Assembly (NCBI RefSeq): GCF_014873145.1
Contig: NZ_JADBEK010000001.1
Coordinates: 7,874,001 to 7,938,000 of the forward strand
Direction: 5' to 3'
Source of the DNA: Nonomuraea angiospora
GTDB lineage: Bacteria; Actinomycetota; Actinomycetes; Streptosporangiales; Streptosporangiaceae
DNA: 64,000 bases
Below, piece after piece: positions 1-64,000 of the stretch. The notes under the pieces were generated by a model, which made no database searches, was not told the DNA's origin, and was given only the letters and a program-made list of their open reading frames with translations. Position numbers and translations under genes: made by a program. Every line of letters begins with the position of its first letter. Position 1 is the first letter of the stretch.

Positions 1-2
1 CC

Positions 3-599
3 CCCGCGCTGGCGCGAACGTTCGGGCCGGTCACCGGCGTCGAGCCGTCGGTCCGCATGCGCGAGATAGCGCAGGCGCAGTCCCGGCATCCCGAGGTGCG
101 GTATGTGGCAGGTTCCGCCGAGGATCTGCCGGTGCCCTCCGGCAGCGCCGACTACGCTCTCATGTTCCTGTCCTGGCACCACGTCCAGGACAAGCCGCGG
201 GCGGTCCGGGAGCTGGCCAGGGTGATCAGGCCCGCCGGGCGGCTGCTGCTGCGCGCGAATTTCAGCGACCACCATCCCAGGCCGTGGTGGCTGGAGCACT
301 TCCCCCGCGGCTTCGAGGCGGACGCCTCGCTGTTTCAGCCGCTGCACGAGGTCATCGAGATGTTCACGTCGGCCGGCTGGCGCGTCGCCGGCTTCGGCAC
401 GGTCACCGAGCCGTCCTACGGCACCCGCGCCGACATGCTCGAACGCCTGCGCCTGCGCACCCTCTCGTTCTTCGCCCAGCTCAGTCCCGACGAGCTGGCG
501 GCCGGCTTCGACCGCCTGGAGCAGGCCGTGGCCGCGGATCCCGACGCGCCGGCGCCCGTGTTCTCCGAGCCGCTGCTCACGCTCGAACGCTGCCGGTAG
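3..599 (+). CDS. Class I SAM-dependent methyltransferase (5' truncated by window edge)
   Basis: The frame is open from the first bases of the window, so the true start lies upstream; an internal ATG at 57 is not the real start because the preceding residues read VTGVEPS, the motif II-like acidic strand of a Rossmann methyltransferase. Further on, SAEDLPVPSGSADYALMF followed by SWHHVQD matches the Methyltransf_11 pattern in which SAM is held and the catalytic pocket begins. It should transfer a methyl group from SAM to a small molecule; the substrate cannot be read from the sequence. The C-terminal third is family-variable. The glycine-rich SAM motif I lies outside the window. Confidence 0.85.
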   Translation, partial: PALARTFGPVTGVEPSVRMREIAQAQSRHPEVRYVAGSAEDLPVPSGSADYALMFLSWHHVQDKPRAVRELARVIRPAGRLLLRANFSDHHPRPWWLEHFPRGFEADASLFQPLHEVIEMFTSAGWRVAGFGTVTEPSYGTRADMLERLRLRTLSFFAQLSPDELAAGFDRLEQAVAADPDAPAPVFSEPLLTLERCR

Positions 600-639
600 G
601 CCGCGGGCCCGATGTAGGGCAAGGGCGGCGGCGGGATGC

Positions 640-1017
640 CGTACCTGTACGGGCAGATCCTCGATCCCGGCCGAGCCGGCGACGCTGTCCGCGCTGCTCA
701 AGAAGGGCACGACGGCCGGGAACAAGGTCACCGGAAAGATCACCTTCACGGATCTGGCCAAGGTCTCGCCATGGTTCTCCCGCTCGGAGGTCCGCTCCTG
801 GCCCGGCAGCACGGAGGTCGAATACACGATGACGCTGACCTCGGCCGGCCTGGTCAGCAAGCTGTGGAGTTCGTTCACGGCCAAGGGCGTCCCGAACGAC
901 TACTCCGAATACGAGAGCAGCACCTTCATCGTCGACACCCGCTACACCGGCTGGGGAAGCAAGGTGTCGGTCAAGGCGCCGAATCCCAAGACCGTGACCG
1001 ACAAGCAGTTCGGCTGA
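640..1017 (+). pseudogene. 5'-truncated remnant of an exported or lipoprotein-like protein
   Basis: The reading frame ending at 1017 encodes a protein-like stretch (LSALLKKGTTAGNKVTGKI, then SEVRSWPGSTEVEYTMTL, ending in DKQFG). There is no ATG or GTG start in frame before 829, and no signal peptide. The composition, alternating polar beta strands with many Thr, Ser and Lys, resembles the C-terminal half of actinobacterial lipoproteins of unknown role. The first half has probably been lost by deletion next to the methyltransferase gene. An ATG at 829 would give only 62 residues. I see the fragment directly; the lipoprotein idea is inference. Confidence 0.45.
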
Positions 1018-1129
1018 ACGACGCCGGGTTCGGGGGCCGCGGACATCGAGGCGTCGGCGGCACCGCCCGTGACGGCCAGTGAAACCCGGCCGAGGGTGCC
1101 GTGAAACCGGCACCGCCGAAAGTGAAGCC

Positions 1130-2155
1130 ATGAGCATCACAGAACTCGGACGTACCGAGGGCGGACCCGCCCTCGGCCGGGCCGCCGAACTGGCCGTACG
1201 CGCGCAGGGGCTGGTGAAGACGTTCGGCGAGCACCGCGCCGTCGACGGGATCGACCTGGAGGTACGCCCCGGCGAGATCTTCGGCGTCCTCGGCCCGAAC
1301 GGCGCCGGCAAGACCACCACGATACGGATGCTGGCCACCCTGCTGACGATCGACGCGGGCCGCGCCGAGATCTTCGGCGTGGACGTGGCCGGCAACCCGC
1401 ACGTGATCCGCCAACTGGTCGGCGTCACCGGACAGTACGCGTCGGTCGACGAGAACCTGACGGCCCGCGAGAACCTCTGGCTCTTCAGCCGCCTGCAGGG
1501 CATCGCCGCCCCGCGCGCCCGGCGCATCGCCACCGAACTGCTGGGCCAGTTCGGCCTGGAGGAGGCCGCCGACAAGGCGATCGCGCACTTCTCCGGGGGC
1601 ATGCGCCGGCGCCTCGACCTGGCGGCCAGCCTGATCACCAGGCCACCGCTGATCTTCCTCGACGAGCCGACCACCGGTCTCGATCCGCGCACCCGCGGCC
1701 AGATGTGGGACACCATCCGCGGCCTGGTCGCCGACGGCTGCACGGTGCTGCTGACCACGCAATACCTGGACGAGGCCGATCAGCTCGCCGATCGGGTCGC
1801 CGTCATCGACCATGGCCGCAAGGTCGCCGAGGGCACGCCCGACGAGCTGAAGACCCAGGTCGGCAACTCCACGCTCCAGTTGCTGCTCGCCGACCCGGGC
1901 GAGGTGCCCGCCGCCGTGGAGGTCGTACGGCGCGTCCTCGGCGAGGACCCGGTGCTCAGCCCGGAGCAGGGCCGCCTCAACGTCGCCCTCGACCAGGCCG
2001 ACCTGGCCGCGGACGTACTGATCGCGCTGCGCACCGCCGGGGTGTCGATCTCCTCGGTGAGCGTGGCCAAGCCCAGCCTGGACGAGGTGTTCCTGGCCCT
2101 CACCGGCCACGAGACCGATGGGGACGACGAGACCGGCACGAAGGAGAACCGATGA
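1130..2155 (+). CDS. DrrA-type ABC transporter ATP-binding protein
   Basis: This 341-residue ATPase should power an ABC-2 exporter for a drug or lipid-like substrate at the cytoplasmic membrane. Walker A is GPNGAGKTTT near residue 55, the Q-loop follows in GVTGQYASVDENLTARENL, the ABC signature is FSGGMRRRLDLAASL and Walker B is LIFLDEPTTGLDPRTR. The C-terminal extension ending SVAKPSLDEVFLALTGH is typical of the daunorubicin-resistance (DrrA) family. I chose ATG 1130 (MSITELGRTEGG), because the longer reading from 1079 adds an unconserved leader. The stop overlaps the permease start by four bases, so the two are translationally coupled. Confidence 0.93.
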   Translation: MSITELGRTEGGPALGRAAELAVRAQGLVKTFGEHRAVDGIDLEVRPGEIFGVLGPNGAGKTTTIRMLATLLTIDAGRAEIFGVDVAGNPHVIRQLVGVTGQYASVDENLTARENLWLFSRLQGIAAPRARRIATELLGQFGLEEAADKAIAHFSGGMRRRLDLAASLITRPPLIFLDEPTTGLDPRTRGQMWDTIRGLVADGCTVLLTTQYLDEADQLADRVAVIDHGRKVAEGTPDELKTQVGNSTLQLLLADPGEVPAAVEVVRRVLGEDPVLSPEQGRLNVALDQADLAADVLIALRTAGVSISSVSVAKPSLDEVFLALTGHETDGDDETGTKENR

Positions 2156-2988
2156 GCACCGTGATCGCACCCGCCCGCGAGGCGGTACGGGCCGCCGACC
2201 GGGTGGCGGCCGCCCGGCGTCGCGTCTCCACGGGGGAGACGATCGGCCAGACCCTGACGATGGCATGGCGGGCGGTCAAGAAGATGCGCCGCAACCCGGA
2301 GCAGTTCTTCGACGTGACGTTGCAGCCCATCCTGTTCACCGCGATGTTCGCCTTCATCTTCGGCGGCGCCATCGCCGGTGACGTGGAGAGCTACCTCCCC
2401 CTGATGATCCCCGGCATCCTCGCCCAGACCGTGCTGACGACGTGCATGGCCACGGGCACGCAACTGCGCGAGGACCTGGAGAAGGGCGTCTTCGACCGGT
2501 TCAAGTCGTTGCCGATCGCCCGGATCGCGCCGCTCGCCGGCCCCATGGTGGCCGACCTGCTGCGCTACGCGATCGCGGCCACTCTGACCTTCGGCATGGG
2601 TCTGGTGATGGGCTACCGCCCGGGAGGTGGAGCGGGCGGCGTGCTCGCCGCGATCCTGCTGGCGATCTTCACGGGCTGGTCGCTGGCGTGGGTTTTCACC
2701 TGGGTCGGCACCATCGCCCGCAGTGCCCAGGCGGTGCAGGGCATCTCAATGATGATCTTGTTCCCGCTGACGTTCCTGTCGAACGCGTTCGTCCCCGTCG
2801 AGACCCTGCCCGGCTGGCTGGCCGCGTTCGTCCGGTTCAACCCGGTCTCACACCTGGTCACGGCCACCCGCGACCTCGCCAACAGCGGCCTCGTCAGCGG
2901 AGAGGTGGCCTGGACGCTGCTGGCGTGCCTGATCGTCATCGTGATCTTCGCGCCGCTGTCGGTACGCAGCTACAAGCGGCACATGTGA
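2152..2988 (+). CDS. DrrB-type ABC-2 transporter permease
   Basis: This 278-residue integral membrane protein pairs with the upstream ATPase through an ATGA overlap. A soluble N-terminus (about 45 residues) precedes six hydrophobic segments. It carries the ABC-2 features FDVTLQPILFTAMFAFIFGG, the LREDLEKGVFDRFKSLPI loop and, near the end, FPLTFLSNAFVPVETLPGW with FNPVSHLVTATRDL, characteristic of DrrB/NodJ exporters. It forms the channel for efflux, probably of a hydrophobic compound; the substrate is not deducible. The last 141 bases overlap the 3' end of the convergent regulator gene. Confidence 0.93.
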   Translation: MSTVIAPAREAVRAADRVAAARRRVSTGETIGQTLTMAWRAVKKMRRNPEQFFDVTLQPILFTAMFAFIFGGAIAGDVESYLPLMIPGILAQTVLTTCMATGTQLREDLEKGVFDRFKSLPIARIAPLAGPMVADLLRYAIAATLTFGMGLVMGYRPGGGAGGVLAAILLAIFTGWSLAWVFTWVGTIARSAQAVQGISMMILFPLTFLSNAFVPVETLPGWLAAFVRFNPVSHLVTATRDLANSGLVSGEVAWTLLACLIVIVIFAPLSVRSYKRHM

Positions 2989-5900
2989 CGTGCGCCCGTC
3001 GCGGCCGGAGACCCGCTCGACGAGACCGCGCGCCTCGTCGAGCAGGTCGGAGCCGCGCCGATCGCCGTACTCGGCCCGCACGGCGGCGATCATCCCGGGC
3101 GCGGCCCGCTCCGCGTGCGGTTCGATCCGCTCGAAGGCCATGCTGGGCATGCTGGTGTTGTACGCGAACCGTTCGGCCAGCACCAGCAGCCCGATCGCGT
3201 CGCGGGGGGCCAGGGCTTCGCGCAACAGCCCCCACGCGCCGAGCGCGAAGAGTCTCGAGCCCAACAGCGGATAGTCGAGGATCGGGTTGTCCGCGGCCAG
3301 CAGGTCGTAGCCCCGGACGGCGGAGAACAGCTCCTCGCCGTACCGGGCGTCCTCCGGCGGGGCGTGGTACGCGTACGCCGTCAGAGTGACCGACTCCGCC
3401 ATGATCGCCCACGGCGTGGTCTCCGCGCGCAGCACCCCGGGCAGACGCAGGTTGTGCGCCCGCTGAACGGCCAGGCGGTACTCCGCGAGCGCGGCGGCCG
3501 TCCTGCCGCGGGCGAGGGCGAGCTCGGCCGCGCACAAAGAGGCCATCGCCACCCCGCCGAGCACGGTCTCGTTGTCGTTGATCCGGATGATCTCGGCGAG
3601 TTCGGCCTCCGCGGTGTCGAGGGCGCCGTCGGCGAGAGCGGAGATCAGCAGCAGCGCGCGGAGCTGAACCTCGTCGTCGGCGGCGCCGATCCGGCTCAGC
3701 ACCGGGATGGCGGTGCGCGCGTGTCCGACCGCCCGCCGCCGGTCGCCGCGCTGCATGACCAGGTGGGCCAGCATGGCGTGCATGATCGCGGCGAACCATG
3801 GCCCCTCGTCCTCGCGGAGCAGCGTCAGGGTCCGTTCGGCGGCCTCGATCGCCCCGGTGACGTCTCCCATGTTCTCCAGGACCTGGGCGCTCATCTGCGT
3901 CGCCACCAGAACCACGTCACGGTCGGTGCTCCGCGACAACTCCTCCAGCCGGCGACACACGTCGGCGATGTCGTCGGCCTCGCACGCGAGCAGCACCGTG
4001 GCCATCGCCCTCAGCAGGGGATCCGTCGCGTCACCGGTGGGCAGCGCACGGAGGAGGTCGCGCATCGGACCGCTGCCGCGGTCGGTGAAGTTCAGGCTGT
4101 TCATGAGCGTGATCAGCATGGCGGCCCTGGCCACCTCGACGAGCTGCGGCGGCGGCAGCCAGCCGCTGACCACCTGGGCGATCGCGTCCCGGTGAACGAG
4201 AATCCGGGAGTGGTCGCCGCGGATCGACCACAGCGCGCCGATGCCGGCCAGCAACTGGACCGTCGTGACGGGATCGGGCTCGCCGAGAGCCTGCCGGAGC
4301 AGATCGGCGAGGTTGCTCTCTTCCGCGTGCAACGCGTCGGCCGCCGCGAACTGCGTCGGGCCGAACAACCTGGAGCCGTGTTCGAGGGCGTACGCCGTCG
4401 CCCAGGCCCGCTGCGCCGCCCGAGCGGACACCTCTTCGCCGGCCTCCTTCAGCCGCATCCGCCCGAACTCCCTGACGGTCTCCAGCATCCGGTAGCGCAG
4501 GCCGTACGCCGTCTCGCGGACGTTCAGCATCGACTGCTCGGTCAGCGCGTTCACCACGTGCAGGGCGTCCGGGCCCAGCACGTGCTCGGCCGCGGCCAGC
4601 GTGAATCCGTCGCCGAACAGCGACATCCACCGCAACGCCAGCCGTTCCGGCTCGTCCAGCAGGTTCCACGACCACTCGATGACCGCGAGCAGCGTCTGGT
4701 GCCGGTCGGGGGCCGTGCGGTTGCCGCCGCGCAGCAGGGCGAACCGGTCCGCCAGGCGCCGGGCGATCTCCTCCACCGACATCACCCGTACCTTGGCCGC
4801 CGCCAGCTCGATCGCGAGCGGCAGCCCGTCGAGGCGGGCGACGATCTCCTCGACCACTTCCTCGTCGATCCGCACCCCCGGGCGCGCGGCCGTGGCGCGC
4901 TGGCGGAACAGCTCCACCGCGTCGCCCGTGGGCAGCTCGCCGAGCGGGTAGACCCGTTCGGCGGGGATCGACAAGGGGGCGCGCGAGGTCGTGAGCACCC
5001 GCAGGTCGCGGGTCGTCACGGTCAGGAACGCCACCAGCTCGGCGACGGCCTCGATCACGTGCTCGCAGTTGTCCAGGATCAGCAGCGCCGGAGCCTGATC
5101 GAGATGCTGGGCGATCCGGGCGCGAACGTCCGAGCGCTGCTCGGCGGTCAGGATCCGGCGCCCGCTGACCGAATCCCGGACCCCGAGCGCCGAGCCCACC
5201 TCGCCCACCACGCCCTCCGGCGAGGACACGCCGACGAGCTCGACGAAGTGGGCGACGGGCTGCGCGGCGTCCCGGCCGACGACATGAGCCAGCCGCGTCT
5301 TGCCCAGCCCGCCGGGGCCGATGATGGAGACCACCCGGTTGGTCTGCACCAGGGCGTGCACCGCACGGATGTCGCCATCGCGGCCGAGCAACGAAGAGCC
5401 GTCGAACAGGACGCCCGCACGCACCGGCCGGTCCGCGACGAGGAGCTCGGCGTACACGCGGGCGAGCTCAGGCCCTGGTTCGGTGCCGAGCCGCGCCACC
5501 AGGCCCGCGCGATAGCGTTCGTAGCGCTCCAGAGCGGCGGCGGCGCCTCGTACGGCGGCCTCGCTCCGCAGCAGGCAGGCCAGCAGCTCCTCGTCGTGCG
5601 GCCCATCGGCCGCGGCCTCCTCCAGCAGCGGCAGCGCCGCCTCGTGAGCGCCGCTCCGGCCCCGCGCGATCGCCGCCACCCGCCGGGCCTCGGCCGCCCA
5701 CCTCGCCGCCAGGCCTCTCAGCTCGGCGAGCGCGCCCGTGGCGCCGTCCGAGCCGCCGGCCACGAGACCCATGGCCTCTTCCGCGCGGCCACGCGCGAGC
5801 GCCACGTCGTCCTCGCCCAGCGCGGCCCGCGCCTCCTTCACCAGCGCGCCGACCAGCAGCGCGTCCACCTGATCGGCGGCCAGCCCAAGCCGGTAACCAC

Positions 5901-6141
5901 GTGGCATCCGCACCACGACCTCGGCACTGGTCGCCGCCCTGGTCCGCGAGACGACCACCTGCAGCGCCTTCGTCGGGTTGGCCGGCGCCTCGTCGGGCCA
6001 CAGCTCCTCGACCAGGCGCTCGTCACTGACCCCCGCACGCCCGTGCAGGGCGAGCACGGACAGCAGGGTGTGCGCACGGTCGCCGACCACGCGCACACCA
6101 CGCCAGCGGACGCCGTCGAGCAGGACCAGAGCGGGGGACAC
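2848..6141 (-). CDS. BTAD/NB-ARC large transcriptional regulator (AfsR/SARP-like)
   Basis: A 1097-residue cytoplasmic regulator. A short OmpR-type winged helix comes first (SVLALHGRAG, then LVEELWPDEAPANPTKALQV), followed by a BTAD helical domain to about residue 240. An NB-ARC-like ATPase carries P-loop IGPGGLGKTRLAH near residue 275 and a Walker B-like LLILDNCEHV, and a long TPR-like C-terminal half follows. Such proteins activate target promoters when ATP and a ligand are sensed. The start is GTG 6141. The last roughly 50 residues (RQRREDHDDDQARQQRPGHL) are low-complexity, polar and antisense to the permease, so the natural stop was probably lost and translation runs on to 2848. It may control the convergent ABC exporter. 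Confidence 0.9.
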   Translation of the reverse strand: MSPALVLLDGVRWRGVRVVGDRAHTLLSVLALHGRAGVSDERLVEELWPDEAPANPTKALQVVVSRTRAATSAEVVVRMPRGYRLGLAADQVDALLVGALVKEARAALGEDDVALARGRAEEAMGLVAGGSDGATGALAELRGLAARWAAEARRVAAIARGRSGAHEAALPLLEEAAADGPHDEELLACLLRSEAAVRGAAAALERYERYRAGLVARLGTEPGPELARVYAELLVADRPVRAGVLFDGSSLLGRDGDIRAVHALVQTNRVVSIIGPGGLGKTRLAHVVGRDAAQPVAHFVELVGVSSPEGVVGEVGSALGVRDSVSGRRILTAEQRSDVRARIAQHLDQAPALLILDNCEHVIEAVAELVAFLTVTTRDLRVLTTSRAPLSIPAERVYPLGELPTGDAVELFRQRATAARPGVRIDEEVVEEIVARLDGLPLAIELAAAKVRVMSVEEIARRLADRFALLRGGNRTAPDRHQTLLAVIEWSWNLLDEPERLALRWMSLFGDGFTLAAAEHVLGPDALHVVNALTEQSMLNVRETAYGLRYRMLETVREFGRMRLKEAGEEVSARAAQRAWATAYALEHGSRLFGPTQFAAADALHAEESNLADLLRQALGEPDPVTTVQLLAGIGALWSIRGDHSRILVHRDAIAQVVSGWLPPPQLVEVARAAMLITLMNSLNFTDRGSGPMRDLLRALPTGDATDPLLRAMATVLLACEADDIADVCRRLEELSRSTDRDVVLVATQMSAQVLENMGDVTGAIEAAERTLTLLREDEGPWFAAIMHAMLAHLVMQRGDRRRAVGHARTAIPVLSRIGAADDEVQLRALLLISALADGALDTAEAELAEIIRINDNETVLGGVAMASLCAAELALARGRTAAALAEYRLAVQRAHNLRLPGVLRAETTPWAIMAESVTLTAYAYHAPPEDARYGEELFSAVRGYDLLAADNPILDYPLLGSRLFALGAWGLLREALAPRDAIGLLVLAERFAYNTSMPSMAFERIEPHAERAAPGMIAAVRAEYGDRRGSDLLDEARGLVERVSGRDGRTSHVPLVAAYRQRREDHDDDQARQQRPGHLSADEAAVGEVAGGRDQV

Positions 6142-6184
6142 ACCCTCAGCTTACGGACGAGTCAGCCGCGAGCGGCGTGACCGC

Positions 6185-6853
6185 TCAGTCCGAAGTGGCC
6201 GGGTCGCGGAAGAGGAAGGCGTTCGAGCGATCCGTGTGCAGGTAGTGCTGGAACCGCGTGGCCTTCGCCTGGGCTGTCCTGTCGGCGGCGACGACCGTGA
6301 GGAGGACGTATTTCCCGGTCGCGGTCACCCGCCGCTTGCCGTAGACGTACTTGTCGAGCATCTTGTCGCGGCGCCACTTCACCGCCCCCGAGGAGTTCGC
6401 CAGGCGCACGGCCGCGGCCTTGGCCGCCTTCGCGGTGGGGAAGGACATGATGACCTGCACCGCCGTGAGATGCCCTCGGTAGGCCGTATAGGCCAGTTGA
6501 ACGGCGTGCTCACACCTGTTCCTGGCCAGCACGCCGTTCCTGTCCACCGGCGCGCAGGAGTCGTACGTCCAGCCGCCCACCTTCTCGGCCTTGAACGTGA
6601 CGCTGCCCAGCCGGAAGTTCCAGTCGCCGTATCCGTCGGCGTCGATCGGCGGCTTCGGGCGCTCGCTCTTGCTGGGGCTCGGCTCCTTAGGTTCCGGGGC
6701 CGGGGAAGCCGCGGCGGTGCTCGGGTCGGGGGCCCTGAGGTACCTGTACACGCTGAACGTGAAGCCGCCCGGCAGAAGCACCGCCAGGATCACGACCAGG
6801 GCAGAAACCACACCGGGGTAGTCCCGCGGGCCGGGCTGCCGAGGGTGTCCCAT
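6185..6853 (-). CDS. Membrane-anchored protein of unknown function
   Basis: 222 residues. After a short polar leader there is one hydrophobic segment (VVSALVVILAVLLPGGFTF), then a Pro/Ser/Lys-rich linker (about residues 45-75) and an exported globular domain of about 140 residues. This domain has two cysteines (SCAPVD and NRCEHA) that could form a disulfide. It also carries the pattern ALQ/Y followed by VIMSFPTAKAAKAAAVRLA, seen in uncharacterised actinobacterial secreted proteins. I do not recognise a named family. It lies between the large regulator and the sigma/CU044_5270 pair on the same strand, with no overlap on either side. Confidence 0.7.
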   Translation of the reverse strand: MGHPRQPGPRDYPGVVSALVVILAVLLPGGFTFSVYRYLRAPDPSTAAASPAPEPKEPSPSKSERPKPPIDADGYGDWNFRLGSVTFKAEKVGGWTYDSCAPVDRNGVLARNRCEHAVQLAYTAYRGHLTAVQVIMSFPTAKAAKAAAVRLANSSGAVKWRRDKMLDKYVYGKRRVTATGKYVLLTVVAADRTAQAKATRFQHYLHTDRSNAFLFRDPATSD

Positions 6854-6894
6854 GCGTCAATTGTGCTGTATGTGCCAGCGGCCCGCTGATCAAG

Positions 6895-8001
6895 TCAGCA
6901 GAACAGCGGCTTGCCGGCATCCTTCGGAACCTTCGGCATGGAGTCGACGACCTTCACGGTCATCACTGCCGAACTGGCGCCCGGAGTCTCCCTGACCTGT
7001 CCGCCCTCCTGCTGCCCGATCCAGCTCCGGTAGCCGAGGAACCGGTAGGTGCCCGGCTCGAAGATGAGCTCCCCACGTTCCCAGCCGCCGGGGTTCTCAA
7101 GCTTGAGCGAGGCGCCCACCCCGTGCCGTCCGGCGGGGTCGGTGAGGCCCGGGACGATGGTCACGGTCGGCAGCTTCGACAGCGCGCCGAAGACCGTGGC
7201 CCTGGTCCGGGAGGAGGTGAGCGGGTCCTGCGCCAGTTGGAGCAACGAGCTCGCGACGACCTTCTCGACCCGCATGCCGATCTCGTCCGCGCCCAGGTTC
7301 GTCTCCCCTCGTCTGCGCTGGTCCGACCGGACGAACGTCTCCGCGCCCTGGCGGATCTTCGCCAGAACCCGATCAGGATCGGAGGGAAGATCGGCGGCCT
7401 GGAACGGCAGGCGCAGGGAGCGCCCGCCGCACTGCCCCGCGCGCTGGTACTCCACCGTTCCGGGAGACTGCACGTGCTCAGGGCGCCGCCCGCTGATGAC
7501 GTGGATCTGCCCGTACGTCGAGCGCGTCAGGGCCTTGCCGGGATCCCCGGCGGGCATCCATACCTCTTGGCGCACGTCCTGGGTGTACTCGCCCTCGGAA
7601 CCGAAGGCGAACGTGACGTTCTTCCGGTCGACGTAGAGGAACTCCCCCGGCCCGGGCCGCGCATCCTCCCGCGCCGCGACCGTGGCCGCATGCCGGAGCA
7701 GCTCGGCGGCGCTGGCCGGAGGGGTCCCGAACGGAGCGGAGTCGTGACCGCCACGCACCATGAACAGTCCCGCGGTCACCGCCGCCGCCAGGCCCACGGC
7801 CGCGCCGGCCCTCATCGCCCACCAGCCGGCCGGCAACCCGCGAAGAGGCCGCCGCCGTGGCCGCGCCGGCTGACGGTGGCCGCTCCCGGTCCGCTCGGCC
7901 TCGATCTCCTCGGCCACCAGCACCCATGCGCGCGCGGTCACCTCGGGCGCGGGTCCGGGCAGGCTGTCGTGGTGGTCCTTGATCGCTTCGAGTTCGTTCA
8001 T
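6895..8001 (-). CDS. CU044_5270-type membrane protein, partner of ECF sigma factor
   Basis: 368 residues starting at ATG 8001; the start overlaps the sigma-factor stop (TGATG), so expression is coupled. The N-terminal 50 residues are acidic and helical (MNELEAIKDHHDSLPGPA), a transmembrane segment follows (MRAGAAVGLAAAVTAGLFMV), and the rest is extracytoplasmic. Proteins of this architecture, usually named CU044_5270, sit next to ECF sigma genes in actinomycetes and are thought to act as membrane sensors or anti-sigma-like partners. The large external domain contains a conserved GRRPEHVQSPGTVEYQ region and ends FC. The regulatory role is inferred from the family's genomic habit. Confidence 0.8.
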   Translation of the reverse strand: MNELEAIKDHHDSLPGPAPEVTARAWVLVAEEIEAERTGSGHRQPARPRRRPLRGLPAGWWAMRAGAAVGLAAAVTAGLFMVRGGHDSAPFGTPPASAAELLRHAATVAAREDARPGPGEFLYVDRKNVTFAFGSEGEYTQDVRQEVWMPAGDPGKALTRSTYGQIHVISGRRPEHVQSPGTVEYQRAGQCGGRSLRLPFQAADLPSDPDRVLAKIRQGAETFVRSDQRRRGETNLGADEIGMRVEKVVASSLLQLAQDPLTSSRTRATVFGALSKLPTVTIVPGLTDPAGRHGVGASLKLENPGGWERGELIFEPGTYRFLGYRSWIGQQEGGQVRETPGASSAVMTVKVVDSMPKVPKDAGKPLFC

Positions 8002-8588
8002 CACAGCGCCTCCCCGGCGGGACCGATGATCTTGCGGAGCTTCTTGCGGGCGCGGTTGAGACGTGATCCCACCGTTCCCTGAGGAATGCCGAGAGCCTCG
8101 GCCACCTCCTCGTAGCTGAGTTGGGCGCAGGCGACCAGCAGCAGGACGTCCCTGTCCCCGGCCGAGAGCCGGGCGAGACCGGCGGCCAGCCGCGGTTGCA
8201 TGACCGCCGCGGCGACCCGCTGCACCACGCGCTCGTCGTGACTGGCGATCTCCGGGACATCGGCGCTTCTGGCCAGTGCCCGATACCTGCGCGCCTCACC
8301 GCGACGGTGCTCGGCGACCAGGTTGGAGGCGATGCCGAACAGCCAGGGCCGGGCGCTGGGGCAGGTCAGGTCGAACCGGTCCCGGCTCCGGAAGGCGCGC
8401 AGAAAGGTCTCTGCGGCGAGGTCATCCGCGGCCGACTCGCCCAGGCGCAGGTGAACATAGCGGTGGATGGCTGCGAAATATCGATCGAAGACGGCGCCGA
8501 AGCGATCAGGGTGACGCCACGACGCCTCTATCACTTGCGCGTCGGTGCCCTCGCTGGGAGGCGCCGAGTCTTTGGGGGGAGCTGTCAT
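8001..8588 (-). CDS. ECF-type RNA polymerase sigma factor
   Basis: 195 residues. Region 2 is clear: FDRYFAAIHRYVHLRLGES, then AADDLAAETFLRAFRSRDRF, the -10 recognition helix. Region 4 has LARLSAGDRDVLLLVA followed by the helix-turn-helix LSYEEVAEALGIPQGTVGSR. It should direct core RNA polymerase to a small regulon. The downstream gene overlaps its stop and encodes a membrane partner, so the pair probably forms a signal-response unit. The upstream DUF3995-like gene ends 64 bases before it on the same strand. Confidence 0.93.
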   Translation of the reverse strand: MTAPPKDSAPPSEGTDAQVIEASWRHPDRFGAVFDRYFAAIHRYVHLRLGESAADDLAAETFLRAFRSRDRFDLTCPSARPWLFGIASNLVAEHRRGEARRYRALARSADVPEIASHDERVVQRVAAAVMQPRLAAGLARLSAGDRDVLLLVACAQLSYEEVAEALGIPQGTVGSRLNRARKKLRKIIGPAGEAL

Positions 8589-8652
8589 GCAGGCCGGCCT
8601 TTCAGGCGGTTACCTCGGAACACCTCTAGTTCGGCGAACCCCCGATTCCTCT

Positions 8653-9135
8653 TCACGGTCCATCACGCCGGCTGAGCGCCCGCATGAGCACGGCACCGGT
8701 CGCGAACGCCAGCACCACGCACAACGGGGTGTAGAGCAGCAGGTTGAGCCAGTAGAACGGGGTGCCGGTGTCCGTGCCCAGCCCGAAGGCCCATGCGAGG
8801 CCGAGCTCCGCGCGCGCGAGCAGCCCGGCGCCCAGAGCCAGAGTGACCGCCTTGACGAGCCGGCCGCCCCGCCCGAGGGAGACGGCGATCGTCGAGAGGG
8901 CGGCGACGGTGAGCACGACGATCAGGGGCACCAGGACGCGCGCCGTGAAGGGCGTGTCGAAGTTGAGCACCGCCAGGGAGAGCGCTCGCGGGTCCGCGGC
9001 CGGCCGTACCAGCCAGAAGAGGTGGAGAAACGCGTCGAGCAGCAGGACGGCGGCGACGAAGGCCGCCGGGAGTGAGATTCTCATGCCCGGCAGGAGGAGC
9101 GGAAATCGCCGGTGGTTCCATGGAACCTTCTTCAC
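8653..9135 (-). CDS. DUF3995-like integral membrane protein
   Basis: About 160 residues with four predicted membrane segments: AAFVAAVLLLDAFLHLFWL, VLVPLIVVLTVAALSTIAV, an Ala/Leu-rich third, and WLNLLLYTPLCVVLAFATG. The motif DAFLHLFW near the N-terminus, followed by LSLAVLNFDTPFTARV, is the usual DUF3995 signature; function is unknown. I prefer GTG 9135 because AGAGG sits at a suitable distance upstream; the alternative ATG 9084 (MRISLPAAF) lacks a ribosome-binding site. It diverges from the SRPBCC-like gene, leaving only about 15 bases between starts, so their promoters must overlap. Confidence 0.7.
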   Translation of the reverse strand: MKKVPWNHRRFPLLLPGMRISLPAAFVAAVLLLDAFLHLFWLVRPAADPRALSLAVLNFDTPFTARVLVPLIVVLTVAALSTIAVSLGRGGRLVKAVTLALGAGLLARAELGLAWAFGLGTDTGTPFYWLNLLLYTPLCVVLAFATGAVLMRALSRRDGP

Positions 9136-9150
9136 GGTCGACGCCTCTGG

Positions 9151-9615
9151 ATGGATATGACTTGGCCTGTTGCTGATCTGGACCCGGTACGGAGGCTGCA
9201 GGTGCTCGCCTCCGCCATCCCCGGGGCGTCCATGGCGGAACGCGTCATCGCCGCCCCCTTCGAGGACGTCTGGGCCGTGGTGAGCGCCCTGGAAGAGGAG
9301 TTCGGCACCTTCGAGCCGGATATGCGACACCTGACCATCGTGTCCGGGCGGGGGAGCGAGCGCCTGGTGGCCAAGGCGCGCAGCAGGTACGGCATGCGCG
9401 CGAGGTTCGACGTCGAGCTGCGGCCCGGCTGGTGCTGGATGCAGAGCAGGTTCCTGATCGTCGGCGTCGCGGCGGCAGCCGTACCGGGAGGAACCCTGGT
9501 CGCCCAGACGGGAGGAGTCCGCGTTCCCGGCCGGGCGGCGCTGGTGCCCCTGGGCGTGCGGGCCGCGGGAGAGAAGGCCCTGGCCAGGCTCGAGGCGAGG
9601 GTCGTACGTCGATGA
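9151..9615 (+). CDS. SRPBCC/START-like small protein
   Basis: 154 residues from ATG 9151 (MDMTWPVADLDP; ATG 9157 is an alternative). The block AERVIAAPFEDVWAVVSALE matches the first strand and helix of the Bet v1/SRPBCC fold, in which an alpha/beta grip forms a hydrophobic pocket. The ligand is unknown. Its stop overlaps the next start by four bases (ATGA), so it is coupled to the sigma factor. A role as a ligand-binding sensor in this operon is possible but is inference. Confidence 0.6.
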   Translation: MDMTWPVADLDPVRRLQVLASAIPGASMAERVIAAPFEDVWAVVSALEEEFGTFEPDMRHLTIVSGRGSERLVAKARSRYGMRARFDVELRPGWCWMQSRFLIVGVAAAAVPGGTLVAQTGGVRVPGRAALVPLGVRAAGEKALARLEARVVRR

Positions 9616-10094
9616 GCGCCGACCTGGTGCGCGCCGCGCAGGGCGGCGACACGATGGCCATGAACGACCTGCTGAGCGAGCTCACGCCCTACCTCGGCCG
9701 GATCTGCGGGCCCATCGCCCTCGACAACGGTCCCGACGCCGTCCAGGAGGCGCTGATCTCGATCTTCCGGAACCTGGGGAGCCTGCGCGATCCGCCGGCG
9801 TTCCGCGGCTGGGCCCGGGCGATAGCCGTACGGGAGGCGGTCAGGATCGCCAGGCGGCAGCACCACGCGGTGGAGCTCGCCGAACTGCCGTCGAGGCAGG
9901 ACGTCGAGAGCGCGGTGGACATCCGCGACGTGCTCGAGCGGCTGTCACCCGAACATCGGGCGGTGCTCGTCCTGCGTGACCTGGAGGGGCTGCCGGAGGA
10001 GGAGGCCGCACGGCTCCTGCACGTACCGGAGGGGACGGTCAAGTCGCGCCTGCACCGCGCCCGCCGGAGCTTCCGCAAAGCCTGGCAGTCGTGA
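9612..10094 (+). CDS. Sigma-70 family RNA polymerase sigma factor (ECF type)
   Basis: 160 residues from ATG 9612. Region 2 is compact (MNDLLSELTPYLGRICGPIA, then GPDAVQEALISIFRNLGSLR). After FRGWARAIAVREAVRIARR comes region 4: LERLSPEHRAVLVLRDLEGL and the helix-turn-helix EEEAARLLHVPEGTVKSRLH. It is shorter than many ECF factors. It lies between a coupled SRPBCC-like gene and an alpha/beta hydrolase 60 bases downstream; no anti-sigma factor is seen. It is the second sigma gene within 2 kb and faces away from the first. Confidence 0.9.
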   Translation: MSADLVRAAQGGDTMAMNDLLSELTPYLGRICGPIALDNGPDAVQEALISIFRNLGSLRDPPAFRGWARAIAVREAVRIARRQHHAVELAELPSRQDVESAVDIRDVLERLSPEHRAVLVLRDLEGLPEEEAARLLHVPEGTVKSRLHRARRSFRKAWQS

Positions 10095-10154
10095 GGAACC
10101 TCGTGAGGCTCGTTCGCCTCCTTCTGGTGGAATCCCACAGAACGGAGAGCACCC

Positions 10155-11093
10155 ATGAGACCTCGTACACTCGCGGTCCTGAGCCTGATCCTCACCCTGG
10201 CCGTCGGCGCCGTTCTTTACGGCGCGTACGGCTACCGCCCCGCGGTGGCCGGCTACCGGCCGCCGGCGAACGCGCGCTTCCTCGACACCCCACTCGCCCG
10301 TTTCCACTACGTCAAGGAGGGCTCCGGCACACCCGTCGTGCTGCTGTCGCCCGGGGCTTCCTGGACGTACGGCTGGCGGCGCCAGGTGCCGGAGCTCGCC
10401 CGCACCCACACGGTCTACGTGGTGGACCTCCCCGGCCAGGGATTCACCCGGCTGAAGGACCGCGCCTTCACCTGGGACCTGAGGGGGATGACCACGGCGA
10501 TCGGCGTGTTCCTGAACGCGGCGGGCATCCAGCGTCCCGCGCTCGGCGGGCTGTCGTGGAGCGGAGGCTGGGCCCTGGCCTACGCCCAGCGCCACCCCGA
10601 ACGCGTCAGCAGCCTGCTCCTGCTGGCCCCCTCCGGCGCCGCCACCCGCGATACGTGGGTGTACGAACTCATGAAGTACCCGGTCGTCGGGGAGCTGTGG
10701 AACAACTGGTACTACGCCGACCGGGCCAGCTCCCGCGCCGCGCTCGACCGGATCCACGTCAACCGCGGCAGGATCCTCGAGGAGGACGTCGACGCGTTCT
10801 GGGCACCCGGCACCTTCCCCGACAACCTGGAGAGCCAGGTCCTGCTCGAACGCGGCCTGGACTGGCGTGAAACCCTGGCCGCCATGCCGTCCACCACCAC
10901 GCCCACCTTGGTGATCTGGGGCCGCCAGGACACCGTCAACCCGGTGCGGCAGGCCCAGGAGTACGCTCGCCGGATGCCCGCCGTACGGGTGCGCGAACTC
11001 GACGGCTGCGGCCACGCGCTGACCACCGACTGCCCGGAGCAGGTCGCGCGGCTGATGGCGGACTACCTGGCTTCAGGGCCTGCATCTTCATGA
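10155..11093 (+). CDS. Membrane-anchored or secreted alpha/beta hydrolase
   Basis: 312 residues. An N-terminal hydrophobic segment (LAVLSLILTLAVGAVLYGAY) acts as signal anchor. The hydrolase core shows the oxyanion region VVLLSPGASWTYGW, nucleophile elbow GLSWSGGW (Ser), acid in WGRQDTVNP (Asp) and the C-terminal His in LDGCGHAL. The fold is that of esterases and haloalkane-dehalogenase relatives; the substrate is unknown. The start ATG 10155 has GGAGAG upstream. The last 75 bases are duplicated at 16370-16444 (62 bases identical). Confidence 0.9.
   Translation: MRPRTLAVLSLILTLAVGAVLYGAYGYRPAVAGYRPPANARFLDTPLARFHYVKEGSGTPVVLLSPGASWTYGWRRQVPELARTHTVYVVDLPGQGFTRLKDRAFTWDLRGMTTAIGVFLNAAGIQRPALGGLSWSGGWALAYAQRHPERVSSLLLLAPSGAATRDTWVYELMKYPVVGELWNNWYYADRASSRAALDRIHVNRGRILEEDVDAFWAPGTFPDNLESQVLLERGLDWRETLAAMPSTTTPTLVIWGRQDTVNPVRQAQEYARRMPAVRVRELDGCGHALTTDCPEQVARLMADYLASGPASS
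11019..11080 (+). repeat. 62-bp direct repeat, copy 1 (end of hydrolase gene)
   Basis: These 62 bases are identical to 16370-16431, and weaker similarity continues about 25 bases past the hydrolase stop. The two copies bracket 5.35 kb of accessory DNA. Confidence 0.95.
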
Positions 11094-11148
11094 TCTCCAG
11101 CACGCCACGCGCGACGCAGACCAGGAGAAGATCGCTTACCAGCGCCTT

Positions 11149-11688
11149 ATGATCTCGTTCATGCGCGAAAGGATCTCCCGGTCAACCGCTCGCGTGCTGC
11201 TGGTAGATGACGTCGATCGGCTCCTGGTCTACCGCGGGCTGCTGCTTCAGGTTGAGGATCCTTTCTACGCCTGGTTCACCCCCGGGGGCGCCGTCGATCC
11301 TGGTGAAGACCTGCATCAGGCCGCCGCACGCGAGCTTCGAGAGGAACTGGGGCATGTCATCGCTCCCTCGGCTCTCGGACCGGTCGTCGCGATCAGTTCG
11401 GGAACGTGGTCACTGGGCGGTGAGACGTTCAGCTCAGTGGATTCCTACTTCTTCCTTCGCGTCAGTGGACTGGAGGTGGATACCTCCGGCATGGATGACG
11501 AGGAACGGCGGGTGACTGACCGTTTCGAGTGGTGGACGGTTTCGCAGCTGAGATCGGCGGCCGAGCTTGTCGTACCGATGGGCTTGGCCGCGCTGATGGA
11601 GCTCCTGCTGCCGGGGGATCTTCCAGGTCAGCCCGTCACGCTGCCGTGGCATTTGCCGGCTGCGGGTGCGGCGGCAACGCCTGGATGA
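11149..11688 (+). CDS. NUDIX hydrolase
   Basis: 179 residues from ATG 11149; ATG 11161 (MRERISRST) is an equally likely start. The complete NUDIX box is present: GGAVDPGEDLHQAAARELRE followed by ELG, giving the G(x5)E(x7)REUxEExGU pattern that binds Mg2+ and cleaves nucleoside diphosphates linked to other groups. The flanking strands ARVLLVDDVDRLLVYR and FFLRVSGLE fit the fold. The substrate cannot be predicted; candidates are nucleotide sugars, oxidised nucleotides or mRNA caps. It stands alone, ending just before the convergent helicase gene. Confidence 0.9.
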   Translation: MISFMRERISRSTARVLLVDDVDRLLVYRGLLLQVEDPFYAWFTPGGAVDPGEDLHQAAARELREELGHVIAPSALGPVVAISSGTWSLGGETFSSVDSYFFLRVSGLEVDTSGMDDEERRVTDRFEWWTVSQLRSAAELVVPMGLAALMELLLPGDLPGQPVTLPWHLPAAGAAATPG

Positions 11689-11703
11689 CGGCTGACCCCT
11701 GCA

Positions 11704-13878
11704 TTACGCAAGATCATTAGTATTGGGGACCGCGGGTTTCGCGGTGGTGAGGCGTTGCCGTTCCTCCCTGACGATCCGGTCGGCCAGCTTTTCGTCGGAG
11801 ATGTCGACGGCGTCGGGGGTTGACTCGGCGAGGTGGCTGCGTCTGGCGTAGGCGTCGAACAACTTGGCCTTACCGTGCATGATCTCTATCAGGCGTTCGT
11901 CCATGCTGTCGGGTGTGAGCAGGCGGTGTACCTGCACGCGCCGTACTTGCCCCATGCGGTGCGCGCGGGCCACGGCTTGGCTTTCCAAAGTCGGCTTGAC
12001 CTGGGGCTCACAGATGATCACGACGGATGCCGCCTGGAGGTTGAGCCCTACCCCGCCCGTCTGGATCTGCGCGAGCAGCACCGCGTGACCTTGAGCCGCC
12101 GTGAACGCGTCGACCACCTCCTGGCGGCGTCCCGGTTCCAGGTCGCCGCTGAGTGGCCCATGAACCGGAGAATCGATGGCGTGGCCGACGGCGGCGAGCA
12201 CGTCGCGGAAGTAGGAGAACACGACGACCTTGAGCTCGGCGTGAGCCGCCTTGTCGACCAGCTCGCGCAGCCGTTCCAGCTTGGCGGACTCCTCGGGTAC
12301 CGCGTAGGCCGCGCGGCGCATCGCCATGAACTTGCCCGACTTCACCGCGTCCCGGTAAGCGGCGGCGTCGGCCGAGCTGAATTCCTCCCACTCGTCCATA
12401 TGGACCAGATCGGGCAGCTCCGTGACCACGTCCTTCTGGTTGCGTCGCAGGTAGACGGGCGCGACGGCGCGGCGGAACTCCTGTGCCCGATCGGTCGTCT
12501 CACCCAGCTCGACCTGGCCGAACAACCCGGGCTGGAGGTGGTCCACGAGGGCGCGGAACTCCTCTAGGCGGTTTTCCATCGGTGTGCCGGTCATGAACAG
12601 CACCGTGCCGACCTCCTGGCACCATCTGGCGACGGCCTTGGAGCGGCGGGTCTGCGGGTTCTTCACGTAGTGCGCCTCGTCGACGACGAGCATCCCCACC
12701 TGTGGCACGGTGTTCAACGTGTGAAGCGCGTCGAACGTGGTGACCGCGACTCCGCCGCGTTCGAGCCACGCGACGTGGGCCAAGGGGCGCTCGTCGCCAT
12801 GGAGCCGATAGGCCTTGAGGGAACTGCGGGTTTCGATCTCGCGCAGCCAGTTGATCAGCACGCTGGCCGGGCAGACCACCAGAGAATGCGTCGTGCCCCG
12901 CGCATGCAAGTGTGCCAGAGCGGCGATCGCCTGGATCGTCTTGCCCAGGCCCATGTCGTCACCGAGGATCACCCGGCGCTGGGCGAGCGCGAACCGGGCG
13001 CCGAACGCCTGGTAGCCGCGCAGCGAGACCCGCCGCAGGGTGTCGTCGAGCTCTTGCCCTCTGACCCGCTCAGCCAGATCGTCGGGCAGGAAGCCCTCGG
13101 CGGCGGCCCGATCCGACGGCGCCAGGGCCGAGAGCTCCGCCAGCAGGTTGTAGTAGTCGGCCGCGCGGATTTCGAAATCGATCCACGCCAGCGTCCCATC
13201 CGGCGACGGGCGCAGCAGGTCCGTGGTGGCCTGGGTGATGAGCAGCCTTGTCTCGGTCTCATCGGCGAGCAGGCCGGCGATCTGCTCCGCGGCCTGCGCC
13301 GCGCGGGTGCGGCGGCGGCTTCCGGACAGGATCCTGCGTAACCAGCCGCTGATGGGGCGGGCCTGGGGGATCAACTCGTTCAGCCGCCGTACGACCGCCC
13401 CGGCCGTGCGGCGGGCGCGCGGCAGTTCGGGCCCGACGGCGACCAGCCGGTACAGCGCGACGAGCAGCCGGGTGGTTTCGGCATCCCGGTTGTCGACGTC
13501 GATGTGGGCAGTGCAGGACTGCCTCGTGGCTCGCGCAATGCTCTCGGCTGCTCGTTGCGCCTGCCATCGGGTCTGCTGCCCGACCCCGGGCAGTTTCTGC
13601 AGCTCGTACGGCGTCGCCTCCAGCACGCTGAGCACAGTGGTGTAGCCGGCCTCCTGCAGCGCTCCGATCCGCAGCCGGCCACCAGCGACGTCCTTCAGCC
13701 GAGACACCGGCATGGCGCCGAGTTCCGCCCTGGCTTGCCGCCCGCGGAGCGGTTCAAGGGCGGCACGGACGTCTGCGACCGCTCGTTCGTGTTCGGCGAC
13801 CAGGTCTCGCGCGTCGCTCAGCAGCCGCCGTGCGCGCCCTAACAGGCCCCGGACATCCCTGGCAGACGGTGATCCCAT
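11704..13878 (-). CDS. SNF2-family DNA-dependent ATPase with N-terminal HhH
   Basis: 724 residues from ATG 13878 (MGSPSARDVRG); TTG 13899 would add seven residues. The N-terminus is helical, with a helix-hairpin-helix (LQKLPGVGQQTRWQAQRAAE) likely to touch DNA. The SF2 core has motif I DDMGLGKT, Ia VVCPASVLINWLREIE, II DEAH, III FMTGTPMEN, V QIQTGGVGLNLQAA and VI AVARAHRMGQ. Such proteins translocate on duplex DNA to remodel nucleoprotein or aid repair, and often occur in defence or accessory regions. It reaches into the adjacent transposase remnant by about 40 bases. No nuclease domain is seen. Confidence 0.92.
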   Translation of the reverse strand: MGSPSARDVRGLLGRARRLLSDARDLVAEHERAVADVRAALEPLRGRQARAELGAMPVSRLKDVAGGRLRIGALQEAGYTTVLSVLEATPYELQKLPGVGQQTRWQAQRAAESIARATRQSCTAHIDVDNRDAETTRLLVALYRLVAVGPELPRARRTAGAVVRRLNELIPQARPISGWLRRILSGSRRRTRAAQAAEQIAGLLADETETRLLITQATTDLLRPSPDGTLAWIDFEIRAADYYNLLAELSALAPSDRAAAEGFLPDDLAERVRGQELDDTLRRVSLRGYQAFGARFALAQRRVILGDDMGLGKTIQAIAALAHLHARGTTHSLVVCPASVLINWLREIETRSSLKAYRLHGDERPLAHVAWLERGGVAVTTFDALHTLNTVPQVGMLVVDEAHYVKNPQTRRSKAVARWCQEVGTVLFMTGTPMENRLEEFRALVDHLQPGLFGQVELGETTDRAQEFRRAVAPVYLRRNQKDVVTELPDLVHMDEWEEFSSADAAAYRDAVKSGKFMAMRRAAYAVPEESAKLERLRELVDKAAHAELKVVVFSYFRDVLAAVGHAIDSPVHGPLSGDLEPGRRQEVVDAFTAAQGHAVLLAQIQTGGVGLNLQAASVVIICEPQVKPTLESQAVARAHRMGQVRRVQVHRLLTPDSMDERLIEIMHGKAKLFDAYARRSHLAESTPDAVDISDEKLADRIVREERQRLTTAKPAVPNTNDLA

Positions 13879-13892
13879 AGGCCCGAAAGTAT

Positions 13893-14500
13893 CTCCCAAG
13901 CCTGGCCATGCTCTTCAGGGAAGGTACGCAGTGTCGTGCAGGCGCCGTAGACCTCGTCGCCGGCGACGAAATCCAAGCACACGCCGTCGGACCAGGCGTC
14001 GGCGGGCAGATCGCTGGCCGGCTCGCCCTTGGTGGCGAACCTTGGCTCCAAGGGCAGGCCGGTGGTTGATCGCCTTAACAGGGCGCTGATCTGCTCGGCG
14101 GGAATCCATTGCCGCGAGCCGATCAGCATGCGCCCCGCGCCGGCGCGGATGTAGCCCAGGTGGACGAGGTTGATGCCGTTGTCGATGCTGCCCACGCAGT
14201 CCATGTGCTGACGCTTGATGCCGGCCGTGGCTGTGCCCCTATTCTCCTGACCGGGCTCATCCAACGATCCCACGCTCAGACTGGTCGGCTGAGCAGCGGG
14301 TCCAGGTGGGAGACGGCGGAGCGGCGGATGGCGCTCATCGCTCCCACGGTGTCCCAGCCGGCGCTGGGTGGCATCAGGGCTGGACTGGCCCACCTGGTCA
14401 GCGATCGTCCAGCCGTTGCGTTTGGGCAGGCCGGCCATCACCGCGCGGACGTACTTGGTGGCCAGTGCATTCGCCGCCTGGAATGCTCTCTGTCCCAGCC
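13893..14500 (-). pseudogene. IS701-family transposase remnant
   Basis: On the minus strand the residues AFQAANALATKYVRAVMAGL, then PKRNGWTIADQVG, reproduce the conserved early part of IS701-like transposases. After a disrupted stretch (about 14340-14270) the homology resumes with GIKRQHMDCVGSIDNGINLV and FATKGEPASDLPADAWSDG, ending near the catalytic VAGDEVYGACTTLRTF. The final third of the protein is missing and the reading frame has decayed between the blocks. No terminal inverted repeats were found. It is an old insertion scar marking this stretch as accessory DNA. Confidence 0.75.
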
Positions 14501-14589
14501 CGCACGACTCCCTCTGGACAACTCACACATCCACCTGATCGACTTCGTCAATCTGATCGCAGCGAGCCGAGAAATGACCTGACGAGCCC

Positions 14590-15237
14590 ATGACCCTCAT
14601 TACCCTGCGGCAAGCCGCCGTCCGTTTCGAGCTCTCCCACGACGCTCTACGGAGAATCGCGGCGGCTGGTCTGCTCCCTGAGGCCGGTCAACACGGCGAC
14701 AAGCTCGTCATCTCTACGGACGTGGCGCAACGAATACGAGCTCGTTCCGCTGTAGCGCTACATCACCTCCTGCCAACGACAACGGGCACCGCCACGATGG
14801 CAGTATTGCGCGTCGACGCGGCGAAGCCCGTCCCGAATGAAGATCGGCCCTTCATCGGCTTTCACGCCGAACTGACACCTGAAGACCTGCTAGAGGCGCT
14901 GCGCGGATGGTGGGTGGGCAGGCCGGAAAAGATCGCCCAGGCTGGCATTCTCCCGGTGACGCTCGGCGGCTTCGTCGTCGCCGTACTGACGGGGCTTAGC
15001 AGCTGGGACACGAAACTGACCGACAATGGCCGGATCCGCCATCGTTTCGACGCGAGACTCGCCGGCTACATCAGCGACCTCAGCACGCCTATCAACATGA
15101 TCACGATCGGCACAGCCGACGACCTGCGGATCGCCGAGCTCCTTCTCGGCAAGCGACTCACATCCACGGCCGGCGGCCCGATCGCCTACGTGACCGTAGC
15201 CGCTCATCAACCAGCATCCGGGATGAGCGGCCACTGA
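14590..15237 (+). CDS. Unknown protein with N-terminal MerR/excisionase-like HTH
   Basis: 215 residues from ATG 14590. The first 40 residues (MTLITLRQAAVRFELSHDAL, then RRIAAAGLLPEAG) look like a winged helix-turn-helix of the MerR or excisionase type. A segment of about 150 residues follows with two moderately hydrophobic stretches (ILPVTLGGFVVAVLTGLSSW and SDLSTPINMITIGTADDL) and no family that I recognise. The base composition is less GC-extreme than the chromosome. It lies alone between a decayed IS701 and the first tRNA-terminator-like scar, so it is probably acquired. A DNA-binding role is inference from the N-terminus only. Confidence 0.65.
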   Translation: MTLITLRQAAVRFELSHDALRRIAAAGLLPEAGQHGDKLVISTDVAQRIRARSAVALHHLLPTTTGTATMAVLRVDAAKPVPNEDRPFIGFHAELTPEDLLEALRGWWVGRPEKIAQAGILPVTLGGFVVAVLTGLSSWDTKLTDNGRIRHRFDARLAGYISDLSTPINMITIGTADDLRIAELLLGKRLTSTAGGPIAYVTVAAHQPASGMSGH

Positions 15238-15389
15238 TCCCATGGCAGCCTGACGCGCCGGTGCAGCCAGCCTGCGTCAAGGCTCTCAAGGAGCTCTCAC
15301 AGCGCTACGGCTTCCCGATCGGCAGGAGCGGAGCGAGCGTGCAGGGAACGGTTGAGGCTGTAGCTGTACTTTCAGCTGTACAAGATCGA

Positions 15390-15423
15390 AAAGGCCATTT
15401 CCCGGTCATGGGAAGTGGCCTTT
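15390..15423. terminator. Stem-loop copy A, resembling the tRNA-Ala downstream terminator
   Basis: A 14-base arm pair (AAAGGCCATTTCCC and its complement) encloses a six-base loop. The sequence including the preceding GTACAAGATCGAAAAGG matches that at 25.07 kb, and GTGGAGC, the start of the tRNA 3' end, follows at 15432-15438. I read it as a scar of a former tRNA attachment site. Confidence 0.7.
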
Positions 15424-15550
15424 GACCCAGAGTGGAGCAGCAGTCCGCGAGTGACCGTGAGTACTCCCTGTTGCCCACCCTTAATGGCCCGCTAATGGCC
15501 CGGCGATCACGCGTTGCACTGCCACCAAGAGCGGTGCGACCCTGACGGGC

Positions 15551-15673
15551 ATGTACGACACTCCTCCGAAGCGAGCGCTTTTCACTGTGGGATCGCTCAG
15601 GGGGGACATCGCCCGGCGCAGGATCGAACTCGCCCTGGCCGAAGACGAGCCTGAAGGCGGCGGTGGACGATGA
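15551..15673 (+). CDS. Small 40-residue protein, coupled to the next gene
   Basis: This short frame encodes 40 residues: MYDTPPKRALFTVGSLRGD, then a basic helix (IARRRIELALAEDE) and a Gly-rich end. Its TGA overlaps the ATG of the next gene at 15670 (ATGA), an arrangement of translational coupling that random short frames rarely show. The ribosome-binding site is weak. It may be a small DNA- or protein-binding adaptor for the downstream protein, but nothing in the sequence fixes this. Confidence 0.5.
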   Translation: MYDTPPKRALFTVGSLRGDIARRRIELALAEDEPEGGGGR

Positions 15674-16284
15674 CCGGGGACAGCGCGGGATGGTCGTTCG
15701 CCTCCGCGAGGGGACCGGCCCGATTCGCCGCCGCTGAACATCGCCGCTCCCCCGAAGCGGAGCATGCGATGGGAGCCCACGCCACGCTATGCGGCATCCC
15801 AGCAAAACAGATCGTGGCCTACCGGCACCACTTCAGGATCAGCGGTGCCCGAGCTTGCCCGCGCTGCAGCGAACGGGCTGCGGCCGCGCCCACCGTTACC
15901 TGCGGGCAAGAGCGCCTGCATGACAAGGTCCTGACCGCCGTACCCAGCCCGTTGCGGACCCGGCTCCTCAACGCACTGCGGAACGGCGCCCCGATCGCCA
16001 TCTGGATCAACGGGCCGGCGGACGGAGTCGCCGTTTATGCACACCTCGACCACATCACCGACGGCGCCGAAGCCGTGAAGGACCTGCTCGCCACCCATGA
16101 CCCCATCGGCGTCGCACGAGTCGCCCAGCCCTCCGGCGAATTCATCGTCCTGCTGCCGCAGCACACGGACCCGGTCATCGCCTGGGCCAACCGGCCTGTC
16201 ACATGGTGGCGCACCTTGGTGCGTGGAGTGACATCTGTTGCCAGCGCGATTGTCGGGAAGACCGCAGCGGGCACCAAACAGTGA
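15670..16284 (+). CDS. Unknown protein with possible zinc-binding cysteines
   Basis: 204 residues from ATG 15670, or about 171 from ATG 15769 (MGAHATLCGIPAKQIV). One cysteine lies in ATLCGIPA and a pair in GARACPRCSERA, with a His in YRHHF between; together they could bind zinc. The C-terminal half (KVLTAVPSPLRTRLLNALRN and VYAHLDHITDGAEAVKDLLA) reads as a small alpha/beta domain. I do not recognise the family. Coupling to the 40-residue gene upstream supports a two-gene operon. A fragment of the hydrolase gene lies just downstream. Confidence 0.6.
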   Translation: MTGDSAGWSFASARGPARFAAAEHRRSPEAEHAMGAHATLCGIPAKQIVAYRHHFRISGARACPRCSERAAAAPTVTCGQERLHDKVLTAVPSPLRTRLLNALRNGAPIAIWINGPADGVAVYAHLDHITDGAEAVKDLLATHDPIGVARVAQPSGEFIVLLPQHTDPVIAWANRPVTWWRTLVRGVTSVASAIVGKTAAGTKQ

Positions 16285-16369
16285 TCAATGGGTCTTCCTC
16301 CGGGGCATGGACGCGGCGGGCTTGCCCCGCCATGGGCTCGCTTGTGCACGGTCCACGTAGGCCAGCCGA

Positions 16370-16444
16370 CTGACCACCGACTGCCCGGAGCAGGTCGCGC
16401 GGCTGATGGCGGACTACCTGGCTTCAGGGCCCGAATCTCCATGA
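16370..16444 (+). pseudogene. C-terminal fragment of a second alpha/beta hydrolase (repeat copy 2)
   Basis: The bases 16370-16431 are identical to the end of the hydrolase gene at 11019-11080 and encode the same tail (LTTDCPEQVARLMADYLASG). The stop is reached as PESP instead of PASS. No upstream hydrolase sequence remains. This is either a duplicate left by rearrangement or the stump of a diverged paralogue. Confidence 0.85.
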
Positions 16445-16566
16445 TCCCCGGCACACCGGGAACACCCTCGCGGCTCGATCCAGCTCGAGCCCTGGCGGAC
16501 CTCAAGGCCCGTACGGGGGCATGACGGCAACCGAGCACCACTGGCCCGGATCGAGAGCATGATTCG

Positions 16567-17526
16567 TCATGACCGCGTTCGGCCTTGGTCCTCCACCAGG
16601 GCGGCGAAACCGTCGAGATGGCGGGCGAGCCCGTATTCAAACAGACCGTTCAGGTCCGACGCCGTTTCCTCCGGAATCGCGGCCAGCAGAGGAAATCGTC
16701 CGCTGTCGAGGAGTTCGTCAGTTCGCTTGCGCTGTGCCACCCACCATCGGTCGAGCGTCACACCGGTCTCCTGCTCCGCTTCGACCTCATCCGCCATGGA
16801 CAGAGCAACGGTGAGGACCAGTGCGTGCAGCGTGAGCGCCTCTTGGATCCGGATCTCCATAGGCAGCCCGAGCCCGTCGAGTGCGCGCAGGGTCCACTCG
16901 GTGTGCTCCATCATGTTGGGCACGAGCGACGGGCGAGTGAACGAGATGGCCCTGGGCAGCCAGAGGTGTCGCCGGCACAGCTCCCATTGCCTGCGGGAGA
17001 TCAGTTCGAGCTTGGCACGCCACCCCTCCGGCCCAGGGATGGGCAGATCCGTCTCGCTGAAGGTCTCGTCGACCATCTGCGTCACCAGTTCGTCTTTGTT
17101 CGCCACATGCCGGTACAGGGACATCGGACCGACGTCGAGCTCGGCCGCCAGGCGTCGCATGGAGACGGCGTCGAGTCCCTCGGCGTCGGCGATGGCGATG
17201 GCGGTACGGAGAACCTGCTTCCGGTTCAGCTTGGTGATTCCGCCCTGTCGCGGCTTCAGTGGCGTGCTCGGGCCGGTCGGCTGCGGCCGGCTCGCGCGTG
17301 CGCTGACCACGGTGCCGGAACCGACCTTCGCCTCGACGAGCCCCTCGTCGCGGAGCGTCGCCATCACCTTGGTCGCGGTGGCGACCGCGACGCCCCATCG
17401 CTGGGCGATCTGCCGGATGGACGGCATCCGCTCGCCGGACCGCAGGTCGCCGGTCAGGATCCGGGCACGGATCTCCGCGACGATCCGCCGGTATGGCGGA
17501 TCCGGTCGCTGAGGTGATGACGCCAT
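16567..17526 (-). CDS. GntR-TetR fusion transcriptional regulator
   Basis: 319 residues from ATG 17526; a longer GTG start at 17586 would run into the operator repeats. The first 75 residues are a GntR winged helix (YRRIVAEIRARILTGDLRSG, then MPSIRQIAQRWGVAVATATK). A linker follows, then a full TetR domain: DNA-binding helices MRRLAAELDVGPMSLYRHV near residues 140-160 and an all-helical ligand/dimer domain. Two DNA-binding domains in one chain are found in some actinomycete regulators of efflux or membrane genes. It diverges from the membrane protein at 17711, the likely target. Confidence 0.88.
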   Translation of the reverse strand: MASSPQRPDPPYRRIVAEIRARILTGDLRSGERMPSIRQIAQRWGVAVATATKVMATLRDEGLVEAKVGSGTVVSARASRPQPTGPSTPLKPRQGGITKLNRKQVLRTAIAIADAEGLDAVSMRRLAAELDVGPMSLYRHVANKDELVTQMVDETFSETDLPIPGPEGWRAKLELISRRQWELCRRHLWLPRAISFTRPSLVPNMMEHTEWTLRALDGLGLPMEIRIQEALTLHALVLTVALSMADEVEAEQETGVTLDRWWVAQRKRTDELLDSGRFPLLAAIPEETASDLNGLFEYGLARHLDGFAALVEDQGRTRS

Positions 17527-17570
17527 GGGAGCCCCCGATTCGTCGGTGAGGTCGCTACTTACGAGATGGT

Positions 17571-17603
17571 GTACTAGTTCACTCACTACAGTACTAGTTC
17601 ACT
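17571..17603. promoter_or_regulatory. Candidate operator: direct repeat of GTACTAGTTCACT
   Basis: Two copies of the 13-base sequence (17571-17583 and 17591-17603) are spaced 20 bases apart, about two helical turns, between the divergent regulator (start 17526) and the membrane protein gene (start 17711). The position fits autoregulation plus control of the neighbour. The palindromic ACTAGT lies in each copy. Confidence 0.65.
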
Positions 17604-17710
17604 TTATCAGCCTTAATAGCACGATAATCCGGCTTTTATCTGGCGGCTCGCTACTCTGTACGCATGACACTTGATACACCGTACGCATCGATGTGGCAGG
17701 CAGGTGCCGC

Positions 17711-18742
17711 ATGAGCCGGTCGGGGGACCCGATGTCCATCTCCTTCGCCGAAGTGCGGTCGTGGCACCGACCGTTGATGATCATGGTGGCGGCGATGTCC
17801 GCGCTCGTGGTCGTCGCGATCTTCGGCCTCCTCGCAGACGGTCGCGAGCTCATGCAGCAGTCGATCTGGGTGAAGCCGTTGAAGTTCGGGGTGTCGTTCG
17901 TCATCCATGGCGCGACGCTCGCCTGGTTGTTGCCGAAGCTTCGCAAGGCAAGGCGCACGATGTGGACTCTCGGGACACTCCTGGCCGTCGCCGGGCTGGT
18001 CGACGTCGGTTTCATCGCGGTGCAGGCCGCTCGCGGCACCTACAGCCACTTCAACACCGGCACGGACGCGTTCAACGAGATCGGGCAGGTGGTCTTCTCC
18101 GCGGGCGTGGTCGCGTTGTTCGCGGCGAACCTGCTCATCGCCGTCATGCTGCTGTTCCAGCGGATGGGTGAAACGGCACTCACCTGGGTACTGCGTGCCG
18201 GGATCGGGCTGGCCGTCATGGGCATGGGGTTGGCGTCCTTCATGGTCGGAACGGCCATGAGGAAGCCCCGGATGGTCGAGGATGCCTATGGCAACCCGGT
18301 CCCGCTGGTAGGGGGACACGGGGTGGGAGTGCCCGACGGCGACGGCATGCCGATCACGAACTGGAGCATCGTGGGTGGCGACCTGCGCGTTCCGCACTTC
18401 ATCAGCCTGCACTCCATCCAGGTGTTCGTGCTCGCGGTGGTGGTTCTCACCGCCCTCGCGGCCCGGATCAGCTGGCTGCGCAGCGAACGCGTGCGCGCCC
18501 AGCTGACCGGCGTCGTCATCCTGGGCTACGCCGCGCTGTTCATCATCACGGCGTGGCAGGCGCTGCGAGGTCAGTCGCTGATCCACCCCGACACGGCCAC
18601 GTGGATCGCGCTCGCGGCGTCGGTTGTCGTGACCGCGCTGCTGGCAGTTCTGGCCATCTCGGCGGCCCGCCGTAGCGAGATGGCGCCCGCCGGGCCACGG
18701 GCCCGCGCCCAACGCGACCGGCGTGCACCAGCTGTCCGGTAG
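17711..18742 (+). CDS. Multi-pass membrane protein of unknown function
   Basis: 343 residues from ATG 17711, preceded by AGGCAGGTG. About eight hydrophobic segments are visible, for example LMIMVAAMSALVVVAIFGLL, LGTLLAVAGLVDVGFIAVQ, VVFSAGVVALFAANLLIAVM and LQALRG/IHPDTATWIALAA. A conserved-looking loop (GGHGVGVPDGDGMPITNW) lies between segments 5 and 6, and HFISLHSIQVFVLAVVV places His residues near the membrane. I do not recognise the family. The divergent GntR-TetR regulator probably represses it, as the shared operator suggests. It could be a transporter or a redox-linked membrane protein. Confidence 0.75.
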   Translation: MSRSGDPMSISFAEVRSWHRPLMIMVAAMSALVVVAIFGLLADGRELMQQSIWVKPLKFGVSFVIHGATLAWLLPKLRKARRTMWTLGTLLAVAGLVDVGFIAVQAARGTYSHFNTGTDAFNEIGQVVFSAGVVALFAANLLIAVMLLFQRMGETALTWVLRAGIGLAVMGMGLASFMVGTAMRKPRMVEDAYGNPVPLVGGHGVGVPDGDGMPITNWSIVGGDLRVPHFISLHSIQVFVLAVVVLTALAARISWLRSERVRAQLTGVVILGYAALFIITAWQALRGQSLIHPDTATWIALAASVVVTALLAVLAISAARRSEMAPAGPRARAQRDRRAPAVR

Positions 18743-19421
18743 CCCTCACCCAACCCAACAGGCCGAAAGACGTGGGTGGTGCCCGGCGAGATGACTTTCG
18801 GGGAGTTTTGCCGAAGCGGAAGGCTTTCGCCCCTCGGAATCAAACATCGCCAGCCGGCCGCCTGCCTCCTCGGCCAGGCGCTGGACCGGGATGGCCGTCC
18901 ACAGGCTGTGCAGGACCGTCGCGCCGACGAACCCGCCGCCGCTTCAGCGCCGCCCAACCCGTCCTTGACTGCTTCGCGGACGGCCGGCAGGTCACCGCTG
19001 GCAGTACGCCGTCGTGGGCCGCCTGATCAGCACCTGGCCGAGGCCACCCCACCGCAGTGGGCCGGCGTGCCCTGGCCGGGCCGGACGCGCTTACACCGCA
19101 GCCCTTAGCGCCATGAAAGGGCGAAGCAGGGGCGCGAGAGTCGCCCGGATGTGTCCCATCCCCAAATCGCCCTGATTCGCGCGAAAATGTTCTGGAGCTA
19201 TAGAAGGCCACTTCCCGATCACGGGTAGTGGCCTTCGACCTGTAGCGGACCTTTCCGACCCGAAGACAGCTGACCGGCTGGCCGCCAAACTCGGCAAGCA
19301 TCCCGGGGCTTGGTCGATCGCGGCGTACGGCGCCCCGGCCACGCCAACGGTTTCATCCACGGATTAAGGGCTATTTCTCAGGACCTTCCGGCCCGGGCAC
19401 CGAAACCGACCTTGCTGAAGC
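18743..19421. other. Intergenic stretch with second tRNA-terminator-like scar
   Basis: No convincing gene is seen in these 680 bases. At 19203-19236 lies a stem-loop (GAAGGCCAC... with the loop CCCGATCACGGG) nearly matching those at 15390 and 25068, so it is probably another relic of the tRNA-Ala downstream region. The downstream end of the decayed IS5-type transposase follows. Confidence 0.6.
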
Positions 19422-19838
19422 TCACGACGCGGATGGTCTCGGGACCAATTGGAGCGTATGGACGTGCCCCGCAGTGAGGACGTCCTCGCCCAGGTGCATC
19501 CCAGCAGCGTCGTGGTGAGCGCGCGCGGTGGTGGAGTCGATGCTGACCAGGGACAGGTCCACCTCACCCCGCTTCGCCGCTTCCGCGATCAGGCCCTCCA
19601 GCAGGGCCTCGAAGAGGCCCGTGTCACGCCACTGCCGGAAGCGGTTGTGGACGGTCGACCAGGCACCGAACTCCTGCGGCAGCTCCCGCCACTGTCCGCC
19701 GGTCTTGAACCGCCAGATCACACCCTCGAACTGCTGCCGTAACCGCTCGGGATGCGGGCCGTACTTGCCGATCGGCAGCGAATCCCACAGATTGATCAGG
19801 ACTCGGTAGGCACCCCACTCGGTCGGCTCCTGCGTCAC
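19422..19838 (-). pseudogene. IS5-family transposase, N-terminal half only
   Basis: From GTG 19838 the minus strand encodes VTQEPTEWGAYRVLINLWDS, then HPERLRQQFEGVIWRFKTGG and QWRELPQEFGAWSTVHNRFR, the start of an IS5-type (DDE) transposase. The first catalytic Asp is present in SLVSIDSTTARAHHDAAG. After GMHLGEDVLTAGHVHT the homology stops and the frame ends at 19422; the other catalytic residues are absent. No terminal inverted repeats were identified. It is a dead fragment between the membrane protein and the GlxA-type regulator. Confidence 0.8.
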
Positions 19839-19940
19839 CGAGAATTGATCAAGGGTCCGGACCTCGCAGTGCCTGATCCGTCCGGTCTCCGGCGCTGGTT
19901 GCCCTCGTGGGCACCGGTGGAGCTTGCCTACTGTGTCCGT

Positions 19941-20921
19941 GTGAGTGACGTGACGAGCGGGCGTACGGGACGGGTGGTCGTGCTGGTGCTGCCCGAGGTG
20001 AACCTGTTGGATCTCGGCGGCCCGGTCCAGGTCTTCTGTGCGGCAGCCCACTTGGGCGGCTGCTACCGGCTGGAGTACGTCGCCGAGACCGGTGGGGTGC
20101 GCTCGGCGCAGGGGCTGGAGCTCGCTGGGCTCCAGGCGCTCGCGGCGACGCAGGCGGGACCGGGTGATCTGGTGCTGGTACCGGGGCCACGACTGACCGG
20201 ATCCGACCGACTGGTGTCGAGCGCCGCAGTGCGATGGCTGCGGGATGCCTATGACGCGGGGGCGCGGGTGGCATCGGTGTGCAGCGGCGCCGCGGCCCTG
20301 GGAGAGGCGGGGCTGCTGGATGGCCGGGCGTGCACGACGCACTGGTCGCTGACCGGAGCGATGCGCGAGCGGTATCCGGCAGCCCGGGTCCGCGAGGCGG
20401 CCCTGTACGTCCACGACGGGCGCATCAGTACCAGCGCCGGCATCTCCTCCGGGATCGACCTTGCACTGTCCCTCGTCGAACGCGACCACGGCCCGGAACT
20501 GGCCGCCGCCGTCGCCCGTGAGCTGGTGCTCTATCTACGGCGGGACGGCGATGCTGCCCAGATCAGCCCATTCCTGCGCTACCGCGACCATGTGCAGCCC
20601 GCCGTGCACCGGGTGCAGGACCACCTGGCTCAGAACCTGGATGCCCCGCACTCCCTCGACGAGCTCGCCGCCGTTGCCCATCTGTCGCCGCGTGGTCTGA
20701 CGCGGGCCTTCACCACGGCCACCGGGATCACTCCGCTGGCCTACCAGCGCCGGCTGCGCCTGGAACGGGCCCGTGCGCTGCTGACGGACACCGACCTGAC
20801 GGTGGAGACGGTCGCTGCCCGTTGCGGCTTCCGTGACGCACGGCAGTTGCGCCGCCTGGTCACCGAGAGCTTCGGCATTCCGCCGTCCCGACTCCGCACG
20901 CAGTTGCGCCCCGCCGGCTGA
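19941..20921 (+). CDS. GlxA-family regulator (DJ-1/PfpI plus AraC domains)
   Basis: 326 residues from GTG 19941 (VSDVTSGRTGRVVVLVLPEV); an earlier in-frame ATG runs into the transposase remnant. The N-terminal domain (to about residue 180) is a DJ-1/PfpI fold with the nucleophile-elbow Cys in RVASVCSGAAALGEAGLLDG. The C-terminal domain has two AraC helix-turn-helix motifs (LDELAAVAHLSPRGLTRAF and VETVAARCGFRDARQLRRLV). Family members activate genes in response to small molecules. The next gene, 120 bases downstream, encodes a membrane-anchored DJ-1 protein, so this is probably its regulator or co-transcribed partner. Confidence 0.92.
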   Translation: MSDVTSGRTGRVVVLVLPEVNLLDLGGPVQVFCAAAHLGGCYRLEYVAETGGVRSAQGLELAGLQALAATQAGPGDLVLVPGPRLTGSDRLVSSAAVRWLRDAYDAGARVASVCSGAAALGEAGLLDGRACTTHWSLTGAMRERYPAARVREAALYVHDGRISTSAGISSGIDLALSLVERDHGPELAAAVARELVLYLRRDGDAAQISPFLRYRDHVQPAVHRVQDHLAQNLDAPHSLDELAAVAHLSPRGLTRAFTTATGITPLAYQRRLRLERARALLTDTDLTVETVAARCGFRDARQLRRLVTESFGIPPSRLRTQLRPAG

Positions 20922-21041
20922 AACGCCCGCCGGGAACGGCTCCTGACGCCTTCCCTCGGCCACTTCCCTTTCTTGTTCTCCCCATGGGGGCGGTTGCGTG
21001 TGCCGCACCGCCATCGATCGACCGTTTTATGGAGGTATGTC

Positions 21042-22430
21042 GTGTCAAGATTGAAGAGGGGGCGGGGGGTGGTCCGCCGTACGGGCTGGGTGCTCATGGG
21101 CACGGCGCTGTCGGTGGCGTCGTTCGCCGGGATCGCCTTCGCGGGGGTGAGCACGTCGATGGCGGACAGTTTCGCCCCCGCACCGACCGCATCGGACGCG
21201 CGTGCGTGGCCGACCGCGCGGGCCGTGCCGACCGGCCGGATCACGGTGGCCGTGGTGGTCAGCAACGAGGGGGCTGTGGCCACCGACGTGATGGCGCCGT
21301 ACCGGGTGTTCGCCGAGTCGGAGAAGTTCTTCGTCTACACCGTGGCAGCCGAGCGCCGCGTCTCCCCGCTGTCCGGCGGAGCCCATCTCCTGCCCGACCA
21401 CACGTTGGCCGAGGTGGGCAGGGGAGTGATCCCTGAGCCCGATGTGGTGGTCGTGCCCGCGGTGACCGAACCGGCCGACGCCAAGGAGGCGCGACTGCGG
21501 GACTGGATCGTGGAGCGGCACCGCAAGGGCGCGCGTGTTCTGGGAGTATGCGCGGGCTCGGAGCTGCTGGCGGCCTCCGGCCTGCTGGACGGCCGGGACG
21601 CGACCTCCTTCTGGTCCAACATCGGCTCCCTGAAGCGCAATTACCCCCGGGTGCACTGGAAGGGCGGCCAGCGGTATGTGGAGGACGGCCGGGTCACCAC
21701 CACCGCCGGCGTCACCTCCGGTACGGTCGGAGCCCTACGGGTCGTGGAGGAACTGGCAGGCAACGGCGAAGCCGCCCGAATCGGGAAGGGCCTGTCGTAT
21801 CCGGGCTGGACTCTGGACGGGCCGACCACGATCCCGGCCAACCACCTCACACTCGGCGACCTGCCGTACGCGCTGAACGCCGCGTTCCCCTGGCTGCGCT
21901 CCACGGTGGGGATCGGCCTGGTCGACGGCGTCGATGAGATCGACGCCGCAGCCGCCTTCGAAGCGTACGGCGGGGTGTCCTTCAGCGCACGTACGGTGGT
22001 CCTCGGCAGCCGTGGCACAGTCACCACTCGTCACGGCCTCGTCCTGATCGCCCAGCCGACAGGTTCCAGCTCCCACGGAGTGGACCGCTTCGTGGTGCCG
22101 GGCGTCGCGGATGTGTCGGCCGTCGACACGTCGCTGCGCACCTGGGTGCACCGCAACAAGCTGGCCGTCGAACTGCCCGGCGGGGGACGGCATGCCGGTG
22201 AGTTCGGCTTTGATCCGGTCCTGCGTGACCTCGCCCGCCACAGCGACCGCTCCACGGCCCTGGTCACGGCGAAGTTCTCGGAGTACCCCTCCGCCCACCT
22301 GACGCTCACCGGGGCGGCCTGGCCCTGGCGGTCGACCCTGCTGGCCGTCGCGGCGGCCGCGGTCAGCGTCGGTGCGGGGTTCCTTCCGACGGCGATCCGG
22401 CGGGCTGTGCGGCGCCTGCGGGCGGCATGA
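21042..22430 (+). CDS. Membrane-anchored DJ-1/PfpI-family protein
   Basis: 462 residues from GTG 21042, chosen because GGAGGT lies six bases upstream. An N-terminal hydrophobic segment (WVLMGTALSVASFAGIAFAG) and a C-terminal one (LLAVAAAAVSVGAGFLPTAI) bracket the chain. The first domain (about residues 70-250) is a DJ-1/PfpI fold with Cys in RVLGVCAGSELLAASGLLDG. The second half (about 260-400) looks like a degenerate copy (DEIDAAAAFEAYGGVSFSAR). The family includes glyoxalases, chaperones and proteases; activity is uncertain. An exported orientation of the domains would be unusual for DJ-1. It follows the GlxA regulator on the same strand. Confidence 0.85.
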   Translation: MSRLKRGRGVVRRTGWVLMGTALSVASFAGIAFAGVSTSMADSFAPAPTASDARAWPTARAVPTGRITVAVVVSNEGAVATDVMAPYRVFAESEKFFVYTVAAERRVSPLSGGAHLLPDHTLAEVGRGVIPEPDVVVVPAVTEPADAKEARLRDWIVERHRKGARVLGVCAGSELLAASGLLDGRDATSFWSNIGSLKRNYPRVHWKGGQRYVEDGRVTTTAGVTSGTVGALRVVEELAGNGEAARIGKGLSYPGWTLDGPTTIPANHLTLGDLPYALNAAFPWLRSTVGIGLVDGVDEIDAAAAFEAYGGVSFSARTVVLGSRGTVTTRHGLVLIAQPTGSSSHGVDRFVVPGVADVSAVDTSLRTWVHRNKLAVELPGGGRHAGEFGFDPVLRDLARHSDRSTALVTAKFSEYPSAHLTLTGAAWPWRSTLLAVAAAAVSVGAGFLPTAIRRAVRRLRAA

Positions 22431-22590
22431 CAGCGCGTCGCACCCCGCGGGGTGCTCTCCCAGCCCACAGCCCCTTACCGGCCCGAACCCGACACCATTG
22501 ATCACAACTCCGGACAGGCCCTAGTTAGTTCGGTTACCCCGCCGCGAAGCATCAGACGGTCGGCGCTGCAAGGCTAAGTAGCCTGCTGGT

Positions 22591-23535
22591 GTGAATCTTG
22601 TGCAGCGTGCCGTTGGCGCGGTCGTCGGCTCGGCTGTGGGTGACGCGCTGGGTGCTCCCTTCGAGTTCGGCCCGGCGGGCGCCTTCTCCTCCCGCTTTCC
22701 GGTACCGGGTGCCGGTGGCGAGATGAGCGGAGGCGGCGGCTGGGACGCCGGCGAGGCCACCGACGATACGCAGATGGCCGTCCATGTAGCCGAGTCGTTG
22801 CTGGAACGTGGCGGTTTGGACCCGCCGGATATCTTCGCCCGCTTCCAGCGATGGGCGGCCGATCAGCCGAAAGACATCGGACTGCAGACCGAAGACGTAC
22901 TGACCCGCGGTCTGCCTTGGGATCAGGCCGCCGCCGCCCACTACCGGAGCAGCCACCGAGCCGCGGGTAACGGCGCGCTAATGCGCGCCACTGCGTCGGC
23001 GGTGTACTTCGCCCGCGAGGGACGGCAGGCCACCATGGACGCCGCTCGGCACATCGCCGCCCTCACCCACGGTGACTCGGCGGCATGGGAAGGCACCGCG
23101 ATCTTTCACGACCTGATACGTGTCGCCCTGGACGGCGCGGACCCCTTGGACCAGCTCTCCCAGACTCTCACCGCTGTTCACCCCGACCATCGTCAACGCT
23201 ACGCCACCGTCCTCGCCCGCAGCTGGTATCCCGGCCAGGCCACCGAATTCAACGGCGCCGTCTGGCCCTGTCTCGGCTCAGCCGTATGGGCACTGCGCAC
23301 CACCCGCAGCTATGAGGGCGCCATCCGCGCCGCGATCGACCTGGGCGGCGACACCGACACCGTCGCCGCGGTCACCGGCGGACTGGCCGGAGCCGTGTAC
23401 GGACCGGAAGCGATTCCAACCAATTGGACCGAGGCCTTACACGTTCCGCTACCCGGAAGCGGCGGCCGAACCCTGCGTCTGCCCCAGCTGATCGACCTCG
23501 CTCGTGATCTCGTAGAGCGTCCGACTCCAGACTGA
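22591..23535 (+). CDS. ADP-ribosylglycohydrolase family protein
   Basis: 314 residues from GTG 22591. The ARH/DraG fold is marked by GSAVGDALGAPFEFG at the start, the metal ligands ATDDTQMAV, the helix block AAGNGALMRATASAVYFAR, and the C-terminal metal site DLGGDTDTVAAVTGGLAGA. These enzymes use two Mg2+ ions to remove ADP-ribose from proteins, or cleave related ADP-ribose derivatives. All metal-binding Asp residues visible to me are intact. It stands alone, after a 160-base gap with no clear site. Substrate unknown. Confidence 0.92.
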   Translation: MNLVQRAVGAVVGSAVGDALGAPFEFGPAGAFSSRFPVPGAGGEMSGGGGWDAGEATDDTQMAVHVAESLLERGGLDPPDIFARFQRWAADQPKDIGLQTEDVLTRGLPWDQAAAAHYRSSHRAAGNGALMRATASAVYFAREGRQATMDAARHIAALTHGDSAAWEGTAIFHDLIRVALDGADPLDQLSQTLTAVHPDHRQRYATVLARSWYPGQATEFNGAVWPCLGSAVWALRTTRSYEGAIRAAIDLGGDTDTVAAVTGGLAGAVYGPEAIPTNWTEALHVPLPGSGGRTLRLPQLIDLARDLVERPTPD

Positions 23536-23769
23536 CGCCGGATCCCGGCTGACAGAGCGCAATGACCGTGCGCTTCTCAGGTGCAGCAATCACCCTGCTG
23601 CCCAGCTGCTACCGGGGGCGCCAGTCGATCGTTCGTGGTGCCCTCCGGAGTACGTGATGACGATCATCATGCGGTCTCGCGAGGCTGAGAGCCGGAGCGC
23701 TTCCTCGAAACACTGGTGTGCCTCGCCGTGCGAGCTGCGTGAGAGCCCATCAAGAAGACGATCGAGGCT

Positions 23770-24030
23770 TCTCGGAATCCCCGAACTCCAACGGACGAGG
23801 CAGGCGTGCGGAGAGTCCACGTCCACGCCATCCGCAAGACTCGCGCCCTTGCTCGTCGCCCTCGACGTCCACCCGCGGGTGGCCATGCAGATCCTTCGCC
23901 ACTCACAGATCGCGGCGACCACGAACATCTACAGCGAAGTCTCCTCAGAGGAGACACGCAAGGCGCTTAAACGCTTGGGCGGCACCTCGGTTTCTAGCCT
24001 TGGTGGCCAGCCAGTCCGGCCGGGGGAAAT
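23770..24030 (+). pseudogene. Tyrosine recombinase C-terminal remnant
   Basis: In one frame GVRRVHVHAIRKT shows the HxxR box of phage integrases; a frameshift near 23845 then moves to ALDVHPRVAMQILRHSQIAA and TTNIYSEVSSEETRKALKRL, which contain the second H of the catalytic site and the usual nucleophile region (IYSEV; Tyr). The N-terminal part is gone. It lies 1.1 kb from the tRNA attachment repeat at 25.1 kb, consistent with an older element that entered at the same tRNA. The frame continues without stop into the phosphotransferase gene. Confidence 0.75.
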
Positions 24031-24109
24031 CCGGTCGACAGGCAAGCCACAGTGCACTGTGATGGTCCAGCCCCCGCCGCACGGAGCGGACCGATCGCAG
24101 GAGGTGCTC

Positions 24110-25009
24110 TTGGCAACCGTGAGAACCGCGGACACCCGCCCCACGATCAATGCCTCACTGGTCAGGAGGCTGGTCGATACGCAGTTCCCACAGTGGGCCG
24201 CGTTGCCCCTGGAGTTGCTCGATCCGGCCGGGTCGGACCATGTGATCTACCGGCTGGGCGAACAGCTGTCCGTCCGGCTGCCCCGCCACGACGGCGCCAT
24301 CGGACAGGCCGAGAAGGAACTTGAGTGGCTGCCCCGGCTCGCCCCGCGACTGCCCCTGGCCATCCCGGTACCGGTGGGAGTGGGTGAGCCCGACTTCGGC
24401 TATCCGTGGCGGTGGGCGGTGTCCCGCTGGTTGGAGGGCGAGGTGGCGACCGTCGAGGCGCTGGCCGACTCGTCCGCGGCCGCCGTCCAACTGGCGGAGT
24501 TCCTGGCCGCCCTGCAGCAGTTCAAGTCCGAGGACGTTCAAACGATGAAGGCCCGCGAGGACCTCGCTGACCAGCCGTTGGCGGGCCGGGACCGCGCGAC
24601 GCGGGCCGCCATCGCAAAGGTCGGCGACGTGTTCGACACCACTGCCATGACCGAACTGTGGAACGCGGTCCTGAGCGCCCCCGGATGGGATCGTCCTCCG
24701 GTCTGGTTCCACGGCGACTTCCACACCGGCAATCTGCTGACCGTCGGTGGCCGTCTCAGCGCGGTCATCGACTTCGGCGGGCTCGGCATCGGCGATCCGG
24801 CCTGTGATCTGATCATCGCCTACACGCTGATGTCGGCCGACAGCCGGGCCGCCTTCCGCGCCGCGCTCGATGTGGACGACGCCACCTGGACCCGGGGTCG
24901 CGGCTGGGCCCTTGCCACCGGTCTGAACGCCTACACCACCTATGCCGCCGTCAACCCGAGGGTCGCCGCGCAGACCACCCGTCAGATCACCGAGGCCCTC
25001 ATCGGCTAG
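24110..25009 (+). CDS. Aminoglycoside/choline phosphotransferase-family kinase
   Basis: 299 residues from TTG 24110, favoured by AGGAGGTG just upstream; GTG 24119 is possible. The kinase-like fold shows SLVRRLVDTQFPQWAALPLE, the nucleotide-binding strand HVIYRLGEQLSVRLPR, Brenner motif WFHGDFHTGNLL (Asp and Asn) and the metal site VIDFGGLGIGDPACDL. Such proteins phosphorylate aminoglycosides, macrolides or small metabolites; most chromosomal members have no known substrate. The fused leader upstream belongs to an integrase remnant. It ends 100 bases before the island boundary. Confidence 0.9.
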   Translation: MATVRTADTRPTINASLVRRLVDTQFPQWAALPLELLDPAGSDHVIYRLGEQLSVRLPRHDGAIGQAEKELEWLPRLAPRLPLAIPVPVGVGEPDFGYPWRWAVSRWLEGEVATVEALADSSAAAVQLAEFLAALQQFKSEDVQTMKAREDLADQPLAGRDRATRAAIAKVGDVFDTTAMTELWNAVLSAPGWDRPPVWFHGDFHTGNLLTVGGRLSAVIDFGGLGIGDPACDLIIAYTLMSADSRAAFRAALDVDDATWTRGRGWALATGLNAYTTYAAVNPRVAAQTTRQITEALIG

Positions 25010-25067
25010 ATCAGACTTCGGTGGAAGGCGGAGCCCTAGCATGTACTCTGCAGCCGTACAAGATCGA

Positions 25068-25101
25068 AAAGGCCGCTTCCCGATCACGGGGAGTGGCCTT
25101 T
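25068..25101. terminator. Stem-loop downstream of displaced tRNA-Ala 3' end (copy C)
   Basis: AAAGGCCGCTTCCC pairs with GGGGAGTGGCCTTT around a six-base loop. It lies just past the tRNA 3' fragment at 25110-25152, on the tRNA strand, so it is likely the original terminator of the tRNA gene before the island entered. Confidence 0.75.
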
Positions 25102-25109
25102 GACCTGGG

Positions 25110-25152
25110 GTGGAGCCTAGGAGATTCGAACTCCTGACTTCCTGCTTGCAAA
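25110..25152 (-). repeat. Left island attachment site (43-bp tRNA-Ala 3' fragment)
   Basis: These 43 bases are identical to 42524-42566 inside the intact tRNA-Ala gene (3' acceptor arm, T arm and anticodon 3' side). The next base differs, which sets the boundary. It is the displaced 3' end of the target tRNA. Confidence 0.92.
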
Positions 25153-25336
25153 CGGGAGCCAGTCACCACGCCGAGCGGTCTTTCTCCTGGTCAAATGGCA
25201 GATGCCGACTGGTGGTGGGTGCTCGTGTAAGACATCGTTGCTGTACTCCGCTGCTGTACAGCACTTCAATCGTTACGCAGGAGGCGGCACGTACTGGCTG
25301 CCCTGTCCGCCGACTGTGTAGATGGCAGGAGTGCCA

Positions 25337-25582
25337 TCAGCTGGCGAATCCTTGGCGTCGTAGGTGCTCGATCGCATCGGGCTGAGTTCGCGTCCACTGC
25401 GTACAGACCGCCCAATGTACCGGGGTTCCGTCCTTCTCTTCGAGCAGCACGTCATGGTTACCAACTCCCCCGCATGCTCCCGCTTCCCCGTGCGCGCTGC
25501 ACCGGCCAACGGCCCCGTCCGTGTCGTTGGGGAATCGGTTCGGGTCGTGGTCCCGAAAGATCTTGACGATGGTGGACTCCAT
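25337..25582 (-). CDS. Small unknown protein, 81 residues
   Basis: From ATG 25582 the minus strand encodes MESTIVKIFRDHDPNRFPND followed by SAHGEAGACGGVGNHDVLLE and a C-terminal block PVHWAVCTQWTRTQPDAIEH. The regular mix of polar and aromatic residues and the two cysteines look protein-like, unlike the opposite-strand frame (25364-25702), which is Arg- and Ser-rich. No family is recognised and the ribosome-binding site is weak. It is the first island gene after the left attachment site. Confidence 0.45.
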   Translation of the reverse strand: MESTIVKIFRDHDPNRFPNDTDGAVGRCSAHGEAGACGGVGNHDVLLEEKDGTPVHWAVCTQWTRTQPDAIEHLRRQGFAS

Positions 25583-25806
25583 CTATCTACGGTCCGCCGG
25601 GTGATGCTGTCCGTCAACGGGCTGAGTGATCACGACCGTCCCGCCTTCAGACGGGCCGATCATCCCGCTCGGCTGATCGAGACCGTGGTTAGGAACGCGT
25701 GAATGGCAGCCGGGGTACGTCCGTGTGCGGGGACGTTGCTGTCAACGCTGCGGTCACCTCGTCGCCCCGTAAGCTGTGCACGAAGCCAAGCACCTTTCTG
25801 GGCCGG

Positions 25807-26184
25807 TTAGTCCGGCTCGATAACCCACACATCGATCGTTGCCCCTGGGAACTCGCCCGCCTCTGGAAGGCGCTTGACAGCCTCGATGCGGTCGACTCTG
25901 TCATCGGCGGGCTGTGGTGTCCCACGCCATGCCCGTGCGCCGAAGATGCCCTCCATCGCATCGAGCGTGGGCTTGATGAGGTTATCCAGATCCCAGACCT
26001 CGTTCGCATTGCGGGCCGCGGCAAGCCGGAACTCCAAACGAACGGCGAAACGCGCGGCTTGAGGCTCCACTCCGCTCGCAGCGATGGCCAATCGAACAGC
26101 ATCTTTCCAAGGCTTTTCGTGGGCGGTGGCGAAGGTAGCAGGCCGACCGGTCACCTGAATCGTCACCACATGGCGATCCGTCAT
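25807..26184 (-). CDS. RusA-like Holliday-junction resolvase
   Basis: 125 residues from ATG 26184. The metal-binding core is EVWDLDNLIKPTLDAMEG with a further acidic pair in ADDRVDRIEAVKR, matching RusA (DxDNxxKxxxDxL followed by DDxxV). RusA-type enzymes, often phage-borne, cut four-way junctions as dimers. The N-terminal strand VVTIQVTGRPATFATA is typical. It may be a relic of a phage- or plasmid-type ancestor of the island. It stands alone on the minus strand. Confidence 0.85.
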   Translation of the reverse strand: MTDRHVVTIQVTGRPATFATAHEKPWKDAVRLAIAASGVEPQAARFAVRLEFRLAAARNANEVWDLDNLIKPTLDAMEGIFGARAWRGTPQPADDRVDRIEAVKRLPEAGEFPGATIDVWVIEPD

Positions 26185-26451
26185 GCGCTCTAGGATCGCA
26201 CGCCGCCTGCGCGGGCGGAGATGACTCGAACCACCTGCTAATCCGTAGCCAGTTCGAGATCGTCCACGGAGATCTACCGCTGTCGGAAGTGCCTGCTAAG
26301 CGCCTTCTCCGCCTTGATCATCTTCCAGGGCCGTACGCCGGTGTCCGGAGGCGTTGTTAGCGTCGTCGTTAGCAAGATCCGCTGCTGGTGGCTTCCCCGT
26401 GGTGGTGGCATGACACCGACCAAGAGCCGATGACCTGTCCGAAGAGACTCG

Positions 26452-26865
26452 TCAGTCGTCGAAGCTGGCGATCCATTCATTGATGAACTTCGACGCCTCC
26501 TCGGCGGTGACGACATCTCTCCTGGGGGCGGCCCCGAGGCTATCGGCGAGCAGTTCTGGCGATACGGGTTCCCCAGTGACGACCAGGTAGCACGATAGGC
26601 CCTCACTCATTTGACGTGACATCGAGGAGACGAACGCGTCGCGGCGGTACCTGTTGCAGAGCAGCAGCAGGTTCTGCTGTTCCAGCTCTGTTCTCAGCTG
26701 TCGCAGGGCGTCTTCGAAGTCGATCGACGAGTGAACTCTGATCGGCGAAGCGCTGGCGCGAGTCAGTCGGAGCTCGTACGTCTCGCCATCGGTCTGCGTT
26801 GTCACCTGGCAGGGCAGAAGGGATTCGTCCGCCAAGTTGACCAATTCGAGGTCGTGCATGCTCAC
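26452..26865 (-). CDS. Putative immunity protein for the ADP-ribosyltransferase toxin
   Basis: About 137 residues. GTG 26865 overlaps the toxin stop (GTGA); ATG 26859 (MHDLELVNL) is the alternative. The chain is acidic, with no signal peptide (ELVNLADESLLPCQVTTQTD, then LRTELEQQNLLLLCNRYRRD). Size, acidity and position immediately after a toxin gene are those of polymorphic-toxin immunity proteins, which bind and block the toxin in the producer. No Imm family is recognised, so the assignment rests on context. Confidence 0.6.
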   Translation of the reverse strand: MSMHDLELVNLADESLLPCQVTTQTDGETYELRLTRASASPIRVHSSIDFEDALRQLRTELEQQNLLLLCNRYRRDAFVSSMSRQMSEGLSCYLVVTGEPVSPELLADSLGAAPRRDVVTAEEASKFINEWIASFDD

Positions 26866-28013
26866 CTCGGCACGTAGTGGGGGTTCGGAATCCAGACGTC
26901 GTCAGCGCTTCCGTACTTGCCTGGTTTCCAGGCTCCTCTGATCTGCGATGGATCGATCCGCTTGAACACGACCTCCTGCTCGCCTCTGAGGTGCTTGAAG
27001 CCGGGGCCGTACTTTACTTCCATGCCGTTTCCGCGGTCATCGATCTCAAAGATGTATCCCTTGTGTCCGACAGCGAACCCCCTGGCAACGTTCTTGCTCT
27101 TCGAGGCGGCGATCAGGCCGTTCTCGCCGGAGAGGTGCTGTTCGATGCTCATGTCCGGGTCGCGAGCGGTCATACCGTTCTCGAAGATTCCCTCCAGTGT
27201 CCGACCGTCCCCCCGGAACAGCGGTGGCACCTCCTTCCCCTTAAGTTCGAAGCGCTCCCCGAAGCGTGACAGCGTGGCCGTCGGCTTGGGCTTGATCACG
27301 CTCTTGGCCGCCTTGCCCAGGGCCCCGATGGCCTTGGCGGTGCCTGAGGCAGCGCCGCTGGAGCCGGCCGTTGTGACGGCTGCCACGATGTCCGGGAGGA
27401 GACGGCCGAATGCCCGCTCGGGGTTGGAAGCCCAGGTATCCCAGTCCAGCGCCGACTTGGCGAACTCGGCCGGGTTCTGAATGCCGTAGAGCAGGCTTTG
27501 GCCCAGGTCGTTGACGCTGCGTTGCCAGCCCATGAAGTCGACGACCGCCCGGGCGGGAGAGTAGTCGACCACCATCTTGCCCAAGCCGGTCACGCTCTCC
27601 ACCGCGCCCTTGACCGTTTCCGTCATCGGGTTGCCGGAGGTCAGGTTCGGGTCGAAGGCGTCCTGGATCTGCTGGCCGATGCGGTCCCAGAAGCCGCCTG
27701 TCGTGGGCAGGACCGCTCCCGGAGCGAACATCGAGTCGTCGACCGAGATCGGCGGCTTGCCAGCGCCGAACAGCTCCGGCTTGTCCAGCTCCATGCGTTC
27801 CAGAAGCAGCAACCGCTTATTGATCTCCGGGCCCTGGGTTCCAGCCCACGCCGCTACCTGACGCACCGTGTCGGCCGAGGCGGTCGACAGCCAGGCTCCG
27901 CGCAGTAAGTTCCATAACTCCTCGCCGATGGAGTCCAGCGACGATTCAGCCTGGCGCAGTGCGTCCTTCAGGCTGCGGACTCCCTCGGGGACCATGCCCT
28001 CCAACTGGCCCAT
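26862..28013 (-). CDS. WXG-type polymorphic toxin with C-terminal ADP-ribosyltransferase domain
   Basis: 383 residues from ATG 28013. The N-terminal 100 residues are helical (VRSLKDALRQAESSLDSIGE and LWNLLRGAWLSTASADTVRQ), resembling WXG/LXG-type secretion modules, and a middle region is probably a linker or repeat module. From about residue 255 the C-terminus reads as an ADP-ribosyltransferase: VPPLFRGDGRTLEGIFENGM (R-S-E class Arg), GLIAASKSKNVARGFA in the STS position, and E-Q-E at HLRGEQEVVFKRI, the catalytic Glu. It would modify a target of rival cells using NAD+. The STS motif is altered (AAS), so activity is uncertain. It is followed by a putative immunity gene. Confidence 0.75.
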   Translation of the reverse strand: MGQLEGMVPEGVRSLKDALRQAESSLDSIGEELWNLLRGAWLSTASADTVRQVAAWAGTQGPEINKRLLLLERMELDKPELFGAGKPPISVDDSMFAPGAVLPTTGGFWDRIGQQIQDAFDPNLTSGNPMTETVKGAVESVTGLGKMVVDYSPARAVVDFMGWQRSVNDLGQSLLYGIQNPAEFAKSALDWDTWASNPERAFGRLLPDIVAAVTTAGSSGAASGTAKAIGALGKAAKSVIKPKPTATLSRFGERFELKGKEVPPLFRGDGRTLEGIFENGMTARDPDMSIEQHLSGENGLIAASKSKNVARGFAVGHKGYIFEIDDRGNGMEVKYGPGFKHLRGEQEVVFKRIDPSQIRGAWKPGKYGSADDVWIPNPHYVPR

Positions 28014-28017
28014 GGGC

Positions 28018-28257
28018 CTAGCCGGGAGTGTCGGCCGGCGTACGGGCCAACAACGCCCGCAGTTCGTCTACCACACCGGCGCACGCCCCGATCAAAGCTT
28101 GGCGCTGAGAGGTCAGCTCGCCAGCGAAGCGCTGAGCGGCCCGGCCGGTCCAGACGTTCAGCGCCATGAGCTGAATCGCGCGGTCGAGACCGGGGCTGGC
28201 TTGATCGGTGAGTTGCTCGGCTCGGCGTAAGGCCTGTTCCACTTGCTCCCGGGTCAT
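28018..28257 (-). CDS. WXG100-like small protein, secretion partner
   Basis: 79 residues from ATG 28257, placed seven bases after GGAG (reading MTREQVEQALRRAEQLTDQA). The middle shows LMALNVWTGRAAQRFAGELT, in which VWTG is the turn of the WXG100 helical hairpin. WXG100 proteins dimerise and are exported by the type VII (ESX) system. It is directly upstream of the toxin (gap 4 bases), so it is likely its chaperone or targeting partner. No ESX ATPase is in the window. Confidence 0.75.
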   Translation of the reverse strand: MTREQVEQALRRAEQLTDQASPGLDRAIQLMALNVWTGRAAQRFAGELTSQRQALIGACAGVVDELRALLARTPADTPG

Positions 28258-28523
28258 ACGCAACTCCTTCGGATGCACGATCAAGCTCCGGACCGGGGGT
28301 GTAAGGCTATTGGACAGCGCTTCACTTAACGCAGCAACCGAATCGCCGGGATTGGTCTGAAGTGCCAGATATGCGAAGCCCTGCTTTACGAGAGTGGTAG
28401 GAACTTAGCCTGATCGAATGGCCTGAGCTGGTCACTTAATCTTCGCAGCGCGTAATCCGCACAGGATCACCCCGTGCGCATCCCCAATCCGATCGTGAGA
28501 GCAACCCTGTCATCCGATGGCAA

Positions 28524-29691
28524 CACAGGTTGAATGTGTAGTGTCTTCAAGTCGTGACGGATAGCGCTCGGTGCGATACCACCGTGGTGTGCGGTACGGG
28601 TAGAGGGGCGGGTACACGCCCGCAGAGCAGGAGCGGCGCGGGCGTCTACGGCTGCAGGCGGCCGAGTGGTTCGAGGCCGGAGAATCGATCAAGACGGTCG
28701 CCACACGGTTACGGGTCCACGAGCGGTCGGTAACCCGCTGGCGCAAGTCCTGGCACGAGGGCGGGACGCAAGCACTGCTGTCCAAGGGGCCGGTGTCGAA
28801 GGAGAAGCTGTCGGCCCAGCAGTGGGAGCGGCTGGAGACCGGGCTGCGGCGCGGCCCCCCGGCCTGGGGGATACGACGAGAACCAGTGCTGGACCCTGGC
28901 ACGGGTCAAGACGCTGATCGGCCGGCTGTTCCACATCGGCTACACCATCGAGGGAGTGGGCAAGCTGCTGCATCGCCACGGCTGGTCGGTCCAGGTCCCG
29001 GCGCGGCGGGCCTTGGAGCAGGATAAGGAGGCCATCGCCGCCTGGAAGGAGCAGGTGTGGCCGGTGGTGAAAGCACCGCGGCGGGCCTGGGCGCCTACGT
29101 GTGTTTCGAGGACGAGGCCGGACAAGGGCTGAGGCCGCCGAAGGGACGCACCTGGGCGCCGGTCGGGGACAGGCCGGTGGTGACGGTACGCGGCAAGGGC
29201 TCCGGCCGGGTCAACATGGCCGGTGTTGTGGCCTACCGGGACGGTGAGCGGCCGCACCTGTTCTACCGGCTGCATGTCTACTGCGGCCGCAAGGGCGAGC
29301 CCAAGTCGTTCTCTTGGATGGACTACTGGGACCTGATCGTGGCCGTCCACCAGCACCTGGACGCGCCACTGGTCTGGTGCTGGGACAACCTGAATGTGCA
29401 CCTGGTCGGCCAGCTTGTCGAGTTCGCCGCTCAGCCCGCCGATGGGCTGCGCATCGTCCAGTTACGGCTTACGCGCCCGAGTTGAACCCGGTCGAGGGCG
29501 TCTGGGCTCTACTTCGCAGGGCCCTGGCCAACTTCGCCGTCGCCGACCTGCCTGGACTCGTCCGGATCGTCAAACGCAAGCTGAAGAAGATCCAGTACCG
29601 GCCTCATCTGCTCACCGGCTGCCTGGCCCAGACGGGGCTCTTCATCGACACCCCGGCAAACCTATGACCGACTCTACGAATTCAACCTGTG
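28524..29691 (+). mobile_element. Decayed IS630-family insertion sequence
   Basis: The element is bounded by imperfect inverted repeats: CACAGGTTGAAT and following at 28524-28545 pair with 29670-29691, 19 of 22 positions. Its length of 1168 bases fits IS630. No clear TA duplication is seen outside. Its transposase is broken at several points. Confidence 0.75.
28592..29667 (+). pseudogene. IS630 transposase with multiple frameshifts
   Basis: Read across frames, the protein starts YTPAEQERRGRLRLQAAEWF and has an N-terminal helix-turn-helix (GESIKTVATRLRVHERSVTR). A frameshift occurs near 28865, then SVQVPARRALEQDKEAIAAW follows. A second lies near 29075, after which comes the DDE core with VCFEDEAGQGLRPPKGRTWA, CWDNLNVHLVGQL and, after a third shift near 29466, ELNPVEGVWALLRRALANF. 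All three catalytic acids are still readable, but at least three frameshifts and a stop near the start make it inactive. Confidence 0.88.
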
Positions 29692-30040
29692 AAGCGAACC
29701 ATGGCCGCAGGTCCTTCAAGCCGAGGACTGGAAGCCGCGCGGCGGCTTGTTCGATGTTGTCGGAGTCACGTTCGCCTCATCTGTGCCGCCTTGTCGTCAT
29801 CGTCATAACTTCAGTACCAATGGGTGGTTGTGTTTATATTTTGGCCTGGCCGAAATGGTCCATCTAGAGTACTTAATCAAGATGCCTTGCATTTGGTACG
29901 CAGTGCATACACAACACTTCGTTGTGTAATGTTGGTACACGTCAAGACCTATTGCGCTTCATTGGTAGATCTAGAGGGAAACATGGGATAGTCTGCAGGG
30001 CTCTGTTGATCAGAATTCAGGCGTACAGGTAGGGCGCAGG
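29692..30040. promoter_or_regulatory. AT-rich upstream region of the restriction operon with palindrome
   Basis: This gap has clearly lower GC than the surroundings. It carries TACACAAC-N5-GTTGTGTA at 29908-29928, a perfect eight-base inverted repeat that could bind a regulator, 112 bases before hsdR. No specific -35/-10 pair is certain. No gene was identified here. Confidence 0.5.
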
Positions 30041-33000
30041 ATGAGCACGTACATCGAGGAACTGGCGCAGCGGTCGCCGAACTTCGGGTTCTTGCTGCCG
30101 CATGAGCCGATGCTTGTTCTGGACGGCGTGTCTGCGGAGTCGCATGTCTACACCGACCCTGACGCCGCGATGTATAAGGCTCGGCGCTTCACGGAGATTC
30201 TCGCTAAGTTACTGGTCCGGCTCACCAACACTACGGTTCAGCATGACGACCAGAAGGGGCGCATCTACGCGCTGAGCAGGGTAGGGGTTCTGGTTCCGCA
30301 GATCCGTCAGGCTTTCGACCAGGTACGAAGCTCCGGAAACCGGGCCGTTCATACCCACTACGGGGACGTCCGCGCCGCGCTTAATTGCGTCAAGGTCTGC
30401 TTCGAACTGGGAGTTTGGTTCCATCGGGCGCTGAGTCCTAACGACGGGCGCACGTTCGCATTCGTCCCCCCGGCCGATCCAGACACGGCCCAGGCGGCGA
30501 GCGCGGCCGAGCAGGCCCAGCTCGACCAACTCCGCGCCGAACTGGCCGCACATCGCGAGCGGCTCGCGGAAGCACTGGTCACACGGGATGAGAAGGCCAC
30601 CCTGTTGGAGGCCGAAGCACGGGCGCGTGCCGAGGCTCAGCGCGCTCTAGAGCAGGCAACCGCGGACCGTGACCGGCTGCAGGCTCTCGTCGAGCAGTTG
30701 GACACGCGCCTGGCCGAGATGGAGTCGGCGTTCACCGGGAGCCTCAAGAAGATCAAGAAGCCGTCTGCGGTCGAGCGGGACAACCTCATCGCAAGGGCGG
30801 TCCATGCTGCCCGGCTGCCTCGAACCGAGAAGGAAGTACGCGAGGAAGTCGATCAAATGCTCGCCACATCCGGCTGGCTGGTGCAAGACGCGGACAAGGT
30901 GAACCTGTACGTTGGCCAGGGCGTGGCCCTGCGCGAGGCTCACACCGCCAGTGGCCCGGCGGACTACCTGCTCTATGTCGACCGAAAGCTGGTCGGCGTG
31001 GTGGAGGCTAAGCGAGAAGGTACAGCGCTGCGCACGGTCGAGAAGCAGTCGGCCCGCTATGCCGAAGGGCTGACCGCGACCCAGCAAATGCAGGCATGGC
31101 GTATGCCGCTGCCGTTCCGTTACGAGACCACCGCAACCGAGACCCACTTCACCAACACCCTCGACCCCAACCCGCGTTCTCGCGAGGTCTTCTCCTTCCA
31201 TCGGCCCGAGGCACTGGCCCGATGGATGCGTGCAGCCGAGGACGACGAAGCGGCGCCTACCCTCCGTGCCAAGCTTCACTGCGGCCTGCCAGAACTGGCC
31301 GAAAAGGGACTGCGCCCAGCACAAGTGCGCGCCGTACGGGGCCTGGAGGCGTCGCTACGGCGGAGTGAGCCACGATCACTCATCCAGATGGCGACCGGGG
31401 CGGGTAAGACCTACACCGCGGTTACCGCTTCCTACCGGCTGCTCCAGCACGCTGGAGCGTTCCGAATCCTGTTCCTGGTAGACCGGAACACCCTGGGCAA
31501 ACAGGCACACAGCGAGTTCACCAACTACGTCACACCCGACGACGGCCGCAAGTTCAGTGACCTGTTCAACGTACAGCGGCTGGCCGGCGCAGACATGCTC
31601 GATTCGTCCAAGATCGTGATCTCCACGGTCCAGCGGCTATATGCCATGCTCAGGGGCAAGGACGTTCCGCCCGCCGACACCGAGGACGAAGCACTCGACT
31701 CCTACGACATCGACGAGGTGGTAGGAGTTGAGTACAACCCGAAAGTTCCGCCGGAGGCCTTCGACCTCATCATCGTGGACGAGTGCCACCGCTCCATCTA
31801 CGGCCAGTGGCGCGCGGTCCTGGAGTATTTCGACGCTTTTATCGTCGGCCTGACCGCGACCCCGGTCGCACAGACCTTCGGGTTCTTCCACCAGAACTTG
31901 GTTAGCGAGTACACCTACACCGAGGCGGTGGCCGACCGCGTCAACGTCGACTTCAACGTCTACCGAATCCGTACTGAGATCGGGGAGAACGGCGCGGTAA
32001 TCCCGGAGGGGATCGTGGTGCCCAAACTCGACCGCAAGACCCGGGCACAACGATACGAAGAACTGGATGATGACTACCCCTACACCGGGCGCCAGCTCGG
32101 CCGGAAGGTCGTGAGCAGGGGCCAGCTCAAGCTTGTCCTGGAGACTTTCCGTGACAGGCTGTTTACCGAGATCTTCCCACGCCAGCTCGGCCAGCCCGAG
32201 CGGACGTACGTGCCCAAGACGCTTGTCTTCGCTGTGGACGAGAACCACGCCGAGGAGATCGTCGGAATGGTCCGCCAGATCTTCGACCAGGGTAACGAGT
32301 TCTGTCAGAAGATCACGTATACGGCGAAGAATCCCGACAAGCTCATTACGGACTTCCGTAATAGCCCGGAGTTACGGATCGCCGTCACCGTCAACATGAT
32401 CGCCACAGGAACCGACATCAAGCCTTTGGAATGCGTCTTCTTTCTCAACGAGGTGAAGAGCTGGGCGATGTTCGAGCAGATGAAGGGGCGCGGTGCCCGC
32501 AGCATCGACCCGAATGAGTTACATGCAGTCACCCCAGACGTCGCCTCCAAGGACCGGTTTGTGCTGGTCGATGCGGTCGGCGTCACCGATTCCGAGCGCG
32601 TGGACGCGTCCCCGCTGGAGAAGCACACCGAGAAGCAGATCAGCCTGGAGCGGCTGCTGAAGAAGGCCGGCACTGTCAGCCTGTCCCTGGAGGAGACCTC
32701 CACCCTCGCCTCACGCCTCGCCCGCCTCAACCAGCAGATCACTCCCGAGGAGCGCGCTGAGCTGGAACGCCTCGCCGGGCAGCCGATGACTGAGGTGGTG
32801 CGGAGCCTGTCCCGCTGCAACGACCCCAACGTGCTGGACGAGGGCCGGCAGACCGGCAGGGGATGGGAACGCCGCCTGGTCGAGCAGGCTGTCGAACCTC
32901 TGGCCGACCCTGAGTTCCGGCAGAGGCTGCTAGACATCCGCCGCGCTCACGACATCGTGTACGACGAAGTCAACCAGGACAACTTGATCGAAGCACGAGG

Positions 33001-33571
33001 TGTGGATCGAGGCGAGACCGCCGAGCGCATCATCACCTCCTGGGCGGACTACGTCCGGCAGCATCGGGACGAGCTGACCGCCCTTGAGCTGGCCTACCGC
33101 AGCGGGTCGAGCGGACGCGAGGTCTATCGACAGCTCAAAGAACTCTCCTCACAGCTGGCCCGCCCGCCGTACCAGTGGACCCCCGACCGACTCTGGGAGG
33201 CGTATGAGCAGGTCGGCAAGGCCGCCGCTAGCCCGGGAGTACAGCACGGCGTGGCCGACCTTATCCAGCTCATCCGCTTCGAACTCGGCCTCATCGATGG
33301 GCAGCCCCGGTCGCACCGCCGCGTCATTGAGGAGCGATTTGCCAACTGGCGCGCCCGTCAAGAGCAGGCAGGAGTGCGCTTCACCGCTGATCAAATCTGG
33401 TGGCTGGAGCGAATCCGCGATGTGGTCGCCACCAGTGCAGCATTCGACCACAACGATTTGGACCAAGTGCCTTTCACAGAACGCGGCGGCACCGACGGTT
33501 TTCTCCACGCCTTCGGTGACGACGGTGCTGAAGCTATCCTCACCGACCTGAATCGAGACCTCACCGCATGA
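30041..33571 (+). CDS. hsdR: Type I restriction endonuclease, R subunit
   Basis: 1176 residues from ATG 30041. The order is a DUF4145-like N-terminal domain (about 1-130), a coiled coil (about 150-230), and a PD-(D/E)xK nuclease core (near 307-325: ADYLLYVDRKLVGVVEAKRE). The ResIII helicase has motif I MATGAGKTYTAV near 449, II DECH near 580, and III GLTATPVAQ. Later come EQMKGRGARSIDPNE and a C-terminal coupling domain. It cleaves unmethylated DNA after ATP-driven translocation, with the HsdS/HsdM complex. Its stop overlaps hsdS (ATGA). The DUF4145 and coiled-coil front is longer than in classical HsdR. Confidence 0.95.
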   Translation: MSTYIEELAQRSPNFGFLLPHEPMLVLDGVSAESHVYTDPDAAMYKARRFTEILAKLLVRLTNTTVQHDDQKGRIYALSRVGVLVPQIRQAFDQVRSSGNRAVHTHYGDVRAALNCVKVCFELGVWFHRALSPNDGRTFAFVPPADPDTAQAASAAEQAQLDQLRAELAAHRERLAEALVTRDEKATLLEAEARARAEAQRALEQATADRDRLQALVEQLDTRLAEMESAFTGSLKKIKKPSAVERDNLIARAVHAARLPRTEKEVREEVDQMLATSGWLVQDADKVNLYVGQGVALREAHTASGPADYLLYVDRKLVGVVEAKREGTALRTVEKQSARYAEGLTATQQMQAWRMPLPFRYETTATETHFTNTLDPNPRSREVFSFHRPEALARWMRAAEDDEAAPTLRAKLHCGLPELAEKGLRPAQVRAVRGLEASLRRSEPRSLIQMATGAGKTYTAVTASYRLLQHAGAFRILFLVDRNTLGKQAHSEFTNYVTPDDGRKFSDLFNVQRLAGADMLDSSKIVISTVQRLYAMLRGKDVPPADTEDEALDSYDIDEVVGVEYNPKVPPEAFDLIIVDECHRSIYGQWRAVLEYFDAFIVGLTATPVAQTFGFFHQNLVSEYTYTEAVADRVNVDFNVYRIRTEIGENGAVIPEGIVVPKLDRKTRAQRYEELDDDYPYTGRQLGRKVVSRGQLKLVLETFRDRLFTEIFPRQLGQPERTYVPKTLVFAVDENHAEEIVGMVRQIFDQGNEFCQKITYTAKNPDKLITDFRNSPELRIAVTVNMIATGTDIKPLECVFFLNEVKSWAMFEQMKGRGARSIDPNELHAVTPDVASKDRFVLVDAVGVTDSERVDASPLEKHTEKQISLERLLKKAGTVSLSLEETSTLASRLARLNQQITPEERAELERLAGQPMTEVVRSLSRCNDPNVLDEGRQTGRGWERRLVEQAVEPLADPEFRQRLLDIRRAHDIVYDEVNQDNLIEARGVDRGETAERIITSWADYVRQHRDELTALELAYRSGSSGREVYRQLKELSSQLARPPYQWTPDRLWEAYEQVGKAAASPGVQHGVADLIQLIRFELGLIDGQPRSHRRVIEERFANWRARQEQAGVRFTADQIWWLERIRDVVATSAAFDHNDLDQVPFTERGGTDGFLHAFGDDGAEAILTDLNRDLTA

Positions 33572-34956
33572 CCGACCTACCGCCTGGCTGGGTACGAACG
33601 ACGATCGGCGATGTATGTTCCGTGGTATCAGGCGCAACGCCGAAGACCACGGAGCCAAACTATTGGGATGGAAACATTCCCTGGATCACTCCTGATGATC
33701 TGTCGCGGAATCCAGCTAAAATTACCTATCACGGGCGTCGATTCCTTACTCAAGACGGGTTTGATTCCTGTTCGACGCAAATGATTCCGGCAAACGCTGT
33801 CTTGTTTAGCTCTCGAGCGCCCATTGGCTACATAACGATTTCCGGGAATGCGGTATGTACAAACCAGGGATTCAAAACTGCTGTCCCCCCAACCGGAATT
33901 GACTCGAATTATCTTTACTGGTATCTACAGTTCAAGGTGCCCGAAATTCGATCGCGAGCCAGTGGTACAACATTTAAGGAGATTTCGGCTAAGGGGTTCG
34001 CGGACACGGAAATGCTAGTTCCACCTCTTGCTGAGCAGTGGCGCATCGTCAACGCCCTCGAAGACCATCTCTCCCGTCTTGATGTGGGCCTTAGTGGGCT
34101 GGAATCCAATGTACAAAGGGTGGCGAACTGGAGATCGTCGCTCCTGGCAGCTGCCGTATCGGGAAAACTTATCGAGCCGAAATCTCCATGGAAGGTCGCA
34201 TCGATCGGCGATCTGGCGAAGGTAGGGACCGGTGCGACGCCCCTTAGGTCGCGTAAAGATTACTACGATGGTGGGGATATTCCGTGGGTTACCAGTGGTC
34301 TGCTAAATGAACCATTTATAGATCAAGCTGATCAGTTCATCACGTCGGCTGCGCTGAAGGAAACTAATGTCAAGTTGTGGCCGGCCGGAGCATTGCTGGT
34401 TGCGATGTATGGAGAGGGGAAGACGCGGGGCAAGTGTGCAGAGCTCCGGATTCCGGCTACAACTAATCAGGCGTGTGCCGCTATCGTTTTTCGTGAGGAG
34501 AGTGAATGGCGACGGCCTTGGGTCAAGCTTTTCCTTCAAGCTACCTATGAAAAGAATCGGAAGCTCGCATCCGGTGGGGTCCAGCCAAATCTCAATCTTG
34601 GCCTTGTCCGTAGAATTCAAATTCCGCTTCCATCTCGCTCGGAGCAGGATGAGATTCTTGCAGAGATGGATCGTCAATTGACAATCGGAGATTCGCTGGC
34701 GGCAGTGCTGGTTCGATCTCGTCGCAGAGTCGACGTACTGAGGGCGGCTCTCCTTAGAGAGGCATTCACGGGGCGCTTGGTACCCCAGAATCCTGAAGAT
34801 GAGCCAGCGTCTGTGCTGTTGGAACGGATCAAGGCGGAGCGCACGGCCATGCAGACTCCCAAACGTCGCGGTAGCCGTACCGGACCGGAAGCAGCCAGGA
34901 CTAAGAGCAATAGCCGTATGAAATCCGAGAACACGCCGAGACAGGAGACGCTGTGA
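33568..34956 (+). CDS. hsdS: Type I restriction-modification specificity subunit
   Basis: 462 residues. Two target-recognition domains start GWVRTTIGDVCSVVSGATPK and WKVASIGDLAKVGTGATPLR, each with the familiar 'IP W' block. They are separated by helical spacers (PPLAEQWRIVNALEDHLSRL and PSRSEQDEILAEMDRQL), which set the distance between half-sites. It directs both methylation and restriction; recognised sequence not deducible. The TRD sections are noticeably lower in GC than neighbouring genes, suggesting exchange or transfer. It overlaps hsdR (ATGA) and hsdM (GTGA). A Ser/Lys/Arg-rich tail (about 430-462) is unusual. Confidence 0.95.
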   Translation: MTDLPPGWVRTTIGDVCSVVSGATPKTTEPNYWDGNIPWITPDDLSRNPAKITYHGRRFLTQDGFDSCSTQMIPANAVLFSSRAPIGYITISGNAVCTNQGFKTAVPPTGIDSNYLYWYLQFKVPEIRSRASGTTFKEISAKGFADTEMLVPPLAEQWRIVNALEDHLSRLDVGLSGLESNVQRVANWRSSLLAAAVSGKLIEPKSPWKVASIGDLAKVGTGATPLRSRKDYYDGGDIPWVTSGLLNEPFIDQADQFITSAALKETNVKLWPAGALLVAMYGEGKTRGKCAELRIPATTNQACAAIVFREESEWRRPWVKLFLQATYEKNRKLASGGVQPNLNLGLVRRIQIPLPSRSEQDEILAEMDRQLTIGDSLAAVLVRSRRRVDVLRAALLREAFTGRLVPQNPEDEPASVLLERIKAERTAMQTPKRRGSRTGPEAARTKSNSRMKSENTPRQETL

Positions 34957-36458
34957 ACGCGGCGCACACGCGGCGACTGGTCGCGAAGTTGTGGAACTAC
35001 TGCGACGTCCTTCGTGATGACGGTGTCTCCACGATCGACTACGTTGAGCAGCTCACCTACCTGCTGTTCCTGAAGATGGCGCATGAGCGGGCCAACCGGA
35101 GGCTCAACCCGGATACTGCGCTCGCCGGTGTGGCGGCAAGGTGGCAGACGCTGTTCGACGCCGAGGCCCAGGACCTGGAAAAGGTCTACAGAGAGACGCT
35201 GGAGCACCTTGCCAAGCAACCAGGCACCCTCGGGGTGATCTTCCGCAAGGCGCAGAACCGGATCCAGGACCCAGCGAAACTGAAGCGGCTCATCGTGGAC
35301 CTGATCGGCAAGGAGAACTGGTCCAGTCAGGGGGCCGACGTCAAGGGCGACGCCTATGAGGAGCTGCTCGCCAAGGGCGCCGAGGACGTCAAGACCGGCG
35401 CGGGCCAGTACTTCACTCCGCGTGCCCTGATCGCGGCGATGATCGACTGCGTCCAGCCGGGACCGGACGACACGGTCGCAGATCCGGCCTGCGGCACTGG
35501 CGGCTTCCTATTGGCCGCGCACGACTACATCGTCGAGCACCACGGCTTATCGCTCACGCCTGAGCAGCGCGAACGGCTCGCCTCTGGCGCGATCAGCGGG
35601 ATCGAGTTGGTGGACGGCACGGCCAGACTTGCGGCGATGAACATGATCGTGCACGGGATCGGCAGGCCCAATGGAGCCTCCCTGATCGAGGTCCGCGACG
35701 CCTTAGCCGAGCCACCCGCCCGGCACCCAAGCGTGGTGCTGGCCAACCCGCCGTTCGGCAAAAAGTCCTCGATCACAGTGATCGGCGAGGATGGCCGGGC
35801 GGACAGGGAAGCGATCTCATACAACCGACAGGACTTCTGGACCACCACTACCAACAAGCAGCTCAACTTCGTCCAGCACATCGCCTCGATGCTCGCGATT
35901 CCCGGCCGAGCCGCGGTTGTCGTCCCCGACAACGTCTTGTTCGAAGGCGGAGCGGGCGAGACCGTACGCAAGCGCCTGCTCAAGCAGTTCGACGTACACA
36001 CGCTACTGAGGCTGCCGACCGGCATCTTCTACGCCGGCGGGGTCAAGGCCAACGTGCTGTTCTTCGACAAGAAGGAAGCTCGGCCAGGCCAGTCCTGGAC
36101 GGAGAAGCTGTGGGTCTATGACTTCCGTGTTGGCCAGCACTTCACACTCAAGCAGAGCCCGCTGCGCCGCGAGCATCTGGACGACTTCGTGAAGTGCTAC
36201 CGGCCGGGCGAGCCGCGTTCAAATCGGATCGAGACAGAGCGATTCCGCCCGTTCAGCTATGAAGAGCTGATCGCTCGGGACAAGGTCAACCTCGACATCA
36301 CCTGGTTGAAGGATCCGTCCCTGGAGGACGCCGATTCCTTGTTACCTCCTGAGGTAATCGCTCAGGAAGTTGTGGAAGACCTGGAGGCCGCACTCAGCGA
36401 GTTCGCCGCGATCGCTGAGGCTTTGCAGGTGGCGCGAGCGCGGTCCGCTGAGTCGTAA
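34953..36458 (+). CDS. hsdM: Type I restriction-modification DNA N6-adenine methyltransferase
   Basis: 501 residues from GTG 34953. A helical HsdM N-terminal domain (VAKLWNYCDVLRDDGVSTID, then TYLLFLKMAHERANRR) precedes the Rossmann core. This has SAM motif VADPACGTGGFLLAAHDYI near residue 176 and catalytic NPPFG near 264 (N-P-P-F, adenine N6 type). It methylates the HsdS target. The R-S-M gene order is less usual than M-S-R or R-M-S. It is followed 23 bases later by the PDDEXK gene, so this may be one transcript. Confidence 0.96.
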   Translation: MNAAHTRRLVAKLWNYCDVLRDDGVSTIDYVEQLTYLLFLKMAHERANRRLNPDTALAGVAARWQTLFDAEAQDLEKVYRETLEHLAKQPGTLGVIFRKAQNRIQDPAKLKRLIVDLIGKENWSSQGADVKGDAYEELLAKGAEDVKTGAGQYFTPRALIAAMIDCVQPGPDDTVADPACGTGGFLLAAHDYIVEHHGLSLTPEQRERLASGAISGIELVDGTARLAAMNMIVHGIGRPNGASLIEVRDALAEPPARHPSVVLANPPFGKKSSITVIGEDGRADREAISYNRQDFWTTTTNKQLNFVQHIASMLAIPGRAAVVVPDNVLFEGGAGETVRKRLLKQFDVHTLLRLPTGIFYAGGVKANVLFFDKKEARPGQSWTEKLWVYDFRVGQHFTLKQSPLRREHLDDFVKCYRPGEPRSNRIETERFRPFSYEELIARDKVNLDITWLKDPSLEDADSLLPPEVIAQEVVEDLEAALSEFAAIAEALQVARARSAES

Positions 36459-36481
36459 ACCTGCCAGACCAAGGGGAGCGC

Positions 36482-37570
36482 ATGACGCACGAAGTGGGGC
36501 TCTGGCGGATTGGCGCAACCGGCGAACCCGTTCGTGTCACCTCCAGTCCGATTCCGCTGGAATCCCAGTTGGAAACGCTGATCGCTCGGGATCCCGCGAT
36601 CCTGGACGAACCGCTGATGATCATCGGACGGCAGGTCGTCACGGACTTCGGGGGGATCATCGACCTGCTCGGGATCGATGGTGACGGCGTGCTGCACGTC
36701 CTGGAGTTGAAGCGCGGTCGTACGCCCCGCGAAGTCGTGGCCCAGATCCTTGACTACGCTTCCTGGGCCAAGGACCTCAGTCACGATGACGTGCTGACCA
36801 TCTACGCGGAGTCTCAGCAGGAGCCCCCCTTCGAAGTGGCGTTCTCGAACGTGTTCGGCGCCAGCCCACCGGACGAACTCAACGCCGGCCACCGGCTGAC
36901 GATCGTGGCTCATGACGCCGACCCCGCCACGGAGCGCATCGTGAGTTATCTCAGTTCGTTCGCAGTTCCTGTCAACGTCGTGTTCTTCCGGTACTTCGAG
37001 GACGACGATCGCCGGTACCTGGCACGTACGTGGCTGATCGACGAGAGCAAGCCGTCGCGTGCGACCTCGGTCAAACAGCGCAGCGGCACCAAGGAGATGT
37101 GGAACGGCCAGGACTGGTATGTGGCTCTGGGTGAGGACAACGGGCACCGTAGCTGGGACGACGCCCGCAGGTATGGGTTCCTGTCCGCCGGGGGCGGCAC
37201 CTGGTTCTCTCGGACGCTAATCAACCTGCCCATCGGAGCACGTGTCTTCGCCTGCATCCCCAAGACCGGCTACGTCGGCGTAGGCACAGTGATCGGCGAG
37301 GCGCGCCCGGCGAAGGAAGCAGTCCTGAAGATTGACGAGGAGGCTCAGCGCTTCCTGGACCTCGATCTGAAGGCGAGCTACCGACACGAGGGCGATGATC
37401 AGGACGAAACCCTGTCCGAATACATCGTACCCGTTAATTGGACCTACGATGTTCCTCGTGAGGAGGCCGTATGGACACGTGGAATGTTCGCTAATCAAAA
37501 CAGCGCCTGCAAGCTGCGCAGCAAATTCACACTGGAGCGGCTGCTGGAGGCGTTTAACTTGGACGAGTAA
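36482..37570 (+). CDS. PD-(D/E)xK nuclease with EVE/PUA-like C-terminal domain
   Basis: 362 residues from ATG 36482. The N-terminal half (about 1-150) is NucS/DUF91-like: SQLETLIARDPAILDEPLMI, then IDLLGIDGDGVLHVLELKRG, where D-(x)n-E-L-K is the catalytic triad, and VVAQILDYASW follows. The C-terminal part (about 205-300: WYVALGEDNGHRSWDDARRY, then RVFACIPKTGYVGVGTVIGE) resembles EVE or PUA-type modified-base readers. A fused base reader and nuclease suggests cutting or sensing of modified DNA. It lies 23 bases after hsdM, so it probably extends the defence operon. The modification target is inference. Confidence 0.7.
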   Translation: MTHEVGLWRIGATGEPVRVTSSPIPLESQLETLIARDPAILDEPLMIIGRQVVTDFGGIIDLLGIDGDGVLHVLELKRGRTPREVVAQILDYASWAKDLSHDDVLTIYAESQQEPPFEVAFSNVFGASPPDELNAGHRLTIVAHDADPATERIVSYLSSFAVPVNVVFFRYFEDDDRRYLARTWLIDESKPSRATSVKQRSGTKEMWNGQDWYVALGEDNGHRSWDDARRYGFLSAGGGTWFSRTLINLPIGARVFACIPKTGYVGVGTVIGEARPAKEAVLKIDEEAQRFLDLDLKASYRHEGDDQDETLSEYIVPVNWTYDVPREEAVWTRGMFANQNSACKLRSKFTLERLLEAFNLDE

Positions 37571-37827
37571 ACAGAAGAGTGACTGAGTCAGTGATTGGCG
37601 ATACGTACTTGCTATCGGATCCCAGATCCTGTTGACCTCTCCGGAGCTTCTATCGACGCTCACTAGACGGCAGTTACAGTAGGTCGCGGGATCCCGGTTC
37701 ACCTACTCGGAGTGCGACTACGCGTCCCGAGTTTCTATCTTCAGCGAGAACTAGCGCGGCTGGCCATAAAATACGCCCAGCCCGGCGATAGGCCCGAGGA
37801 TCGGGTACGCATGTGGTGGGAGGATAA
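37571..37827. promoter_or_regulatory. Gap between the R-M operon and the coiled-coil gene
   Basis: A 257-base spacer containing GGCTGG-N13-CCAGCC around the AT-rich CATAAAATA (37758-37782), a possible promoter or hairpin. GGGAGGATAA lies directly before the next start at 37828. No gene was seen. Confidence 0.4.
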
Positions 37828-39537
37828 ATGAGTGCTGGACGATATCGGTCGATATTCCACACGCGCCTTACTCCGGCAGACGCTATAGCCACTGCATCTC
37901 GTGAATGGCGCCAGTGGCTGGTGAAGAAAAGCGCGCATAAGAAGATCAATATCGAGGCATACGACGATGGCCAGGCCGTTCTAGGAGACGGCATAGTCCT
38001 CCTTCGCGACACAAGGACGGCTGGAGACGGCACACAGACCAGTAAGTGGCAGTTGCGTGAGCACAAGGACGGTGGTTACTGGCTCAGTTCCCTGATCGTG
38101 CACGCGCCGGGTAAGGTGGCGACTGCCGACGAACGCACCTGGTTCTGGCTCGATGTCGAGCATGTGCGCCCAGACCTGAGTCCGGAAGATACTCAGAGGC
38201 CTTCTCCTGCAGCGCTTCCTGGCCTTGCGCGCCAGTTGCTGGGGACGTTGGACGCTCGGGATCATTGGGCTTATCTGCGTCCGACACCTACGCTCGTTCG
38301 TCCTGATAGGCTGGACGATCTCTTAGAAGTTCTGACCGACGAACAACGGCGACTTCCCGCAATTGTCGCTTCTCCCCATGACCGTATCTCGTTCTCTGCC
38401 TGGAAATCATCAATTGATGGAGTGACCCGCTTCCTGCCGGGTCTAGCCAGCCTTTATCTTCTAGATCCGCTTACAGCGGAGGAGTTCAACCATGCTGTGG
38501 GTACCGCATACGAAGTTCGGGGAGGAGCGGTGCGGACTTATCTTCCCGACCTTGACCTCGCAGTGGAGGAGGACGCAGTTCGGCACCGATTCTTAACTGG
38601 TGCTCGAATCGAGGCTGATGCCAAGAGATCGGCGCAGTTGATCACTGCTTTGCCTCGGCAACTGGCGGCGGATGGGCGTTTGCCTGGCCCGCTAAACAAG
38701 CTGACGCGGACAACCGCGGTTTCGCCCCCGGCTAGTCCGAGACCTGTGTCGCCTCCGTCTGCGACATCATCTTCTGACTTCGCGCGCCTCATCGAAGAGA
38801 ATGTGAAGCTGCTTGCAGAGAATGTCGAGTTGAATGACCTGCTCGATCTCGCCGGATACGAGGAGCAGAAGGTCCGCGAGGACGCGGCCAATCTCCAGGA
38901 TGGACTCCTCGACACGGCGGCAGAGTTGGAAGTGGCAAATCAGAAGATCGCCGAACTAACAGACTTGGTTCGGACACTGCGGCGCAGGCTGACCTCTGCA
39001 GGGCGCGCAGCCGAGGCTTATCTCCCGGCCGAGGTTCCGACGGTGCTTCCGACACAGTTGCCGGAAGTGCTCGAACGGCTCGAAGAACTCGATCGTGTCG
39101 AGTTCACCGGCGAAATCGACTATGTGTGGAAATTGCAGGAGAAGGCGCAATCGTCGACGTGGGCGCAGACGGCCTGGCAGGTGCTGCTGGCTTTACAGGA
39201 CTACGCTGAGGCAGTTTCTAAAGGCGAGTTCAACGGCGACTTTCGCCGCTGGTGCACAGAGCCTGTCCCCGGTGCTGCCGCTATCTCCGCGGGAAAGGTG
39301 AAGCCGGACGAATCGGATACTGTTCACACTAATGCCAGACTGAGCCGACTGCGACTGCTGCCCGTACCACCAGAGGTCGACCCATCCGGTCACGCCTACA
39401 TGTGGTCCCACATCCGGATCGGTAGCGGGGCTGGGATGAGCGCCCCGAGGATGCATTACTTCGACGACGTCCGGAACACGGGCAAGATCTACATCGGCTA
39501 CCTCGGTCCTCACTTGCCCGTAAAGTCGACCAACTGA
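37828..39537 (+). CDS. Large coiled-coil protein of unknown function in the defence locus
   Basis: 569 residues from ATG 37828, just after GGGAGGATAA. The N-terminal 120 residues are globular (SREWRQWLVKKSAHKKINIE, then WQLREHKDGGYWLSSLIVHA). A middle region (about 310-395) is a coiled coil (LIEENVKLLAENVELNDLLD). The C-terminus, about residues 520-569, is distinct: MWSHIRIGSGAGMSAPRMHY followed by FDDVRNTGKIYIGYLGPHLP, as found at the ends of some uncharacterised phage-defence-island proteins. Function is unknown. Its own promoter region separates it from the restriction operon. I do not claim a nuclease; no catalytic motif is visible. Confidence 0.65.
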   Translation: MSAGRYRSIFHTRLTPADAIATASREWRQWLVKKSAHKKINIEAYDDGQAVLGDGIVLLRDTRTAGDGTQTSKWQLREHKDGGYWLSSLIVHAPGKVATADERTWFWLDVEHVRPDLSPEDTQRPSPAALPGLARQLLGTLDARDHWAYLRPTPTLVRPDRLDDLLEVLTDEQRRLPAIVASPHDRISFSAWKSSIDGVTRFLPGLASLYLLDPLTAEEFNHAVGTAYEVRGGAVRTYLPDLDLAVEEDAVRHRFLTGARIEADAKRSAQLITALPRQLAADGRLPGPLNKLTRTTAVSPPASPRPVSPPSATSSSDFARLIEENVKLLAENVELNDLLDLAGYEEQKVREDAANLQDGLLDTAAELEVANQKIAELTDLVRTLRRRLTSAGRAAEAYLPAEVPTVLPTQLPEVLERLEELDRVEFTGEIDYVWKLQEKAQSSTWAQTAWQVLLALQDYAEAVSKGEFNGDFRRWCTEPVPGAAAISAGKVKPDESDTVHTNARLSRLRLLPVPPEVDPSGHAYMWSHIRIGSGAGMSAPRMHYFDDVRNTGKIYIGYLGPHLPVKSTN

Positions 39538-39939
39538 AACCATCTGCTGATACACGTCCACGACCAGCCAAACAAGCCCAGTGTGCGTGGGTAGATTTGG
39601 AAGTTCGCAACACCAAGGAGACCAGAACTCGGCGGTGTGGAACCGTAGTTACTCGTTGGCAAGTGGATCCGGAGCGCAGGGCCGCCAGGCCCGAGCACCG
39701 GAAGCCGCGCGGCAGCCGATCGCCCCAGCCCGAGATGTGAGTACCCAAGTGAGCGATCGTCACGACCTGATTTTGGGATTCCTGGGAGGCTTCTGGGGCG
39801 CGGGGCGGTGCGTGCCCGGACCGGCCGAAGAGCCGCAGCCGGGCACGCTTGCCGGCATCGCGCCCGGCGGGCCGCGCAGCGGGCCGCCCTTGATGACGTA
39901 CAGATAATTGGCTTTCTGATCTCGGGGCTGACCTGTGTC
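39538..39939. other. Gap before the IS481-type element
   Basis: No supportable gene. A minus-strand frame reads ANYLYVIKGG, reminiscent of a transposase, but the surroundings do not fit. The 15-base ATCTCGGGGCTGACC at 39919-39933 recurs at 41934 on the other side of the insertion sequence. Confidence 0.4.
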
Positions 39940-41905
39940 CTGTCCCGGGACATGCTTGACACGTCGATCCCAAGACATCGGTGACAGGTGCTGTTTTCGG
40001 CCAGTCTGGCGTGCGTCGTTGCGACGTCGCGCGTCGGGAGGCCGGGATTGGCCCTGGTGGATATGTCGGTTGTTGAGCAGCGGTATCGGGCTGTGCTGGC
40101 GGTGCTGGCCGGCGCTTCGGTGACCGAGGTCGCCCGAGAGGTCGGGGTGGCGCGGCAGACGTTGTCGGGCTGGGTGTCGCGCTATCGGGAGTCGGGTCTG
40201 GGTGGGCTGGTGGATCGCTCGCGGCGGCCGCATTCGTCTCCATCGCAGATGCGGGCGGAGGTGGAGGTGCTGGTGTGTGAGTTGCGGCGGCAGCATCCAC
40301 GGTGGGGTCCGGTCCGGTTGGCGCATGAGGTCGGCCGTCGGGGTGTGGATCCACCGCCGTCGCGGATGGGGGTGTATCGGGCGCTGGTGCGTCATGGGCT
40401 GATCGAGCCGGGGGCGGGGCGGCGTAAGCGGGTCTTCCGTCGCTGGCAGCGTGAAGCGCCGATGGAGTTATGGCAGATGGACATCGTCGGCGGCGTGTTC
40501 TTAGCCGACGGGCGCGAGGTCAAGGTGGTGACCGGCGTTGACGACCACTCGCGGTATTGCGTGATTGCCAAGGCGGTGGTGCGGGCCACCGGCCGGGCGG
40601 TCTGCCTGGCCTTTGTCGAGGCGTTGCGGGCGTTCGGGGCGCCGGGTGAGGTGCTGACGGACAATGGCAAGCAGTTCACCGCGCGGTTCGGGCATGGCGG
40701 TGAGGTGCTGTTCGACCGGATCTGCCGGGACAACGGCATCGTGCACCGGCTCACCCAGCCGCGCTCACCCACCACCACGGGCAAGGTGGAGCGTTTTCAC
40801 CAGAGCATGCGCCGCGAGCTGCTGGATGACGCCGGCCCGTTCGAGGACCTGGCCGCGTTCCAGGCCGCGCTGGACGCCTGGGTCGTGCATTACAACACCG
40901 CCAGACCGCACCAGAGTCTGGACATGGCCGTCCCTGCCGACCGGTTCACGCCGGTGAGTGAGGCCGAGCGGGAGCTTCTGCCGCTGCGCCTGCCGACCAT
41001 CCTGAGCGCCCAATCGGATGCGATGCCTGCCGCAGACGATGCAGCTGCCGACGCCGCTGCTGCGGCGCCGAAGCGCCGGGAAAGCAGCAACGAGGACACG
41101 CAGGTGGCCAGGCGGCCGACGACACCGGCGGCGTCGTGGTCGGGTGGGCCGATCGAGTTCGACCGGGTGGTGCCGGCCAGTGGCAACCTGGGGGTGGCGG
41201 GCAAGCAGTTCTGGCTCGGTCCGGCCCGCGCTGGTCAGGTGATCACTTTCTGGGCGGATGTGAACGTGATTCATCTGCTGGTCGGCGGGGTGCGGCTAAA
41301 AAGCCTGCGCTTGCACCTGTCCACCAACGACCTGGCCCGTCTGTTCGCCGGCGGTGGCCGCCCGGCGGGGCCGTCGCCGCTGCCGCAGGCCGAGAACGAC
41401 GCCGTGGTGGAAGTGGAGCGGACGGTCAACAAGTACGGCCTGGTCAGCCTGGCCGGTCGCTATCTGCTGGCTGCCGAGATTCTGGGCGGGCGCCGGGTCA
41501 CCATCCGGATCGAGGAGAAGACGCTGATGTTCCTCGACCCCGACACCCGGCAGCTGCTGCGGGTCCGGCCAAACCCGCTGATCTGGGCCAAATGCCTGCA
41601 GTTGCGCGGTGCTCGTCCGGCTGGGCCGCCGCCGGTGCCGGAACGGTCGCCGGTCACGGTGCAGCGGCGCGCGAACTCCTTCGGCGTGATCATGGTTACC
41701 CGGCAGACCGTCTCCCTGGGCCGGCTGTATGTCGGCCGGGTCGTCACCGTGCACGTCAGTGACACCACGTTGACCATCGATCTGGACGAGGGGCCGCGCA
41801 CGGTGCACCGCACCACCGACCTTCCGGTCCGCAACGTCAAAGCGCATCGGCCGTACAAGGTCGACCATGTTTCCTAGATCACCTGTCGCTCATGTCGTGG
41901 GACAG
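39940..41905 (+). mobile_element. IS481-family insertion sequence
   Basis: Imperfect terminal inverted repeats frame the element: CTGTCCCGGGACATGCTTG near 39940-39958 and its partner at 41881-41905 share CTGTCCC and GACATG. The transposase occupies nearly all of it. The integrase remnant to the right lacks its N-terminal part, so the insertion may have helped disrupt the island's recombinase. Confidence 0.75.
40048..41877 (+). CDS. IS481-family transposase with long beta-rich C-terminal extension
   Basis: 609 residues from TTG 40048, six bases after GGGAGG; in-frame ATG 40063 is an alternative. A helix-turn-helix front end (VTEVAREVGVARQTLSGWVS) is followed by the DDE core: QMDIVGGVFLADG (Asp), LTDNGKQFTARFG (Asp) and TGKVERFHQSMRREL (Glu). 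Residues about 395-600 add three related beta-rich units (GNLGVAGKQFWLGPARAGQV, YGLVSLAGRYLLAAEILGGR, FGVIMVTRQTVSLGRLYVGR). Standard IS481 enzymes have fewer than 400 residues. The catalytic acids are intact, so it may be active. Confidence 0.88.
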   Translation: MALVDMSVVEQRYRAVLAVLAGASVTEVAREVGVARQTLSGWVSRYRESGLGGLVDRSRRPHSSPSQMRAEVEVLVCELRRQHPRWGPVRLAHEVGRRGVDPPPSRMGVYRALVRHGLIEPGAGRRKRVFRRWQREAPMELWQMDIVGGVFLADGREVKVVTGVDDHSRYCVIAKAVVRATGRAVCLAFVEALRAFGAPGEVLTDNGKQFTARFGHGGEVLFDRICRDNGIVHRLTQPRSPTTTGKVERFHQSMRRELLDDAGPFEDLAAFQAALDAWVVHYNTARPHQSLDMAVPADRFTPVSEAERELLPLRLPTILSAQSDAMPAADDAAADAAAAAPKRRESSNEDTQVARRPTTPAASWSGGPIEFDRVVPASGNLGVAGKQFWLGPARAGQVITFWADVNVIHLLVGGVRLKSLRLHLSTNDLARLFAGGGRPAGPSPLPQAENDAVVEVERTVNKYGLVSLAGRYLLAAEILGGRRVTIRIEEKTLMFLDPDTRQLLRVRPNPLIWAKCLQLRGARPAGPPPVPERSPVTVQRRANSFGVIMVTRQTVSLGRLYVGRVVTVHVSDTTLTIDLDEGPRTVHRTTDLPVRNVKAHRPYKVDHVS

Positions 41906-41939
41906 AAACGTCAGGCATCTCATGGGACTAGACATCTCG

Positions 41940-42453
41940 GGGCTGACCGGACTCCAGCGGCGGGACCTCGACCTCGACGCCAGAACGGTTCGTATCGAAC
42001 GCCAGCTGATCCAGATCACCGGCAAGGGCCTCGTCTTCACCGAGCCGAAGTCACACGCGGGCAGGCGAACTGTCGTCATCCCGGACCTGTATCATCGATG
42101 AGCTTCGCGCCCACGTGAAGGACTTCACCCAGGACGGACCGGAAGGCTTGATCTTCGCTGGACCCGACAACGGGGCGCTCCGCAACACCAACTTCAACCG
42201 CCGCGTCTGGGTCAAGGCGCTCGACGACGCGGGCGTGTCGAAGATTCACTTCCACGATCTGCGGCACACCGGCAACACCCTGGCCGCCAGCACGGGCGCG
42301 TCCACCCGAGAGCTGATGACCCGCATGGGACACTCCAGCACCCGGGCCGCGCTCATCTACCAGCACTCCACCGACGAGCGCCAGCGCGAAGTGGCGCGCA
42401 AGCTTGACGCCCTCGCACGCGGCGCACTGGCCAAGAAGCCATCGGGCACGTAA
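41940..42453 (+). pseudogene. Island tyrosine integrase, N-terminally truncated and frameshifted
   Basis: The homology starts at GLTGLQRRDLDLDARTVRIE and follows RQLIQITGKGLVFTEPKSHA; a frameshift near 42098 (after VVIPDL) is followed by HVKDFTQDGPEGLIFAGPDN and the catalytic HFHDLRHTGNTLAAS (HxxR), MTRMGHSSTRAALIYQHST (H, and Tyr of the nucleophile). Only about 175 of an expected 390 residues remain. Its place next to the tRNA attachment site is where such a gene belongs. With this decay the island can probably not excise itself. Confidence 0.85.
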
Positions 42454-42489
42454 CGGGCACGGCCCCAAAACCAGCCCCCGCAAAGATCG

Positions 42490-42516
42490 AAAGCCCAGGC
42501 GGTTGACCTGGGCTTT
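42490..42516. terminator. Perfect stem-loop between integrase remnant and tRNA-Ala
   Basis: AAAGCCCAGG pairs perfectly with CCTGGGCTTT around a seven-base loop (CGGTTGA). It is bidirectional, serving both the integrase side and the tRNA gene, whose 3' end lies nine bases away. Confidence 0.85.
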
Positions 42517-42523
42517 CATATGA

Positions 42524-42566
42524 GTGGAGCCTAGGAGATTCGAACTCCTGACTTCCTGCTTGCAAA
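42524..42566 (-). repeat. Right island attachment site inside tRNA-Ala
   Basis: These 43 bases equal the copy at 25110-25152. They form the 3' half of the intact tRNA-Ala, from the acceptor stem to the anticodon loop, and were supplied by the element, so the tRNA stayed functional. Confidence 0.92.
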
Positions 42567-42597
42567 GCAGGCGCTCTGCCAACTGAGCTAAGGCCCC
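42525..42597 (-). tRNA. tRNA-Ala (anticodon TGC)
   Basis: 73 nucleotides without an encoded CCA. The acceptor stem GGGGCCT pairs with AGGCTCC (one G-U), followed by discriminator A. The D arm has AGCTCAGTTGGCAGAGC, the anticodon stem CCTGC/GCAGG encloses TTTGCAA with anticodon TGC, and the T loop is TTCGAAT. All stems close. It is the integration target of the island: its 3' half is repeated at 25110-25152. The gene is transcribed towards the island. Confidence 0.97.
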
Positions 42598-42612
42598 TTC
42601 GACGAAGATAGC

Positions 42613-43341
42613 TTACCGGGCGGACGAAGCTACCTGCGTCGTACCAAGGTCATCGCTCAGTACCAAACCAGGGAAGTCGGCGATCGAGTCAAGGATGTGG
42701 GTCGCGCCGCCCTTCAGCAGGCGCTCCCGGCTGTGGACCCCGGTCATCACCCCCGCCACGATCGACGCGCCCGCGCGCCGGCCACAGAGCATGTCGCTTT
42801 CCGAGTCGCCGATGACGGCCACCTGGCGGACGTCCTCCGCACCCAGGCGTAGCACCGCGTGCAGGACCATGTCCGGCCAGGGGCGGCCGCGGCCGCCGGC
42901 GTCTTCGGGGGAGATGGCCAGGTCGATCTTGTCGTGCCAGCCGAGGACGCTCAGGATGCGGCTCAGCGTGGTGCGGCTGAAGCCGGTGATCAGGGCGAGC
43001 TTGATGCCGGTGCCGCGGAGTTTGTCGAGGACCTCCAGGACTCCGGGCACGGGGACGAGACCCGCCCGCTCCAGAGTGCCCTCGTAGGAGCGCTCGAACG
43101 TCAGGTTCGCCGCTTGCGCCTGGGCCTCGTTTCCGGGGAAGATCCCACGGAAGACATCGATCTTGGGGCAGCCCCGGGACCGGTGCACGTGAACCATGGC
43201 ACGCGCGTACGCTCCGGTCCCGGGCACTATGCCCTGGGTCGCGATCGCCTCGGCGAAGGCGCGCTCGACCATGGCGATGTCACCGACTGTGGTGCCTGCC
43301 AGGTCCAGGCACACCAGCTTGATGGGGACGACGTCACTCAT
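42613..43341 (-). CDS. Phosphonatase-like HAD hydrolase
   Basis: 242 residues from ATG 43341. HAD motif I is KLVCLDLAGTTVGD, the DxAGT variant used by phosphonoacetaldehyde hydrolases. The cap domain is helical, motif II is LALITGFSRTTL, the basic motif lies in GGRGRPWPDM and motif III is VAVIGDSESDM. The enzyme should remove phosphate or cleave a C-P bond in a small compound. Annotated relatives are often called phosphonatase-like hydrolases. It begins 15 bases before the DLW-39 gene end. It is chromosomal core, flanking the tRNA. Confidence 0.88.
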   Translation of the reverse strand: MSDVVPIKLVCLDLAGTTVGDIAMVERAFAEAIATQGIVPGTGAYARAMVHVHRSRGCPKIDVFRGIFPGNEAQAQAANLTFERSYEGTLERAGLVPVPGVLEVLDKLRGTGIKLALITGFSRTTLSRILSVLGWHDKIDLAISPEDAGGRGRPWPDMVLHAVLRLGAEDVRQVAVIGDSESDMLCGRRAGASIVAGVMTGVHSRERLLKGGATHILDSIADFPGLVLSDDLGTTQVASSAR

Positions 43342-43356
43342 CGCCTCGCCGGTCGG

Positions 43357-43476
43357 TTAGTTCTCGCTGCCGGTCGCCTCGGTCCAGAGATCGAGCTCTG
43401 CGCGGTCGGCCTGCACCTTACGCCAGATCAGCAACCCCCCGAGGGCGATCAGCGCCAGAACGAGCAGCTTCTTCAC
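43357..43476 (-). CDS. DLW-39 family small membrane protein
   Basis: 39 residues from GTG 43476, too short for routine gene finders: VKKLLVLALIALGGLLIWRK, then VQADRAELDLWTEATGSEN. A single transmembrane helix is followed by the DLW motif with a charged, helical tail. This tiny family is widespread in actinobacteria, commonly next to tRNA-Ala or gyrA; its function is unknown. Its presence beside tRNA-Ala helps to locate the uninterrupted chromosome. Confidence 0.9.
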   Translation of the reverse strand: MKKLLVLALIALGGLLIWRKVQADRAELDLWTEATGSEN

Positions 43477-43762
43477 GGTGTGACCCCACTTCTTCGACGG
43501 CCTCACCTGCCGGGGTGAGACCCAACGGTTGACATGCAGCCTAGCAAGGGATGGCTGCGCTCCCTGTGTTGCGCACAGACCGGATGCGCGGAATGTGTGG
43601 AGAACGAGTGGTCAGCCCCAGGTGAGGCGCGTTAACCCCATCCCCCACGACATCTCGGATTCCTCTCCGTGTCCATCCCCCTCCATTCCGGGGGCCACCC
43701 GTCAGGCAACAGCTCGATCATGCCAAATATCGCGCCCGGTCGCGCATGACTTCGAACTGGAC

Positions 43763-43779
43763 ATACCCCTAGAGGGTAT
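43763..43779. promoter_or_regulatory. CsoR-like copper operator 1
   Basis: ATACCC-N5-GGGTAT, a perfect palindrome of the CsoR type, 66 bases upstream of the MFS start. Copper-responsive repressors bind such sites. Confidence 0.7.
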
Positions 43780-43806
43780 ATTACGTTCCTCGGCGTTCCC
43801 GGAAGA

Positions 43807-43821
43807 TACCCCCTGGGGGTA
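43807..43821. promoter_or_regulatory. CsoR-like copper operator 2
   Basis: TACCCCCTGGGGGTA, a perfect 15-base palindrome, 24 bases before the MFS start and close to its ribosome-binding site. Together with operator 1 it suggests tight copper control. Confidence 0.75.
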
Positions 43822-43844
43822 ACAGGAAAGGAAGGGGTCACGTC

Positions 43845-45179
43845 ATGGCTGACGAAAGACGCTGGTGGGCGCTCCTCGTGCTCGCAGCGGCACAGTTCAT
43901 GGTGATCATGGATACCTCCATCATCGGCGTCGCGCTCCCCGACATGCAGCGCGACTTAGGCTTCTCCGACGGCGGGCTGCAGTGGGTGTTCAACGCCTAC
44001 GTGGTCGCCTTCGGCGGGTTGTTGCTGCTCGGCGGGCGGCTGGCCGACCTGTTCGGGGCGCGCAGGGTGTTCGTCACGGGGTGGGCGGTCCTGATCGCCG
44101 GATCCGTGGTCGCCGCCGCTGCCACCACCGCCTGGGTCGAGGTGGCCGGGCGTGCCGTGCAGGGCATCGGCGGGGCGCTGATCGCGCCCGCCGCCATGGC
44201 GCTGCTCATGATGCTCTTCGGCCACAACGCCCGTGAGCTGGGCAAGGCCATGGCACTGTACGGCGCCGCCGCCCCGGCGGGTGGCACCGCGGGCGTGTTC
44301 CTCGGTGGTGTGATCACCGAGTATCTGAGCTGGCCGTGGGTCTTCATCATCTACGTCCCGATCGGCCTGGCCACCCTGGCGGCCACCAGGCTGCTGCCCG
44401 CCGTGCGCGGCAAGCGTGGATCGGTCGACCTCGTGGGCGCCGCGTCCGTCACCGCGGGCATCGCGCTCGTCGTGTACGCCATCGTCGCCGCGAACTGGCC
44501 GGCCGGACTCGGTGGCGCGGCGCTGCTCGCCCTGTTCCTGGTCGTGCAGCGTACGGTCAGAGAGCCGCTCATGCCCCTGGCCATCTGGCGCACGCCCGGC
44601 CTGGCGGCCTCCAACCTGGCCATGGCCCTGCTCGGCGCGGCCTGGATCCCCATGTGGTACTTCCTCAACCTCTACCTGCAGCAGGTCCTCGGGTACGGCG
44701 CGTTCGCCAGCGGCGCCGCGCTGCTGCCGATGACCGTGGCGATCATGATCTTCATGATCGGCATCACCGCCAGGCTGCTGGGCAGGTTCGGGGCCAAGCC
44801 GCTCATCGTGGTCGGGCTGGCGGTGCTGGCGGCCGGGGTGGCCGGGCTCGGGTTCACCGGCGAGTTCGCCACGAACGTGCTCCCCGCGAGCCTGATCGCC
44901 GCGGTCGGCATGTCCCTGGCGTACATCCCGGCGATGATGTCGGCCATGTCGGGCGCCCGCCCGGAGGAGGCGGGGCTCGCCTCCGGCATCGTCAACACGA
45001 CCTACCAGGTCGGCTCGGCGCTGGGCCTGGCCGTCATGACCGCGCTGGCCACCTCCCAGGAGCAGCTCGGCTTCCAGGCCGCCTTCACGGGCGCCGCGGT
45101 GGTGGCCGTCCTGGGCGCGGCGCTCACGGCCGCTCTCATGCGCAGGCCGGCCGTACGCGAGAGCGAGCCTGTGGGCTGA
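43845..45179 (+). CDS. MFS transporter (EmrB/QacA-like)
   Basis: 444 residues from ATG 43845. The signature of drug-proton antiporters (DHA2) is plain: FMVIMDTSIIGVALPDMQRD, LGGRLADLFGARRVFVTGW (motif A) and AAAPAGGTAGVFLGGVITEY (motif C). About 13 hydrophobic helices are visible. It should export a toxic compound using the proton gradient. Two CsoR-like palindromes before it suggest copper regulation, so export of a copper ligand or complex is possible, though this is inference. CopZ follows 63 bases later. Confidence 0.9.
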   Translation: MADERRWWALLVLAAAQFMVIMDTSIIGVALPDMQRDLGFSDGGLQWVFNAYVVAFGGLLLLGGRLADLFGARRVFVTGWAVLIAGSVVAAAATTAWVEVAGRAVQGIGGALIAPAAMALLMMLFGHNARELGKAMALYGAAAPAGGTAGVFLGGVITEYLSWPWVFIIYVPIGLATLAATRLLPAVRGKRGSVDLVGAASVTAGIALVVYAIVAANWPAGLGGAALLALFLVVQRTVREPLMPLAIWRTPGLAASNLAMALLGAAWIPMWYFLNLYLQQVLGYGAFASGAALLPMTVAIMIFMIGITARLLGRFGAKPLIVVGLAVLAAGVAGLGFTGEFATNVLPASLIAAVGMSLAYIPAMMSAMSGARPEEAGLASGIVNTTYQVGSALGLAVMTALATSQEQLGFQAAFTGAAVVAVLGAALTAALMRRPAVRESEPVG

Positions 45180-45199
45180 ATCTCAAAAACCCTTCTAGA

Positions 45200-45214
45200 T
45201 ACCCTAGGGGGGTA
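45200..45214. promoter_or_regulatory. CsoR-like copper operator 3
   Basis: TACCC-TAGGG-GGGTA, 28 bases before copZ, within the likely promoter. It resembles operators 1, 2 and 4. Confidence 0.7.
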
Positions 45215-45242
45215 GGGTGTTAGAGTACGAAAAGGAGACGTC

Positions 45243-45455
45243 ATGAGCACCACCACCTACATCGTCAAGGGCATGACCTGCGGTCACTGCGTGAGCTCGG
45301 TGAAGGAAGAGGTCAGCGAGGTCGCGGGGATCACCTCCGTGGAGGTGGACCTGGCCGGCGGCCTGCTGACGGTCAACAGCGAAGGCCCCGTCGACCGGGC
45401 GGAGATCGCCGCCGCGGTCGAGGAGGCCGGATACGAGCTGGCGGGCCAGGCGTGA
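45243..45455 (+). CDS. copZ: CopZ-like copper chaperone (HMA domain)
   Basis: 70 residues from ATG 45243, after AAAGGAGA. A heavy-metal-associated domain of the ferredoxin-like fold, with the metal site GMTCGHCV near residues 9-16. It binds Cu(I) and passes it to the P-type ATPase encoded downstream. The stop overlaps the next gene's GTG (GTGA), so the two are coupled. The copper operator lies just upstream. Confidence 0.95.
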   Translation: MSTTTYIVKGMTCGHCVSSVKEEVSEVAGITSVEVDLAGGLLTVNSEGPVDRAEIAAAVEEAGYELAGQA

Positions 45456-46354
45456 ACGCCACCGCCAAGCTCGGCGCCTACGTCCTGGGGCTGGCCGTCG
45501 TCTTCGGCGGCGCCCTGGGCGTGGGCCAGGTGATCGGCCCGACGGCGGCCCCGGCGCAGCAGGTCGAGGACCACGCCGCGATGGCCCCGCAAGGCGAGCA
45601 CGAACAGACGAAGAACGATACCCCTAGGGGGCTTCAAGTGTCCGAGAACGGCTACACCCTCAACCCGTTGACCACCGTCAAGGCCGGCGTGCCGACCGAT
45701 TTCCGTTTCACGGTGACCGGGCCCGATGGCAGGCCGGTGACCGACTACCAGGTCCAGCATGACAAGAAGCTGCATTTCATCGTGGTGTCGCGGGATCTGG
45801 GGAGCTTCCAGCACCTGCACCCGGTCCAGGACGGGGACGGGGCGTGGTCGGTGCGGCTGACCTTGGCGGATCCGGGCGCCTATCGGGCGTTCGCGGACTT
45901 CGCGCCGGTGGGTGGCGGTAACCTGACGCTGGGTACGGATCTGCTGGTGGCGGGGGATTACGCGCCGCAGCCCCTTCCTCAGGTGGCCCGTACGGCGACG
46001 GTGGACGGTTACACGGTCTCCCTGGCGGGTGATCTCGTGCCGGGGCAGGCGAGCAAGTTGACGTTGAGCGTGAGCAAGGACGGCAGGCCGGTGACCGACC
46101 TGCAGCCGTATCTGGGGGCGTACGGGCATCTGGTGGCGTTGCGGGCCGGGGATCTGGCCTACCTGCACGTGCATCCGGAGGAGAGCGTCAAGGCGGGGCC
46201 GGAGATCACCTTCTACGCGGAGGTGCCCAGCGGCGGCGACTACCGGTTGTTCCTCGACTTCCAGCATGACGGCAAGGTCCGCACCGCGGACTTCACCGCC
46301 CGGGCGAGTGGTGTGGGACCGGCCCAGCCGGGCACCAGCGGTCATGGGCACTGA
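45452..46354 (+). CDS. Secreted copper-associated protein with His-rich segments
   Basis: 300 residues from GTG 45452. A signal anchor ([20 protein letters not shown]) precedes an exported part with two beta-sandwich-like domains. The histidine pairs in [23 protein letters not shown] and the C-terminal GHGH, plus DHAAM and GEHEQ near the N-terminus, are suitable metal ligands. Proteins of this kind occur between copZ and copA in actinomycetes and are thought to bind copper outside the cell. An extra CsoR-like palindrome lies inside the gene at 45618-45632, where codons DTPRG are unavoidable to the site. Confidence 0.78.
45618..45632. promoter_or_regulatory. CsoR-like copper operator 4, inside a coding region
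   Basis: ATACCCCTAGGGGGC matches the upstream operators but lies about 166 bases into the secreted protein gene. It may drive or block an internal promoter for copA. Confidence 0.5.
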
Positions 46355-46373
46355 ATCAGGAAAAGGAGGGGTG

Positions 46374-48578
46374 ATGACTTCCCTGACCCAGGACAGATCT
46401 GTCGAGCTGTCGATCGGTGGAATGACCTGCGCGTCGTGCGCGAACCGGATCGAGCGCAAGCTGAACAAGCTCGAGGGCGTGAGCGCGACGGTGAACTACG
46501 CGACGGAGAAGGCGAAGGTCACCTTCCCGGAGGGCGTGGACCCGAAGCAACTGATCAGCGAGGTGGAGAAGGCCGGCTACACCGCCGCGCTGCCGGCTCC
46601 CCCGGCCCCGAGCGAAGCACCTCCCGAGGACGACGAGCTGAAGCCGCTGCGGCAACGGCTGATCACCGCTGTGGTGCTGAGCGTGCCGGTGGTCGCGATG
46701 GCGATGATCCCGGCGTTGCAGTTCACGAACTGGCAGTGGCTGTCGCTGGTGCTGGCGGCGCCGGTGGTCGTGTACGCGGGCTGGCCCTTCCACAAGGCGG
46801 CCTGGACCAACCTGCGGCACGGCGCGGCGACGATGGACACGCTGATCTCGGTCGGCACGCTGGCCGCTTTCGGCTGGTCGCTGTGGGCGCTGTTCTTCGG
46901 CAGCGCGGGCACGCCGGGCATGACGCACCCGTTCTCCTTCGCCATCGAGCGCACCGACGGCTCCGGCAACATCTATCTGGAGACCGCGGCGGCGGTGACC
47001 GCGTTCATCCTGGCCGGCCGCTACTTCGAGTCCCGCTCCAAGCGGCGTGCGGGGGCGGCGTTGCGGGCGCTGCTGGAGCTGGGCGCCAAGGAGGTGGAGC
47101 TGGCCGACGGCCGGCGCATCCCCACCGACCAGCTCAAGGTCGGCGACACCTTCGTGGTGCGGCCCGGCGAGAAGATCGCCACCGACGGCGTCATCCTCGA
47201 AGGCAGCTCGGCGGTGGACGCCTCGATGCTGACCGGCGAGTCGGTGCCGGTGGAGGTACGGCCGGGAGACGCGGTCACGGGGGCGACGGTGAACGCGGGC
47301 GGCCGCCTGATCGTCCGCGCCACGCGGGTGGGCGCGGACACGCAGCTGGCGCAGATGGCCAAGCTGGTGGAGGAGGCGCAGACCGGTAAGGCGGCGGTGC
47401 AGCGGCTGGCCGACCGGATCTCGGGGATCTTCGTGCCGATCGTGATCGCGCTCGCGGTCGGGACGCTGGGGTTCTGGCTCGGCAGCGGGAGCGGGGTGGC
47501 GGCGGCGTTCACGGCGGCGGTGGCGGTGCTGATCATCGCCTGCCCGTGCGCGCTGGGTCTGGCCACGCCGACCGCGTTGCTGGTGGGCACCGGCCGGGGC
47601 GCTCAGCTCGGCATTCTGATCAAGGGGCCGGAGGTGCTGGAGTCCACCCGGAAGGTGGACACGGTCGTGCTGGACAAGACCGGCACGGTCACCGAGGGCA
47701 AGATGACCCTGGTCGCGGTGCACCTGGCCGAGGGGCAGGACCGGGAGGAGGTGCTGCGGCTGGCCGGTGCGCTGGAGCACGCCTCGGAGCATCCGATCGC
47801 CCAGGCCATCGCCCGCGCGGCCCAGTCGGACGCGATGGTGGAGGATTTCGCCAACGTGGAAGGGCTGGGCGTGCAGGGGATCGTGGACGGCCACGCGGTG
47901 CTGGTCGGCCGGCCCAAGCTGCTGGCGGAATGGTCCCAGCACCTGCCCGTCGAGTTGGAGCGCAAGCTGGCCGAAGAGCAGGCCAAGGGCCGCACCGCGG
48001 TCGCGGTCGGCTGGGACGGACAGGCGCGGGCGGTGCTGGTGGTGGCCGACGTCATCAAGCCGACCAGCCGGCAGGCGATCGAGCAGCTCAGGGCGCTCGG
48101 TCTGCGGCCGGTGCTGCTGACCGGCGACAACGAGGCGGTGGCGCGGACGGTGGCGGCCGAGGTGGGCATCGATGAGGTGATCGCCGAGGTGCTGCCCGCC
48201 GACAAGGTCGAGGTGGTCAAGAAGCTGCAGGCCGAGGGCAGGGTCGTGGCCATGGTGGGCGACGGGGTCAACGACGCCGCCGCGCTCGCGCAGGCCGATC
48301 TGGGGCTGGCGATGGGCACCGGCACGGACGCCGCGATCGAGGCCTCGGACCTGACCCTGGTCCGCGGCGATCTGCGGGTGGCCGCCGACGCGCTCCGGCT
48401 GTCCCGCCGCACGCTCAAGACGATCAAGGGGAACCTGTTCTGGGCGTTCGCCTACAACGTGGCCGCGTTGCCGCTGGCCGCGCTGGGCCTGCTCAACCCG
48501 ATGATCGCGGGCGCGGCGATGGCGTTCTCAAGCGTGTTCGTGGTGAGCAACAGCCTGCGGCTGCGCCGCTTCAAGTGA
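46374..48578 (+). CDS. copA: Copper-exporting P-type ATPase
   Basis: 734 residues from ATG 46374 (GTG 46371 possible), after AAAGGAGG. An HMA domain with [16 protein letters not shown] starts the protein. The membrane metal site CPC lies in [17 protein letters not shown] near residue 390. The actuator has MLTGESVP, the phosphorylated Asp sits in [12 protein letters not shown] near 433, and the hinge is [18 protein letters not shown]. It pumps Cu(I) out of the cytoplasm. It ends in a 51-base convergent overlap with the next MFS gene. It is the final gene of the copper operon. Confidence 0.96.
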
Positions 48579-49724
48579 CCGCTGCCCCCATCGGACGGCC
48601 GGCGCCATCGAGGCGCCGGCCGCCGCGAACGCCGCGCCGAGCAGGAGCCAGCCGAGCGTGCCGCCGCCGAGCACCAGCGTGGTGAGCACGACGGGCCCGA
48701 GCATCCTGGCCACGGCCACGCCGGTGCCGAAGAAGCCCTGGTACTGGCCCTGCCTGTGGTCGGGGGCGAGCCCGAAGCTGATCTCCCAGGACCCGGAGGC
48801 CAGCAGCATCTCGCTGAGGACCTGCAGGCCGGCCGCCACGAGCAGGAACAGCCACCCGTACGGGCTCAGCGCGAACACCGCGCAGGCCGCGAACATCACC
48901 AAACCCGCGTACCGCACCGACCGGGCGGCGGACGGCAGGCCCTTCACCCGCCGGGCCACCCGCACCTGGAAGAGCAGCACGGTGATGGTGTTGAGCACCA
49001 GCAGGACCGAGACCATCCAGGTGGGCGCGCTCGTACGTGCGGCGATCCAGAGCGGCACGATCAGGCTGAGCAGCGGCATGTAGAAGAGCATCACCGCGTT
49101 GATCAGCGTGATCAGCGCGTACGGCCGGTCTCTGAGCACCGCCAGCCGGGGGCCGGGCGCGGCCGGCGAGACCCGTACGGGAGGCAGCTTGAGCAGCAGC
49201 CCGGCGGCGATCAGGAAGCTCACGGCGTCGAGCGCGAACACAGCCAGATAGGCCGGCCGCGTGCCGAGGTGCAGGGCGAGCCCGCCCAGGGCGGCGCCGA
49301 CGGCCAGGCCGCCGTTGAGCGTGGACTGCAGGACCGCCCGCACGACCGTGCGCTCCTCAGGGGCGATCAGCCCGGCGAGCAGGGCCTGGCGGGCGGCGGA
49401 CAGGCCCGTCTGCGCCGTCCCGTACAGGCAGGCCACCAGCAAGAAGAGCGCGAACGAGCGGACGAACAGGAACGAGGCGACCGCCGTGGCGGTCGTGAGC
49501 GCGAGCAGGACGGCGACGCCGCGCGGCCCGCGCCGGTCGGCCAGGTGGCCGAGCGGGACGCCGGCCACCATGCCGACGGCCCAGCCGAGGGTGAGGCCGA
49601 GGCCGATCTCGGTGGCCGACAGGCCGACGATCCTGGTGAAGTAGAACGCTGAGGTGACGAGGTAGACGCCGTCGCCGATGGAGTTCGCGAGCTGGGCCTG
49701 AGCCAGGATGCGCCGGGGTGCCAT
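48528..49724 (-). CDS. MFS transporter, possibly regulated by adjacent MocR
   Basis: 398 residues from ATG 49724 ([20 protein letters not shown]). About 12 hydrophobic segments; motif A-type loop [17 protein letters not shown] follows helix 2. There is a short polar N-terminus, and the C-terminal tail overlaps the copA end by 51 bases. The substrate is unknown. The divergent MocR-type gene starts 67 bases away, in an intergenic gap with ATATAAGCTCC and a CCAAT/ATTGG inverted repeat, so MocR probably controls it. Confidence 0.85.
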
Positions 49725-49791
49725 AGCCTCATCCTCGATCCCCCATTGTCCCGATATAAGCTCCAATTTCCGGCAAAGTGATTGGGCCAAG

Positions 49792-51183
49792 TTGGACGTT
49801 CACATCAGCCTCGAAGGTCGCGGTGACCTGGCCGCACAGGTCTACCGGCAGCTGCTCGACGCCATTCTCGACGGCCGGCTCAGATCGGGCGAGCGGCTGC
49901 CCCCGACCCGGGAGCTGGCGCGCAGGCTGGAGATCTCCAGGAACACGGTCGCCGTGGCCTACGACCGCCTGGTCGCCGACGGGTTCCTGGTGGGAAGGGC
50001 GGGGGCGGGCACGTTCGTGTCGGGGGAGCCGGTGCGCGGCAGGGCGGCCCCGAAGGGCGTCGTGCGGCCGAGGGCGTTCTGGCAGGGGATCGAGGCCCCG
50101 CGGGCCGTTCGGGGTGCCCGGTACGACTTCCGCGTCGGCATGCCGGACCCGCGCCTGTTCCCCATGGAGACGTGGCGCCGGCTGGTGGCCCGCGAGCTGC
50201 GGGTGAGCGCCGCCGCGTACAGCAGCCCATCCGGATATGAGCCGCTAAGAGCGGCTATTTCACGTCATATAGGAATCAGCCGCTCGGTCCACGCCGGCCC
50301 CGACGACGTGCTGATCACGAACGGCGCTCAGCAGGCGCTCGACCTCATCGGCCGCGTCCTGATCGAGCCGGGCGCCTGCGTGGCCGTCGAGGAGCCCGGC
50401 TACCCGCCCGCCCGCCTGCTGTTCCGCTCGCTCGGCGCCCGCGTGGCCGGGGTGCCGGTGGACGCGGAGGGCATCGACGTCGGGGCCATCCCCGGCGCCG
50501 CCCGCATCGTGTACGTCACCCCTTCGCACCAGTTCCCCCTGGGCACGCCCATGTCGCCGGCCCGCCGCGCCGCCCTGCTGGCCTGGGCCGAGCGCCGCAG
50601 GGCGGTGGTGATCGAGGACGACTATGACAGCGAGTTCCGCTTCGGCGAGCGCCCGCTCGAACCCCTCCAGAGCCTCGACCGCGCGGGCCGCGTCATCTAC
50701 GTGGGCTCCTTCTCCAAGACCCTGCTCCCCATGCTCAGGCTCGGCTTCCTCGTCGCCCCGGCCTCGCTGGCCCCGGCGCTGAGCGCGGCCAAGCAGCTGT
50801 CCGACTGGCACAGCGACGTGCCCGCGCAGGCCGCCCTGGCCCGCTTCATCGACGAGGGGCTCCTGTCCAGGCACATCAGGAAGGCGACCCGCGAGTACGC
50901 CGCCAGGCACGCCATGATCGCCGAAACGCTGGCGGGCGACGAGCGGCTGCGCCTGGTCCCGTCCAGCGCCGGCCTGCACCTGTGTGCCCGGCTGGCCCCT
51001 GGCGTGGAGGTACGCGCCGCGCCGGATCTGGCGGTGGAGCCGCTGGAGGCGTACTGCGGGGAGAGCCCGGCCCAGCCCGGCGTGGTCCTCGGCTACGGCG
51101 GCATCACCCGGGACGACATCCCCGAAGGGCTCAGGCGCCTACGGATGGCGGCGGCTCCAGAACCGGCGGGCCCGCTCCCCTGA
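49792..51183 (+). CDS. MocR/PdxR-type regulator (GntR plus aminotransferase domain)
   Basis: 463 residues from TTG 49792 (LDVHISLEGRGDLAAQVYRQ). The winged helix ends near residue 75: LPPTRELARRLEISRNTVAV. A linker follows, then a type I aminotransferase-like domain with the PLP lysine in VGSFSKTLLPMLRLGFLV and the substrate-side motif VIEDDYDSEFRF. Such regulators bind PLP to sense vitamin B6 or amino-acid levels. The divergent MFS gene is the likely target. The C-terminus overlaps the universal stress gene by 45 bases. Confidence 0.93.
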   Translation: MDVHISLEGRGDLAAQVYRQLLDAILDGRLRSGERLPPTRELARRLEISRNTVAVAYDRLVADGFLVGRAGAGTFVSGEPVRGRAAPKGVVRPRAFWQGIEAPRAVRGARYDFRVGMPDPRLFPMETWRRLVARELRVSAAAYSSPSGYEPLRAAISRHIGISRSVHAGPDDVLITNGAQQALDLIGRVLIEPGACVAVEEPGYPPARLLFRSLGARVAGVPVDAEGIDVGAIPGAARIVYVTPSHQFPLGTPMSPARRAALLAWAERRRAVVIEDDYDSEFRFGERPLEPLQSLDRAGRVIYVGSFSKTLLPMLRLGFLVAPASLAPALSAAKQLSDWHSDVPAQAALARFIDEGLLSRHIRKATREYAARHAMIAETLAGDERLRLVPSSAGLHLCARLAPGVEVRAAPDLAVEPLEAYCGESPAQPGVVLGYGGITRDDIPEGLRRLRMAAAPEPAGPLP

Positions 51184-51657
51184 CAGCTCAGGGTCGTCGG
51201 GCGGCGCCGGCTGCTGCACGATCACGACCGTGGTCCGCGCGTGGCGGGCGCAGTACATGCTGGTCGAGGGCAGGAAGATGCGGCTGAGCAGCCCGCGCCG
51301 GCTCCGCCCCAGCACCAGCAGGTCGCCCTCGCGGGCCAGGTCGACGAGGTGGTAGCCGGGATCGCCGACCCGGCCGACCACCGCCGTTCTGATGTCGTCG
51401 GGCACGCCGCCCGCGACGTCGTCGAACACGCCGGCGATCACCTCGCTGCAGCGCGCCTCCTCGCCGGCTCGCAGCGCGTGCTGGACGGGCAGAGCCTCGG
51501 GGAATGGGTGGACGGGCGCGCGGCTGACGTGTACGGCGACCAGGGCCATCCGGTGCAGCCTGGCCGCACCGATGGCCCAGGCAAGCGCCCAGCGCGAGGC
51601 CGGGGACTCGTCCACCCCTACGATCAGCCTCGCACCGCCGGGCAGTTCCTGTTCCAC
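51139..51657 (-). CDS. Universal stress protein (UspA family)
   Basis: 172 residues from GTG 51657, after AGGAGG. A single UspA domain: ARLIVGVDESPASRWALAWA, ARLHRMALVAVHVSRAPVHP and GDLLVLGRSRRGLLSRIFLP. The nucleotide loop G-2x-G-9x-G is degenerate (GRSRRG..., last Gly absent), so ATP binding may be weak. The N-terminal start is supported by a good ribosome-binding site. It converges on the MocR gene, with 45 bases shared. Confidence 0.9.
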   Translation of the reverse strand: MEQELPGGARLIVGVDESPASRWALAWAIGAARLHRMALVAVHVSRAPVHPFPEALPVQHALRAGEEARCSEVIAGVFDDVAGGVPDDIRTAVVGRVGDPGYHLVDLAREGDLLVLGRSRRGLLSRIFLPSTSMYCARHARTTVVIVQQPAPPDDPELSGERARRFWSRRHP

Positions 51658-51768
51658 GGTGCCTCCTGTTAAGAAGTACGACCATAGTGCGCCCGCCGGT
51701 CTGTTACCGGGAGGTGGCACTTTTCGAACTATGGAGTCCCCCCGCGAACCCCGGCGTAGCATGCGGGG

Positions 51769-54700
51769 GTGGAACGAGGGTGGGTGCGACCACGTCCCGC
51801 CCTCGACCGGCGGTTGGACGGGGCGCTGACGTACAGGCTCACCTCGCTCGTCGCAACTACAGGCTACGGGAAGTCCACCGCCCTGGCCGGGTGGAGCCAG
51901 GCCGTCGGCGCGGTGCTGCACCGGCTCGGGCCCGCTGATCGTGATCTTCCCACGCTGGCGGGGGCGGTGGCATCGGCTCTGTCGGAGCGGGTGGCCGGAC
52001 TGCCCGCCGACCTGGTGACCGCCGCGGACGCGCCGCTCGGTCCCGACGCCGACGAGCTGTCCAGGGCGGCGGCGCTGGCGGGCGCGCTGGCCGAGGCGCT
52101 GGCCAGGCGGCTGCGGCGCGGCCTCGCGCTGGTCTTCGACGGCATCGACGCCATCGCGGGCGCCCCGGGCCCCGTGCGTTACGTGGAGACGCTGGTCCGC
52201 GTCGCACCCAGGCACCTGCACCTGGTCACCGCGTCGCGGGCGCCGCTGCCGTTCCCGACCGCCCGGCTGCGCCAGGACCACGAGGTGCTAGACCTCGACG
52301 CGACCGATCTCGCGCTCACCCCGGACGAGACGGCCGCCTGGGCGCGCGACCGGCTGGGCGAGCAGGGCGCGGCCGTCGCCGCCACGCTCCACGACGCCTG
52401 CGGCGGCTGGCCCGCAGCCGTGCAGGCCGCGCTCGACGCGCTGGCCCGCGAGGATCCGTCCGGCTGGCCGCGCACGGCCGCCGGGCTGGCAGCCAACTCC
52501 GACACGCTCGAACGCCTCACGCTGGCCGCGTTCAAGGACCTGCCGCCGGCGATGCGCGAGCTGCTGCGGGCCGCCACCGTCCTGCCCGTGCTGACCGCCG
52601 GGCTGGCCGCCACGCTCGGCGCGCCGCCCGACACGCTCGACTCGCTCACCAGCCGCGGCCTCTTCCTGGAGGCCGGTCAGGACGGCCATCGCCTGACCTT
52701 GACCAGCCGCCACGTGCTGGCCAAGCACGCGCCGCTCGACCGGCACGAGGCCCACGACGTGGCGGCGGTCGCCTCCCGCTGGTACGTCGAGCACGACCAG
52801 CCCGAGCTGGCCCTGCGGGCCGCCGTCGCGACCGAGCACCCGGGCCTGGCGGCCGCGCTCCTCGACTCGTACGGCCTGCGCCTGGCCGAGCGCGGGGACG
52901 TGGTAGCGGCGCTGGAGCTGCTGCCCGAGGCCGCCAGGAACGCGCCCACCATGATCAAGCTGGCCGGCGTCGCCGAGCAGAACCGCGGCCAGTGGACCCG
53001 CGCCCGCGACCTGCTCGCCCAGGCCGCCGAGGGCCCGGCGTTCGACGCGTTCGTGGCCAGGCGGCTCGGCCTCATCGACCACCTGCGCGGCGACCTCGAC
53101 GCGGCCCTGGCCGCGTACGCCAGGGGATACGAGTACGGCCTGCCGCCCGCCGAAGCCGCCATGTGCGCCGCGTCCATGGCGTCGGTGCTCTGGCTGAAGG
53201 GCGACCGGGCGGGCTGTGCCGAGCTCGCCGACAAGGCGCTCGAGCAGGCCAGCGGCCTGGGCGACCCGAGCGCGCTGGCCATGGCCAACACGGTCCTGGC
53301 CATGCTCGCCGCGCTCGACGGAGACCGCCGCGCCAACGACGCCCACTACCTGCGCGCCCTGGACTACGCCGAACGCGCGGGCGACATCGTCCAGCTCATC
53401 CGTATTCATGCCAACCGGGCCTCCCGCCACCTGGACGAGGGCGCCTACGCCGAGGCGCTGGCCGAGACGGAGATCGGGGGCCGGCTGTCCGACCTGGTGT
53501 CGTTCGCCCCCTATGCCGCCCTCAACGTCTCCAACCGCGCCAAGGCCCTGATCGGCCTCGGCCGCCTGGAGGAGGCGGCCACCGAGGCCGCCGACGCGGT
53601 GGCCAGGTGGGAGGCGATGGGCTCCCGCCTGGTCGGCACCGGCCTGAACCGGCTCGCCGAGATCAACGTCCTGCGCGGCGAGCGCAGGACGGCGGCGGCG
53701 ATCTACCGCCGGGTCATCGCCGACTCGGCTCCGTCGGGCGAGGTGCAGTCGCTGTCCAACGCGCTCAACGGCCTCGCCGAGCTGCTGGCCGACGACGACC
53801 CGGCCGAGGCCGCGCGCGTCGCCGAGCAGGCGCTCGAACACACCGAAGGCATCGCGGGGGTGACCGCCAGGGTCGTGGCCGCCCGCGTCGCGCTGGCGGG
53901 CGGGCGGCACGACGAGGCCAGGGCGCTGCTCGACGAGACCGAACCCGTCGCGGCGAGCCGCAGGGACCACGCCGCGCGGGCCGCCATCGCCGAGCTGCGG
54001 GCCGAGCTGGACGGCGACCCGCGGGCGGCCGACGAGGCCGTGCGCACGTGGACGATGCTCGGCGACCCGGTGGGGCAGGCCAGGGCCGAGCTGGTCAGGG
54101 CGGCCCTGGCCGACCCGGCGACCGGCGGCGAGCTGGCGGCCGGGGTGCGCGAGCGCATGCACGCCATCGGCTGCCGGGCGCTCGACGACCGGATCGACGC
54201 CCTGATCGCCCGCGCCGCCCCCGCGCCGGGCGCGAGGGTGATCGTCGAGACCATGGGAACGTTCCGGGTGCTGCGGGGCGGCATACCGGTCCCGCGGACG
54301 GCCTGGCAGTCGCGCAAGGCGCGCGACCTGCTGAAGATCCTCGTGAGCCGGAGGGGGAGCGGGATCGGCAGGGAGCGGCTGGTCGAGATCCTCTGGCCGG
54401 ATCAGGAGGGCGAGGCGGTCGGGCTGCGCCGGCTGAACGTCATGGTGTCCACGCTGCGCGCGGTGCTGGATCCGGAGCACGAAAGGCCGGCGGACGAGAT
54501 CGTGGTCTCGGACGAGGGCGCGTTACGACTTGATCTGTCCAATGTGGACGTCGATGTCGAGAAATTTCTGGATCTGGTGGCTCAGGCCGTACGGCTGGAC
54601 CAGGCAGGACGTACGGCCGAGGCGCTGGAGCGGTGGACGGCGGCCGAGAGCGTGTACGGCGGGGAGTTCTGCGAGGAGGACCCGTACGCGGACTGGGCCG

Positions 54701-54966
54701 TGGGGCTGCGCGAGCAGGCCCGGCTGGCCTACACGCAGGCGGCGGCCAGGCTCGCGGCGGCGCGGGCGGGCGAGCGGCGCTACGACGAGTCCGCCCGCTA
54801 CTGGCTGCGGCTGCTGGAGCGCGACCGCTACGACGAGCGCGCCCACCTGGGCCTGGTGCGGGTGCTCGACCTGGCCGGCCGCCGCGGCGACGCCCGCAGG
54901 CGCTACCACCTCTACGCCGAACGCATGCGCGAGCTGGAGGTCGAGCCCGCCCCGTACCCCACCTGA
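51769..54966 (+). CDS. LAL-like regulator with C-terminal BTAD domain
   Basis: 1065 residues from GTG 51769. The N-terminal ATPase has P-loop LVATTGYGKSTALAGWSQ near residue 30 and a Walker B-like ALVFDGIDAIA; then come an all-helical part with TPR-like repeats (about 330-800). A winged helix then follows (FRVLRGGIPVPRTAWQSRKA and RDLLKILVSRRG), with LVEILWPDQEGEAVG as SARP-like recognition, and a BTAD domain. It resembles the MalT-like LAL class fused to a SARP output. It probably activates a secondary metabolite or stress locus. A 53-residue gene and a LuxR-type regulator follow on the same strand. Confidence 0.9.
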   Translation: MERGWVRPRPALDRRLDGALTYRLTSLVATTGYGKSTALAGWSQAVGAVLHRLGPADRDLPTLAGAVASALSERVAGLPADLVTAADAPLGPDADELSRAAALAGALAEALARRLRRGLALVFDGIDAIAGAPGPVRYVETLVRVAPRHLHLVTASRAPLPFPTARLRQDHEVLDLDATDLALTPDETAAWARDRLGEQGAAVAATLHDACGGWPAAVQAALDALAREDPSGWPRTAAGLAANSDTLERLTLAAFKDLPPAMRELLRAATVLPVLTAGLAATLGAPPDTLDSLTSRGLFLEAGQDGHRLTLTSRHVLAKHAPLDRHEAHDVAAVASRWYVEHDQPELALRAAVATEHPGLAAALLDSYGLRLAERGDVVAALELLPEAARNAPTMIKLAGVAEQNRGQWTRARDLLAQAAEGPAFDAFVARRLGLIDHLRGDLDAALAAYARGYEYGLPPAEAAMCAASMASVLWLKGDRAGCAELADKALEQASGLGDPSALAMANTVLAMLAALDGDRRANDAHYLRALDYAERAGDIVQLIRIHANRASRHLDEGAYAEALAETEIGGRLSDLVSFAPYAALNVSNRAKALIGLGRLEEAATEAADAVARWEAMGSRLVGTGLNRLAEINVLRGERRTAAAIYRRVIADSAPSGEVQSLSNALNGLAELLADDDPAEAARVAEQALEHTEGIAGVTARVVAARVALAGGRHDEARALLDETEPVAASRRDHAARAAIAELRAELDGDPRAADEAVRTWTMLGDPVGQARAELVRAALADPATGGELAAGVRERMHAIGCRALDDRIDALIARAAPAPGARVIVETMGTFRVLRGGIPVPRTAWQSRKARDLLKILVSRRGSGIGRERLVEILWPDQEGEAVGLRRLNVMVSTLRAVLDPEHERPADEIVVSDEGALRLDLSNVDVDVEKFLDLVAQAVRLDQAGRTAEALERWTAAESVYGGEFCEEDPYADWAVGLREQARLAYTQAAARLAAARAGERRYDESARYWLRLLERDRYDERAHLGLVRVLDLAGRRGDARRRYHLYAERMRELEVEPAPYPT

Positions 54967-55001
54967 ACCAGACCTGAACCGCCCGGCGAGATGGTTTCCA
55001 G

Positions 55002-55163
55002 ATGAGAACGGTCATCGTCCGGCTGGTCGAGCCCGAGCAATCCGGCGGCCAGCTCCGCGGGCTGCTCGAAGAGGTGGGGGGCGAGCCGGTGCCGTTCAGC
55101 GGCACGGAAGCCCTTCTCGACCTGCTGCGCTCCGCCGCCGGACTCAACACAAACCCTGCCTGA
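55002..55163 (+). CDS. Small protein paired with large regulators, 53 residues
   Basis: From ATG 55002 the chain is MRTVIVRLVEPEQSGGQLRG, then LLEEVGGEPVPFSGTEALLD and an Ala-rich C-terminus. The beta-start (MRTVIVRL) and the tail (ALLDLLRSAAG) follow a pattern that I recognise as common for short genes near BTAD or LuxR regulators in actinomycetes. The function is unknown. It stands 35 bases after the LAL gene and 37 bases before the LuxR-type gene, so it may be part of one operon. Confidence 0.65.
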   Translation: MRTVIVRLVEPEQSGGQLRGLLEEVGGEPVPFSGTEALLDLLRSAAGLNTNPA

Positions 55164-55200
55164 ACCTCCGTCGCGACGATGGTTGTCGAGAGGAGGCGCG

Positions 55201-57777
55201 ATGAGCGAGCAGGGGAGCGGTTGGCCGTTCGTCGGGCGAGGGGGGCCGCTCACGACCGTGCGGGCGGCGCTGCGGTCGGGAGCGGGCGTGATGATCGCCG
55301 GTGAGGCCGGGGTCGGGAAGAGCAGACTGGCGGCGGAGGCGCTGGCCGGGTTACCGGGGTTCGCGATGGTGCGCGCGCTCGGCACGGAGACCGCGTCGAT
55401 GATCCCGTTCGGGGCGTTCGCGCACGTGCTGACGGGGCCGCCGGAGGGCGGCGAGAACCTGCTGAGCTGGGCCGCCCGCCACCTGCGCGAGCGCGCGGCG
55501 CACGGCGAGCTCCTGGTCAGCGTGGACGACGCGCACCGGCTGGACCCGGCCTCGGCGGCGCTGGTGCACTACCTGGCGGACAGCGGTGCGGCGCGCGTCC
55601 TGGTGACGGTGCGGTCCGGGGAGCCGCAGCCGGCTCCGGTGGCCGCGCTGTGGAAGGACGAGCTGCTCGACAGGATCGAGCTGCCGCCGCTGACGAGGGC
55701 CGAGGTCGGGCAGGTGCTCGCGGGCGCGCTCGGCGGCGAGGTGGCCGCGGAGACCGTACGGCACCTCGCGCGGGTCAGCGAGGGGAACGTGCTCTACCTG
55801 CGCGAGGTCGTGCAGGCGGGGCGCAACACGGGCTGCCTGGCCGAGCGGGACGGGCAGTGGCGCTGGCGGGGCGAGCTGTCCATGACGACCAGGCTGCGCG
55901 AGCTGGTGGGCGACCGGATCGGCCACCTCGACGAGGACGAGCGCGAGGTGCTGGAGCTGGTGGCGTTCGGGGAGCCGCTGGGCACGGAGCTGCTGGTGTC
56001 GCTGACCTCGGCCCGGGCGGTCGAGCGGGTCGAGGACCGCGGCCTGGTCGTGGCCGTCAGCGAGGGCAGACGCGAGCAGTTGCGGCTCGGCCACCCTCTC
56101 TACGGCGAGGTCGTCCGCGGCGGCTGCGGCACGCTCCGGACGCGCCGGCGGCTGCGGATGCTGGCCGAGGCGCTGGAGGCCAGCGGGCTGCGGCGGCGCG
56201 AGGACGAGCTGCGCGCGGCCGTGTGGCGGCTGGACTCCGGCTCGGTCACGGCCCCCGAGATGCTGGTGTCGGCCGCCCGGCTGGCGTGGGGCAGGCAGGA
56301 TCCCCACCTGGCCGAACGCCTGGCCAAGGCCGCGATCGACGCCGGTGGGGGCGTGGCCGCGGTCGCGGTGCTGGGCGAGGTGCTCATGGTGCTGGGCGAC
56401 GCGGACGCGGCGCTGGCGGCGCTGCGGCGGGCCGCGCGCGACGCGGTCACCGAGGCCGACCGCGCCCAGCACTCCTTCAGCCTGGGGATCAACCTGGCGT
56501 GGGCGGGCGCGGACGCCGAGGCGTGCGAGGTGCTCGACCTGGCCGCCGCGACGCTGACCGAGCCGGGCTGGCTGCAGGAGGCGCACGTCTACCGCGCCGT
56601 GACGGACTGCTTCGCCGGGCGGCTGACCGGGGCGGCGCGCTCGCTGGCGCGGTCCCGTTCGTACGGGCCGATGTCGCGTCGGGCCGACGCGCACGCGGCG
56701 TCCATGGAGGCGTGGGTCGCGGCGTACTCCGGGCGTACCAGGGAGAGTCTCGCCATCGCCGCGCGCACGCTGGAGAGCGTGGACAGCTGGCGGGACGAGG
56801 CGCCGCACGCGCTGCCGAGCTTCCTGGACGCGCTCTGCGCCGCCCAGACGTTCGCGGGCCTGCTGGAGGCGGCGGACCGGTCGGCGGAGCAGGGGATGGA
56901 GCTGCCGGCCGCCGAGCTGTCGGTGTCGGGGTTCGCGGCATATCGGGCGATGGTCGGCCGGTTGCGCGGGGACGTCGCGGGGGCGCTGCGCTGGTGCCGG
57001 GACGACCTGGCCAGGATGCCCGGGCGGGAGCCCTACCTGGGGCGGGTGCTGGCCGAGCAGGCGCACGCGCTGGCGCTGCTGGGCCGCACCGAGCAGGCTC
57101 GGGAGGTGCTGGCGGAGGCCGGCGCGTCGGCGTCGAGATGGGCCTTCACCCGCCAGCACGTGCTGCAGGCCGAGGTGTGGGTGGCGGCCTGCGGCGGCGA
57201 GCTCGACGAGGCGGTACGGCTGTGCCTCGCGGCGGCGGACCACGCCGAGCGGCACGAGCTGCACGCCGGCCTGATGTTCGCGCTGCACGACCTGGTACGG
57301 CTCGGCGCCCCCGACCAGTTCGCCAGGCTGGCCGGCCGGGTGGACGGCCTGCTGGCCGCGCTCCTGGCCAGGCACGCCCGCGCGATCGGCGACCCGGCCG
57401 AGCTCCGGGCGGTGGCCGGGGAGTTCGAACGGCTCGGGATGCTTCTGTACGCGGCCGAGGCCACGGCCCAGGAGGCGGCGGCGTACCGGGACGCGGGCCG
57501 CGGCACCCTGGCCAAGGGCGCGCAGACCAGGGCGTGGGCGCTGGCCAGGCGCTGCCCGGGCGTGTCGACCCCGGCGCTGGTGGAGCTGGCCACGCCCGAG
57601 CTGACGCCGCGCCAGCGGGAGATCCTCCAGCTCGCCGCCGCCGGGCTGACCAACCGGCAGATCGCCGATCGGCTCATGCTGTCGACCCGTACGGCCGCCA
57701 ATCACCTGCAGGCGGCCTACGACAAGCTGGGCGTGAACGACCGCACCCAGGTGGGCCGCCTGCTGGCGGCCCTTTAA
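55201..57777 (+). CDS. LuxR-family ATPase regulator (LAL type)
   Basis: 858 residues from ATG 55201, after GAGAGGAGG. An AAA-type ATPase (Walker A GEAGVGKSRLAAE near residue 38, Walker B-like LLVSVDDAHRLD) leads to a long TPR-like middle. The C-terminal LuxR helix-turn-helix starts LTPRQREILQLAAAGLTNRQ and continues IADRLMLSTRTAANHLQAAY. ATP hydrolysis and an unknown ligand control its DNA binding. It is the second large regulator in this region; the convergent SCO6745-like gene begins four bases beyond its stop. Confidence 0.93.
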   Translation: MSEQGSGWPFVGRGGPLTTVRAALRSGAGVMIAGEAGVGKSRLAAEALAGLPGFAMVRALGTETASMIPFGAFAHVLTGPPEGGENLLSWAARHLRERAAHGELLVSVDDAHRLDPASAALVHYLADSGAARVLVTVRSGEPQPAPVAALWKDELLDRIELPPLTRAEVGQVLAGALGGEVAAETVRHLARVSEGNVLYLREVVQAGRNTGCLAERDGQWRWRGELSMTTRLRELVGDRIGHLDEDEREVLELVAFGEPLGTELLVSLTSARAVERVEDRGLVVAVSEGRREQLRLGHPLYGEVVRGGCGTLRTRRRLRMLAEALEASGLRRREDELRAAVWRLDSGSVTAPEMLVSAARLAWGRQDPHLAERLAKAAIDAGGGVAAVAVLGEVLMVLGDADAALAALRRAARDAVTEADRAQHSFSLGINLAWAGADAEACEVLDLAAATLTEPGWLQEAHVYRAVTDCFAGRLTGAARSLARSRSYGPMSRRADAHAASMEAWVAAYSGRTRESLAIAARTLESVDSWRDEAPHALPSFLDALCAAQTFAGLLEAADRSAEQGMELPAAELSVSGFAAYRAMVGRLRGDVAGALRWCRDDLARMPGREPYLGRVLAEQAHALALLGRTEQAREVLAEAGASASRWAFTRQHVLQAEVWVAACGGELDEAVRLCLAAADHAERHELHAGLMFALHDLVRLGAPDQFARLAGRVDGLLAALLARHARAIGDPAELRAVAGEFERLGMLLYAAEATAQEAAAYRDAGRGTLAKGAQTRAWALARRCPGVSTPALVELATPELTPRQREILQLAAAGLTNRQIADRLMLSTRTAANHLQAAYDKLGVNDRTQVGRLLAAL

Positions 57778-58493
57778 ATCAGTTTCAGCAGGCCGTCGTA
57801 CAGCGCCCGCCGCTCGTCCTCGGCCAGCACCTGGTACGGCCGCGCGGCCCGCAGGTTGGTCTCCGCCTCGATCCGCGCGCGGACGGGCCCGTCCCGCAGG
57901 CCGACGATCTCGGCCGCGGACAGGCCCGCCGCCTGCCAGGCCCAGGCGTGGGCGTCGGCCCGGTGGTAGCGGAGGACGGCGAGCCGGTTGAACAGGAGCA
58001 GGCCCGGCCCGCTCCCCTCGGGCTCGTAGGGAGGTGCGACGAGTTCGAGCGCGCCGCCCGGCAGCCGCTCGGCCCGGTCGAGCACCCTGCCGGCCAGGTC
58101 GGCCAGCCTGGGCAGGTCCTGCCCTGCCCAGCTCCGCGCGGCGGCGGCGCCGTGCGCCTCGTACAGCTTCCGGATGAACGCCAGCCCCGAGGCCGTCGCC
58201 CTCAGCGCCCCGTCGCCGTCCTCGGCCAGGGTGCCTTCGCTCAGGTGCTCCCGGATCCCGGCCTCTCGCTCGGCCGCGTCGCGGTAGCGGTAGATCTTGC
58301 CCAGGCCGGGGCGGGTCAGCGGGCGCAGCGGCAACACGAACCTCAGGTCGTACAGCAGTCCCGGGCTCACGCCGGCGGTCTCGGCCAGCGCGGTGATCGC
58401 TCTGCGGGCGGAGGCGTGCACCGTGACCTGGGCCGCGTCGATGACGGGGGCGATCGCCGCCGCATACTCAGATATTTCCCGAATTTCCGGCAT
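57774..58493 (-). CDS. SCO6745-type winged-helix protein
   Basis: 239 residues from ATG 58493. The N-terminal helices (AAAIAPVIDAAQVTVHASAR) and a central strip of Arg and Leu (RDAAEREAGIREHLSEGTLA) lead to the tail LNALRP-like ETNLRAARPYQVLAEDERRA. Homologues are known as SCO6745-like proteins with a MarR-like helix-turn-helix. Their role is not established. It overlaps the LuxR-type gene by four bases at the 3' ends, and the next membrane gene starts upstream on the opposite strand. Confidence 0.7.
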   Translation of the reverse strand: MPEIREISEYAAAIAPVIDAAQVTVHASARRAITALAETAGVSPGLLYDLRFVLPLRPLTRPGLGKIYRYRDAAEREAGIREHLSEGTLAEDGDGALRATASGLAFIRKLYEAHGAAAARSWAGQDLPRLADLAGRVLDRAERLPGGALELVAPPYEPEGSGPGLLLFNRLAVLRYHRADAHAWAWQAAGLSAAEIVGLRDGPVRARIEAETNLRAARPYQVLAEDERRALYDGLLKLI

Positions 58494-58537
58494 TAGCTGT
58501 CATTATGCCCGCGGTCGTGGTGCCGCAGAATGATCGC

Positions 58538-58927
58538 ATGACGGAGGCTGTCCAGACCGAGCCCATGCCGCCCGCCGTGCGGGCCGCCAGGCTCATCATG
58601 ATCCTCGACGTGGCCCTCAGCCTCATTGGGATCGCCATCATGATCCGCATCGGGACCGTCGTCTTCAGCACTGGGTACGTCCTGCTGCTTCTGTTCGCCG
58701 TCGCGACCACCGTGCTCATGGGCTGGCTGGTCTTCCGCTGGTCGTCGCGGAAGAAGGCGGTGCGCTGGAGCGCCGTCGCCCTCGAAGCGGTCCTTGGTGG
58801 CGGTGGTTTGATCATCAGAGCGGCCCAGGGCGACCTCAGGTGGACCACACTGCTCGGGCTTCTCATCCCGCTGGCGGTGGTCGTCCTGCTGCTGACCCAG
58901 GCGGCGGGCCGCTGGTTCGACCGCTGA
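58538..58927 (+). CDS. Small integral membrane protein
   Basis: 129 residues from ATG 58538, or 140 from ATG 58505. Four hydrophobic segments are visible: LIMILDVALSLIGIAIMIRI, TGYVLLLLFAVATTVLMGWL, AVALEAVLGGGGLIIRA and LLGLLIPLAVVVLLLTQ. The segment between helix 2 and 3 is basic (RWSSRKKAVRWS). No family is recognised. It diverges from the SCO6745-type gene; 44 bases separate their starts. Confidence 0.75.
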   Translation: MTEAVQTEPMPPAVRAARLIMILDVALSLIGIAIMIRIGTVVFSTGYVLLLLFAVATTVLMGWLVFRWSSRKKAVRWSAVALEAVLGGGGLIIRAAQGDLRWTTLLGLLIPLAVVVLLLTQAAGRWFDR

Positions 58928-59003
58928 GCCCGGTGTCGCGCGTTCCGGCGATCAGGCGGGTGTGGTTCGCTGATCGCCGGTGCACGGCACCACGATCCGG
59001 CTC

Positions 59004-59873
59004 TTAGCCCTTGCTCCAGATCGCCGCGATGGTGCTGCCCTCGGTGTCCAGGACCTCGGGGCGGTAGCCCAGCGCCTTCAGCTCGGTGGCCTTGAGCGTG
59101 TAGGTCAGCTTGGACAGGTTCAGGTACTCCTTCAGGCCGGTCGCGCTGCCCTTGCTCCACACGGTGGTGTAGAGCTTGCCGGGCTCGACGGCCATGAGGA
59201 CGGGACGCAGCCCTGCCTTGGTCTTGGCCAGGAGCTCCTTGCCACGCTGCTCGACCGTCTGGCCGGTGGTCACCTGGACGGTGCCGGTCGCGGCCCCGGC
59301 GACCCAGACGGCCGCGTAGAGCGGCTTCTCGACCGTGCCGTACACGTCCAGCGAGGCGACGCTGAAGCCGGCGGCCGAGAGCTGGGCGTTGACGGACGCG
59401 AAGACGTCCTTGGTCATGTTGAGCTTGGACTGGACCTTCTCGGTCGTCTTCTCGAAGACCGCCGCGAAGATGGCGCCGGGGCCCGACCCCGTGCCGGTGA
59501 TCATGGTCGGCACGAAGCCGCTCTTCGCCTGCTCGGTGATGCGCGTCGGCAGGTCGGTCGCCGACAGGCCCTGCAGGACACTCACCTTGCGGGTGGCGTC
59601 CTTGATCCAGACGGACGTGTACTGCGGGTTGGCGGCGTTGGTCACGCTCAACGCCTCGGGAACGTAGCCGGTGCCGAGCAGCTGCTTGACCTTCTTGAGC
59701 TGCTCGGTCGGGTTGAGGCTATCGAGGGAGAGCCAGTCCAGCACCGGAAGGTTCTGGACGCTCTGGGTGGTCTCGGTGGACTGCTGGGCGCTCGCCGGGG
59801 TCGCGATGGCCAGCAGGGGAGCGACTGTCGCCGCCACAGCCGCAGTGATGGCGACGGTCCTCGGGGTCCTCAT
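59004..59873 (-). CDS. Secreted protein of five BTRD1-like repeats
   Basis: 289 residues from ATG 59873, with GAGGAGG upstream. A typical signal peptide (RTVAITAAVAATVAPLLAIA, cleaved near TPASA-QQ) exports it. The mature part contains five repeats of about 50 residues, each with a G(Y/F)xP start and a YxxVWxK-type strand: PQYTSVWIKD, AIFAAVFEKT, PLYAAVWVAG, KLYTTVWSKG and STIAAIWSKG. The pattern resembles bacterial tandem repeat domain 1. The role outside the cell is unknown. Confidence 0.75.
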   Translation of the reverse strand: MRTPRTVAITAAVAATVAPLLAIATPASAQQSTETTQSVQNLPVLDWLSLDSLNPTEQLKKVKQLLGTGYVPEALSVTNAANPQYTSVWIKDATRKVSVLQGLSATDLPTRITEQAKSGFVPTMITGTGSGPGAIFAAVFEKTTEKVQSKLNMTKDVFASVNAQLSAAGFSVASLDVYGTVEKPLYAAVWVAGAATGTVQVTTGQTVEQRGKELLAKTKAGLRPVLMAVEPGKLYTTVWSKGSATGLKEYLNLSKLTYTLKATELKALGYRPEVLDTEGSTIAAIWSKG

Positions 59874-60066
59874 GATCCTCCTCGGGTAAAGGGTGTCCGT
59901 TTCTGGACAGTGAGTGACCATAACAAAGGATGAGCGAGAGTTCACCAGGTGTGACCAGAAACGCCGCAATCTGCGTCAGAAAGCTGGGGGCCCAGATGTC
60001 AGGAGGCCTGTCAACTTGGGGACGGCCGGTGGGCCGTCCTTGTGCAGGTCCAGTACGGTGCCACGC

Positions 60067-60654
60067 ATGAATGCGGGCATCTTCGGGCAAGCCGCCGGCC
60101 TGTTCGCCGTCACCAACATCGACGACATCGTCATCCTGGCGCTCTTCTTCGCCCAGGGGTCCGGGCACCTGCGGATCGTCCTCGGGCAGTACATCGGCTT
60201 CGCCGGGATCCTCGTGGTCGCCGTCGCGGCCGCCTTCGGGGCCACGTTCCTGCCCGAGTCCGCCGTCCCGTACCTCGGCCTGCTCCCCCTCGCCCTCGGC
60301 CTCAAGGCGGCCTGGCAGGTGTGGCGCGACCGCGCCGGCGGCGACGAGGACGACCCGCCCGCGCGGAGCGGCGGGCCGAAGGCGCTGGAGGTCGCCGCGG
60401 TCACCTTCGCCAACGGCGGCGACAACATCGGGGTCTACGTCCCCGTCTTCGCCACGTCCGGCACCTCGGGCATGACCGTGTACGTGATCGTCTTCCTGGT
60501 CCTGGTCGCCGTCTGGTGCCTGGCCGGGAGGTTCTTCGCCACCCGCCCGCTGATCGCCAGGGCGCTCAGCCGATGGGGGCACATCCTGCTGCCCGTCGTC
60601 CTGATCGGGCTCGGCGTGGTCATCCTCGTGGAGGGCGGCGCCTTCGGCCTCTGA
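60067..60654 (+). CDS. CadD-type cadmium resistance transporter
   Basis: 195 residues from ATG 60067 (MNAGIFGQAAGLFAVTNIDD). Six hydrophobic segments are visible. The first has the family motif TNIDDIVILALFFAQ, and a similar Asp-containing motif FANGGDNIGVYVPVF appears in the second half. CadD proteins are thought to bind or export Cd2+, or to sequester it. The stop lies within a 21-base tandem repeat. No regulator is directly next to it. Confidence 0.85.
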   Translation: MNAGIFGQAAGLFAVTNIDDIVILALFFAQGSGHLRIVLGQYIGFAGILVVAVAAAFGATFLPESAVPYLGLLPLALGLKAAWQVWRDRAGGDEDDPPARSGGPKALEVAAVTFANGGDNIGVYVPVFATSGTSGMTVYVIVFLVLVAVWCLAGRFFATRPLIARALSRWGHILLPVVLIGLGVVILVEGGAFGL

Positions 60655-60711
60655 AGTCCGCCCAGAGCTCTCTGAAGTCCGCCCAGAGCTCTCCGAAGTC
60701 CGCCGAGAGCT
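60649..60711. repeat. Three tandem 21-bp repeats across the cadD-type stop
   Basis: CTCTGAAGTCCGCCCAGAGCT occurs at 60649-60669 and 60670-60690, then with two changes at 60691-60711. The first unit contains the transporter's TGA stop. Units are seven codons long, so copy-number change keeps any overlapping frame. Confidence 0.95.
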
Positions 60712-60754
60712 GAAGATCGCCTGCCCTGGCGGCCCCCGTGGCTACGCTCGCACC

Positions 60755-61189
60755 ATGACATCGACCTGGGAGCCCACGGCGGCGGGAGTGCTGCGGCTGC
60801 CCTCGGGCCGGCTCGTGCGCGGCCGGGGGCTGCGGCATCCGCTCCCCGAGGGGCCGCTGCCCACGTTCGCCCTCTACCTGCTGGGCCGCCGGCCCCCGGC
60901 CGTCGACTGGGAGCACCGGTGGGTGCGCTGGCCCGACTTCTGGCTGCCCTCCGACCGGGGCGCGGCCGCCGAGGCGTTCCGCCAGGCGTGGGCCCGCGCA
61001 GAGTCCGAGCGCGTCGAGGTCGCCTGCGGCGGCGGCCGGGGCCGCACCGGCACGGCCCTGGCCTGCCTGGCCGTGCTCGACGGGGTGCCCGGCGACCGGG
61101 CCGTCGCCTACGTGCGCGAGCACTACGACTCGCACGCCGTCGAGACGCCCTGGCAACGCCGCTTCGTCGCCCTATTCGACCGTTCTTAG
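60755..61189 (+). CDS. Small protein-tyrosine-phosphatase-like protein
   Basis: 144 residues from ATG 60755. The phosphatase loop is visible as VACGGGRGRTGTALACLA, a C(x5)R motif near residue 92. The upstream segment (DWEHRWVRWPDFWLPSD) gives the usual WPDxxxP general-acid loop. It is shorter than typical tyrosine phosphatases. The substrate is unknown. It converges on the next minus-strand gene; the 18-base overlap is not significant. Confidence 0.85.
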   Translation: MTSTWEPTAAGVLRLPSGRLVRGRGLRHPLPEGPLPTFALYLLGRRPPAVDWEHRWVRWPDFWLPSDRGAAAEAFRQAWARAESERVEVACGGGRGRTGTALACLAVLDGVPGDRAVAYVREHYDSHAVETPWQRRFVALFDRS

Positions 61190-61438
61190 GATCTGCTCGA
61201 TCGAGGTGGTGCGGGCGCGCAGCTCGGCCAGGTCGGCGGCCGTCCGCTGCTGGGCGTCCATGGTGTTCTCGGCGAGCTGCTCGAAGCGGCGCACGAGCTG
61301 CCGCAGGTCGTCCGCCCGAAGGGCGTCGAGCTTGGCCTTGCGCATCTCGAACATCCCGACGGCGAAAAGGGCGATCAGGAAGCCGACCACGAGCAGCACC
61401 CCTAACGAGAAGATCGCCGCGGGCCAAGAATCGATCAT
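61172..61438 (-). CDS. Small membrane protein with coiled coil
   Basis: 88 residues from ATG 61438. A transmembrane helix (IFSLGVLLVVGFLIALFAVG) is followed by a highly charged helix of about 55 residues (DDLRQLVRRFEQLAENTMDA) that should form a coiled coil in the cytoplasm. The start overlaps the ArsR stop (ATGA), so both are translated together. It might be a membrane partner of the regulator, but nothing in the sequence says how it acts. Confidence 0.75.
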   Translation of the reverse strand: MIDSWPAAIFSLGVLLVVGFLIALFAVGMFEMRKAKLDALRADDLRQLVRRFEQLAENTMDAQQRTAADLAELRARTTSIEQILRTVE

Positions 61439-61788
61439 CAGGAGTGCTCCTTGGGTCCAGGACCCTTCCCCGGGTCCGGCCTGGTGAGTGTCCTGGCCGC
61501 CTCGGCCAGCGCCGACGCGGTCAGGTGCAGGCTGAAGTCCGTGACTTCGTAGTACTTCATGGCCTTGCCGTCGTCGGACAGCTCCAGGGTGCCGACGATC
61601 AGCCCGGCCGCCTCGAGCCGTTGCAGGTGCATGTGGAGGAGCGGGCGGCTCACCCCGATCTCGCGGGCCAGGTGACTGACGTAGTCGCGCCCGTCCGCCA
61701 GCACCGCCATGATGCGCAGCCGCAGCGGGTTGGCCAGCGCCGCGAAGATCTCGACCAGGTCGTCACCCGTCGGCCCCGGCACCGTCAT
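61438..61788 (-). CDS. ArsR-family winged-helix regulator
   Basis: 116 residues from ATG 61788. The winged helix runs from LVEIFAALANPLRLRIMAVL to VSHLAREIGVSRPLLHMHLQ, followed by the wing (LIVGTLELSDDGKAMKYYEV). There are no obvious metal-binding cysteine pairs, so a non-metal ligand or protein signal is more likely. A perfect palindrome lies just upstream at 61799-61824 and is probably its own operator. It is coupled to the small membrane gene. Confidence 0.88.
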   Translation of the reverse strand: MTVPGPTGDDLVEIFAALANPLRLRIMAVLADGRDYVSHLAREIGVSRPLLHMHLQRLEAAGLIVGTLELSDDGKAMKYYEVTDFSLHLTASALAEAARTLTRPDPGKGPGPKEHS

Positions 61789-61798
61789 GGCTTCCCGT

Positions 61799-61824
61799 CA
61801 CGTGTAATGTTTTCCTTACACGTG
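61799..61824. promoter_or_regulatory. Perfect palindrome, probable ArsR operator
   Basis: CACGTGTAA-N8-TTACACGTG, with arms of nine bases, 11 bases before the ArsR start. The next gene upstream (glycosyltransferase-like) ends at 61835 on the same strand, so the site lies between the two. Confidence 0.75.
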
Positions 61825-61834
61825 AGCCTAGCAC

Positions 61835-63178
61835 TCAGGTGGCGGTCCGGGAAAGCTCGGGGCTGGGGGTCCCCGCGCGTTCCTGCCGGGACGGCGACCG
61901 GGCGCCGAGCGCCAGTCCCAGAGCCAGGCAGACCAGCGGGATCGCCGGGATCACGTACCGCACGTCGTAGGCCGCCAGGAACGGCGGCGAGGCGACCAGC
62001 GCGAGCGCCGTGACCCCGGGCAGCAGCGCGTCCCACCGCCGCCGCACGATCGCCGTCGCCAGCGCGCCGACCAGGGCCAGCATGAGCAGCGGGAACGGCA
62101 CGTACCCAAAGCGCTGGTACGCCCGCAGCCACCCCGCGAAAGGCTCCACGACCCGGGTGGCGGCCGGTCCGGCCTCGTACGACTCGGCGATGCCGCGTAC
62201 CGACTCGCTCAAGGGGCGCTCGGCGGAGGGGAACTTGTACGGCGTCTTCTCGTCCACCGCCGTGCGCTCCCAGCGCAGCAGCTGCGTGAGGTCGGTCGCG
62301 ACCGCCGCGGCGTACTCGCCGGGCTGGGCGAGGATGGCCGCCCTGGCGAACTCCCCGGCGAGCTGGTTGCGATGGGCCGTCCCCGGCACCTTGAGCAGGG
62401 GGGAGAAGCTCTCCCACAGCCAGTACGGCGGGTACGGGCGCTGCTCCACCGGCATGTTCGGGCAGAGCACCGCCAGCCGCTCCGGAGGCTTGATCACCGA
62501 GCAGTCGGCGAAGCTCATGGTCCTGGACCACAGGAAGTTCCCGTCCGCCTCGGTCAGCGCGAACTTCCCCTTCTCCACCTTCGCCCAGGTGGCGTACGCG
62601 CCCAGCGGGATCGCGCCCGCCACCAGCAGCGCCACGAGCGGGCGCCAGCCGTACCGCCTGATCAGCAGGTAGGCGGCCGTGAGGATCAGCAGCGGCAGGC
62701 CGACCGTCCTGGTGATCCCGGCCAGGCCGAGCAGCAGGCCGCCGACGGCGGCGGTGGCGGGGGTGACGCGCCAGACCACGAGCAGGATCGCGACCGTGAC
62801 CAGCACGACGAAGACCGCGTCCGCCATGATCATGTGTTCGAGCAGCACCAGGAACTCGTCGTACAGCAGCGGGGTGACCAGCAGGGCGGCGCCCCAGCCC
62901 GGCAGGCCGCGCCGCCTCAGCAGCGCGTAGACCGCCACGGCCAGCGCCAGCATCAGCAGGTGCTGCAGGACCGTCACCAGCGTGAGGCTGTGCGCGGGGC
63001 GCAGCAGCGCCAGCAGCAACGAGTATCCGGAGGGCCTGGTGGTGCCGGGGGTCAGCTCCTCGCGCAGGAAGGCGAACGAGTCGCCGTAGAAGAGGATCGA
63101 CGGAGGGTATCCGAGCACGGCGAGCGCCCGCAGCGCGATCGCGGGCAGCAGGGCGATGACCAGGGCGCGATGTGCCAA
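61835..63178 (-). CDS. Polytopic membrane protein, glycosyltransferase-like (GT-C type)
   Basis: 447 residues from TTG 63178; a better start is not visible. About ten hydrophobic segments are present. The first loop contains YGDSFAFLREELTPGTTRPSG, in which the acidic residues are located like the catalytic loop of ArnT/mannosyltransferase proteins, and LLYDEFLVLLEHMIMADAVF lies later. The C-terminus is hydrophilic (SPSRQERAGTPSPELSRT). Its likely role is transfer of a sugar from a lipid carrier; this is inferred from topology only. The ArsR gene lies downstream on the same strand. Confidence 0.7.
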   Translation of the reverse strand: MAHRALVIALLPAIALRALAVLGYPPSILFYGDSFAFLREELTPGTTRPSGYSLLLALLRPAHSLTLVTVLQHLLMLALAVAVYALLRRRGLPGWGAALLVTPLLYDEFLVLLEHMIMADAVFVVLVTVAILLVVWRVTPATAAVGGLLLGLAGITRTVGLPLLILTAAYLLIRRYGWRPLVALLVAGAIPLGAYATWAKVEKGKFALTEADGNFLWSRTMSFADCSVIKPPERLAVLCPNMPVEQRPYPPYWLWESFSPLLKVPGTAHRNQLAGEFARAAILAQPGEYAAAVATDLTQLLRWERTAVDEKTPYKFPSAERPLSESVRGIAESYEAGPAATRVVEPFAGWLRAYQRFGYVPFPLLMLALVGALATAIVRRRWDALLPGVTALALVASPPFLAAYDVRYVIPAIPLVCLALGLALGARSPSRQERAGTPSPELSRTAT

Positions 63179-63251
63179 GGTGGATCCGCTTCCTCGTGTG
63201 TCGGGGCCCCCACAATAGTGGGTGAACCGGACATCACCCTGGCCTGATGGG

Positions 63252-63647
63252 TCAGTTCTGCTCAGGCAGGGGATCCACGAGGATCGCCGGGTCCAGATTG
63301 CGCAGGATGCCGGGGCGGTCGGTGAGGATCGGCCACTGGGTGGCCCGCGCGCATAAGATCACGTGACCCGCCGTGATGTCGCTCGATCCGTCGAGGATCT
63401 CGGCGATGTCGGGCACCTTTCCCGCGGTGAGGTCGTCGACCTGCACGGCGGAGCTGCTGATCAGATCGAAGAGTTCGACTTTCGTGGCGAGCGGGACGAT
63501 CGAATAGACGAGGGTGAGAGCGGTCGCGGGAATGCACAACCCGCCGCCCCGATAAAGAGCCAATGCCGCGATGCTGCGAGAATGATTCGTTTTCGCGACC
63601 GCTATGTCGACGAGCGCCCCCACATCGAGAACGCGCCCAGGAAGCAT
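63252..63647 (-). CDS. PIN-domain toxin (VapC-like)
   Basis: 131 residues from ATG 63647 (MLPGRVLDVGALVDIAVAKT). The first acidic residue of the PIN site is in LDVGALVD; a later acid lies in ILTDRPGILRNL. The central region shows LFDLISSSAVQVDDLTAGKV. PIN toxins cut RNA, mostly tRNA or mRNA. The middle acid is hard to place, so the active site may be altered. It is two bases downstream of the antitoxin gene, the typical order. Confidence 0.75.
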   Translation of the reverse strand: MLPGRVLDVGALVDIAVAKTNHSRSIAALALYRGGGLCIPATALTLVYSIVPLATKVELFDLISSSAVQVDDLTAGKVPDIAEILDGSSDITAGHVILCARATQWPILTDRPGILRNLDPAILVDPLPEQN

Positions 63648-63649
63648 GG

Positions 63650-63961
63650 TCAATCCTCTTGATTCCGATGCAGGCCGAGCCTGAGCATCACGTCGTCCGA
63701 AATCCGGTCCACCTTAAGAGCGTCGGCCGCCCTGTCGAGGTCGTCGCACTGCAGGTTCCAGCGTTGGATCAAGATGGTCGCGTGCGTCATGTTGCCCACT
63801 TCGCGCTCCACCGCGGCGCGAATCACATCGGAAATCATACGGCCATCGGAGCGTGCTTTTTGATGAACCGCATCAAGTGTCGCCTTGTCTAAATTTACGA
63901 TGATTGATGCTGTTTCCCCGGATTGTGTCTTGGGTTCTGCGGAAAGGCGGGGAGCCGACAT
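63650..63961 (-). CDS. Ribbon-helix-helix-type antitoxin
   Basis: 103 residues from ATG 63961. The N-terminal part has an RHH-like arrangement (SIIVNLDKATLDAVHQKARS, then MISDVIRAAVEREVG) for binding the promoter of the pair. The C-terminal part is acidic and helical (CDDLDRAADALKVDRISDDV) and should wrap the PIN toxin. It ends two bases before the toxin. Stability of the pair at the window edge supports a true toxin-antitoxin unit, though the promoter is at the very end. Confidence 0.75.
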   Translation of the reverse strand: MSAPRLSAEPKTQSGETASIIVNLDKATLDAVHQKARSDGRMISDVIRAAVEREVGNMTHATILIQRWNLQCDDLDRAADALKVDRISDDVMLRLGLHRNQED

Positions 63962-64000
63962 CGGCCACGACGGTGGTGCGGGGGTGTCAGGGGCCTTGTC

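Follow-up and report, generated by a model that had tools for sequence, protein, structure and literature searches.

The window, that is, the whole stretch of 64,000 nucleotides of DNA from the soil bacterium Nonomuraea angiospora analysed here, carries a type I restriction-modification operon followed on the same strand by two further genes, g4 and g5. All five genes lie on a 17.4-kb island integrated at a tRNA-Ala gene of the 13.1-Mb host genome. The features of the locus are the following.

25110–25152, no strand: 43-bp repeat at the left end of the island, identical to the tRNA-Ala 3' end (perfect match to 42524–42566, BLAST E 3e-17)
30041–33571, + strand: hsdR, type I restriction subunit (Pfam ResIII and EcoEI_R_C; Walker A, DECH and E-x-K motifs)
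33568–34956, + strand: hsdS, specificity subunit with two target-recognition domains (Pfam Methylase_S, two stretches)
34953–36458, + strand: hsdM, N6-adenine methyltransferase subunit (Pfam N6_Mtase and HsdM_N; NPPF motif; PADLOC PDLC03026, E 1.7e-180)
36482–37570, + strand: g4, NucS/EndoMS-type PD-(D/E)xK nuclease with a predicted C-terminal EVE/YTH-like (PUA-superfamily) domain, PADLOC PDC-S11 (NucS_C, PDC-S11 profile, predicted structure)
37828–39537, + strand: g5, predicted Trx-like-fold region, coiled coil and NsnC-like C-terminal domain (HEC-07 and NsnC partial matches, predicted structure)
39988–41877, + strand: IS481-like transposase on the island (Pfam rve, rve_3 and LZ_Tnp_IS481)
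42115–42453, + strand: C-terminal piece of a tyrosine integrase, adjoining the tRNA gene (Pfam Phage_integrase, profile positions 91–171 of 172)
42524–42597, − strand: tRNA-Ala(TGC), the integration site, with the right end repeat at 42524–42566 (ARAGORN; repeat match)

The GC content falls to 62.5% between the repeats, against 69.1% in the left flank and 71.8% in the right. This dip, the 43-bp repeat and the integrase piece beside the tRNA gene together place the five genes on the island.

The operon itself is tightly packed. hsdR and hsdS overlap by 4 bp (ATGA), as do hsdS and hsdM (GTGA); g4, encoding 362 residues, starts 23 bases after hsdM behind a ribosome-binding sequence that looks good by eye, and g5, encoding 569 residues, follows after 257 bases. 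These overlaps and gaps are exactly those of the original prediction. HsdR combines a DUF4145-like N-terminus, a coiled coil and a nuclease/helicase part. Its DUF4145 and HSDR_N matches stay below the Pfam cut-offs, and the NCBI model of a type I endonuclease, PRK11448, spans residues 12–1174, the DUF4145-like N-terminus and coiled coil included, at a score below the model cut-off. With a motor and a nuclease motif in HsdR, and with HsdM and an HsdS of two target-recognition domains in one operon, the type I part of the locus reads as an ordinary one.

A NucS-type nuclease with a predicted reader domain

The gene behind hsdM had been described as a fusion of a PD-(D/E)xK nuclease with an EVE/PUA-like domain. 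Its nuclease half was recovered by Pfam as a NucS_C domain (residues 27–109) with an intact catalytic motif (D and E-x-K), whose residues D61, E75 and K77 are invariant in an alignment of 47 sequences. The EVE half found no support in Pfam, as EVE (PF01878) has no match in g4 nor anywhere in the genome, and was upheld by the predicted structure, in which a PUA-type barrel resembles EVE and m6A-reading YTH domains. The closest structural matches of the catalytic domain are the DNA endonucleases NucS and EndoMS. The match to it begins at residue 26–27 of g4, opposite residue 126–127 of NucS, and the N-terminal DNA-binding domain of NucS is absent from g4. The predicted structure presents g4 as a NucS-type nuclease fused to an EVE/YTH-like domain, and probably as a modification-dependent, type IV-like nuclease.

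g4 matches the profile of the PADLOC phage-defence candidate PDC-S11 (PDLC04916) over positions 1–360 of 362 (E 1.2e-149), and homologues in Kocuria, Deinococcus, Priestia and Halomontanus also match this profile at full length. Its database relatives at E 0.001 or lower number 3,174 out of 8,000 scored, a figure in which the two-domain make is not assured for all. Among five genes of the close clade, dN/dS lies between 0.10 and 0.18 in all 10 pairs; these values are approximate because dS reaches 0.63–1.06, and they cover the whole divergence, not only the time after a loss of hsdM. Such ratios indicate purifying selection on g4.

Several of the YTH structures matched by g4 are RNA complexes. 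The protein could by this token act on RNA, or halt the growth of infected cells, with its EVE/YTH-like domain binding modified RNA. We give this reading little probability, since the catalytic domain is nearest to DNA endonucleases.

Linkage to type I genes on chromosomes and plasmids

In the order-level sample g4 is present in 14 of 297 genomes, its own included (E 1e-40), and all 13 other loci were retrieved for a check of their neighbourhoods. One of them (L131) holds a complete hsdR-hsdS-hsdM-g4 operon, with identities of 92, 28, 95 and 83% in this order, the same 23-base gap before g4, and no g5. Since hsdS differs there and the rest is conserved, g4 is not bound to one recognition sequence. 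At two other loci (L132 and L134) a full-length g4 lies just downstream of a stretch matching the C-terminal 67 or 59 residues of HsdM, the contig of L132 beginning about 1.3 kb before the remnant; both genomes have three other N6_Mtase genes besides. The remnants imply that the type I genes were lost at these two loci and g4 was kept.

The other ten loci showed no relative of HsdR, HsdS or HsdM by tblastn in the retrieved stretch, which in L133 ends with its contig about 190 bp upstream of g4; contigs are likewise truncated in L132, L135, L142, L147 and L149, and for all of these short contigs the lack of hsd genes is weakly supported. Two of these ten g4 copies (L140 and L143) contain an internal stop. 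At the level of the phylum, the PDC-S11 profile was found in 8 of 396 genomes, the own one included (E 1e-60), and none of the seven other loci had an R, S or M gene in the retrieved stretch by tblastn. As searches with this particular HsdR, HsdS and HsdM may miss distant type I genes, a Pfam check was added: Methylase_S occurs within 10 kb of g4 in one of 20 other g4 genomes (G410), and N6_Mtase in two (G410 and, as a weak match 6 kb away, G065). The ORF caller used for the neighbourhoods copes poorly with GC-rich DNA and even overlooked hsdS.

Seen from the methyltransferase, the order sample gave 38 matches and 30 HsdM loci, the own one included. g4 stands downstream of hsdM at one of the 29 others, in the same genome (G410) that has the Methylase_S gene, and it is absent from two relatives whose HsdM is 90% and 86% identical. 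One HsdM locus in 29, and one g4 genome in 20 with a specificity gene, point to g4 as an optional member of the operon. The linkage of hsdR, hsdS, hsdM and g4 emerges from these comparisons as real but facultative, and as more than a chance neighbourhood.

Plasmids extend this picture. Homologues of g4 occur on 45 of 72,556 plasmid records, from actinomycetes, haloarchaea, Deinococcus, Firmicutes and Gammaproteobacteria. Eleven of the 45 were inspected; they were hand-picked, two come from one Kocuria strain, and their gene tables are incomplete. Type I genes lie within about 1.3 kb of the g4 homologue in 3 of the 11. On a Kocuria plasmid, hsdM-S-R diverges from the homologue at a distance of 220 bp. 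A Deinococcus plasmid has g4 between a DrmD-like helicase and a small gene of the opposite strand, after which come hsdM and a short hsdS. On a Salinivibrio plasmid, hsdS is followed by a gene annotated as anticodon nuclease, a regulator gene, hsdR, a PDC-S26 gene and a homologue of g4; this protein has 240 residues, and most of its second domain is missing. The best PADLOC models of HsdM are PDLC03026 in the window, PDLC03029 in Kocuria and PDLC03021 in Deinococcus. One further plasmid homologue is separated from brxL and pglZ by about 1.4 kb that hold an annotated restriction endonuclease, and an N-6 methylase gene stands about 1.9 kb from another. The remaining six records list no type I or BREX gene within 7 kb, and on one of these plasmids a cytosine-5 methyltransferase gene lies about 2.7 kb from the homologue. 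For these 11 hand-picked records, the simplest reading would be that g4 homologues joined type I genes independently.

Such neighbourhoods also bear on whether g4 may belong to the EndoMS line of repair nucleases, acting on mismatched or damaged DNA and hitchhiking behind hsdM. Its NucS-type catalytic domain would fit that role, as would the fact that most of the examined g4 copies do not stand beside type I genes. We nevertheless regard it as quite unlikely: the catalytic domain begins near residue 26 with the NucS N-terminal domain missing, a second NucS-type gene is present elsewhere in the same genome, the family belongs to the PADLOC catalogue of defence candidates, and BREX, DrmD-like and type I genes are found among the neighbours of g4 homologues.

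The place of g5

The description of g5 as a coiled-coil protein with a distinct C-terminal domain agrees with its predicted structure, which comprises a Trx-like-fold region, a long helix at residues 315–390 and a separate C-terminal domain. In PADLOC it gives two partial matches, to HEC-07 with residues 122–401 (profile positions 135–408 of 553) and to NsnC with residues 439–567 (profile positions 211–314 of 316). The likeness to HEC-07 and to NsnC of Menshen consists of these matches in the middle and C-terminal parts of g5, covering about half of the former profile and the last third of the latter, and no obvious Menshen partner stands beside g5 among the ORFs of the window.

Relatives of g5 were examined at 78 loci, which come from 130 confirmed stretches of which the best 80 were taken; many are close relatives from Streptomyces and Kitasatospora, some have short flanks, and two (L060 and L064) are halves of one gene. 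By tblastn, HsdR, HsdS or g4 is near the g5 relative at none of the 78. A McrB-like gene is found at 25 of the 78 and a McrC-like gene at 21. The clustering of neighbours left out four loci without a called g5, and the McrB/McrC count used all 78.

These observations weigh on the idea that the five genes together make up a single composite defence system. Position on the same strand 257 bp away, the partial matches to defence-candidate profiles and the McrB-like and McrC-like neighbours of its relatives would speak for including g5. We consider it very improbable, given the 0 of 78 loci, the complete operon without g5 in L131, and a third-position GC of 0.63 in g5 against 0.78–0.83 in hsdR, hsdM and g4, though hsdS stands at 0.54. 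Most likely g5 is a separately acquired gene, probably a neighbour outside the system.

The original prediction had proposed a composite defence system and looked to a co-occurrence of its last two genes with type I operons. What survives of it is g4 as a nuclease joined to a domain whose predicted fold is that of modified-base readers, and as a partner of type I genes, here, in the L131 operon and in the other type I neighbourhoods on plasmids; g5 as a component does not.

A proposed second layer of restriction and its known counterparts

Our main reading, to which we assign a probability of roughly 60%, is that the genes hsdR-hsdS-hsdM-g4 make up a type I operon in which a single-polypeptide nuclease is embedded; this nuclease probably reads a modified base and complements the type I enzyme against modified phages. 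By analogy with their families, HsdM and HsdS would methylate the host sites and HsdR would cut invading DNA that is unmethylated. The fold of the C-terminal EVE/YTH-like domain of g4 suggests that it probably recognises a modified base, upon which the EndoMS-like catalytic domain would cut the DNA containing it. A phage protected from the type I enzyme by its modified DNA would then be caught by g4, giving two complementary layers. The operon would be transcribed together with g4, and the whole would be antiviral.

A simple m6A reader would hit the type I marks of the host, so that a cytosine modification, or a base in a strict context, is the more likely target of g4. It was also considered that g4 reads m6A, the mark of HsdM, either policing foreign m6A in the wrong context or sensing, together with HsdM, damage to the type I system or its loss. 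This we judge unlikely: a plain m6A reader would attack host DNA marked by its own HsdM, the contrast between hsdS (28%) and g4 (83%) in L131 argues against tuning to one methylated site, and the full-length g4 genes left with a mere scrap of hsdM would not require this HsdM. Beyond the main reading, we tentatively put forward as possible a history of the g4 line in which EndoMS lost its N-terminal domain, gained a C-terminal EVE/YTH-like reader and became a modification-dependent enzyme. Type I operons would have acquired it more than once as an inbuilt second layer, and its reader may respond to m6A, or to some other base, solely in contexts unused by the host.

Should the main reading hold, its interest is threefold. 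Phages evade restriction by modifying their DNA, and a methylation-based restriction system joined to a one-chain reader-nuclease would close that route. PDC-S11, an uncharacterised candidate family, gains a concrete and testable activity, and the fold of the EndoMS repair nuclease becomes tied to restriction.

The PDC families were identified by 'guilt-by-embedding' and are candidates for the most part not validated (PMC12988326, PMC10855318). PDC-S11 is mentioned in PMC12813430 and PMC10855318; according to the latter, of 10 P. aeruginosa strains that carry PDC-S11, 90% belong to the resistant group, which is a correlation only. g4 matches PDC-S11 over the full length of the profile and differs in being the last gene of a type I operon. 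With EndoMS/NucS it has the catalytic domain in common; it is without their N-terminal domain and has a C-terminal EVE/YTH-like domain instead.

The original prediction knew of no established system with exactly this composition. The literature searched, which leaves out most subscription papers, yielded no report of a NucS-EVE nuclease encoded within a type I operon, yet the idea has a precedent in print (PMC7641849). There, Bell et al. 2020 report EVE proteins associated with type I systems and likely to act against modified DNA, as well as an EVE-like (DCD) domain fused to PD-(D/E)xK nucleases. Their account shares with ours a type I operon with a protein of the EVE superfamily and the prediction that modified and unmodified DNA are both restricted; PIN-GNAT-EVE and DCD are named in it, and 'NucS' and 'DUF91' occur 0 times in its main text.

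Other systems come close on single aspects. McrBC branches and CoCoNuTs are reported with type I restriction-modification genes in possible common operons (PMC11090510), a type IV-type and a type I system thus sharing one possible operon as here, with a McrB GTPase in place of the single nuclease-reader chain. A YTH-McrB fusion is described as binding 6mA DNA, and VcaM4I, which has an EVE domain, as restricting 5hmC and 5mC DNA (PMC12707154); the latter joins an HNH nuclease to an N-terminal EVE domain, whereas g4 would join an EndoMS-type PD-(D/E)xK domain to a C-terminal EVE/YTH-like one. On pEFER, a complementary division of labour between BREX and BrxU was demonstrated (PMC8565348). That locus likewise unites a methylation-based system with a modification-dependent nuclease, the pair there being BREX and a GmrSD-type enzyme tested by experiment. 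Set beside these, the locus appears as a type I operon that harbours a type IV-like nuclease, of a kind already known and unusual in the EndoMS-type catalytic half of that nuclease.

The island and its genes upstream of hsdR

The island that holds the operon extends over 17.4 kb (25110-42566), is bounded at both ends by a perfect 43-bp repeat of the tRNA-Ala 3' end, and has a GC content of 62.5%, against 69-72% outside. Upstream of hsdR, the same island carries the following features:

26862-28013, minus strand: gene whose C-terminal domain is Scabin-like (Pfam PF22596)
26452-26865, minus strand: small gene overlapping the preceding one by 4 bases
28500-29667, 5' of hsdR: fragments of a transposase-like ORF, judged IS630-like by eye

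The small gene could be a partner of the Scabin-like-domain gene.

The position behind hsdM

Between related operons (L163, L166, L167 and L174-L179), the gene behind hsdM varies. A second hsdM occupies this slot in L174, L177 and L178, and other occupants, their ORFs judged by eye, include a GmrSD-like start and an ATPase, among others. The post-hsdM position may be an exchangeable accessory slot.

Plasmid homologues of PDC-S11, the candidate family of g4

On plasmids of Salinivibrio (L189, 5883-6986) and Klebsiella (L190, 5653-6720), a PDC-S26 nuclease gene lies immediately 5' of the PDC-S11 homologue, with gaps of 11 bp and about 180 bp, respectively, and the two genes are possibly a two-nuclease pair. 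In a further plasmid locus (L184), the homologue is preceded by a DUF4268 gene, itself scored by other PDC-S11 models.

Neighbourhoods of relatives of the coiled-coil gene g5

In Streptomyces loci such as L071 (1566-17653), the genes clustered with the g5 relative encode McrB/McrC-like proteins, an SMC-like ATPase and a 136-aa protein that matches no Pfam family. The genes for the latter two are co-present in 17 of the 78 g5-relative loci from the best 80 of 130 confirmed stretches. Elsewhere (L055, 7949-13686), a g5 relative has a HEC-05 (DUF262) gene on one side and an OLD-like ATPase on the other; TOPRIM is encoded there as a gene of its own, and the set loosely resembles that of Menshen.
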